NCBI GenBank assembly: GCA_937934745.1
Contig: CALGZC010000057.1
Coordinates: 1-34,845, forward strand
Direction: 5' to 3'
Source: an uncultured Blastocatellia bacterium
GTDB taxonomy: Bacteria > Acidobacteriota > Blastocatellia > Chloracidobacteriales > Chloracidobacteriaceae
Length of the DNA stretch: 34,845 nucleotides
A model generated the notes under the pieces. That model worked only from the letters and a program-made list of their open reading frames with translations, did no database searches and was not told the DNA's origin. Both the position numbers and the translations under genes were made by a program. Shown here one piece after another: positions 1 through 34,845 of the stretch. Positions within the stretch are counted from its first letter, which is position 1; each line of letters starts with the position of its first letter.

Positions 1-3000
1 CTGGTCAAACGTGTACGTCCGGTTGGTCACGCCGCCCGAGCCGCCGATGACATTGTTGAACAGCACGCAGAGCTGTCCGCCCGGACCGCGCAGCGCCACG
101 CCGACATCGTTGGGCCAGGTGTGGTTGAAGTTGTTGATGGTGACGGTGACTTTCGTGATCGAGCCGGTCAGGCCCGACACGGTGATCGGCGAGGGATATG
201 GCGTCGCCGTTCCTGACGCCGGAATCGTGATGGCGGCCGGATTGCTGAAGGTCGGCGGCGCGAAGATGCCGAGTTGGAATGTGTAGGGAATCGGCCCATA
301 CGTGTTCACGCCATCGGTCAGCGTTAGGTTGAGCGTGAGGATGCTGCCGCAGCTTGCCGTGACGGTAAAGCTGAAATCGGCCGTCCCCGTGGCGCCCGGC
401 GCCAGCGCGGGGACGCTCTGGCTGGCGGGCGTAATCCCCGTCGCGCCGCTGCTGGCGAGCGTGGCGGTCAGTGGCCCGCTCGCGCCCCCGCCGGCATTCT
501 CAACGACGAATCGCACCGTCGCCGTTTCGCCTGGGATGAGAATCCCGTTTGCCGGCGTGCAGCTTTCCGCCAGAATCATTGCGCCGCTGTTGACCAAGAC
601 CGGCACGCCCGCCGTGGTCGTGGCGTTGTAAATCACAAGCGCATAGTCCTGGTCGAGCGGGTCGGCATCGCCCGGCACGCCATCGCCCGCGATGTTGAAT
701 GCGCGCACCTGAATCGTCACCGGCGTGCCTGGCGTATAGGCGCCCGCCGGAATAAAGATGCTCTCGGCGTTGTTCAGGCGGTCAAAGCTGCCGCCCGTGA
801 TCGAGTTAGCGCCGGAAAAGTTGTTGCCGCGATAGACATCGGTTCCGGCCACGGCCTGGAGGTCCAGGTCGTTGACAAGGCGCGGGCCGCTGCCGGTCGT
901 CGCGCCGGGCACATCCGTCCAAGCCAGCGTGATGCGCAGCGGCCCTGACGCCGGGAACGCCACGGTCTGCACTCGCACCTGGCCTGACGCTGTAAATTTG
1001 TCCGCCGGAACCTGATCGCGCAGGACGCGCGGAGCGCTGTCAAACGCCCGGTCCAGCGCCATGCGTCCCATGCCCTGGTTGTTTGACCACAGCGTATCGC
1101 CAGCGCCCACGCCGGTCATGTACTGCGCGGAGTTCATCAGATAGGCCTTGGTCATAGCCGGGCTGGGAGCCGTGCCGTTGAAGGGCGGACCGGGATTGTT
1201 GAGGAAAAACTGCCGCGTGAGCGCCGCCCCGCCCGCGACCGCCGGACAGGCGAAGCTTGTCCCGGTGGAGGCGCGATAGTAGCCGGTCGTGCCCGCCAAC
1301 AGCGCGCTGGTCACGCACGGGTCGGCGCTGCCGGGACCCGTCGGGTCTGGCGTGCCGACCTGTAAGACGCCGCCGGAAACAGCCGTCGCCGGGGCGAGAA
1401 TCTCCGGCTTCCGCCGACCATCGGCGCAGGGGCCGCGACTGGAGGCGTTGTACATGTTCTCGGCGTTGGCATCGCTGCGCGTGTTCTGGCTGCCGCCAAC
1501 GGTGATCACATTCTTGCCCGTGCCGGGCGAGCCGACCGATCCGCTTGCTGGGCCACTGTTGCCGGCCGCAAACACGATGACCATTTCCTGGTTGCCGGGC
1601 GTCGGAAAGGCCGAGGCAGGACGCTGGCTGTCGCGCACGAGGAAGTCGTAAGCCTGCGCGTCCGTGTCGTACGCCCCGGCGACTGCTGCGCCCCAGCTAT
1701 TGGAGCTGATGCGCGCGCCATACTGGTAGGACCGCGCCAGCATGTCGTTGAAGTTCGGATTGGTGAAACCTCCGGTCACGCCGTTGTTGCCGAAAATCGC
1801 CGAGCTGCCGAGGCGGACAAACGGCGCTACGCCCAGGCCGTAGTAGAAATTCGGCGCGGCGCTCTCGGCATGCGGCAGCGCGCGCGACAACGACGCCGGC
1901 ACGTTGCCCCCGATGATGTGCGCGCAGAGCGTCCCGTGGCCGACCCGGCAGCCGCGCACATCCACCGCAAGCGGCGTCGGGAAGGTCGTGCTTTCCCATT
2001 TGGCATAGACCAGCCGGCTCGGCTGCGTGATGTCGCCGGCGCGGTAGAGGGCGAAGTGGCTCGTGTTGAGACCGCTGTTGGTGTGGTTGGGCGGCCCGCC
2101 CGGCGGCGCGGTCGTCGCGCCGGCCACCGTGTTGCCGATGTCCACCATTTCATCGCCGACATCCACGATGAAGTCCGAAGTGAAGGTCGAGTTGAGCGCC
2201 GGGAAGCCGGCCGCCGTCAAGAACGTGGCATAGGGCGTGGACAGGTTGGGAATCCCGGCCGTGAGGCTGTTGATGAGGATTTGATTCTGCCGCTCGTCGA
2301 GCAGCGTCGGCTCGACGTAGGGCATGATCGAAATCACGTCCTCCTGCGCGGCGAGCGTCGGCAGCGCGTCGGTCGGCAACTCGATGATGAAGTTGACGAA
2401 GTTGGCAATTTGGTAGCGCTGCACAGCGCGCGCGCCGGCGAATCGCTCCGCCAGGCTGATGGTCGCGTCGTTTTGCGCCGGGTCGGCTACGAGCTGAACG
2501 GCGTAGCGCGCCGTTCCCCGGGTCGGCGCGTCAGCCGTCGCCGGGTCGAGCTTAAACGCCCCCAGGTAGGGGCCGTCCCACTGCTTGAAACTGCCGCTGC
2601 CCGCCAGCATGTCCGCCGCCGGGTTGGCTTGTCCTTCGCCCAGGCGGGCGACGCGCTCGATGCTGGCCGCGTCGCCATAGACGAGATAGGCGTTATGCGG
2701 CAGATAGTTGACCAGCTCAACGCCGGCGCGGAGCAGCGCGTCGAGCCACTCGCGCCGCGTCGGGCCGACAAACTGGACGACGTGCAGATGCTTGCCGCTG
2801 CCGCTCAGCCGTTGCCGCGATAGCTCCTGCGCGCCGCTGGACGCGGTGTTGATAGGAATGTTCAGATGGACAATGTTGAAATCAAGCGCCAGCTCGACGC
2901 CGTCGAGCTTGGCGAAGGGCGACAGGTCGCTCCGGCTGGCGCGATACACTTGATATGAACCGTAGTCGGCAACCAATGTCGCCCCCAAGCGCTCGACTTC

Positions 3001-3239
3001 CGCCCGAGCGCCTTTTGTACGGGTAATGAGCTTGTGGTGCTGAATATCAGCTGAAAAGTCATAGGGAACGGCTGGGCGGAAGCGCTGGCCCTTGCCGTTC
3101 TCGGCCGGAGGAGCGCTGCTGACCCGGCCAGCGGCAATGCCGTCAGGCCGAACAGCGCCGTGATGGCGACGAATCCGGCCAGCCACGGCGCCCGCCCGCG
3201 GCGATGCCTTAGCGGGGAAGCTTCTGAAGTCAAGGACAT
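1..3239 (-). CDS. Secreted S8 (subtilisin-like) serine protease, 3' end outside window, frameshift after signal peptide
   Basis: The frame whose codons begin at 3120 is open without a stop down to base 1. It encodes a long propeptide-like region, then a subtilisin domain. Catalytic Asp is in FIVDVGDE (2161-2163), His in GHGTLCAHIIGG (1936-1938), oxyanion Asn in FAAGNSGP (1558-1560) and Ser in GTSFACP (1255-1257). After the protease comes a beta-rich domain resembling the proprotein-convertase P-domain, cut by the window edge. The signal peptide (WLAGFVAITALFGLTALPLAG) lies in a different frame, starting at ATG 3239. An AAGGAG ribosome-binding site (3247-3252) stands 7 bases before it. The two frames would join by adding one base near 3120. 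The only other start in the mature frame is a GTG at 3186, which has no ribosome-binding site and would leave no signal peptide. The protein is inferred to be exported and proteolytic. Confidence is high for the family and moderate for the integrity of the gene. Confidence 0.88.
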
Positions 3240-3246
3240 AGTCACT

Positions 3247-3252
3247 CTCCTT
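3247..3252 (-). promoter_or_regulatory. Ribosome-binding site AAGGAG of the S8 protease
   Basis: AAGGAG on the minus strand lies 7 bases before ATG 3239. It supports starting the protease in the signal-peptide frame rather than in the frame of the mature enzyme, which is why a frameshift is inferred. Confidence 0.6.
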
Positions 3253-3488
3253 AGTGAAAGGTTAGAAGGTTAGGGGATGAAGCGCTTTCCGCTCTCGAAT
3301 GCGAGCCTTGAATGCGAGCGATGGAGACGACCGGAAACCCGGCTGTCCGTCAACCGACGCGAGGCTGGATGACAAGCGGGCGACGCGATCTCAAGTCGGA
3401 AAGGTTAACTTTTTTCTTCAGCATTGCTACTGAAACAAAGCTTTGCCTTTTGGGCAACGGATTGGGCTGAAAATCCAGAAGCGTGAAA

Positions 3489-3538
3489 GGCGCCGGCCAC
3501 GCCGCGGCTGGCGCCTCCCACGCTGCAGCGGGGGAGGC
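3489..3538. other. Two abutting GC-rich hairpins
   Basis: Hairpin 1 pairs GGCGCCGGCC (3489-3498) with GGCTGGCGCC (3506-3515), with one mismatch and a 7-base loop. Hairpin 2 pairs GCCTCCC (3513-3519) with GGGAGGC (3532-3538) around a 12-base loop. They share three bases, so they may be alternatives. No T-run follows on either strand, so an intrinsic terminator is not supported. Confidence 0.45.
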
Positions 3539-3540
3539 CT

Positions 3541-3574
3541 CGTCCGCGAAAGGCAAGCGTCCGCGAAAGGCAAG
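3541..3574. repeat. Perfect tandem repeat, 2 x 17 bp
   Basis: CGTCCGCGAAAGGCAAG occurs at 3541-3557 and again, identical, at 3558-3574, directly after the hairpin pair and about 90 bases before the lptD start. It could be a binding site or a simple replication-slippage duplication. Confidence 0.85.
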
Positions 3575-3662
3575 CTTCGCTCTTCAAAGTTTGCGCCGCT
3601 TCAAATAGAGTCGTGGCGCTGCCGCCTGCGCGACTGACGCTCCGACCTTCGCTGCGCACTGA

Positions 3663-6209
3663 ATGACCTTGCTTCGCACCGCTCGCTGGATTTGTCTGCT
3701 CTGGCTAAGCTGCATCTCTCACGCGACCGCCCAGTATATTCCACCGCTGCCGCCCCTCCCTCCGTCGGAGCCGCGCGCGGCAGTGGTCGTGGTCGGCCCG
3801 CCGGGCGCGCCTTCCGCGCCGCAGGCGCTGCCGCTGCCTGCGCCGCCGCCGACCCAGGCAGCGCCAGACCAAATGCCGCCCGGCGGCGGCGTGCAGATTG
3901 ACGCCGAGGAACAGCGTCGCGTCGGCGACACGCTCTACGCTGAAGGCTATGTGGTCATCGTGTACGACGGCGCGCGCCTTCAAGCTGACCGCGTTGTTTA
4001 TGACGAAAAAAGCGGGGGCGCCCGCGCCGAGGGCAATGTCATTTACGATCCGCAGCCGAACCAGCGCCTGACGGCCCGCCGCGCGGAAGTGGACATTCGC
4101 CGCAAGACCGGCGTGTTTTATGACGTGATGGGCTACACCGACCAGACGGCCGATGGCGGCTTGCTGGAGTTCACGGCGGCGCGGGTTGAGCGCGTGACGC
4201 GCGACACCTACATCCTCTACGAAGCCAAGCTCACCTCCTGCTGCGAGGACGCCGTGCCGCTCTGGACGGTGACGGCCCGCCAGGCGCGCATCCGCGTCAA
4301 CGACTACGCCTCGGCGCGCAATGCGGCCTTTCGCGTCAAAGGCGTGCCCATTGTGCCGCTGCCCTACATCACGCTGCCGATTGACCGGCGCGAGCGCAAA
4401 TCCGGCTTCCTGCTGCCGACCTTTGGCAACAATACCCTGCAGGGGCGGGTGCTCGGCATTGGGTATTACCAAACCCTGGGCGATAGCGCCGACCTCACCC
4501 TCCAGGGCGACATCTACAGCGCGCGGGGGCTTGGCTTTGGCGCGACGCTGCGCGTGGCGCTGGCGGAAGACTCGTTTATTCGGCTTGGCTCCTACAGCGT
4601 CGCCGACCGGCTGTTCGGGCGGCCGGGCGTCAACCAGGGCGGCACGCTCTTTTTCGCCAAGGCTATCAACCGCTTCGCCAACGGCTTTGTCGCGGCCGCC
4701 GATGTGAACTACACATCCAGCTTCGACTTTCGGGCTATTTTCGGCAACACCATCGAGGATGCCTTCAATCCCGAATCGAAAATCGTCATCCATCTGACGA
4801 AGCAAACGCCGAAGCTTAGCTTCCGGGCGCTCTATGAAAACCGGACGACGCGGGTCAGCATCCCGCAGGGCGAGCGCGGCGCGACGCTGGTCGAGTTCTC
4901 GATTCGCAAAAGCCCGTCGCTGAACTTTGACTGGGCGACAACCCGACTTGGGCGTTTTGCCGGGGTGACGTGGTATGCCGGCGGCGAAACCAGTCTGGCC
5001 GGCTTGCGCCGGACGGAAGCCCGAACCGACCCGAATCGGTCAACCTTCGCCACGCCGGAGTTTGTGCAGCGTCTCGATGCCGCGCCGCGCCTGACGGCGC
5101 TGCTGCCCGATTTTGGCGGATGGAGCGTGACGCCGACGCTGGGCGTCCGGGCGACCTACTACGGCGCGACCTTCGACCCGGAAACGACCCTGACGCCGCG
5201 TCCGCCCCTGTCCTTCGGGCTGCCGCCGCCGCCGACCGCCCTGCCCGGCGGCGCGCGCCTGGGGACGTCCGGCGCCTCCCTCTTTCGGCGCTTCGTGGAT
5301 TTCGCGCTTGAAATCCGACCGCCGGCCCTGGGGCGGACGTTTCACGCCAAGGACGGATCGCCGCGCTTCAAGCACATCATCGAGTCGGCGGTCATCTACC
5401 GGCGCGTCGCCGGCATTGACGACTTTCCGCGCCTGCTGCGCTTCGATGCGCTGGATATCTTTGCTAACACGAATGAGCTGGAATACGCCGTCATCAACCG
5501 CCTGCTCGCGCCGGTTCGCGACGAGACCGGCCAAACCCGCCAGGCCCGCGAGATTCTCAGCCTGACCGTCAGCCAGAAGCATTTTTTTGACCCGACCTTT
5601 GGCGGCGCGCTCACGCCGGGACAGCGCAACCAGATCGCGCCGCTGCTGACCTTCAGCGGCTTCGCCTATGGCGGCATCGGGCGGCGCTTTTCGCCGCTCA
5701 ACGTCAAGCTGCGGCTGACGCCGCAACAGTCGTTCGCGGCGGACGCGCGCATTGACTTCGACCCCTCCCTGGGCGGCGCGCGGAGCTTTGGCTTGACCGG
5801 CGGCCTTTACCGGCGCCGCTTTCAGCTCAGTCAAACCTGGTACTACAGCCAGCCCCGCCGCCTGGCCGACGGTCAACCCGAGCCTGGCGTCTTCACCGGC
5901 AGTCAGTCCTTCACGAATCTGGCGGCGGGCGATCCGGCGCGGGGCCTCTTCGGCAGCGCCGCCATTGCCTATGACTTCTCGCGCTCGCCTAGCCCGACCA
6001 CCGGTCGCCTTCAGAGAAAAGGGTTGATCTTTACTTCATTTTCGCTCGGCTACGCCTTTCGGTGCGCGGCCGTGCAAGTCAACTACGCCAGCGTCAACCT
6101 GGGCGTCGCCAGCGCCGGCCGGCTGACCTTCACGGTCGCGCTGCGCGGGCTGGGCACCTTTGGCACACAGCAAGATCAGGCTTCGGGCAACCGCATCCGC
6201 AACTTGTGA
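3663..6209 (+). CDS. lptD: LPS-assembly outer-membrane protein LptD
   Basis: 848 residues. LptD is the outer-membrane barrel that places lipopolysaccharide in the outer leaflet, acting with LptE. A signal peptide (about residues 1-23, ending at THATAQ-like SHATAQ) is followed by an unusual proline/alanine-rich linker (about 24-75). Next comes an OstA/LptA-like jelly-roll (about 78-190; GDTLYAEGYVVIVYDGARLQADRV), then the LptD barrel (PLPYITLPIDRRERKSGFLL; YSARGLGFGATLR). A vicinal Cys pair sits at LTSCCEDAVP near residue 190, and one further Cys lies near the C-terminus (YAFRCAAVQ). This recalls the inter-domain disulfides of LptD, although the Proteobacterial enzyme uses four cysteines. Start is the ATG at 3663; its ribosome-binding site is weak. 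The gene stands alone, 145 bases before a kinase gene. Confidence in family is high. Confidence 0.9.
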   Translation: MTLLRTARWICLLWLSCISHATAQYIPPLPPLPPSEPRAAVVVVGPPGAPSAPQALPLPAPPPTQAAPDQMPPGGGVQIDAEEQRRVGDTLYAEGYVVIVYDGARLQADRVVYDEKSGGARAEGNVIYDPQPNQRLTARRAEVDIRRKTGVFYDVMGYTDQTADGGLLEFTAARVERVTRDTYILYEAKLTSCCEDAVPLWTVTARQARIRVNDYASARNAAFRVKGVPIVPLPYITLPIDRRERKSGFLLPTFGNNTLQGRVLGIGYYQTLGDSADLTLQGDIYSARGLGFGATLRVALAEDSFIRLGSYSVADRLFGRPGVNQGGTLFFAKAINRFANGFVAAADVNYTSSFDFRAIFGNTIEDAFNPESKIVIHLTKQTPKLSFRALYENRTTRVSIPQGERGATLVEFSIRKSPSLNFDWATTRLGRFAGVTWYAGGETSLAGLRRTEARTDPNRSTFATPEFVQRLDAAPRLTALLPDFGGWSVTPTLGVRATYYGATFDPETTLTPRPPLSFGLPPPPTALPGGARLGTSGASLFRRFVDFALEIRPPALGRTFHAKDGSPRFKHIIESAVIYRRVAGIDDFPRLLRFDALDIFANTNELEYAVINRLLAPVRDETGQTRQAREILSLTVSQKHFFDPTFGGALTPGQRNQIAPLLTFSGFAYGGIGRRFSPLNVKLRLTPQQSFAADARIDFDPSLGGARSFGLTGGLYRRRFQLSQTWYYSQPRRLADGQPEPGVFTGSQSFTNLAAGDPARGLFGSAAIAYDFSRSPSPTTGRLQRKGLIFTSFSLGYAFRCAAVQVNYASVNLGVASAGRLTFTVALRGLGTFGTQQDQASGNRIRNL

Positions 6210-6354
6210 CGTATCCTTGGATAGGCGCTGCAACCGGCTGCCGATCCGCTCCCGAAGAATGCGGGAACAAGTTGCGTGCGTAGCCAAGCCAAGCGGCCTG
6301 TTGTAGAGTTTTCTTGCTTAGACTAACCCATTAGAAAGCTGGATAAAGCAGCCA

Positions 6355-7767
6355 ATGTCGCCCGAGCCTGTCTTAGAAGCCGTCGCGCAACTGCTCCCCG
6401 GCGCGCTGTGTTGCCGCGACGCGGCGCTCAAGCTTGCGTTTTTCAACGCGCCCTACGCCGAGCTGTATGCGCGTCTGGCGGGTCGGCCGCCGCAACTGGG
6501 CGAGCTGCCTGCCAACTATTTGGCAGACCCGGCGCTGCGGGCGCAGGTCGCCGAATGTTGGCGTCGCGCCACCTGCGGAGAGCCGGTTGTCATGCGCCAC
6601 ACGCTGCGTCTTGGAGAGAGGCCCGAGAGTTGGGAAACGCGCTACCAACCGGTGCGAGATGCCGATGGACAGGTGATCGGCGCGCTGGCCTGGGGGAAAA
6701 AATGTGACGGCGCAGCCCATGAAGCAGCCCCTGAAAAGGCTTTCCTGCGGACTTTCGAGGGCTTTTTTTCACAGCTCCCTGACATGGTGATCGTGACCGA
6801 AGCCTGGCCGATTGACGCGGCGGAAGGCGGACCGCGCATCATTTACGTCAACGAAAGCTTTGAGCGGGCGACCGGCTACTCGCGCAGCGAGGTCATCGGC
6901 CAGACGCCGCGCATTCTGCAGGGACCGCGCACGCAGCGCGACCAGCTCGACAAGATTCGGGCGGCGCTCGAGCGACAGCAGCCAACGCGCGTCGAGCTGG
7001 TCAACTACCGCAAGGACGGGCGGGAATTTGTGGCTGACATCACCCTCGCGCCGGTGACCGACGAGTCCGGAAAGGCAATCTGCTACGTGGCGCTTCAGCG
7101 CGACATTACGCAGGAAAAAGCCCTCGTCGCCCGACTTAATGACGCCCTGGCGGAACGGGACATTCTCCTGCAAGAAATCCACCACCGGCTTAAGAACAAC
7201 CTGCAAATGGTCATCAGCTTGCTGGAGCTGCATGCCGCGGAGCGGCATCGCTACACGCTGGATGAGCTTATTGAGAACGCCCGCGCGCGCGTCCTGGCTG
7301 TGGCGCTCATTCACGAGCAGTTGTGTCAGCAAAGCAATTTCACCTGCGTTCCGCTCGACGGCTTGCTCAGGGCGTTGATCGAGCAGGCTCAGGTGGCGTA
7401 TGCCAGCGGGCCGGTCGCTGTGGCGCTGACGCCGAGCGGTCTGCCGCTGCCGTTCAAGCAGGCGGTGCCGGCGATGCTGATCGCGCACGAGCTGCTGGCG
7501 AATAGCTTCAAGCATGGCGTCGCGGCCGGGGCGCAGCGCGTGGCAGTGCACATCCGGCGCTCGCCCGACGCTCTGACCATCGAGGTCACTGACGATGGCG
7601 CGCGCCATCCCGCCGACATCTCGGCGCGCCTGGCCGACGACCGGCGACTCGGCCTGCGGCTGGCGCGCTTGCTGGCGCGCCAGCTCAACGGGACGTTAAG
7701 CTTTGACCCACAGCCCGGCTGCTTCCGCGCCGCGTTGTCGTTTCCGTTCGCGGAGACTGCAAAGTGA
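6355..7767 (+). CDS. PAS-PAS sensor histidine kinase (HisKA_2 type)
   Basis: 470 residues with no membrane segment seen, so probably cytoplasmic. Domain order: an N-terminal PAS-like domain (about 5-118), a second PAS domain (about 125-258), a HisKA_2 dimerisation helix (about 268-345) with EIHHRLKNNLQ (likely acceptor His277), and a C-terminal HATPase (about 350-468) with ELLANSFKHG, VTDDGARH and LGLRLARLLA. The second PAS resembles LOV domains around GQTPRILQGPRT (183-194). Where LOV proteins have the flavin-bonding Cys of NCRFLQ, this one has Pro185, so LOV photochemistry is not expected. A response-regulator gene follows 48 bases downstream and is the likely partner. The stimulus is unknown. 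Confidence is high for class. Confidence 0.9.
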   Translation: MSPEPVLEAVAQLLPGALCCRDAALKLAFFNAPYAELYARLAGRPPQLGELPANYLADPALRAQVAECWRRATCGEPVVMRHTLRLGERPESWETRYQPVRDADGQVIGALAWGKKCDGAAHEAAPEKAFLRTFEGFFSQLPDMVIVTEAWPIDAAEGGPRIIYVNESFERATGYSRSEVIGQTPRILQGPRTQRDQLDKIRAALERQQPTRVELVNYRKDGREFVADITLAPVTDESGKAICYVALQRDITQEKALVARLNDALAERDILLQEIHHRLKNNLQMVISLLELHAAERHRYTLDELIENARARVLAVALIHEQLCQQSNFTCVPLDGLLRALIEQAQVAYASGPVAVALTPSGLPLPFKQAVPAMLIAHELLANSFKHGVAAGAQRVAVHIRRSPDALTIEVTDDGARHPADISARLADDRRLGLRLARLLARQLNGTLSFDPQPGCFRAALSFPFAETAK

Positions 7768-7815
7768 GTCGCGGCGGCTTGAGTCGCTTAGTCAGCCTGA
7801 CTGCGAGGTTGTCGT

Positions 7816-8781
7816 ATGTCCCTGCCTGGAAAGCGGATTCTCATCGTTGAGGATGAACTCCTGATTGCCGAGGCGCTGCGTCTGCGGCTGGAGCAATTGG
7901 GCTATGTCGTCGTCGGCGTGACTGCCCGTGGCGAAGAGGCCGTCGAGATGGCCGCCGCCGTCGCCCCTGATTTGGCCCTGATGGATATTCGATTGGCCGG
8001 CGACATGGATGGCATTGCCGCCGGCGAGCGAATCCAGGCCCGCTTTGGCTTGCCCGTGGTGTATCTGACGGCGAATGGCGACCGTCAAACCCTTGCGCGC
8101 GTCTTGACCAGCAAGCCCTACGGCTATGTGCCCAAGCCAGTTCACGACGCCGCGCTTCAGTCGGCCATCGGCATTGCTCTGCAAAAAAGCGAGCAGGAGC
8201 GTGTTTACCGGCAGCGGGAGCAGTACTACAGCGCCATTCTGGACAAGCTGGAAGAAGCCGTTGTCGTGGCGGATGCTACGCAGCGGATCGTCTGTCTCAA
8301 CGCGGCCGCCAAAGAGCTACTGGGTGGCGAACCAGATGGTCAACGCCCGCGTCAACTGACCGACCTATTGACCCTGACCGATGCCGACGGCGCGGCAATT
8401 GATCCGGTTGCACGGTGCTTGGCCGCTCAACAGGAAGTCAGCTTTGGGCAAGTTTGGTGTCATAAAAGTGACGGGACAACTTTCCTGGTTAACCTGGAGG
8501 TCGTTCCCTTTGTAAGCGATGGCGCGCTACCGACAGGTACTGCCCGACCGGTGACAGAGATCGTCCTGGTGCTCCAGCCCGTTCGGTCGCCGTCCGGCCA
8601 AGGCGCGTTGCTCGGACACATCCGCGTCTGCGCTTACTGCCGCAACATCATGGAGCGCAGCGCGGAAGGCAAGACCGTCACGGTGCGGTTTGAAGCCTAT
8701 TTTAGTCGGCATGGCGGTTACCAGTTCACCCATGGGATTTGCCCGCCCTGCCTGAAGAAAGTCAGAGCAGGCGACTACTAA
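7816..8781 (+). CDS. Response regulator, REC-PAS with C-terminal Cys-rich motif
   Basis: 321 residues. The receiver domain (about 7-122) has the acidic pair E12/D13, phospho-acceptor Asp57 (ALMDIRLAGDMDG), the TAN switch region and Lys in YVPKP. A PAS domain follows (about 135-255). The end carries a CAYCRN...HGICPPC motif (last ~50 residues), a recurring C-terminal element of response regulators and PAS proteins with a probable metal-binding CxxC/CxxC arrangement. There is no DNA-binding or cyclase domain, so output is probably by protein contact or through the Cys motif. It follows the HisKA_2 kinase gene by 48 bases, and the two probably form a two-component pair. A hairpin closes the unit just after the stop codon. 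Confidence 0.88.
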   Translation: MSLPGKRILIVEDELLIAEALRLRLEQLGYVVVGVTARGEEAVEMAAAVAPDLALMDIRLAGDMDGIAAGERIQARFGLPVVYLTANGDRQTLARVLTSKPYGYVPKPVHDAALQSAIGIALQKSEQERVYRQREQYYSAILDKLEEAVVVADATQRIVCLNAAAKELLGGEPDGQRPRQLTDLLTLTDADGAAIDPVARCLAAQQEVSFGQVWCHKSDGTTFLVNLEVVPFVSDGALPTGTARPVTEIVLVLQPVRSPSGQGALLGHIRVCAYCRNIMERSAEGKTVTVRFEAYFSRHGGYQFTHGICPPCLKKVRAGDY

Positions 8782-8784
8782 GTG

Positions 8785-8816
8785 CCACGGACCGAATGAC
8801 TTTCACCGGTCTGTGG
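8785..8816 (+). terminator. Hairpin after the response-regulator gene, possible terminator
   Basis: CCACGGACCG (8785-8794) pairs with CGGTCTGTGG (8807-8816), ten base pairs including one G-U, around a 12-base loop. It begins 3 bases after the stop codon. Only a weak TTGCT follows, so termination may be inefficient or Rho-assisted. Confidence 0.5.
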
Positions 8817-9085
8817 TTGCTCGGCCGCAGCAGGGACCTGGTGGGTACAGGGCGGTTTCGTATTCGCCGGGAGGTGACCAAGCCGGTGGAGCAACCCGGC
8901 TGATGCCACACGTGGGTTTCGGCCGCTACCAGACGTACGCAACACCTTAGCACCGGAAGCCGCAGCAGTGTGCGCTCCTGCGGGTTTGCTGGAAAGCCGG
9001 AACACCTTCGGATACGATGACGCCGGTGCCAACCAGGGCAGCCCATTTCAGATCAACCCCGGAAGACCTCTTTCAAAGCAATCCG
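8817..9085. other. Gap between the two-component genes and gcvPB
   Basis: About 270 bases. The frame of gcvPB is open back to an ATG at 9017, but conservation supports the start at 9086. Short self-complementary stretches occur (GCCGG...CCGGC near 8880-8902). I could not match any known RNA class; in particular the double aptamer of a glycine riboswitch is not visible. I see no convincing gene on either strand. Confidence 0.4.
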
Positions 9086-10615
9086 ATGACTCTTCCAACT
9101 GCGCCGCGCGTCAAAAAAGCCAGTATTCACATTAGCCAGAATGAAAACCTCATTTTTGAAAACTCACGGCCGGGAAGCCGGGCCTACCATCTGCCGCCGA
9201 ACGACGTTCCTGAAATCTCGGTCGCCAATCTCGTGCCGACACATCTACTGCGGGATGATGATCTGCGTGACATGCCGGAACTCACCGAGCCAGAAGTTGT
9301 CCGCCATTACACGCGCCTTTCGACCTGGAACTACGGAACGGATACCGGCATGTTTCCGCTTGGCTCGTGTACGATGAAGTACAATCCAAAGATTAACGAG
9401 TGGGCTGCCCGGCTGCCCGGTTTTGCCCGGACGCACCCACTGGCGCCGGAAGCGACCGTGCGCGGGAACCTGTTGCTGATGAAGCAACTAGAAGAGTCCC
9501 TGTGTGAAATCACCGGATTGGCTGCCGTATCCCTGCAACCGGCAGCCGGTGCGCACGGCGAGCTCACTGGCATGATGATGATTCGGGCTGCATTGACGGC
9601 GCGCGGTGACGCACGGCAGTACGTCCTCATTCCCGACGCTGCCCATGGAACGAACCCGGCCAGCGCCGTGATGTGCGGCTACAAGGTCATCACCCTGATT
9701 TCCAAGAAAAACGGACTCCTCGACCTGGCGGCCCTCGATAAGGCTATGACGGACAAGGTTGCCGGGCTGATGATCACCAATCCAAACACGCTCGGACTTT
9801 TTGAGGAAGAGATCGCCAAGGCGTGCGAACTCATCCACGCACGTGGTGGGTTTGTCTATATGGACGGGGCGAACATGAACGCACTCGTCGGTGTGACGCG
9901 ACCGGGGGATATGGGCGTGGATGTGATGCACTTGAATCTGCACAAGACGTTCTCGACGCCCCATGGGGGGGGCGGCCCGGGCTGTGGGCCGGTCGCCGTC
10001 ACCGGTGAGTTGGAGCCGTATCTACCCTACCCAACATTGCGGCGCGTTGATGCCGAAACCGTTGTGTTTGACTACGACCGGCCATGTTCAATTGGGCGCG
10101 TCAAGGCCTACTACGGTAACTTTGGCATGATGATCCGTGCGCTGGCCTATATTCGCGCCCTGGGGGCGGAAGGACTGCGCGCGGCAACCGAGACGGCCGT
10201 GCTCAATGCCAACTACATCAAGCACCACCTTCAGGCGGACTATGAGGTGCCGTTTGATGGGCCGGTGTTGCATGAAGTGGTATTCAACGACCGCCGCCAG
10301 CAGGCGTTTGGCGTTCGCAACGGAGATATTGCCAAACGCTTGATTGACTATGGGTTTCATCCACCAACGATGTCGTTTCCACTCGTTGCTCCAGGCGCCA
10401 TCATGGTCGAGCCGACCGAAAGCGAAAGCCGGGCCGAGCTTGATCTATTCATCGAAGCCATGCGTGCGATTGCGCGGGAGTGTGAAGAAACCCCGGAAGT
10501 GGTCAAAACTGCGCCCCATCAGACGCGGCTGCGCCGGCTGGATGAAACGGCAGCGGCACGGCATCCGGTGCTGCGCTGGCGTCCCTGCCAAGCGGCCAAA
10601 GCGGCCGGCGCGTAG
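9086..10615 (+). CDS. gcvPB: Glycine dehydrogenase (decarboxylating) subunit 2, P-protein beta
   Basis: About 509 residues from ATG 9086. It is the PLP-binding half of the split P-protein of the glycine cleavage system, which decarboxylates glycine and passes the aminomethyl group to lipoyl H-protein. Visible hallmarks are STWNYGTDTGMFPLGSCTMKYNP, SLQPAAGAHGELTG, DAAHGTNPASA, and the PLP lysine in HLNLHKTFSTPHGGGGPGCG. The length fits the subunit-2 family. An upstream ATG at 9017 would add 23 residues; 9086 is preferred because the family starts shortly before the ASIHISQNENLIFE-like segment, though neither start has a strong ribosome-binding site. No gcvPA, gcvT or gcvH is next to it. tsaB follows after 10 bases, suggesting co-transcription. 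Confidence 0.93.
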   Translation: MTLPTAPRVKKASIHISQNENLIFENSRPGSRAYHLPPNDVPEISVANLVPTHLLRDDDLRDMPELTEPEVVRHYTRLSTWNYGTDTGMFPLGSCTMKYNPKINEWAARLPGFARTHPLAPEATVRGNLLLMKQLEESLCEITGLAAVSLQPAAGAHGELTGMMMIRAALTARGDARQYVLIPDAAHGTNPASAVMCGYKVITLISKKNGLLDLAALDKAMTDKVAGLMITNPNTLGLFEEEIAKACELIHARGGFVYMDGANMNALVGVTRPGDMGVDVMHLNLHKTFSTPHGGGGPGCGPVAVTGELEPYLPYPTLRRVDAETVVFDYDRPCSIGRVKAYYGNFGMMIRALAYIRALGAEGLRAATETAVLNANYIKHHLQADYEVPFDGPVLHEVVFNDRRQQAFGVRNGDIAKRLIDYGFHPPTMSFPLVAPGAIMVEPTESESRAELDLFIEAMRAIARECEETPEVVKTAPHQTRLRRLDETAAARHPVLRWRPCQAAKAAGA

Positions 10616-10625
10616 CAGGTTTTCC

Positions 10626-11345
10626 GTGGCGACCGAAGGACAAACGCTGACGCTCGCGCCGGCCGACTGGTGGCTCGTTGCTGATACGGCATCGCCACGG
10701 ATGAGCCTGGTGTTGGTGCGCGGGAGTGAACCATATGCCCAGTGGGGCGTCCGCAGTCAACGCCCGAGCGCCCATCAAATCGTTGCCGATATCGCTTATC
10801 TGCTGGAACGAACGGGCATTCAACCTGCCCATCTATCCGCCATCGGGGCGCTGGTCGGGCCGGGCAGTTTTACCGGTATCCGAGTAGGGCTGGCAGCCCT
10901 CAAGGGCCTGGCCCAGCCGCACAACCTGCCGATTGCGACGGCGACAACACTTGAAGTCACTGCCGCCGCAGTGACAGTTCACGCACCGACGACGGTCCTG
11001 GTCATCAACATTTCACACCGGCGGGATGTCCACGGACAGGGCTTTCTGGTCGAGCCAGGGCTGTTCCCCAAGCCGCTAACCGAACCATTGACCGGCCCGG
11101 TGGAACATGTTGCGGCGACCCTGGCAGCCCACCTGCCCACGCACGGCATCGTCATCGGCGATGGTTTGACGTTGCTCGATAGTCCGGTAATCGGGGCAGC
11201 GGTCAAAGATTGGCAGCGGCAGCCACCGCCGCCTTGGCTGGCACCGGTCGCCGTGCCGTTGTTAGCCACACGCCTGCTCAAAGGTGCAACTGCTTCGGCA
11301 GTGACCTTGACGGCCTGTTACGCACGAGCGCCCCTGCCTACTTAG
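10626..11345 (+). CDS. tsaB: tRNA threonylcarbamoyladenosine biosynthesis protein TsaB
   Basis: 239 residues from GTG 10626. TsaB is the partner that activates TsaD in making t6A37 in ANN-decoding tRNAs, acting in the cytoplasm. The ASKHA-type N-terminus (WWLVADTASPRMSLVLVRG) and the signature GPGSFTGIRVGLAALKGLA (about residues 77-95) are clear. The frame is open further upstream inside gcvPB, but homology starts here. GTG lies 10 bases after the gcvPB stop, preceded by a weak AGCAGG. The C-terminal half is divergent, as usual for TsaB. The gene ends 16 bases before a strong terminator shared with the end of the convergent amidase gene. Confidence 0.9.
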   Translation: MATEGQTLTLAPADWWLVADTASPRMSLVLVRGSEPYAQWGVRSQRPSAHQIVADIAYLLERTGIQPAHLSAIGALVGPGSFTGIRVGLAALKGLAQPHNLPIATATTLEVTAAAVTVHAPTTVLVINISHRRDVHGQGFLVEPGLFPKPLTEPLTGPVEHVAATLAAHLPTHGIVIGDGLTLLDSPVIGAAVKDWQRQPPPPWLAPVAVPLLATRLLKGATASAVTLTACYARAPLPT

Positions 11346-11360
11346 CCAACTTCGGTGTAC

Positions 11361-11390
11361 CGTCAACAAGTAAGCTTGCTGACGTTTTTT
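11361..11390 (+). terminator. Intrinsic terminator after gcvPB-tsaB
   Basis: CGTCA-A-CAAG (11361-11370), loop TAAG, CTTG-C-TGACG (11375-11384) form a hairpin with one internal mismatch, followed by six T (11385-11390). It begins 16 bases after the tsaB stop. The T-run touches the last base of the convergent amidase gene. Confidence 0.85.
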
Positions 11391-13105
11391 CATTCTGCGG
11401 CAACCAAGCCTGGGCGCTTCAGGGTTTCGATGTAACGCTTGATGCCATCACACAACGATTCTGCGATACTCTGCCGAAACTCAATCGTCCGCAAAGCCTC
11501 ACCGTCTTTGGGATGGCTGAGGAAGGAAACTTCGGTCAGGATGCTTGGCATATTGGCGCCTAACAAAACGACAAACGGTGCCTTCTTGACACCCCGATTG
11601 AAGCCGGCCGTCGGACTGATGCGGCTCAGGCCGGCGACCAAACTGTTTTGGATGCTCTGCGCAAACGTCCGTGACTCGGCAACTCGGGTGTCGGTGACAA
11701 TGCGCTGAAGCAGTCCCTGTAATTCCCCGGCGCTGCGCGATGTCGTAGCGTTCTCGCGGGTCGCCACGTCGAGTTCCTCCTTGGTCGCGTCCAAGCTCAG
11801 GAAGTAGGTTTCCACGCCGCTAGCCAGGGGCGTCGGGCTGGAGTTGAGATGAATGGAAATGAACAAATCGGCCTGGCGGGCATTGGCCATCGCCGTTCGT
11901 TCTTCTAACGGGACAAAGCGATCCGTATCACGTGTCAGGATCACTTCCACGTCATTGAGTTCGCGCTGGATGGCCGCACGCAACCGCAAGGCAATATCCA
12001 GTGCGACATCCTTTTCGTAGATGCCGTCCCGCCCGATGGCACCGGTATCTGCTCCACCGTGACCAGGGTCAACAATGATGCGCTTGACTTTCAAGCCCAG
12101 GGCCCGCACCAGCGATCCCGCAGCCGCGCCGGAGGGTGGGAGTATCGGCAACTCAGCAGACAAGGCAGGCTCTTCGGCAATCGGTTGTGCGCCGCGCACG
12201 TCGGCAACCAGCCTGGGCGGGCTATCGAGGGCAAAAATCGCAAAGTCACGCAGGCGGGCGCACTCGATGCGGACCTCAACGGCGCCGTCCCGACCGGTGA
12301 GCCGAATGTGCCGCAACATGCCGTTGGTGGGGGTCAGGTTCTGCACCGGCGACACCAGCGGCGACACCTTGGCGGAGGGGAGCTTGATGACGAGTGAAGT
12401 ACCTTCCACGCGCCGCTCATACACTGTGCTGATACTCAAATCCAGGATGACACGCGCGTAATCAGGCCCCGAAAAATGGCGAATCTGGCTCACGGTTGTC
12501 ACCCCGGCAGCATCGTCCTCGGAGTGCGCCTCAGCCACATCACGGGGATAGCGCGCTCCGGCCGTCGCCCGCAGTCGCGCCACACAGGCGACAGCTTCGC
12601 GGGCGCTGACCGATTGCGGAAAATGCCGAATAATCTCCAGGTAAGTCTGCTCGGCCGCATCCGGCGCGCGGAGGTCGCGTTCGTGAATGCGCGCGATACC
12701 GACCAGCGCGCGCACCAAAAACGGGCCGTCCGGGTAGCGGCGCAGCACAGCGTCATAGCTATCTAACGCAGCGTAAAAATAACGTGGCTTGTTGAACAGG
12801 TGGGCCATTTCGCGGAAGAGTTCGGCCCGCGCCACCAGGGCCGCGTCTCCAGTCCGGGCAGATGTGTCCAACGCAATGGCGCGCGTGTAAACATCCACCA
12901 ACGCCAAGTATTCGCTCTCCTCCCGGGCTGCCGGGGGACGGCCGTAGAGCGACTGCGCCAAAAACGCTGCCCGGTGCATCAGTTCATCGGAAGCAGAAAT
13001 GGCGGGTGCGGCTTGTGGATGGGCCTGATGTTCACGCAGCGGGGCCAAAAGAATCAGTAGTACGCTGAGCAGGAGCGAGTAACATAGCCTGAGCGAACGT
13101 TTCAC
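11390..13105 (-). CDS. N-acetylmuramoyl-L-alanine amidase (TPR-like, AMIN, Amidase_3)
   Basis: 571 residues from GTG 13105, which has GAGGG about 9 bases upstream and puts a signal peptide (LCYSLLLSVLLILLAP) at the N-terminus. An upstream GTG/ATG at 13183 would add 26 residues before the signal and is less likely. After the signal comes a helical TPR-like region (about 55-160; NKPRYFYAALDSYDAVLRRYP), then an AMIN domain (about 185-300; YARVILDLSISTVYERRV) that targets the envelope. The zinc amidase (about 342-565) shows IIVDPGHGGADTGAIG, the YEKDVALD Glu, ISIHLNSS and the catalytic Glu in LTEVSFLSHPKDG. It cleaves the lactyl-amide bond of peptidoglycan, probably in the periplasm at division. 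The TPR-like front is unusual beside typical AmiC proteins. Confidence 0.9.
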   Translation of the reverse strand: MKRSLRLCYSLLLSVLLILLAPLREHQAHPQAAPAISASDELMHRAAFLAQSLYGRPPAAREESEYLALVDVYTRAIALDTSARTGDAALVARAELFREMAHLFNKPRYFYAALDSYDAVLRRYPDGPFLVRALVGIARIHERDLRAPDAAEQTYLEIIRHFPQSVSAREAVACVARLRATAGARYPRDVAEAHSEDDAAGVTTVSQIRHFSGPDYARVILDLSISTVYERRVEGTSLVIKLPSAKVSPLVSPVQNLTPTNGMLRHIRLTGRDGAVEVRIECARLRDFAIFALDSPPRLVADVRGAQPIAEEPALSAELPILPPSGAAAGSLVRALGLKVKRIIVDPGHGGADTGAIGRDGIYEKDVALDIALRLRAAIQRELNDVEVILTRDTDRFVPLEERTAMANARQADLFISIHLNSSPTPLASGVETYFLSLDATKEELDVATRENATTSRSAGELQGLLQRIVTDTRVAESRTFAQSIQNSLVAGLSRISPTAGFNRGVKKAPFVVLLGANMPSILTEVSFLSHPKDGEALRTIEFRQSIAESLCDGIKRYIETLKRPGLVAAE

Positions 13106-13324
13106 GGTCCATTCCCTCGGTGGCAATGACGATCCAGATGTGAAGATCATCAGAGACTTCCCTGGAAGCCGACAGCGATGCAACCCTTACTTGTGACCTT
13201 GGCCAACCGGAAGCATAGCACAGGTCACAACCCGGACAATGGTGGGGTATAGGAAGAAGTTTTCTTGACCCCGGCAAAGCAGGTGAGCACGGGGTTGTTC
13301 TGGCATTGCCTCGGTCCGCCGAAG

Positions 13325-15034
13325 TCACCGTTTGGGTTCGGCCGGCTGCTTGTCCACTGCCTCGTTCAGAATCTGTCCAACAGCTCCGTTTGGGGCGGCA
13401 ACGCCTAACAGAAAAGCCAGCGTCGGTGCAATGTCCGAGGGACTCGCCGGGGAGGAATACACACCGGGGCGGATGCCGGCTCCCATGAGCAGCACCGGAA
13501 CATGCGTGTCATACGCATAGGGGGTACCGTGCGTCGTAGCAGCGGTGTACTCCTCGTCGCTGAAAAAACAAAACGGCTCTGGAACCAGAAACACATCCCC
13601 ACTACGCTGCGGGTGAAAGGCCATCTGCACGCGCTGGGCGATGGGTGTTCGCGGTAGCGCGCCGGACAGCATCTGGGTTCGGGTCAACGCCGCCGCCACA
13701 CCGGGGACCGTCAGGGCGGCCTCTGCTGCCACCTGCTCAACGTCGGCGCGATGGAGCTTTTTTCCGGTCAAGGTGCTCAAGTCAAAGTACACCGACTCGG
13801 CTGAGAAACCTGCAAACCACTGACTTTCGCCAAACTTGGCGTCCAGGGCGCGCTTGATGGCTACGGCAACCTGCTCGAAAGGGATTCGGCGGCTGTTGAG
13901 TCGCTGCCGCGCCGCATACTCCGGCACGGGCGCCACGCCATGGTCAGATGTCAGGAAAAGCAGCGTTTTGTCCAAACCAACCTGCCGGTCCAGCAGGTCA
14001 AGTAAACGCGCCAGGGCCTGGTCGGTCTGCACGGTCATGTCGAGTACTTCGTGGCTGTTGGGTCCGAAGGCATGGCCGACCAGGTCATTCGCCGAAAAAC
14101 TGATGGTGAGCAGATCGGGCACCGTATCTGCACCGAGCTTTTCGTGCTCGATGGCAGCAGCCGCAAACTCCACCAGAAAGTCATTCGCCCAGGGGGTCAT
14201 TGTGAATTCGTTATAGAAGCGGGCATTGGGTTTGTCGCCGCGCCCGACCAGGTGCGGGAAGGCCGTGCCGCCACCGGTAAACCGCCCTTCGTAGGACACA
14301 TCGTCAGCATCGCAGCGGGTGTAGGTGTCTTCCGGCAAGGTCTTTTCCCACGCCTTACCAAACCATCGGTCAGGGAGCCGCCGGGCGTTGAACGCTGTCA
14401 CCCAGTCGGGCAACGCTGTCATGTAGTACGTACTGGTTTGCATTTGCCCCCGTTTGCTGTCAAACCAGTACGCAGCATCGGCGGCGCGTCCGGCCGGCAA
14501 AATGGCGGCGCGGTTCTTGAGTGAAATGCCGATGACTTTGGCTTGTCCGCCGGTCGCGGCTTTCAGTTCATCACCTAACGTCGAGACCAGCAACCGGTGA
14601 GGTGAAGCGCCTTTGCCTTCCGGCACGCCGGTTGTCGTGTCATCTGTGATACTTTCAATCACCTTGCCGGCTTCGCGGTCATACCACTTGTTTCCGATGA
14701 TGCCCGTGACGGCGGCCGTCGAGCCGGTCGTGACGACGGCGTGTCCCGGTGCGGTGTACGTGCAGGCGTGCAGGTAATGGGCATTGGCAAAGTACGCGCC
14801 GTTGACTCTCAGCCGTTGGAAGCCTTTTTCGCCGAAGAGGTCTGCAAACCGCTCCAGATAGTCGGAGCGAAGCTGGTCAATGATGATGCCAACTACCAAG
14901 CGGTAGTTGTGACGCGGCGTGGGAGGCGTGGAAACAGCGCAGGCAGTTTGTTGTGGATGCCCGACACAGAGCAGCACAACAGCCGCCGACATCAGGCAAG
15001 CAGCGGCTCGGATTCGATGGTCAAGGAAACGCAT
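13325..15034 (-). CDS. PafA-like alkaline phosphatase family protein, exported
   Basis: 569 residues from ATG 15034 with GAGG 7 bases upstream. A signal peptide (AAACLMSAAVVLLCVG) indicates export. The alkaline phosphatase superfamily core is visible: metal-binding Asp in VVGIIIDQLRSD (D53), likely Thr nucleophile in CTYTAPGHA (T94), Asn in IIGNKWYDR, the PafA-type Lys/Arg pair in GISLKNRAAILPAGR, then FSANDLVGHAFGP and FLTSDHGVAP supplying further zinc ligands. It is inferred to be a calcium- or phosphate-independent type periplasmic phosphomonoesterase that scavenges phosphate; substrate range cannot be told from sequence. It precedes the amidase on the same strand with a 219-base gap, so the two may be transcribed separately. 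Confidence 0.9.
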   Translation of the reverse strand: MRFLDHRIRAAACLMSAAVVLLCVGHPQQTACAVSTPPTPRHNYRLVVGIIIDQLRSDYLERFADLFGEKGFQRLRVNGAYFANAHYLHACTYTAPGHAVVTTGSTAAVTGIIGNKWYDREAGKVIESITDDTTTGVPEGKGASPHRLLVSTLGDELKAATGGQAKVIGISLKNRAAILPAGRAADAAYWFDSKRGQMQTSTYYMTALPDWVTAFNARRLPDRWFGKAWEKTLPEDTYTRCDADDVSYEGRFTGGGTAFPHLVGRGDKPNARFYNEFTMTPWANDFLVEFAAAAIEHEKLGADTVPDLLTISFSANDLVGHAFGPNSHEVLDMTVQTDQALARLLDLLDRQVGLDKTLLFLTSDHGVAPVPEYAARQRLNSRRIPFEQVAVAIKRALDAKFGESQWFAGFSAESVYFDLSTLTGKKLHRADVEQVAAEAALTVPGVAAALTRTQMLSGALPRTPIAQRVQMAFHPQRSGDVFLVPEPFCFFSDEEYTAATTHGTPYAYDTHVPVLLMGAGIRPGVYSSPASPSDIAPTLAFLLGVAAPNGAVGQILNEAVDKQPAEPKR

Positions 15035-15331
15035 TCGCAGGCCTCAAAAAACAAAAGCATATGACACACATGGGACAGCAGGCAACTAGAGGACTCCGCT
15101 ACCGTCGTCAGGTTGCAGAAAACGTGTGCCATCAATATGTCACGTTGTTCCCAGAGGGAAGCAACCGTTAAAATGTGCGGGCCAAACCTGCGGCGGCGCA
15201 CTGGCGCACACACCTGAACCAGTTTGAGCGTGCTTTTCTTGGCCAATCCGTTATTCTACAGCCACGGCAGAACGTCCTGAGCACAGCGCCGGAGCGGTTT
15301 TACAGGTCGGCATCTTCGGAAGGGCTGCACC
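15035..15331. other. Divergent promoter region upstream of the redox gene pair
   Basis: About 300 bases between the minus-strand phosphatase gene and the plus-strand redox operon. It must hold both promoters, but no convincing -35/-10 pair with normal spacing was found. A GGAAGGG ribosome-binding site (about 15317-15323) precedes ATG 15332. The structured element at 15111-15166 is listed separately. Confidence 0.45.
15111..15166 (+). ncRNA. Candidate three-way-junction RNA element
   Basis: Three perfect stems nest in 56 bases: P1 GGTTGC (15111-15116) with GCAACC (15161-15166); P2 AACGTG (15121-15126) with CACGTT (15141-15146) around a 14-base loop; P3 TTCCC (15148-15152) with GGGAA (15156-15160) around AGA. 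P3 abuts P1, so they could stack. The fold works on either strand, apart from details of unpaired bases. No known riboswitch or ribozyme core was recognised. It lies about 165 bases before the redox operon and about 75 bases before the divergent phosphatase gene. Confidence 0.4.
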
Positions 15332-17917
15332 ATGAGCGCAACCGTCACCGCAACCCCGGTCACACGGCAAGAGATTGTCAATCGGCATGCCATTCTGGAA
15401 GCCATCCGGGGCATTTCTGCGATTGAGGAACTGGCCGAGCTTGAACCAAACCACGGATATAAGTTCGGTGTGGACCTGGAAGTGGCCATTTATGGGCGCA
15501 ACTACGGCCCGGGCAAGAAAGTGGGGCCTTACATTCGGATGTATGACTACCCGCCGGGTGTCGAGATCGTGCGCCAGGGCGATTGGAACACCAACACCTT
15601 CTACATCGTCGTCGCCGGCGCGGCAGAAGTCTTCGTGGCGGGCATTCCAGAACCGGTGGCAATCTTCGAGGCAGGCAAGCCGTTTGGGGAAATGGGCGTC
15701 CTGGCCGGCACACCGCGCAGCGCAACGGTCATCGCCCACCGTCAGCGTGGCATCCGTGTCCTCGAAGTGCAGCGCCCCGCACTACGTATCCTACGCAAGC
15801 TCAAGCGGTTTGGCGCGGCGCTCGACATTACCTACCGCAACAACAGCCGCGCCTCTACCATCACGCAACTTCAGATTCCAGATGACCTGCGGAAAAGCCT
15901 TGCCGACATTGCTGACTTTCAACTGGTGGCGCGGGGACATGTCCTGACCAGCACGGCAGAGCCTATTCGGAAACTCATCCTGATTCGTGATGGGTGGGTC
16001 AAGCGCATCAGCCAGACGCAGACCGGAGAGCGCACGGACTATCTCGGCCCCGGCTACATTCTAGGCTTCAACGCGTTGACGGTTCGTGAGGCGCGCTTTC
16101 CCTATCGGACCGTTGCCATGAGCCGAACCGAAATACTCGAAATCCCAGTCGAGGCTCTTTACCGCGATCCACACCTTTTAGAGCGTTTCAAAGCTGCCTT
16201 GGGCGAAGCCGGTGAGATTGGCACCCCCCTGCAACCTGTCCGGCAGCGCACGTTTAACCCGGCGGTCAAAGCCGCACAGGAACGGTTACTGAACAAAGGC
16301 TTTGCCGACGCAAACAACCTCCTGCTGATGGACATGGACTTGTGCATCCGCTGTGGGAACTGTTCCCTGGCTTGCCACCGAATACACGGGCGGTCGCGGC
16401 TGAAACGAACAGGTATTCATGTGTTGCGTCCCAAAACACCTGCCCACACCAAGCTGAACCAGTCATTGCTGATGCCGGCAGTGTGCCTGCACTGCAAGGA
16501 TCCGGAGTGCCTGACGGGCTGTCCGACCGGAGCCATTGCGCGCTTCGAGGGCGGGCAAGTGGACATTCTCCCCAACCTGTGCATTGGATGCAGCGATTGC
16601 GCAACGCAGTGTCCCTACAACGCGATTTCGCTCATTCCGCGCAGCGAACTCAAACAATCCCCGTCCAAGCTGCCAACCGGGGCGGCGCGATCTCACAACG
16701 GCAAGGGTCCGGGTAAAAGCAAGGAGACGGCGCAGGAAGCCGAGCCGTTTGACCCCTTTGCAGCGTTCGGGCTGCGCTTTGACCCAAAGCCCAACCCGGT
16801 GACGCAGGACGAGGATCTGGTCGCCATCAAGTGCAACCTGTGCAACGACACGCCGCTCAACCCCAAGGATGCGACCGGCAAGCCGGCTTACGCCACGCAC
16901 AAGTACAACTGCGAGGAAAACTGCCCGACCGGCGCGCTCAGGCGCGTCAAGCCCCACGAATACTTCAACGAAATTGCCCAGATTCACGGCCCAGCCTTCC
17001 GCCAGCCGGAAACCCTGATCGTCGGTAACCGCTTTGGCCATGCTGACCGGGCAAAGCTGCTGGCGCATGCGGTCGGCATCGGGCTGACGCTCGCGCTCTG
17101 CGGCGGGACAATGGCCGGCATTGTCCAATATGGGCTGGGCACGCCGCTCTTGAAATCGGATTGGTTCAACTTCCGGTGGATCACCGGGCTGGTCGGCCTG
17201 GCGGGCATCATCATCGTGATGCTCTATCCCGTCCGGCGGCAAATGTGGCGGCGGCGCAGCGGAGCACTCAAGCTCTGGATGCTGGCGCATGCCTACGCGG
17301 GTGTCATCGCCGGCGTCGTGTTGTTGCTCCACGGTGGGACGAGCCTTGGCGGGCCCGTCACGGCGGCCCTCATGATTTCGTTCGACCTGGTGATTTTGAC
17401 CGGCCTCATCGGCATCTTGCTGTACCAGCTCGGGCCGCCCCTGCTGACCACCATCGAGGGCGAGCCGCTGCTGGCGGAAGACTTGGCGCACCGGCGCGAC
17501 GAGCTGTATCAAGAAATTGCCGACCTGACCGTGACGGCGCAGGAACAAGCCGAGAAAGAAGGGCGGGGGGCGCAGTTTCAGCAGGCTTTCCTCCCGGCAC
17601 GCGACCGCGTCATGCGCGCCGTTTTTTCGCTGAGTTTCCTGTTGCGTCAATACATCCGCCGCGAGAGTCTCGACGACCTCCTCGCCGATGCCCGTAAGCG
17701 TTTTGCCAACGCCGTCAACCAGCAGTCCGACGCCACCGATCAGGAGGTCATGCGGCAAATTATCGAGGCGGTTGCCACGATTCGGCGCATTGATGCTTTA
17801 CTTTACATCCACCGGGCGCTCAAAACCTGGCTTCCACCCCATGTGATTTCAACCTCGGTGATGCTTGCCCTGCTGGTCGTACACATCGTTCAAGTCGTGT
17901 ACTACCTCTGGCGGTAG
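15332..17917 (+). CDS. Fusion protein: tandem cNMP-binding-like domains, Fe-S ferredoxin module, b-type cytochrome-like membrane domain
   Basis: 861 residues; ATG 15332 follows GGAAGGG by about 8 bases. Domain order: CNB-like 1 (about 60-155; MYDYPPGVEIVRQGDWNT, FGEMGVLAGTPRSATV), CNB-like 2 (about 185-300; FQLVARGHVLTS), then a ferredoxin region (337-535). This has CIRCGNCSLACH, CLHCKDPECLTGCPTGAI, CIGCSDCATQCPYNAI and a last CNLC...CEENCPTGAL, enough cysteines for about four [4Fe-4S] clusters. Helices follow at about 570-592, 612-633, 650-669, 674-700 and 838-860, with a charged helical stretch before the last. His653/His667 and His837/His851 are each 14 apart in helices, the spacing of bis-His haem b ligands in cytochrome b. 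It is inferred to pass electrons between Fe-S centres and membrane haems under control of a bound small ligand. The next gene, 58 bases on, is a matching partner. Specific function is unknown. Confidence 0.82.
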   Translation: MSATVTATPVTRQEIVNRHAILEAIRGISAIEELAELEPNHGYKFGVDLEVAIYGRNYGPGKKVGPYIRMYDYPPGVEIVRQGDWNTNTFYIVVAGAAEVFVAGIPEPVAIFEAGKPFGEMGVLAGTPRSATVIAHRQRGIRVLEVQRPALRILRKLKRFGAALDITYRNNSRASTITQLQIPDDLRKSLADIADFQLVARGHVLTSTAEPIRKLILIRDGWVKRISQTQTGERTDYLGPGYILGFNALTVREARFPYRTVAMSRTEILEIPVEALYRDPHLLERFKAALGEAGEIGTPLQPVRQRTFNPAVKAAQERLLNKGFADANNLLLMDMDLCIRCGNCSLACHRIHGRSRLKRTGIHVLRPKTPAHTKLNQSLLMPAVCLHCKDPECLTGCPTGAIARFEGGQVDILPNLCIGCSDCATQCPYNAISLIPRSELKQSPSKLPTGAARSHNGKGPGKSKETAQEAEPFDPFAAFGLRFDPKPNPVTQDEDLVAIKCNLCNDTPLNPKDATGKPAYATHKYNCEENCPTGALRRVKPHEYFNEIAQIHGPAFRQPETLIVGNRFGHADRAKLLAHAVGIGLTLALCGGTMAGIVQYGLGTPLLKSDWFNFRWITGLVGLAGIIIVMLYPVRRQMWRRRSGALKLWMLAHAYAGVIAGVVLLLHGGTSLGGPVTAALMISFDLVILTGLIGILLYQLGPPLLTTIEGEPLLAEDLAHRRDELYQEIADLTVTAQEQAEKEGRGAQFQQAFLPARDRVMRAVFSLSFLLRQYIRRESLDDLLADARKRFANAVNQQSDATDQEVMRQIIEAVATIRRIDALLYIHRALKTWLPPHVISTSVMLALLVVHIVQVVYYLWR

Positions 17918-17975
17918 CCCCCTATCGCCCCCGTGATGCTTCACAACAACCTGCGCCCCCGGCTCACAAGACGCC

Positions 17976-20900
17976 ATGGCGAAACTCAGCCGCTTCAGAA
18001 TTCAGCGCAAAGACTTCATAGACAAGGGCGATCTGACTCTTGAACTTGAGGGACTGGTCATCGGATCGCAGCCCGACTGCGACTTGTGGCTCAATCACCC
18101 AACCGTGTCACGCCTTCATGCTGGCATTCGGGAAGTGGATGGTCACTGGTGGCTGACAAACCTCTCCAGTACGAACGGCACACAGGTCAACGGCGCGCTG
18201 ATTGAGACGGTTGAGCTTCAGCCCGAAGATGTGATCCGCATTGGCGTTTTTGTCCTGCGCCCGTCTTTCACCGAGGGCGCAATCATGCTTGACGTGGACC
18301 GCCAAGTGGATGCCTACGCAGCGTCCGAGTGCAGCACACGCCTGTTGGGCGACCCCATCCAGGCAACTGCCCAGGGCAAAACCGCGCTGCTGCCCAAGCT
18401 GACCGGGTATTTGCAGCAACGCGGGATGACCCAGCCCCTGCGCGGTCAAACCCAGCAGCTGGCCGACATGCCGCCCGCCGCGGACGCCCCGGAAGCGCCA
18501 TCGCCGCCGCCGAGCGCCACCGGTCTGCTGCACGCCGCTCGCCTGCAACGCGGCATGACCGGCCTGTTGACCTCGATTTTGTCGCTGCCGGAGTCGGAAC
18601 AGAAGCGCTTCCAGCAGGCGATGAGCGTCTTCTGGGAGCGACGCAAGGCGGCCATCAAAGGCGAGCAGAAGCTCGACGAGCAATCGCCACTCGAACCCCG
18701 CGAGCTGCCTGAGGAACTCAAAAGGCACAACCTGCACCTCGGCAAAAAGCGCTTTAACTGGACGCCGACCGACGACCTGATTCGCCCGTGGCCGCGCGGG
18801 TATCTCTATGTTTTCGGGGCGCTGACGACCATCCTGTGCGCCATCGCCTTTTTTGCCTGGGAAGCGGCCTATGTGCCGGGCGACACATCGAACCCGCATG
18901 CCCTGCCGGCCGCGAAGCTACCCGCGCCGATTCAGGAGCGCCTTAGCCTTAAACTCGTGGCAAATGCACCCGTCGAGAATCAGTGCAGCGCCTGCCATGC
19001 GGCAACGACTTCCATGCAGAACAAGTGCGTGGACTGCCACGAGACCAATCACTTCAACACAACGGTCATCGCCAAGCATGAGGAGGCCAAAATCCAGTGC
19101 GTGGATTGCCACACCGAGCACAAGGGCGCGGATTTTCGCCCCGGACTCGTGTCGCGCAGCATGTGCATTGACTGTCACCGCGACGGGCCGACCCATCCCA
19201 AGGCTGTGAGCTTGAAAGACGGCTCGCCTCTGCGCGAGCCACACCGCGGCTCGTTTGGCTATCCGGTCGAAAACGGCGTCTGGTCGTGGCAACGCCCGAT
19301 GAATCCGAAGTGGGCCAAGCTCTTTTCGGAAAGCCGGACCCCGCTCGACCCGTCCGCGCAATTCCACCTGGTGCACGCGGCGGTCGCGCCTGCCGCGAGC
19401 GCCTGGAAGTGCAGCGAGTGCCACGCCGGCGCCTTTGCCCAGGGCGCGTCCGAGGTCAAAGTCATCAACCGCGACAAGTGCGCCGTTTGTCATGGGCAGG
19501 CCTATGTTCAGACTGCCTCACTCAGAGAACTTGACACCGATGCCCTGCGGCTTGGCATTGACTGCAATTCCTGCCATCAGCAACACCCCCAGTCGCAGAC
19601 GCTGGCAGCCCTCCGCCGTCCGGCAGGGAGCAGCCCTGAGCCTGTGATTTTCACCAAAGATGGCGTCTATCGCGGCGGCAAGGACTGGCAGTGGACCAGC
19701 CTGGCGGCCAAGTTCGGCGGCTTCACCATCGGCCACTGGGCGCTTTTTCTCAGTCTCATTCCGCTGACGGGGATTGGCTTTCTCACGTTTGACACGCTGC
19801 GCAAGCGCCGCGAGCAGGCGGCTCTCAAAGGGCAGGCACTCGATCTGGCCAACCGGCACCGCAAGTTTACCGACACGCGCTACGCCGAGCGGTGGGAGTC
19901 CGCGACCCAAGTCGAACGTGCGCGGGTCTCGGCGCGGGAAAATCCCATGCCGCACCCGGTCATCAACTACGAGACGTGCATTGGCTGTCATGCGTGCATT
20001 CTGGCCTGTCCGCAGGACGTGCTGGGCTTTGACGACCAGGAACACCACGCCATTGTCGTTAATCTCGAACAGTGTGTAGAGGACACAAGTTGTCAACAGG
20101 CGTGCCCAACGGTGCCGCAGTCGTGTGTACTCATTAACACACGCCAAACTATCCGCGAGGCGCCCAAGCCGCTGCGCAAAGGGGCAGCCGATGGGTTTGA
20201 GGCCGAAGGTGTGCCGGGTATCTACCTTGTCGGCGATGTGTCGGGCGTGCCGCTCATTCGCAACGCCATCAAGGAGGGCCGCCTCGCCATCGAGCGCATG
20301 GCCGAAAAGCTCCGGGCAGAAGGCGCGCCGGCAAACGCCGACTACTACGATGTTGCGATCATTGGGATCGGTCCGGGCGGCATTGCCGCCGTCGCCCGCG
20401 CGGCGGAGCTGGGCCTGCGCTATGTGGCACTCGAGCAGGGACGCCGATACTCGACCATCGCCGAGAAGTATCCGGCCGGCAAGTATGTCGCCTTCAATCC
20501 CTTCAACCCGGCCGACCCGCCGCTCGGCGCAATTCGCCTCGACGGCCCCGGCGACCTGAAGGAGACGATGCTGGCGTGGTGGGATGAAACGGTCGAGAAG
20601 CTCGGTCTGGTCATCAACGAGTATGAGGGCTGCAAGGAAATCGCCCGCGAAGGCGATGGCTTCCTTGTCAAAACGACGAAGAACCCCGCGGGCTACCGGG
20701 CGCGCAAAGTCTTGCTGGCGATTGGCAACGCCGGCGAGCCGCGCAAGCTGGGCTGTCCCGGCGAGACGGAAGGGCGCGTCCTGTATCGCCTCCAGGACCC
20801 AAGCGCTTTCAAGGGCAAGCGCATCATCGTCGTCGGCGCGGGCAATTCCGCGGTCGAGGCCGCGGTTGACCTCGCCGGACAGCGGCAGCCCGATGGCACG

Positions 20901-21212
20901 GTCACGTTCCCGCCCGACGCGGAAGCCAACCAAGTCACGCTGGTCATTCGCTCGGACTTCCCGAAAGACCTGACGCTCGAAAACAAGATGTGGGTCTACT
21001 ACTGCCTGGACGCCGGGCGGATTCAGGCGTATTTCGGGGCGAGTGTCCGGGAAATCACCGGCACAGAAGTCATTCTTGAGGACGTGCGCGACAAGCGCGA
21101 AATTGCCCGCCTTCCAAACGACTATGTGTTCGCCTTGATCGGCAGTATGGCGCCAAAAGAGTTTTTGACCAAGTTGGGTATTCAGTATGCCGGCAGGGAC
21201 GGCCGGCAGTGA
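17976..21212 (+). CDS. Fusion protein: FHA, seven-haem cytochrome c, ferredoxin, FAD/NAD(P)H oxidoreductase
   Basis: 1078 residues. An FHA domain (about 20-100; VSRLHAGIREVDG, NLSSTNGTQVNG) has the phosphothreonine-binding Ser/Arg/His/Asn pattern. A Pro/Gln-rich linker precedes a helix (about 275-297; YVFGALTTILCAIAFFAW). Seven CxxCH haem motifs lie at about 337-533 (CSACH, CVDCH twice, CIDCH, CSECH, CAVCH, CNSCH), so this segment should be periplasmic. A second helix (about 583-605) returns the chain to the cytoplasm. A ferredoxin domain follows (668-720; CIGCHACILACPQ, then CVEDTSCQQACP), and then a flavoprotein. That part has GIYLVGDVSGVPLI (about 748) before VAIIGIGPGGIAAVARA (about 793-809) and VVGAGNSAVEAAVDLA (about 950-965). 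It is inferred to move electrons between NAD(P)H/FAD and extracytoplasmic c-haems through Fe-S. It is likely co-transcribed with the preceding gene. Confidence 0.85.
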   Translation: MAKLSRFRIQRKDFIDKGDLTLELEGLVIGSQPDCDLWLNHPTVSRLHAGIREVDGHWWLTNLSSTNGTQVNGALIETVELQPEDVIRIGVFVLRPSFTEGAIMLDVDRQVDAYAASECSTRLLGDPIQATAQGKTALLPKLTGYLQQRGMTQPLRGQTQQLADMPPAADAPEAPSPPPSATGLLHAARLQRGMTGLLTSILSLPESEQKRFQQAMSVFWERRKAAIKGEQKLDEQSPLEPRELPEELKRHNLHLGKKRFNWTPTDDLIRPWPRGYLYVFGALTTILCAIAFFAWEAAYVPGDTSNPHALPAAKLPAPIQERLSLKLVANAPVENQCSACHAATTSMQNKCVDCHETNHFNTTVIAKHEEAKIQCVDCHTEHKGADFRPGLVSRSMCIDCHRDGPTHPKAVSLKDGSPLREPHRGSFGYPVENGVWSWQRPMNPKWAKLFSESRTPLDPSAQFHLVHAAVAPAASAWKCSECHAGAFAQGASEVKVINRDKCAVCHGQAYVQTASLRELDTDALRLGIDCNSCHQQHPQSQTLAALRRPAGSSPEPVIFTKDGVYRGGKDWQWTSLAAKFGGFTIGHWALFLSLIPLTGIGFLTFDTLRKRREQAALKGQALDLANRHRKFTDTRYAERWESATQVERARVSARENPMPHPVINYETCIGCHACILACPQDVLGFDDQEHHAIVVNLEQCVEDTSCQQACPTVPQSCVLINTRQTIREAPKPLRKGAADGFEAEGVPGIYLVGDVSGVPLIRNAIKEGRLAIERMAEKLRAEGAPANADYYDVAIIGIGPGGIAAVARAAELGLRYVALEQGRRYSTIAEKYPAGKYVAFNPFNPADPPLGAIRLDGPGDLKETMLAWWDETVEKLGLVINEYEGCKEIAREGDGFLVKTTKNPAGYRARKVLLAIGNAGEPRKLGCPGETEGRVLYRLQDPSAFKGKRIIVVGAGNSAVEAAVDLAGQRQPDGTVTFPPDAEANQVTLVIRSDFPKDLTLENKMWVYYCLDAGRIQAYFGASVREITGTEVILEDVRDKREIARLPNDYVFALIGSMAPKEFLTKLGIQYAGRDGRQ

Positions 21213-21244
21213 AGCCTCGCTTGGCTGCACTCCCCCTGTCGGTC

Positions 21245-21284
21245 ATCGAGTTGAGGCAGACATGATCGAGTTGAGGTAGACATG
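21245..21284. repeat. Tandem 20-bp repeat (two copies, one mismatch)
   Basis: ATCGAGTTGAGGCAGACATG (21245-21264) is followed at once by a copy with C changed to T (21265-21284). It lies between the convergent ends of the FHA redox gene and rdgB, where no intrinsic terminator is apparent. Confidence 0.85.
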
Positions 21285-21352
21285 TTCGCAGTCTGACTCG
21301 TGTGTGCCAAACAACATGGCCAAAACAACCCGGCCGAAAACCCTGCTGGCGG

Positions 21353-21937
21353 TCAACGACGGAGATAGTCGGCTAATGCTCTGGCTGCGCGCGCACGATG
21401 GCTATACCGGGCTTTCTCGGCGGCCGTCATTTCCGCGAAGGTGCGGGTTTCGCCCTCCGGGATGAACAGGGGGTCATAGCCAAAGCCGGCTTGACCGCGT
21501 GCTGATGTCGCCACCAGACCGGGGCACAGGCCTGTGAAACAGCGTTCGTCAGTGTCCGTCACGAGAGCCAGCACGCACACGAACTGCGCAGTACGGCCGT
21601 TAGGGGGCACGCCCTGTAACGCCGTCAGGAGTTTGGCCATGTTGTCGGCATCAGAAGCCCCTTCGCCGGCATAGCGTGCCGAGGACACGCCTGGGGCACC
21701 ACCCAAAACGTCCACGCACAGGCCAGAATCATCAGCCAGAACCCAGCCACCGGTTACAGCGCGCACGGCACGGGCTTTGATGAGGGCATTTTCTGTAAAA
21801 GTCGCACCCGTCTCCGCCACCGCAGGCACAGCCGGAAAGGCTTCCAAGCCGACGATAGGATGCGGGACTGTCGCCAGCAAGTGGCGAAACTCAAGCAATT
21901 TGCCGGCGTTCCGGGTAGCAACAATCAGCGGCGGCAC
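21353..21937 (-). CDS. rdgB: ITP/XTP pyrophosphatase (non-canonical purine NTPase)
   Basis: 194 residues from GTG 21937, with GAGGAGGAGG on the minus strand a few bases upstream (about 21942-21949), which decides the start. RdgB/HAM1 enzymes hydrolyse dITP, ITP and XTP to the monophosphates and keep deaminated purines out of DNA and RNA. Signatures seen in order: VATRNAGKLLEFRHLL, ETGATFTENALIKA, ADDSGLCVDVLGG, GVSSARYAGEGASD, GFGYDPLFIPEGETRTFAEM and KARYSHRARA. Length is normal for the family. It stands alone on its strand, convergent with the redox operon and divergent from rpoD. Confidence 0.95.
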   Translation of the reverse strand: MPPLIVATRNAGKLLEFRHLLATVPHPIVGLEAFPAVPAVAETGATFTENALIKARAVRAVTGGWVLADDSGLCVDVLGGAPGVSSARYAGEGASDADNMAKLLTALQGVPPNGRTAQFVCVLALVTDTDERCFTGLCPGLVATSARGQAGFGYDPLFIPEGETRTFAEMTAAEKARYSHRARAARALADYLRR

Positions 21938-22240
21938 CCCTCCTCCTCAGTTTGCGGGTCAATGCGATCAGGCTAAAAAAGGAAACCTTATAGCCGCCAA
22001 TATCGTCTATACAAAGATGGGACAGACGCGATGACGCCGGTGTGGTGGCAGCCGAGTCCGTCACAGAACATACAGGAATAGTTTGTTCGGAAGGAGTAAA
22101 CTACCTCTGCCGTCTTTGACTTGTTATGAACAGATTGCTGAAGGCGGCTCACGAAGCCTAGTCTTTCGGTGACCTGACGCGAGTTTACCCATTACGATAA
22201 CCAGAGCAAGTCTTTTTCCGCCTAACCCGACAATACAGCC
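21938..22240. other. Intergenic region upstream of rpoD
   Basis: About 300 bases between divergent rdgB and rpoD. It holds the rdgB ribosome-binding site and must hold the rpoD promoter. A TAGTTT/AAACTA hairpin with a 13-base loop (22079-22103) and a TTGACT hexamer near 22117 are visible, but no good -10 at the right spacing was identified. No gene is supported. Confidence 0.4.
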
Positions 22241-23920
22241 ATGCGACTCGATCTGAAAGAAAACCTGATGGACGGTGATATGGATCCGACCGCCGGAGAC
22301 GCTCTCCCAACTCTTGATCTTGAAAAGTTCCTCGCCGAGATAGACTCGACGGCTTCGGAAGAGGACGACTTTATCCTAGAAAGCGAGGCGGAGGATTCCG
22401 AAGAGCTGGAAGATCTAACAGAAGAAGTTGAAAACGGGGCGCTCGCGCCTCAGCCCGATCTTTCTGCCTCTGAAAGCGACCGCTCACTTGATGCCATGAC
22501 GCTCTACCTACGCGAGATGAGCAACGTCGCCTTGCTCACGCGCGAGGACGAAGTCAACATCGCCAAACGCATTGAGCGCGGCCGGTTGCGTCTCTTCAAG
22601 GCCCACTCGCGGTCGCTGATCGTCGCCGAGTACCTTGAAGAGCTGGCCGAACAGCTCCGGGAGCGCAAGATCGGCATTCGCCAAATCATTGATACGTCTG
22701 ACTCAGACGCCGAGGACATCACCCTTGAAAACGAGGAGCGCTACCTTGCGGAAACGATTGAACGGTTTCAGGTGATTGCGCGTGGACTCGCCCAGATTCG
22801 GGCCGAAGCCGCCAAAATCGAGAAGGAACGCAAGCGTACGCCCCGCAAGGCCCGGCAGCGGTATCGGCAGTATTTACGCAAACGGATTGAACTTTCGCGG
22901 CTAATTCGCAGTGTTCTCTTTTCAGACCAAATTCGGCAGAAATTCAACGACCGCATTCGGCAGGTCGTTCGTCAGATCCAGGATGCCGAGCGCAAAATTG
23001 CCCAGGCCAAGATGTTGTTGACGCCCAAGCGCCGGCGAGTTCAGGTTGATGAAGCCGAGGTACACAAACAAATCCAAGAAGCGCAGGCAGTCATTGCCAA
23101 CATTGAAGCGCGCTACTTGGAGACGGCCGAACGCATCAAGGGTTCCCTAAGCCGTATCTTTTCTGCCTCAGCTGAGGCAGAACAAGCCCGCCGTGAAATG
23201 ATTGAAGCCAATCTGCGGCTGGTGGTCTCGATTGCCAAGAACTACATCAACCGCTCGCGCGGGCTACAGTTTTCTGACCTCATTCAGGAAGGTAACATCG
23301 GACTGATGCGCGCGGTTGAGAAATTTGACTACCGGCGCGGCTACAAGTTCTCGACGTACGCCACCTGGTGGATTCGCCAGGCGGTTACGCGCGCCATTGC
23401 CGACCAGGGACGCACCATCCGTGTCCCGGTGCACATGGTCGAAACCATCAACAAGATCGTCCGTACGGCGCGGTTGATGGTTCAGGAGCTCGGCCGTGAA
23501 CCGACCCACGAGGAACTCGCCCAGCGCACGGATTTGCCGGTTGCCAAGGTGCGCCAAGCGCTGAAGATTGCCCAGGAGCCGATCAGCTTAGAAACCCCGA
23601 TCGGCGACGACGGCGAATCTAATCTGGGCAGCTTTATCGAAGATCGCAACAGCCTCAATCCGGCGGAGATTATTGTTGGGAAAGGGCTGCGTGAAGCAAC
23701 GCTGGAAGTGCTCAGTACCCTCACGCAGCGCGAAGAGCAGATTCTCAAGATGCGATTTGGGTTAGATGGCGATGGACAGGAACGGACTCTGGAAGAGGTC
23801 GGGCGTCACTTCTCCGTGACCCGCGAACGCATTCGCCAGATCGAAGCCAAGGCCCTGCGCAAGTTACGCCACCCATCGCGGAGCCGAAAGCTTAAGACAT
23901 TCTTTGACGATGGCCAGTGA
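22241..23920 (+). CDS. rpoD: RNA polymerase primary sigma factor (sigma-70/RpoD)
   Basis: 559 residues. An acidic N-terminus (about 1-80) replaces a recognisable region 1.1. Region 1.2 is [20 protein letters not shown] (about 86-105), followed by a charged non-conserved insert (about 125-300) with coiled-coil character. Region 2 is near-canonical: [37 protein letters not shown], and the -10 and melting element [20 protein letters not shown]. Region 3 includes [17 protein letters not shown], and region 4 carries the -35 reading helix [20 protein letters not shown]. This combination marks the housekeeping factor rather than an alternative one. Start ATG 22241 lacks a strong ribosome-binding site; ATG 22268 or 22280 are alternatives. 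A terminator follows 31 bases after the stop. Confidence 0.95.
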
Positions 23921-23951
23921 CGGCGCTGGTTAGGTAGGTCAGGACATTCTA

Positions 23952-23998
23952 CCGCCGTCCAGCTTTCCTTGCTCAGAAAGCCCTGGACGGCGGCACTG
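23952..23998 (+). terminator. Intrinsic terminator after rpoD
   Basis: CCGCCGTCCAG (23952-23962) pairs perfectly with CTGGACGGCGG (23983-23993). Inside, CTTTC (23963-23967) pairs with GAAAG (23976-23980) around an 8-base loop. CACTGTTTT follows. The hairpin ends about 10 bases before the start codon of the next gene, so it also fills that gene's leader. Confidence 0.82.
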
Positions 23999-24005
23999 TT
24001 TTGTG

Positions 24006-24812
24006 ATGCGACTCGACAATCAACTCGTTGTTGAGACGCCGGAACGAGTCGAGCTGCGATTTGCCCTGGCAAGTGTCGGCAGCCGGTTTCTTGCGGCCTT
24101 CATTGATCACAGCCTCCAGCTCGTGGCGGTGTTCCTGTGGTTTCTTGTGGTGGCCCAGGCCAATGAATGGCTGCACAGCCTCAAACTCAAGTTCGGTTCT
24201 CAAGCCGAACTGTGGCTGCTCGCCGTGACCGTTCTTGTGATATTCGTCATTAGCGCCGGCTACTTTACCGTTTTTGAAACCTGGTGGAATGGGCAGACGC
24301 CGGGCAAGCGCTGCTTGCGCCTGCGGGTTATCCGCATTGACGGCCGCCCGATTGGCTTTTTTGAGGCGTGGGTACGGAACACCCTGCGGGTGATTGATTT
24401 CCTGCCCAGCAGCTACGCACTGGGTGTGATGACCATGATGCTGCACCCTGAATCACGCCGGCTGGGCGATTTGGTGGCCGGCACCGTCGTTGTCAAAGAG
24501 CGGATTGGTGCAACGCCAGGCCTTGATCACGTTCTGGCGAGGCACGCCGCTGCGGTCGAGCTTCGTGCGCAGGCCCCCCCGGTGGTGGATCTTGCCCGCC
24601 TCCAAGCTCTAACGCCGGACGAAGTGACGGCAGTTGAGCGCTTTTTGTTCCGCCGTGCGGCATTGCCGGAACAGCTGCGACCGTGGATGGCCGCACGGAT
24701 TGCCAACACCGTCAGCCGGCGGCTGGGGCTGCCACACCCGCCCGACGCAGAGGCATTTCTGGAGGCGATTGATCGTCAGTACCGCGCCCAAGCCAAATAC
24801 CTTGTGGATTAG
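24006..24812 (+). CDS. RDD family membrane protein
   Basis: 268 residues from ATG 24006; a GTG at 24003 is in frame. The RDD signature is seen at RFLAAFIDHSLQLVAVFLWF (about 27-46) and in the Asp-containing NTLRVIDFLPSSYALG segment. About three hydrophobic segments are visible (39-55, 76-97, 130-147), with WNGQTPGKRCLRLRVI and RRLGDLVAGTVVVKERIG, both typical of the family. The C-terminal 90 residues are soluble and helical. The family is linked to transport, perhaps Na+/H+ exchange in a few members, but this protein's role is unknown. The start codon comes directly after the rpoD terminator and has no clear ribosome-binding site. The rhomboid gene starts 5 bases after its stop, so the two are surely co-transcribed. 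Confidence 0.85.
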   Translation: MRLDNQLVVETPERVELRFALASVGSRFLAAFIDHSLQLVAVFLWFLVVAQANEWLHSLKLKFGSQAELWLLAVTVLVIFVISAGYFTVFETWWNGQTPGKRCLRLRVIRIDGRPIGFFEAWVRNTLRVIDFLPSSYALGVMTMMLHPESRRLGDLVAGTVVVKERIGATPGLDHVLARHAAAVELRAQAPPVVDLARLQALTPDEVTAVERFLFRRAALPEQLRPWMAARIANTVSRRLGLPHPPDAEAFLEAIDRQYRAQAKYLVD

Positions 24813-24817
24813 CGACT

Positions 24818-26095
24818 ATGGACATCAGGACGGAGCGCACATTGCGCGTTTGCCACCACTGTGGGCTACTGACGCCGAATACAGCACTGCGCTGCCTGGA
24901 GTGCGGCGCACTGCCGCCGGACATCGAACGCGAACAGCAGGAACGGTTGCAAGCGGCCAGATTTGTCGAGTCTGTCTTTTTCCGGCACGCTCCGCTTAGC
25001 TACCTCCTGATTGGCATCAACATCATCGTCTTCTTGCTGACGGCCTTTAGCGGCGGATCGACCGATCCGGATGTCCTGACCGCTTTCGGGGCGTGCAATC
25101 AGAAACTGATTGCGCAGGGCGAAATCTGGCGGCTGGTCGTTCCAATGTTTTTGCACATCGGGCTACTTCACCTTGTGGCGAACATGTATGCGCTGTGGGT
25201 GTTAGGTCCGCAACTTGAGTCACTTTACGGCTCGGCCCGCTTTACGATTCTCTACATCCTTTCCGGGATTGGCGGTTTTGTCGCCAGTTATTTCTTTGCA
25301 GACCCGGAAAGTATCGGCGCCGGCGCATCAGGGGCACTGTTCGGGATGTTCGGAGCGCTCCTCGTCTTTGTCTATAAGTACCGCGCCGACATTCCCACGG
25401 CAGTGCGTGCCACGATGCAACGTAACATTTGGCTCACCTTGCTCATCAACCTGCTCATCACATTCTCAATCCCGTTTGTCAGCCGTTCGGGACATCTCGG
25501 CGGCCTGCTGACGGGCATTGGACTGGCGCTTGTGATGCCCTGGTCGCCGCCCGATGAGCCAAAAACACCCCTCATCTGGCGGATTGGGCAACTGGCCCTG
25601 ACATTGGTTGTTGCGGCCTCGTTTGCGGCTACTTTTTGGCACTATCAAGGGGAGCGGCCCTCGCTGGCGCGCTTTCTCGGCGGGTCGAATTTGTTTCCGG
25701 AAAACAAGGCGGTCAGCAGCTTTGTCGAGGCCTGCAACCGTGGGGAAGAAGTTTACCGGTTGATTTTACGCCGCCTGGAAGCTGGGCAATCCGTGCCGCC
25801 AACATTGCAGGCGGCAAGTGCTGCCGCACGGCAACAACTCAAGCAGTTGCGCCCGTTCAACGACGGGGCAACCCGTTTGGCGGCTGAATTGCATGACCTA
25901 TTGGAAGCCCAGGCGGCTGCCTTCGACCAGCCACCGGCGCGGGCTGTTGTCGAACAGATGCGTGAGCGACTCGCAGCATACGAACGCAATCAGCAGCGCT
26001 GGGTCACTGAGGAAGGCGCACGCTACGGGCTGGGTTTTGTCGCCCCGGATGAGCCTGATGCGCCGGTCGATGCATCATCGTCAGCAAGCTCGTGA
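24818..26095 (+). CDS. Rhomboid family intramembrane serine protease with N-terminal zinc ribbon
   Basis: 425 residues. The N-terminus (about 10-30) has a CHHC...CLEC zinc ribbon. Six or seven hydrophobic helices follow (about 62-270). Catalytic Ser is in IGAGASGALFGMFGALL and His in SRSGHLGGLLTGIGLAL; HIGLLHLVANMYALWVLG is the conserved helix-2 segment with the oxyanion His/Asn. All catalytic residues are present, so it is probably an active intramembrane protease. A soluble C-terminal tail (about 285-425) is helical and Ala/Gln-rich, with no recognised domain. The gene lies 5 bases after the RDD gene; a shared role in membrane-protein quality control is possible but only inferred. Confidence 0.92.
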   Translation: MDIRTERTLRVCHHCGLLTPNTALRCLECGALPPDIEREQQERLQAARFVESVFFRHAPLSYLLIGINIIVFLLTAFSGGSTDPDVLTAFGACNQKLIAQGEIWRLVVPMFLHIGLLHLVANMYALWVLGPQLESLYGSARFTILYILSGIGGFVASYFFADPESIGAGASGALFGMFGALLVFVYKYRADIPTAVRATMQRNIWLTLLINLLITFSIPFVSRSGHLGGLLTGIGLALVMPWSPPDEPKTPLIWRIGQLALTLVVAASFAATFWHYQGERPSLARFLGGSNLFPENKAVSSFVEACNRGEEVYRLILRRLEAGQSVPPTLQAASAAARQQLKQLRPFNDGATRLAAELHDLLEAQAAAFDQPPARAVVEQMRERLAAYERNQQRWVTEEGARYGLGFVAPDEPDAPVDASSSASS

Positions 26096-26224
26096 GCGTC
26101 CGGTGTCCACCCGGAAAAGCATTGCTCCGTTGTCACGTGCGACTTATGCTCATTCCATAGCAGTGATTCTGTCGGGTGGCATTCCGGTACCACACCGAGC
26201 TGATGCCTGTCGGAGAAACAATCT

Positions 26225-27313
26225 ATGCCACGCCAGCGCTCACAGCGGCCTCCGCTTACTGTGGCGGTCCCACCTAACGCCGTGGCGGCGATACCGAAGC
26301 GTGAACCGCGAAAGAAGATACTGACCATCGAACGCCTCGATGACAAGCAACCGTTTCGCCGATTACCCCCGTCTCCGGCAGTCAATGAAGCCTCTCCAAC
26401 CACGCCGCCGAGTACAGCACGGTCACAGCGCCGAAGACGACGCGATGTATTCCCAACCGTCATCACGGCTGGCTGGTTGTCACGGTTGGCCGAGGTCTTG
26501 GTGGACCCCGAAGTGGACGCCAAAATGCGTCAAATCCCGACTGCCGTCAACGAATATGGCTATGATTCCTGGGGCCTCAACCCCGGCACGGCGCGTTACG
26601 GATACTCGCTGTTTGCCCGGCTGTATCGGCACTACTGGCGCGTACAGACCTATGGCATCGAGCACGTGCCGCCGGGACGTGTGCTTCTGATCGGCAATCA
26701 CAGCGGCCAGTTGCCGATTGACGGTGCGATGGTTGCCGTCGCGCTGCTGCTGGAAGCGAATCCGCCACGCTTGTGCCGCGCCATGGTTGAACGCTGGTTT
26801 ACGACGACACCGCTCATCGGTACGCTCTTGCAGCGGAGTGGCGCCATCGTTGGCGATCCGCTCAACTGTGAACGCCTGCTTCAGAAAGGTGAGGCCATTG
26901 TGGTGTTCCCGGAAGGGGCGCGTGGGTCAGGTAAAGTGTGGAAAGATCGCTACAAGTTGGTGCGGTTTGGCCTAGGCTTTATGCGCCTGGCCCTGGCCAC
27001 CCACACGCCAATTGTTCCGTTCGGTGTCATCGGCGGCGAAGAACAGGCCCCCAGCCTTGTAGATTGTAAACCGCTCGCCCGACTGCTTGGGATGCCGTAT
27101 TTTCCGATCACGCCGACCTTTCCGTGGCTTGGGGTACTGGGCATGATTCCCTTTCCGACCAAATACCGCATTTACTTTGGCGAGCCTATGATCTTTCGCG
27201 GCGATCCCGATGATCGGGATGAGGCCATTCAGCGGAAGGTCGATCGCGTCAAGCGTGAGATTCGCCGCTTGATCGATCGCGGTTTGGAAGAACGTGAAGG
27301 GATCTTCTTCTGA
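26225..27313 (+). CDS. Lysophospholipid acyltransferase (LPLAT/PlsC-like) family protein
   Basis: 362 residues. The first 100 residues are basic, low in conservation and likely disordered (RRRRRD near 75). The acyltransferase core begins around 135: LLIGNHSGQLPIDGAMVA holds the acceptor His and Asp, with a spacing seen in the TMEM68/DGAT-like branch rather than the classic HX4D. FPEGARGSGKVWKDRYK is motif III and THTPIVPFGVIGGEEQAPS motif IV. It is inferred to acylate a lipid or glycerolipid at the inner membrane; acceptor unknown. Start ATG 26225 follows GGAGAAACAATCT, a plausible ribosome-binding site. A response-regulator gene begins 55 bases downstream on the same strand. Confidence 0.87.
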   Translation: MPRQRSQRPPLTVAVPPNAVAAIPKREPRKKILTIERLDDKQPFRRLPPSPAVNEASPTTPPSTARSQRRRRRDVFPTVITAGWLSRLAEVLVDPEVDAKMRQIPTAVNEYGYDSWGLNPGTARYGYSLFARLYRHYWRVQTYGIEHVPPGRVLLIGNHSGQLPIDGAMVAVALLLEANPPRLCRAMVERWFTTTPLIGTLLQRSGAIVGDPLNCERLLQKGEAIVVFPEGARGSGKVWKDRYKLVRFGLGFMRLALATHTPIVPFGVIGGEEQAPSLVDCKPLARLLGMPYFPITPTFPWLGVLGMIPFPTKYRIYFGEPMIFRGDPDDRDEAIQRKVDRVKREIRRLIDRGLEEREGIFF

Positions 27314-27368
27314 TCCTCTCATTTTGCCCTCTGCAGCAACACACCTTCTCCTTTAGAGAGCAGCATTT

Positions 27369-27761
27369 ATGACCGAGACCAGAAAGAGCATTCTTGTTGT
27401 GGACGACGACGCCGGTATCCGTGAACTGCTGGTTGATGTCCTGACGCAGGCCGGCTACGAAGTGACGGCTACCGACGACGGCATTGGCGCGATGACAATG
27501 CTGAAGAAGCGCGTCCCGGATTTGATTATCCTCGACGTCATGATGCCCGTGATCGACGGCCCGCACCTGATGCAAGTTATTCGCAACAACGACAACCCCG
27601 AAATGTGGCAGGTACCAATTCTCGTGTGTTCGGCATCGGAAAAGATTGATGAAATCCTCACCGCGTCGGAATTCAACATTGCGCCAGAAGACTGCCTGCG
27701 CAAGCCTTTTGAAATTGCCAATCTACTCCGTCTGGTTGCCGAACGATTGGCGCGCAACTGA
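27369..27761 (+). CDS. Single-domain response regulator (CheY-like)
   Basis: 130 residues, receiver domain only. Acidic pair DDD in ILVVDDDAGIRELLVDVL, phospho-acceptor Asp in LIILDVMMPVIDGPHLM (about residue 58), Ser in ILVCSASEKIDE (switch Ser/Thr) and Lys in CLRKPFEIANLLRLV are all present, so it should be phosphorylated normally. No output domain follows, implying a phosphorelay or a motility- or CheY-like protein-binding role. There is no kinase next to it. An AGAGAGCAG leader precedes ATG 27369. Confidence 0.92.
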   Translation: MTETRKSILVVDDDAGIRELLVDVLTQAGYEVTATDDGIGAMTMLKKRVPDLIILDVMMPVIDGPHLMQVIRNNDNPEMWQVPILVCSASEKIDEILTASEFNIAPEDCLRKPFEIANLLRLVAERLARN

Positions 27762-27779
27762 CTTTGGGCACTCGTCTTG

Positions 27780-27785
27780 AGGAGG
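27780..27785 (+). promoter_or_regulatory. AGGAGG ribosome-binding site deciding a GTG start
   Basis: A consensus AGGAGG ends 8 bases before GTG 27794. This places the start of the DUF4178-like gene 10 codons downstream of the earliest in-frame start at 27764. Confidence 0.75.
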
Positions 27786-27793
27786 TAATCAGC

Positions 27794-28345
27794 GTGGGCT
27801 GGTTTTCATTTTTGGGGAAGAAAACGGCGTCGCCTAAACGCCGAACGCGGCCGCTGACCGACCTTAGTGCCGGCGATACCATCTTTCTTACGGAGGCAAG
27901 TCCACTTCCGGGCAAGTGGATTATTGACAAAGCACATCGCTTTGTGGACATCGAGCGCCAAACGGTGGCTTTTTGGCAGTTTGAGGTCACAGATGGCGAG
28001 CAGCGGCGCTTTGTCGAGGTTCACCTACCGCACGCCCAGACGACGACCGGTCGTGCCGTGGCCTCGTTTCCACTCGATCCGACGGAGTACGGTGAGGTTG
28101 AAGCCCTGGAACTGGACCCTGAAGAACCACCGGCGCAGTTGACCTGGCGCGGACGTGATTACCGGCTGGTCGCTGCCCGCAACCTGCGCTTCTACCGTAA
28201 CACCGGCGAACACCCACGCGATATGCTGCACCTGGAGTACGCGGACGAAGACGGACGGCAGACACTGACCTTTGAGTTCTGGTCACGGCACGGCACACCG
28301 GTGACATCCGAAGGCATTTGCCTCGAACCTGAAGAAATTGAATAG
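27794..28345 (+). CDS. DUF4178-like protein of unknown function
   Basis: 183 residues from GTG 27794. The N-terminus is short and basic (GWFSFLGKKTASPKRRTR), then two beta-rich halves follow: LSAGDTIFLTEASPLPGKWIIDKA...FWQFEV and LTWRGRDYRLVAARNLRFYR...LHLEYADEDGRQTLTFEFW. A closing strand reads GICLEPEEIE. The pattern of a 'GD' turn, an aromatic-rich strand and a terminal acidic 'EIE' resembles DUF4178 proteins, but this is a tentative match. No signal peptide or membrane helix is seen, so it is probably cytoplasmic. It follows the CheY-like gene by 32 bases in the same direction. Confidence 0.6.
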   Translation: MGWFSFLGKKTASPKRRTRPLTDLSAGDTIFLTEASPLPGKWIIDKAHRFVDIERQTVAFWQFEVTDGEQRRFVEVHLPHAQTTTGRAVASFPLDPTEYGEVEALELDPEEPPAQLTWRGRDYRLVAARNLRFYRNTGEHPRDMLHLEYADEDGRQTLTFEFWSRHGTPVTSEGICLEPEEIE

Positions 28346-28435
28346 CCTGGCTGTTGCTGCGGTTAGACCGGGGTTCCTTGCTTCGCCAGGGGCAAGGTAG
28401 TAGTCTCTCCGTCGGTATCTTTGTTCCGTCCAAAC

Positions 28436-28441
28436 AGGAGG
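28436..28441 (+). promoter_or_regulatory. AGGAGG ribosome-binding site deciding a GTG start
   Basis: AGGAGG ends 5 bases before GTG 28447. The frame is open upstream to 28354, but this site and the family alignment favour 28447. Confidence 0.75.
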
Positions 28442-28446
28442 TCTCC

Positions 28447-29205
28447 GTGAATCAGGACTTGGAACTTCTTATCGCCCTGCAAGAAACCGATCAGCAACTT
28501 GCCGAGTGTCAAACTCGAACGCGCCAATTTGCTACCGAACGCGCACGCCTCGAAACTGAGTTTCAGGCTCAAATTGCCGCTTACACAACGGCCCAGAACG
28601 ACCTCGATGCGGCCCGGCGGCGCTTACGCGATCTGGAACTAGAACTGGCTCATTTCCAGGCTCAGGTGGCGAAATACACGGCCGATTTGCAGCGTGTCCG
28701 CAATCAACGCGAATACGAAACGGCCATTCGGGAAATTGACACAGCCAAAAAAGCGGTCGCGCAGTGCGAAAGCAAAATCACGGAAACGAGAGCGGACATC
28801 ACCCGGCTTGAAGCTGAGGTTGCGGCCCGCGCACCGGACATCGAAAAACGACGCACCGAAGTGGACGCAGCACTGGCGGCTAACGCACGGGACGAAGCGG
28901 CCTACCTGGCGGAAGTCGAAACCATTCGCCAACGTCGCCGGGAAATGGAATCCAAACTCTCTAAGGTGTGGCTTACTAACTACACCAGGGTTGCCAAATT
29001 GCGCGGCGGCCAAGCTATGGCACAGGTTGTCAACGGGGCCTGTTCGGCCTGCCGCATGCGGCTTCGTCCCCAGGTACACAGCCTAGTGCGCCAGGGCATT
29101 GGAATCCACACGTGCGACAGCTGTGGGCGCATCCTCTTTTATCGTCCGGAAACCAGCACCCTGCCTCCTCTGGAAAAAGCTGCAGCGGCAACCGCCGACA
29201 CGTAG
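28447..29205 (+). CDS. C4-type zinc-ribbon, coiled-coil protein (zf-RING_7 family)
   Basis: 252 residues. A long coiled coil (about 1-180), rich in Glu, Arg, Ala and Gln, is followed by a zinc ribbon with four cysteines: ACSACRMRLRPQ and HTCDSCGRILFYRP (about 200-236). The motif VRNQREYETAIREIDTAKK in the coil is characteristic of this widespread bacterial family (DUF164/zf-RING_7). Members form elongated hairpins, and at least one chlamydial member acts as a secretion-regulator chaperone; in most bacteria the role is unsettled. It is the fourth gene of a same-strand run. Confidence 0.88.
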   Translation: MNQDLELLIALQETDQQLAECQTRTRQFATERARLETEFQAQIAAYTTAQNDLDAARRRLRDLELELAHFQAQVAKYTADLQRVRNQREYETAIREIDTAKKAVAQCESKITETRADITRLEAEVAARAPDIEKRRTEVDAALAANARDEAAYLAEVETIRQRRREMESKLSKVWLTNYTRVAKLRGGQAMAQVVNGACSACRMRLRPQVHSLVRQGIGIHTCDSCGRILFYRPETSTLPPLEKAAAATADT

Positions 29206-29282
29206 GGCACGGTCAAGTTCGCATGGTCAAGTTCAGACGACGGCAATGTAACTGGGCGCCTTGAGCAGCACGAGAGTCAGTC

Positions 29283-30074
29283 ATGTTTCGGCGGTTTCTG
29301 CACGCACTGTTCATCACGACGACGGTTGGCGTTGGACTCCTGCTGGTATTCGCCGTCACTGCCTGGCTGAACAGTTGGCAAGTGCCTGCACTCACGCCCA
29401 GTTTGGCACTGGATATTGGGATGGGTGTGGTGTGCTTCATCTGGTTGCTGCTCATTCTCACTGTGCCCTGGGACTTGCATTTCCAAGCGAAAGCCGTCCA
29501 GTTTGAGTTAGAGCGGTCGCAAGCAGTCGGGATCAGAGTCAATCCCGACCGGTTAGCGTATGTGCAGCGGACGCAACGCACAACGTTGTGGGTTGCGCTG
29601 GGCTTACACTGCTTTTCGGCAGCCGTGATCGGCGGACTGGCTTATCTAACCGAGGGCAACATTGGGTACTGGTTCGCTGGGTTCTACCTCGCCACGATGG
29701 TTTTTCGACCCATTGGTGCGGCGTATGAGTACTTACACCGCAAACTCCTGGACATCGGCGAGGAAGCGAAATTTCCTCGCGACGACACCGTGAAGCTCAA
29801 AAACGATCTTGAGCAAACCAAAGCTGAGCTGGCGGAACTCAAACGACAGGTCGAAAACATCGCCAAGCAACTGACAGCCCTGGAAGCCGCCGCCAGCAAA
29901 ACGCATCAGGAACTGCGAGACCTACACCAGGCCATCGAGCGGGCGGAACAATCTTTCAAGAGCCGGATCGGTCAAATGAGCGACGAGATCGAGCGGTCAC
30001 TGACACGCACCTTCGACCAGCAGGACCTTGTCAATGGGCTGCGGGCGTTTGCACGGCTCGTCAAGTCTGCCTAG
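29283..30074 (+). CDS. Membrane protein with C-terminal coiled coil, function unknown
   Basis: 263 residues. Four hydrophobic segments are visible (about 8-30, 42-63, 101-122, 128-145). A soluble, strongly helical heptad-like tail (about 160-245; NDLEQTKAELAELKRQVENI) resembles a coiled coil with Lys/Glu periodicity. No family was recognised. Both ends of the chain should be cytoplasmic if there are four helices, so the coil would project inward and could tether a partner or multimerise the protein. The gene is convergent with a roadblock-protein gene (35-base gap). Start ATG 29283 has a weak GAGAG upstream. Confidence 0.72.
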   Translation: MFRRFLHALFITTTVGVGLLLVFAVTAWLNSWQVPALTPSLALDIGMGVVCFIWLLLILTVPWDLHFQAKAVQFELERSQAVGIRVNPDRLAYVQRTQRTTLWVALGLHCFSAAVIGGLAYLTEGNIGYWFAGFYLATMVFRPIGAAYEYLHRKLLDIGEEAKFPRDDTVKLKNDLEQTKAELAELKRQVENIAKQLTALEAAASKTHQELRDLHQAIERAEQSFKSRIGQMSDEIERSLTRTFDQQDLVNGLRAFARLVKSA

Positions 30075-30109
30075 TCCTAGTTCACTGCCCAGGGTTCACG
30101 CCGGCACCT

Positions 30110-30469
30110 CTACTTGATCTCTTCCAGCAATGCCGGCATCACCTGTTCAAGCAACCACAGAGCGTAACCAACATTCGCCCCCCGCTCGACAACAAAGACG
30201 AGAAAGTAGTTCTCCGGGAACAGCTTGAGGATGCATGTCGCCTCATCGTACGTAGAAATGATGGTGCGGATGTTTTCTAACAAGCTGCGGAGGCCGAACC
30301 GGCGGTAGTTGCCGACAGTAATACCTTGATAGGCAGCCAGAAGTGGTAGCGTTTCAAAACTGCCAACGGTTTGGCAGAAGACAATTTCTCCGTCGTCGGC
30401 TAGAAAGGCCCAACCCCGTGCGCCGTCCACGCGGTCGAGCACGCCGCGCATAATGGTCTCGAAGGACAT
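30110..30469 (-). CDS. Roadblock/LC7 domain protein (MglB-like)
   Basis: 119 residues, a single roadblock/LC7 fold. MRGVLDRVDGARGWAFLADDGEIVF is the usual N-terminal helix-turn-strand, and LFPENYFLVFVVERGANVGYALWLL matches the central strand and helix. Such proteins dimerise and regulate small Ras-like GTPases (MglB acts on MglA in polarity and motility). No MglA-like GTPase is in this window, so a partner would be elsewhere. It stands alone on the minus strand. No ribosome-binding site was obvious before ATG 30469. Confidence 0.8.
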   Translation of the reverse strand: MSFETIMRGVLDRVDGARGWAFLADDGEIVFCQTVGSFETLPLLAAYQGITVGNYRRFGLRSLLENIRTIISTYDEATCILKLFPENYFLVFVVERGANVGYALWLLEQVMPALLEEIK

Positions 30470-30815
30470 AGGAAGGTAGGGAAGCGTTATCCGCGTCTCT
30501 AAGCTGATTTTGTATGGCGCACGCTATCTATCCGGTCGTGCGCCGTCAAACGACCATCGCTACCGGCACCGGCGTGCGCCGTCCTGACTGCAATTGCTGA
30601 CAAATTGTATTCCCCACACTCGGTACCGACCCAGGTGCATCACGGAGCGAAGCCGGAAGTTTTTCAACAGAAGTATTGAAAAAACTGCACCCCTTGCACT
30701 AGCTTCACAGCATCGGCAGTATCGAGCGGCCGAAGCAGCAACCGCTGACTTAGTTAACTTGCCGAAGCGCTGCGACTTCCGGCAACCCAACTCCTTCTGA
30801 ATGAGGTAACACGCA
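30470..30815. other. Intergenic region between roadblock gene and ferredoxin
   Basis: About 345 bases. The main feature is an inverted repeat: AGTTTTTCAA (30658-30667) opposite TTGAAAAAACT (30676-30686), an 8-base loop with one bulged A. It could be an operator or hairpin. GAGGT (30801-30805) is a likely ribosome-binding site for the ferredoxin ATG at 30816. No gene is supported; open frames here have no recognisable protein. Confidence 0.5.
30658..30686. repeat. AT-rich inverted repeat upstream of the ferredoxin gene
   Basis: AGTTTTTCAA and TTGAAAAAACT are near-perfect inverted repeats with an 8-base spacer. In otherwise GC-rich DNA this is a candidate operator or hairpin controlling the ferredoxin gene. 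Confidence 0.6.
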
Positions 30816-31052
30816 ATGGCATCGTTTGAAGACAGGTACCCAGACAACGTACCTGGGATGTTTTATGTGGACACCCAGTGCATTGACTGCGACGTATGCC
30901 GTGATACGGCCCCGAACAACTTTACCCGCAATGACGACGGCGGCTATTCTTATGTGTACAAGCAGCCGGAGACGGACGAAGAAATGGAGCAGTGCCAAGA
31001 AGCCATGGATGCCTGCCCGGTAGAAGCCATTGGCAACGATGGTGCTGAGTAG
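30816..31052 (+). CDS. Single-cluster ferredoxin
   Basis: 78 residues, acidic. Cys22, Cys25 and Cys28 (CIDCDVC) and Cys67 (DACPVEAI) are the ligands expected for one [4Fe-4S] cluster; an additional Cys60 (EQCQEA) is also present. The fold is of the short bacterial ferredoxin with the second cluster site lost and replaced by a polar segment (residues 29-59). It is a soluble electron carrier. It could serve oxidoreductases such as the redox fusion proteins at 15-21 kb, but that link is only inferred. A strong terminator directly follows, so it is a monocistronic unit. Start ATG 30816 has GAGGT at good spacing. Confidence 0.9.
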   Translation: MASFEDRYPDNVPGMFYVDTQCIDCDVCRDTAPNNFTRNDDGGYSYVYKQPETDEEMEQCQEAMDACPVEAIGNDGAE

Positions 31053-31075
31053 CCTCGCTTGCGGTCTTCACGCTA

Positions 31076-31106
31076 GCCGTCGCCCGGTTTGGGTGGCGGC
31101 TTTTTT
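31076..31106 (+). terminator. Intrinsic terminator after the ferredoxin gene
   Basis: GCCGTCGCCC (31076-31085) pairs with GGGTGGCGGC (31091-31100), ten pairs including two G-U, with a 5-base loop, followed by six T (31101-31106). It isolates the ferredoxin transcript from bioA. Confidence 0.9.
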
Positions 31107-31151
31107 CTTGCCGTTTTCCCTCACCCTGAGGAGTCGTGCCGGAGGGCTGTG

Positions 31152-32546
31152 ATGTCATCCGTCCCGCCTGATCTGCAACTTGAGCGCACCCGTCTGGAAG
31201 CGCTTGATAAGGCCCACCTCTGGCATCCGTTTACCCAAATGCAAGGGTGGTTGCGTGACCGGCCGCTGATTATCGAACGGGCGGAAGGCTGCTATTTGTA
31301 TGACATTGAAGGACGTCGCTATTTAGACGGTGTTTCCAGCTTGTGGGTGACAACCCACGGCCACCGCACACCGGCCTTGGACGCTGCGCTACGCCGCCAA
31401 CTCGACAAAGTCGCCCACACGACATTACTTGGGCTGACGCATGCACCAGCCATTGAATTGGCAGCCAAGCTCGTGGCGTTGGCCCCGCCCGGTTTGACCA
31501 GGGTATTTTACTCCGACGCCGGCTCGACGGCGGTCGAAGTGGCGCTCAAAATGGCCTTTCAGTACTGGCAACAGCGTTCCGACCCACGCCCGCGCAAAAC
31601 AAAGTTTATCCACCTCCAGCAGGCCTACCATGGCGACACAATCGGGGCAGTTTCAGTCGGTGGCATTCCACTGTTTCACGCGGTGTACCGACCGCTGTTG
31701 TTCGAGACCCTAAGTGCTCCGGAGCCGTATTGCTACCGCTGCCCGCTTGGCCTTGAACGGCCCGCCTGCGCCATGGCCTGTGGAGACGAGCTTGGACGTC
31801 TGCTTGAAGCCCATGCCGAGGAGGTGGCGGCAGTGGTCATTGAGCCGGTCATGATGGGTGCAGCCGGAATGATTGCCCAGCCGGAAGGCTATGTCCGGCG
31901 GGTGCGTGAGCTATGTACGCAGTATGAGGTGCTCTTGATATGCGACGAAGTGGCTACGGGATTTGGTCGAACGGGCTGGATGTTTGCCTGTGAAGCCGAA
32001 GATGTTGCGCCTGACTTGCTCTGCGTTGCCAAGGGACTAACCGGAGGCTACTTACCGCTGGCGGCAACGCTGACCACAGAGGATGTTTACAACGCATTTT
32101 TAGGCGAGGCCGGAGAGTTTAAGACGTTCTTTCACGGGCACACTTACACAGGTAATCCACTGGCCTGTGCGGTGGCGTTGGCGAACCTGGCCCTGTTTGA
32201 ACAAAACAATGTACTTGAGCATGTCCGCTCGGTCGCCGCCCACTTGGCAGCGCGCTTGGAACCGCTGCGCACCCTGCCGTTGGTCGGCGACATCCGGCAG
32301 CGCGGTCTGATGGTCGGCATCGAGCTTGTTGCCGACCGGACACGCCGCACGCCCTTTCCCCCGGAGCAACTGATGGGCTATCGCGTGACCAATCGCTGCC
32401 GTGAGTATGGTGTCATTCTGCGGCCGCTTGGGAACGTCATCGTTCTGATGCCACCGCTGGCCATCACGGTGGCCGAAGTGGACGAGTTGGTATCGGTTCT
32501 GGAAACGGTCATTGCAGAAGTCGGTCGGGAAATCTCCCCTGCCTGA
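31152..32546 (+). CDS. bioA: Adenosylmethionine-8-amino-7-oxononanoate aminotransferase (DAPA synthase)
   Basis: 464 residues from ATG 31152, which has GGAGGG (31141-31146) 5 bases upstream; the GTG at 31149 is too close to it. BioA converts KAPA to DAPA in biotin synthesis, using S-adenosylmethionine as amino donor and PLP as cofactor. Hallmarks: HLWHPFTQMQ at the N-terminus, DGVSSLWVTTHGHRTP, TRVFYSDAGSTAVEVALKMA, the PLP-contacting AYHGDTIGAVSVGG, LICDEVATGFGRTG, and the PLP lysine in LCVAKGLTGGYLPLAA. FHGHTYTGNPLACAVAL closes the active site. The gene is monocistronic here; no other bio genes are visible. Confidence 0.95.
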   Translation: MSSVPPDLQLERTRLEALDKAHLWHPFTQMQGWLRDRPLIIERAEGCYLYDIEGRRYLDGVSSLWVTTHGHRTPALDAALRRQLDKVAHTTLLGLTHAPAIELAAKLVALAPPGLTRVFYSDAGSTAVEVALKMAFQYWQQRSDPRPRKTKFIHLQQAYHGDTIGAVSVGGIPLFHAVYRPLLFETLSAPEPYCYRCPLGLERPACAMACGDELGRLLEAHAEEVAAVVIEPVMMGAAGMIAQPEGYVRRVRELCTQYEVLLICDEVATGFGRTGWMFACEAEDVAPDLLCVAKGLTGGYLPLAATLTTEDVYNAFLGEAGEFKTFFHGHTYTGNPLACAVALANLALFEQNNVLEHVRSVAAHLAARLEPLRTLPLVGDIRQRGLMVGIELVADRTRRTPFPPEQLMGYRVTNRCREYGVILRPLGNVIVLMPPLAITVAEVDELVSVLETVIAEVGREISPA

Positions 32547-32610
32547 GCCACCAGCGAACGCAGGCATTGACTCTTCCAAGACTGTACCGTGCTAGCGTTT
32601 CAGCTCGGTC

Positions 32611-33753
32611 TCAGTGGCGTCGGTGAGGTCGGCGGTGATCCTTGACCGGATGCATCCGGGCAGTATCGCCCTGATAGCGCAGTAGGACGACCGTTTGCGG
32701 TAATTTGGCTTGCAGGGTGATGACACTCGCCAGTGAGCTGTTGTCGCGCGCCCAATCGGTGGTCGAGAACTCCTCACCTTCCGACCAGCTTACACGCTGA
32801 AAGCCAAACTGAAGGTACGACTCGCGCAAATGCTCATTGTAGAACCGGTAAACCTGCTCCTGAGGATGCGTCGTGGACAGGACAAACAAGCCTGAGTGCT
32901 TCCGCATATCACTAGCGGCGGCAATCACGGCGGCCGCCGGATAGAGCACTACCCAGGGTGGCAGGCGCCAATCGTCTATCAGTGACGGCTGGGAGACGCC
33001 GTCGGCACGCTTCATAAGTATCTGGAAATCAAGCGTCACATTTGCCAGGCTACGCCGGTGCGTAAAATGAATGGCTTTCAAATAGGGGCGTGGCGTGAAA
33101 AAATTATCCCCGCCGTTGACTTCACACTCAAAACGCATCGGCTGAAAATCAACATCGGTTAGCGCCGCCACCTCGTTCATCGGTTCAAGGTAAGACGATG
33201 TCCAAGCCATCCCGCGTTTGTATGCCACCTCAATTGTGGTGCGGGGCGGTAGCGCGGATGACGTGCGCAATGCGGATGAACGAATCGCCAGGCGAATCTG
33301 TTCGTTGGATGCCCCGGTCAACCAAAGCTCTCCGTAGCCCGGCGCATAAGCGATGAAGGTGCGGGTAAATTGCGTACCGTTGACCTTTTCTGCGTAGGCA
33401 AGTTGGTAAAAGTCAAACACGACTTTTGTGGAGTCATTGGTTGTCAGTGTTAAAGAGCCGCTTTCCTGAAGTTCACCTATGTGAAGAAGCTGCCCTTCAA
33501 CGGTTGCATGGGGGTACGGTATAACCCAACCTGGGAGCTTGACAGTCTCTGCTGTGGATGCCTGGGTGCAGGTCTCCAGCCGTTCGGCCGACCGATGTGT
33601 ACAGGGAGCTGCATTGGCAGCGACAATCAAGTGCCAATCACAGCAGTCAGGCAGCGGCACCGGGCACAGAAACCAACCTCCAACAGCCAGCCCAAGCAGA
33701 AGGTGTCTGACTTCACAGGCACAGACGAACGGCGTTAGCCTGAAAACAAACAT
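32611..33753 (-). CDS. Secreted protein with two copies of an unassigned domain
   Basis: 380 residues. The N-terminus has a hydrophobic stretch (LLLGLAVGGWFLCPVPLPDC) that could be a signal peptide, possibly with a lipobox-like Cys. Two related blocks follow. In the first (about 73-160), LPGWVIPYPHATVEG is followed by SGSLTLTTNDSTKVVFDFYQ. In the second (about 265-360), LPPWVVLYPAAAVIAA is followed by SGLFVLSTTHPQEQVYRFYN. Both pair a 'LPxWVxxYP' opening with a 'S/T-x-D/H..V..FY' helix, so the protein likely arose by duplication. Between them is a divergent beta-rich middle. The C-terminus is His/Arg-rich (HPVKDHRRPHRRH). No known family assigned. It converges with bioA (64-base gap). Confidence 0.72.
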   Translation of the reverse strand: MFVFRLTPFVCACEVRHLLLGLAVGGWFLCPVPLPDCCDWHLIVAANAAPCTHRSAERLETCTQASTAETVKLPGWVIPYPHATVEGQLLHIGELQESGSLTLTTNDSTKVVFDFYQLAYAEKVNGTQFTRTFIAYAPGYGELWLTGASNEQIRLAIRSSALRTSSALPPRTTIEVAYKRGMAWTSSYLEPMNEVAALTDVDFQPMRFECEVNGGDNFFTPRPYLKAIHFTHRRSLANVTLDFQILMKRADGVSQPSLIDDWRLPPWVVLYPAAAVIAAASDMRKHSGLFVLSTTHPQEQVYRFYNEHLRESYLQFGFQRVSWSEGEEFSTTDWARDNSSLASVITLQAKLPQTVVLLRYQGDTARMHPVKDHRRPHRRH

Positions 33754-34056
33754 AAACAGCAGGCTACGGGTAGCGATCTGGAGTCAGGTTTTTGCGCTCA
33801 GCGCTCGCCCGGTAAGCCTGGTGAGCACACTGAAGATACACTACCCAAGCATAGGTGGCTTTCCGGTACAAGGGCCAACACCGTCCTGCACGGCTATAAG
33901 CTTGGAAAAAAGCCGGCCGTCTGTGGCCTGCTCGGCCCAAATTCTTCGCTTAACGAGGGTGCAAGCCGGCCTCTATGGGGATCACCAATGGGCAATCCCG
34001 CTGCGCCTATTGGAGAGCCAGGATAGGTTGAGCTGGGCAAGAACCTACCCTAAAAG
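33754..34056. other. Intergenic region upstream of the decayed PAS gene
   Basis: About 300 bases. No gene is supported on either strand. It must carry promoters for the minus-strand duplicated-domain gene and possibly for the PAS gene; none could be picked with confidence. A ribosome-binding-like AAAGGAA lies at its right end (34057-34063). Confidence 0.35.
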
Positions 34057-34063
34057 AAAGGAA
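34057..34063 (+). promoter_or_regulatory. Ribosome-binding site AAAGGAA of the PAS gene
   Basis: AAAGGAA stands 9 bases before ATG 34073. It supports that ATG, which lies in a different frame from the PAS domain, and so points to a frameshift at the C8 tract that follows. Confidence 0.55.
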
Positions 34064-34072
34064 TCGTGGATT

Positions 34073-34700
34073 ATGTTACGCAATGTTACCCCCCCCAGGC
34101 TTCAGGACCAGGCTCCTTTTACGGTCACCAGAGTGGTCCAATATCGCATCTAACTAAGGGCAATTGGTGCCACCAGCTCCTAGACCGTCGCGGTTATGCG
34201 TTTTGGGTGGCAACGCTGCGGGAGCAGCGTTTGTTGTTTATCAATCAAGTTTTTGAAGTCGTCTGGGGCCTGCCATCAAGCGTTGTCCTGGCGACTTTTG
34301 AGCAGTTGGTCGCAGTCATACACCCTGATGACCGTGTGCGTTGGATGGCTGCAGCTACCAATCCAGATGGGAGGGAGATCGAATACCGCATCTGTCATCC
34401 TGACGGCGCTGTGTGCTGGATTCGGGAAAGCCTGTTGTCAATTGGGTGCGAAGCAGGACAGCCGACACACGTGGCGGGGGTGGCGAAAGACATCACGGCG
34501 TCCAGGCGCACCGGAGACGTACACTGCGAAAGTGAAGGGGTTTCGGAAATTCTTCAATCTCGACCCATTGCCAAGCTGCATCGTTGATGCCCGCACCGGT
34601 AAGCAGCTTCAAGTCAACGCTGTCTTTGAGGCACTGACCGGCTACCAGCAAGTCTGAAGTTGAGGGCACTTCTTCAGGCCATCTAGATCGGTGGATTGTG
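34073..34700 (+). pseudogene. Decayed PAS-PAS sensor gene with several single-base frameshifts
   Basis: Three frames together encode one sensor protein. From ATG 34073 (AAAGGAA upstream) the frame reads MLRNVTPP and meets a run of eight C (34089-34096). The PAS domain continues in another frame: FWVATLREQRLLFINQVFEV, VIHPDDRVRWMAA, EIEYRICHPDGAVCWIRESL, THVAGVAKDITAS. This frame fails at a run of four G (34537-34540). A second PAS resumes in the next frame with GFRKFFNLDPLPSCIVDARTGK and FEALTGYQQ, then hits a TGA at 34655. Dropping one base near 34649 restores KSEVEGTSSGHLDRW, a plausible PAS continuation. The remaining bases to the window end show no kinase. Right boundary is approximate. 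A decayed gene is the simplest reading; sequence error at homopolymers is the alternative. Confidence 0.68.
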
Positions 34701-34845
34701 ACCAAACCGTTCCGCAACACCTGTGCAAATCCGGTCATCACCAACGCCATCTGCCGCTTGCCGCCTGCTCCACCACAAACGGTTTCACCGCTGCCGCAAG
34801 GCAGCAACCCGGCACCGGACGCGCCACAGCCCTGCCTTCCGCCAG
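34701..34845. other. Right-edge region without an assignable gene
   Basis: The last ~145 bases give no recognisable protein in any frame. They may be the remains of the PAS sensor or part of a gene beyond the window. Confidence 0.3.

Follow-up and report, generated by a model that had tools for sequence, protein, structure and literature searches.

In the NADPH oxidases and ferric reductases, electrons pass from NAD(P)H to two b-haems, carried by two helices with two histidines each. We know of no flavin/NAD(P)H, CNB or FHA domains in the DsrMKJOP, Hmc, Tmc or Qrc complexes, nor of any trans-envelope conduit equipped with a second-messenger domain. According to PMC7096707, the quinol pool supplies the electrons of trans-envelope conduits.

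The window, a stretch of 34,845 nucleotides, comes from a Chloracidobacterium-type acidobacterium and holds two intact open reading frames on the same (+) strand, on which all features below lie. ORF prediction and profile matches, together with homologues for the first gene, define gene A (15332..17917; 861 aa; CNB-CNB-4x[4Fe-4S]-di-haem cytochrome b) and gene B (17976..21212; 1078 aa; FHA-TM-7 c-haems-TM-ferredoxin-permuted FAD/NAD(P)H). The intergenic gap is 58 bases, and an earlier sequence-only reading had placed both frames exactly. In 24/24 aligned homologues (window included), A retains all 16 cysteines and B all seven haem motifs, so these features do not result from chance or mis-assembly; orthologues in six other genomes of the genus likewise rule out an artefact. 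The pair is surrounded by RpoD, GcvPB and LptD-like genes and by what we take to be an RdgB-like gene. A mobile element could account for the copies on plasmids (Sphingobium, Emticicia); the window, with its RpoD, GcvPB and LptD-like neighbours, does not fit such carriage. AlphaFold predictions from seven-sequence alignments were poor (mean pLDDT 50.2 for A and 35.5 for B).

The two CNB-like domains, about four Fe-S clusters and membrane domain that the sequence-only reading assigned to gene A all stand, but it missed the histidine pattern of a di-haem cytochrome b. Several Pfam Fer4 models match the ferredoxin-like module (16343..16924), which resembles DsrO, HybA and NrfC and whose 16 cysteines, enough for four [4Fe-4S] clusters, are all present in every one of the 24 sequences; the DsrO equivalog model stays below threshold (67.1 bits vs a cut-off of 200). 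The membrane part has no Pfam family match. It forms a predicted five-helix cytochrome b domain (17069..17899) with two H-X13-H helices, and the predicted haem ligands, H653 and H667 in the third helix and H837 and H851 in the fifth, are invariant in 24/24 aligned sequences. Compared with this cytochrome b by hhalign, the Sphingobium, Emticicia and three variant proteins gave 97.2-98.5%, and four controls 0.15-1.8%; by this profile comparison, the cytochrome b of A is a single family spanning three phyla. Gene A has no match at E 0.1 to PF01292 (cytochrome b561), for which the Sphingobium homologue reaches 22.1 bits against a cut-off of 30.1. PF01794 (NADPH oxidase/ferric reductase) does not match A at E 0.1, nor P0009 and P0012 at E 1; no NrfD-type membrane subunit was matched in A or B, and searching the PDB by sequence for relatives of the Emticicia cytochrome b returned nothing useful.

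For gene B, the earlier assignment of an FHA domain, a run of seven c-haems flanked by two helices, a ferredoxin and an FAD/NAD(P)H domain was correct and overlooked only a circular permutation. Pfam detects Fer4_10, Cytochrom_c3_2 and Pyr_redox_3 (98.2 bits, cut-off 30). Two hydrophobic, presumably transmembrane helices (18804..18860 and 19743..19799) flank the seven CXXCH c-haem motifs (18984..19577), which are predicted to be periplasmic; an eighth CXXCH match (Cys668) belongs to the ferredoxin motif. The dicluster ferredoxin (19953..20126) has CxxDxxCxxxCP as its second motif, with D703, plus C717, and both are conserved in 15/15 aligned rows holding the domain. There follow FAD-binding and NAD(P)H-binding Rossmann domains of the YpdA/thioredoxin-reductase type (20346..21194; GIGPGG and GAGNSA), preceded by the FAD-binding strand that is normally C-terminal (GIYLVGDVSGVPLIRNAIKEG; 20214..20294). 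This strand (residues 747-773) thus lies ahead of the GxGxxG at 797, a non-canonical order. The best-scoring NCBIfam flavin model is YpdA (TIGR04018; 118.6 bits, under the cut-off of 339.9), and residues 793-1077 match the YpdA structure PDB 7a76 (2.8e-20). The active cysteine of YpdA/Bdr disulfide reductases is missing from the GIGPGGIAA motif, and the flavin domain contains no CXXC.

The sequence-only reading treated A and B as one two-gene system, and their linkage bears this out: rather than being routinely separate, homologues are neighbours in 37/38 loci of 34 genomes (hand count), and at the sole unlinked locus A lies at a contig end. Both genes are present in 20/20 fetched regions. Sphingobium and other Acidobacteriota share the core of CNB, Fe-S, cytochrome b and multihaem domains, and each of the 35 acidobacterial regions fetched for the family contains CNB domains. 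The NAD(P)H input modules vary among relatives, being a permuted FAD domain, a canonical FAD domain (Sphingobium) or a NuoEF fusion with a NuoG-like domain; this interchangeability points to NAD(P)H as the donor. Where B is split, the intervening PIG-L and AAA genes were judged lineage-specific.

The first CNB domain (15548..15787) carries a complete phosphate-binding cassette (FGEMGVLAGTPRSAT), and the two stretches of gene A matching cNMP_binding (PF00027) score 79.4 bits against a cut-off of 27.5. Across 24 aligned sequences, the glutamate at E120 is kept in 23 and the arginine at R129 in 22; we take these to be the phosphate-binding residues. In the second CNB domain (15926..16162) the cassette is degenerate, and it is absent in 24/24 aligned sequences. 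More distant operons contain a complete CNB cassette in 9/10 fetched regions, the exception (L141) having none by the pattern used. Neither CNB nor FHA was matched in the four Emticicia core proteins scanned, and the sensor is thus not essential to the electron path.

The FHA domain of B (18057..18245; PF00498, 64.3 bits vs a cut-off of 20.7) keeps S45, R46, H48 and N67, but Ser31 replaces the phosphothreonine-contact arginine, presumably of the Rad53 Arg70 type. Of the 24 aligned sequences, 14 have Arg at this position, 9 have Ser (the window among them) and 1 has Ala. The earlier proposal of a kinase signal read through phosphothreonine is therefore unsupported for the window protein, in which the loss of this arginine leaves phosphothreonine gating weak. 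The domain is probably a docking element and perhaps phospho-independent in the window's lineage. The window genome is rich in Ser/Thr kinases, with matches in 35 places, 32 of them above the cut-off.

An FHA domain also occurs in the genome's FHA-GAF class III cyclase, which lies on a contig other than that of A and B. We compared cyclase distances by Poisson tests on hand-entered coordinates in 23 system-bearing genomes. The first test, on A-B alone, found a cyclase within 5 kb in 3/23 (0.16 expected; distance chosen post hoc, genomes related), and a class III cyclase gene lies within 10 kb in 6/23 (0.45 expected, again with a post hoc distance and related genomes). The operon of one genome (G046, 78% complete) is followed by the sole cyclase of that genome and by a class-II-PDE-like gene, and in Sphingobium a CpdA/SpdA-like gene comes next. 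Phosphodiesterase-like genes are found in two operons; that of L094 also matches ribonuclease Z. With the conserved glutamate and arginine of the first CNB cassette, these nearby cyclase and phosphodiesterase-like genes favour the small-ligand input suggested by the sequence-only reading.

A partner pair was also found, comprising an outer-membrane-barrel-like gene and a decahaem/LVIVD gene. Across 58 genomes of the class, the decahaem/LVIVD gene and the A or B system coincide without exception, 39 genomes having both and 19 neither, a co-occurrence reached in 0/20000 within-family shuffles. A prediction fixed beforehand, that decahaem genomes outside the class would carry the divergent cytochrome b, held in 14/15, against 4/20 controls without decahaem, ten of which (G064, G066-G074) were taken as decahaem-negative by absence among the matching genomes. 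The exceptions are thus four controls with cytochrome b alone and G270, which has decahaem without cytochrome b. Ten regions were fetched from the 14, and CNB-FeS, cytochrome b, ten-haem c, barrel, decahaem/LVIVD and c554-like genes occur together in all ten. The barrel-like homologue, called by eye from an N-terminal hydrophobic stretch and a C-terminal aromatic residue, adjoins the decahaem gene in 8/8 and 10/10 fetched regions; the window genome's own pair (G000:C5, L114) is among the eight. This pair and two nonahaem cytochromes sit on contigs other than that of A and B, and the nonahaem proteins share only 21-28% identity with the neighbours of A-B elsewhere. The Sphingobium barrel-like protein P0017 has no Pfam match, MtrB/MtrC families included, the OmcA/MtrC model gives one neighbour cytochrome 27.2 bits (cut-off 209.3), and PDB sequence searches with the decahaem protein and the barrel returned nothing useful. 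A reach beyond the periplasm was unforeseen by the sequence-only reading.

On balance, we consider it probable that A, B and their partners conduct electrons from NAD(P)H across the cell envelope and that a cyclic nucleotide controls this conduit. A and B would form one inner-membrane oxidoreductase, in which NAD(P)H may reduce the permuted FAD domain of B and electrons may then pass through the ferredoxin of B into A by way of its four Fe-S clusters. From there, two stacked b-haems of A would carry them across the membrane to the seven c-haems of B, and periplasmic multihaem cytochromes would hand them outwards to the barrel and decahaem/LVIVD pair, which other members encode next to this core and the window genome encodes elsewhere. 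The flow would be set by binding of a cyclic nucleotide to the first CNB domain; cAMP made by the FHA-GAF class III cyclase is the most likely ligand. The electron path from NAD(P)H and ferredoxin to the periplasm, already proposed by the sequence-only reading, is well supported by conserved cofactor sites and by the replacement of the NAD(P)H module in relatives, where a NuoEF fusion or canonical FAD domain stands instead; the gating we infer.

The same conduit might lack gating altogether, with NAD(P)H feeding the cytochromes constitutively and the CNB and FHA domains serving as structural or docking elements. We think this unlikely: the lost second cassette (24/24), the FHA arginine lost in 10/24 and the Emticicia core proteins without both domains fit it, but the first cassette's glutamate and arginine are nearly always kept, nine of the ten distant operons have complete cassettes, and cyclase or phosphodiesterase-like genes lie nearby in two phyla. 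Flow might instead run in reverse: an extracellular or periplasmic donor would deliver electrons to the decahaem/barrel pair, and the b-haems would drive NAD(P)+ reduction. FAD, Fe-S and NuoEF modules are reversible, and nothing in the sequence fixes the direction; general potentials, by contrast, place c-type haems downhill of NAD(P)H. The window's genus, Chloracidobacterium, is phototrophic according to the account in PMC11788075, which also suits reverse flow, and we regard this reading as unlikely too, by a shade the more so.

That the proteins are a redox sensor, not a respiratory enzyme, with the haem/Fe-S state passed on as a CNB/FHA output signal, seems improbable. Sensor-type domains are indeed fused to redox domains and FHA recurs in the cyclase, but a complete NAD(P)H module, together with the decahaem/barrel pair inherited alongside it, would be costly for a sensor. 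Least probable, and very doubtful, is a thiol or cytochrome-maturation reductase, in which the YpdA-like domain would reduce a disulfide or supply reductant for haem attachment. YpdA is the best-scoring NCBIfam flavin model, and in L078 and L084 the split B genes are separated by a gene for a PIG-L deacetylase, a class with thiol-biosynthesis enzymes among its members. These are, however, 2/20 regions from one genus, the YpdA score is far under its cut-off, the cysteine at GIGPGG and any CXXC are missing, and such a role needs no decahaem partner.

The family, present in 39/58 sampled genomes of the class, at least 14 further sampled Acidobacteriota and Sphingobium, likely uses NAD(P)H as its direct donor. 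It offers genes for testing outward electron movement in the poorly understood Acidobacteriota, ties a decahaem/LVIVD family of no assigned role to these genes, and makes second-messenger throttling of a cytochrome wire a directly testable question. Among the open-access titles and abstract openings listed, we found none describing the A/B composition.

Like the porin-cytochrome conduits MtrCAB and Pcc, which are fed by the inner-membrane quinol dehydrogenases CymA, ImcH and CbcL and whose general scheme is given in PMC7096707, the proposed system combines an inner-membrane entry, periplasmic multihaem c and a barrel-like gene beside a decahaem gene; unlike them, it has an NAD(P)H-flavin-Fe-S entry through a di-haem cytochrome b in place of a quinol dehydrogenase, and built-in sensor domains. 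It shares with the NOX/ferric reductases (PF01794) the route from NAD(P)H and FAD to two b-haems on two helices giving two His each, but differs in its YpdA/TrxR-like flavin domain, intervening Fe-S chain and c-haem acceptors. DsrMKJOP, Hmc, Tmc and Qrc have the four-cluster DsrO/HybA-like ferredoxin and cytochrome c3-type haems, whereas A and B have no NrfD-type family match. YpdA (Bdr), the bacillithiol disulfide reductase of PDB 7a76, has the same FAD/NADPH fold, but the domain in B is permuted, without the active cysteine and fused to ferredoxin. The Sphingobium herbicidovorans pMSHV operon (B6S01_RS18455-18440), known from annotation, splits the domains over three genes, with canonical FAD order and 27% identity across roughly half of A; yet it encodes FAD-CNB-CNB-FeS, cytochrome b, FHA-like multihaem c and PDE-like proteins, and decahaem-LVIVD, HbpS-like and barrel-like genes adjoin it. 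A bolder reading we offer tentatively and at somewhat less than even odds: a widespread and previously undescribed trans-envelope electron channel gated by cyclic nucleotides, in which a CNB-equipped di-haem cytochrome b complex would pass electrons from NAD(P)H to a dedicated outer-membrane barrel/decahaem pair, while a linked FHA-GAF cyclase would provide the cAMP that switches it, much as cyclic nucleotides switch ion channels.

Both open reading frames are intact, as the sequence-only reading had described: A (15332-17917, 861 aa) and B (17976-21212, 1078 aa) lie on the same strand, 58 bases apart; the window makes up one contig of a 3.29 Mb genome. Pfam placed the two CNB stretches and Fer4 modules claimed for A, and the FHA domain, cytochrome c3-type haems, Fer4 and pyridine-nucleotide FAD domain claimed for B. 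The multi-helix membrane domain of A does consist of membrane helices, but its di-haem cytochrome b histidine pattern had been overlooked; the third (H653/H667) and fifth (H837/H851) of five hydrophobic helices each carry H-X13-H, which we take to mark two stacked b-haems. These four histidines and all 16 Fe-S cysteines of A are kept in 24/24 aligned homologues. Also overlooked was the second motif of B's ferredoxin, CxxDxxCxxxCP, whose D703 and C717 are kept in all 15 rows having the domain. B is 88 and 93% identical in two Chloracidobacterium MAGs, and 53-59% in Blastocatellia bacterium records.

The gene-neighbourhood search proposed alongside that reading showed the two genes to be linked. 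An FHA-haem gene lies directly downstream of A in 37 of 38 A loci from 34 genomes (a hand count of strong A matches, with four weaker variant genomes set aside and two loci carrying a partial A on B's contig owing to a contig end), the sole exception being G012, where A runs into the contig end. The pair is present in all 20 fetched regions. The Fer4/FAD part is either joined to B in one gene or encoded by its own gene close by; in three of the 20 regions (L074, L079, L081) none turned up in the vicinity. Across 297 sampled Acidobacteriota genomes, A was matched at E 1e-40 in 17, every one within Blastocatellia. In two genomes of one genus, a PIG-L de-N-acetylase gene lies between split FHA-haem and Fer4-FAD genes (L078:6316-7284, L084:9713-10669). 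In the window, a PafA-like alkaline phosphatase (13325-15034; 531.7 bits, below the 650 cut-off) is divergent from A, and three ORFs with no Pfam match at E 1e-5 (27764-28345, 29283-30074, 32611-33753) share their part of the window with genes for a response regulator, an acyltransferase and a class III aminotransferase.

B's FAD/NAD(P)H domain is present as claimed, but its circular permutation had been missed. The strand GIYLVGDVSG..., last in other members, precedes the first Rossmann motif in B; hence the domain is permuted. Residues 747-773 of B align with 298-324 of the Sphingobium counterpart, where the order is canonical, and 803-1075 with its 1-282. Reordering B's domain to canonical extends Pyr_redox_2 coverage to model positions 1-291 of 291 (89.5 bits), against 1-251 unaltered (86.0 bits) and 1-253 when a segment was shuffled (76.5 bits); Pyr_redox_3 does not discriminate among the three versions (102.8, 103.3 and 103.5 bits). 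The same permutation occurs in Emticicia and, by inspection, in a Pseudoalteromonas protein. On Pseudoalteromonas plasmid pPBSW1 (L066:5920-8274), the permuted FAD domain is joined to a membrane protein that has polyferredoxin domains of the Fer4_5 type, so the flavodomain is employed differently there.

The same core recurs in other organisms. Sphingobium herbicidovorans plasmid pMSHV has genes for an FAD-CNB-CNB-FeS protein annotated at 825 aa, a 296-aa cytochrome b, a 599-aa FHA-like multihaem c and a product resembling phosphodiesterases. Emticicia plasmid pEMTOL02 encodes cytochrome b, a Fer4-permuted FAD protein and two multihaem cytochromes, and these four proteins lacked a CNB match when scanned. 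One Emticicia cytochrome (1001 aa, L065:11101-14106), encoded next to those for cytochrome b and the permuted flavoprotein, has 40 CXXCH motifs; CcsA, Rieske and beta-barrel genes lie near it. A variant made up of three genes (CNB-FeS, cytochrome b, ten-haem c; in L096 six motifs, as the contig ends within the gene) occurs in four Blastocatellia genomes. In G046 this variant has a NuoG-like N-terminus and is preceded by a NuoEF fusion. Profile alignment makes the cytochrome b domain one family (97.2-98.5% vs 0.15-1.8% for four controls), and in ten rows three of the four histidines are invariant, the fourth being absent solely from a truncated row. Three different NAD(P)H modules are found exchanged on this core, which is the strongest argument for NAD(P)H as the electron donor.

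A decahaem/LVIVD protein may form the outer partner of this system. In seven of the 20 regions (L073, L074, L077, L079, L080, L082, L086), a trio of multihaem genes (4, 8-9 and 9 motifs) adjoins A-B. Four of these seven (L073, L077, L080, L082), as well as L093, contain part or most of the decahaem/LVIVD protein, 45-51% identical to the Sphingobium operon's neighbour, and L073, L074, L085 and L086 encode HbpS-like proteins (39-42% identical). With the Sphingobium decahaem protein as query, 39 of 58 Blastocatellia relatives gave matches. A or B is found in the same 39 and absent from the same 19; of the 39, 38 were recognised through A at E 1e-20 and G044 through B alone, on a 3359-base contig ending just upstream of B. 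With presence and absence entered by hand, 0 of 20000 label shuffles within families reached this match. Since three genera (g13, g21, g22) are split for the system, the pattern is not a single inheritance event. The decahaem gene has a barrel-like gene next to it in 8/8 regions, including the window's own genome (contig C5, L114), which on C28 and C43 also encodes two nonahaem cytochromes distantly related (21-28%) to the multihaem neighbours elsewhere, with an HbpS-like gene on C28. On pMSHV (L106:35128-41200), a very large predicted protein (over 2000 aa) adjoins decahaem, barrel-like, HbpS-like and c554-like genes.

Across the phylum, 33 of the 297 genomes encode the decahaem protein (best piece 46-59% identical to Sphingobium's), 15 of them outside Blastocatellia and lacking an A match at E 1e-40. 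We predicted beforehand that these 15 should carry a divergent cytochrome b; 14 did (the miss being G270), against 4 of 20 controls (G060, G062, G071, G073). Ten of the 14 loci, in which the two genes sit near each other on a single contig, were fetched, and all ten contain CNB-FeS, cytochrome b, ten-haem cytochrome, barrel-like, decahaem/LVIVD (9 or 10 motifs) and c554-like genes. NuoEF occurs in two, a Sphingobium-like FAD domain in six and neither of these in two, and nine have a complete CNB cassette. That the decahaem protein stays so highly identical from phylum to phylum hints that its role may be catalytic, not passive.

It had also been proposed that a small ligand and a kinase signal gate the system, and this is supported only in part. 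CNB1 has a complete cassette in the window (Glu in 23/24 and Arg in 22/24 aligned sequences), while CNB2 lacks it in all 24. The one cassette-bearing site could thus plausibly bind a cyclic nucleotide. The FHA arginine is serine in the window (R 14, S 9, A 1 among 24), making classical phosphothreonine reading doubtful there, but other lineages may plausibly perform it. In Sphingobium the FHA-like domain scores 17.6, short of the Pfam cut-off of 20.7. The window's genome has 35 kinase-domain places (32 above cut-off), three CNB places besides A's and a single class III cyclase, whose N-terminus is FHA-like and whose FHA and GAF parts were assigned by eye and by similarity to domain-scanned neighbours in other genomes.

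Class III cyclases occur in all 23 genomes searched (45 places), all of which carry the system. In six genomes a cyclase is located no more than 10 kb from A-B or the decahaem gene (0.45 expected), and in three no more than 5 kb from A-B (0.16 expected), at distances chosen post hoc and among related, exclusively system-bearing genomes. The neighbouring cyclases in L077, L082 and L094 combine FHA, GAF and cyclase domains. That of L094, the single one found in its genome (78% complete), comes after a gene of the metallo-beta-lactamase fold that matches class-II cAMP phosphodiesterase (2.3e-12), with ribonuclease Z models scoring similarly. The Sphingobium phosphodiesterase-like gene is nearest SpdA and CpdA, below both cut-offs, and is annotated cpdA on a sister plasmid. 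In L077 (13582-15012), an MscS-type channel with a C-terminal CNB, possibly a second cyclic-nucleotide receiver, lies directly beside the FHA-GAF-cyclase and redox operon. FHA-GAF-SpoIIE and TPR-GGDEF genes (L069:644-2770 and 2859-5126) lie directly upstream of G007's second operon copy.

The cofactor sites, their conservation, linkage and co-occurrence are observed; we infer an A-B complex, its topology, electron direction and gating. Electrons would pass from NAD(P)H to B's permuted FAD, through B's ferredoxin to A's four clusters, on to the two b-haems, then via B's seven c-haems to periplasmic cytochromes and finally the barrel/decahaem pair. A-B fails sequence tests for the b561, ferric reductase, DsrMKJOP and YpdA families, and we found no description of its composition in the titles and abstract openings of the open-access papers listed by literature searches. 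Every MAG in one survey of Acidobacteriota is reported to encode large multihaem proteins, most with unknown substrates (PMC8100337); a term search of the main text of a large survey of outer-membrane multihaem cytochromes returns neither Acidobacteri nor Sphingo (PMC11475568). In its way of working, the A-B system would resemble a porin-cytochrome conduit, as an NAD(P)H-fed version, and its inner-membrane step would work like that of NADPH oxidase.
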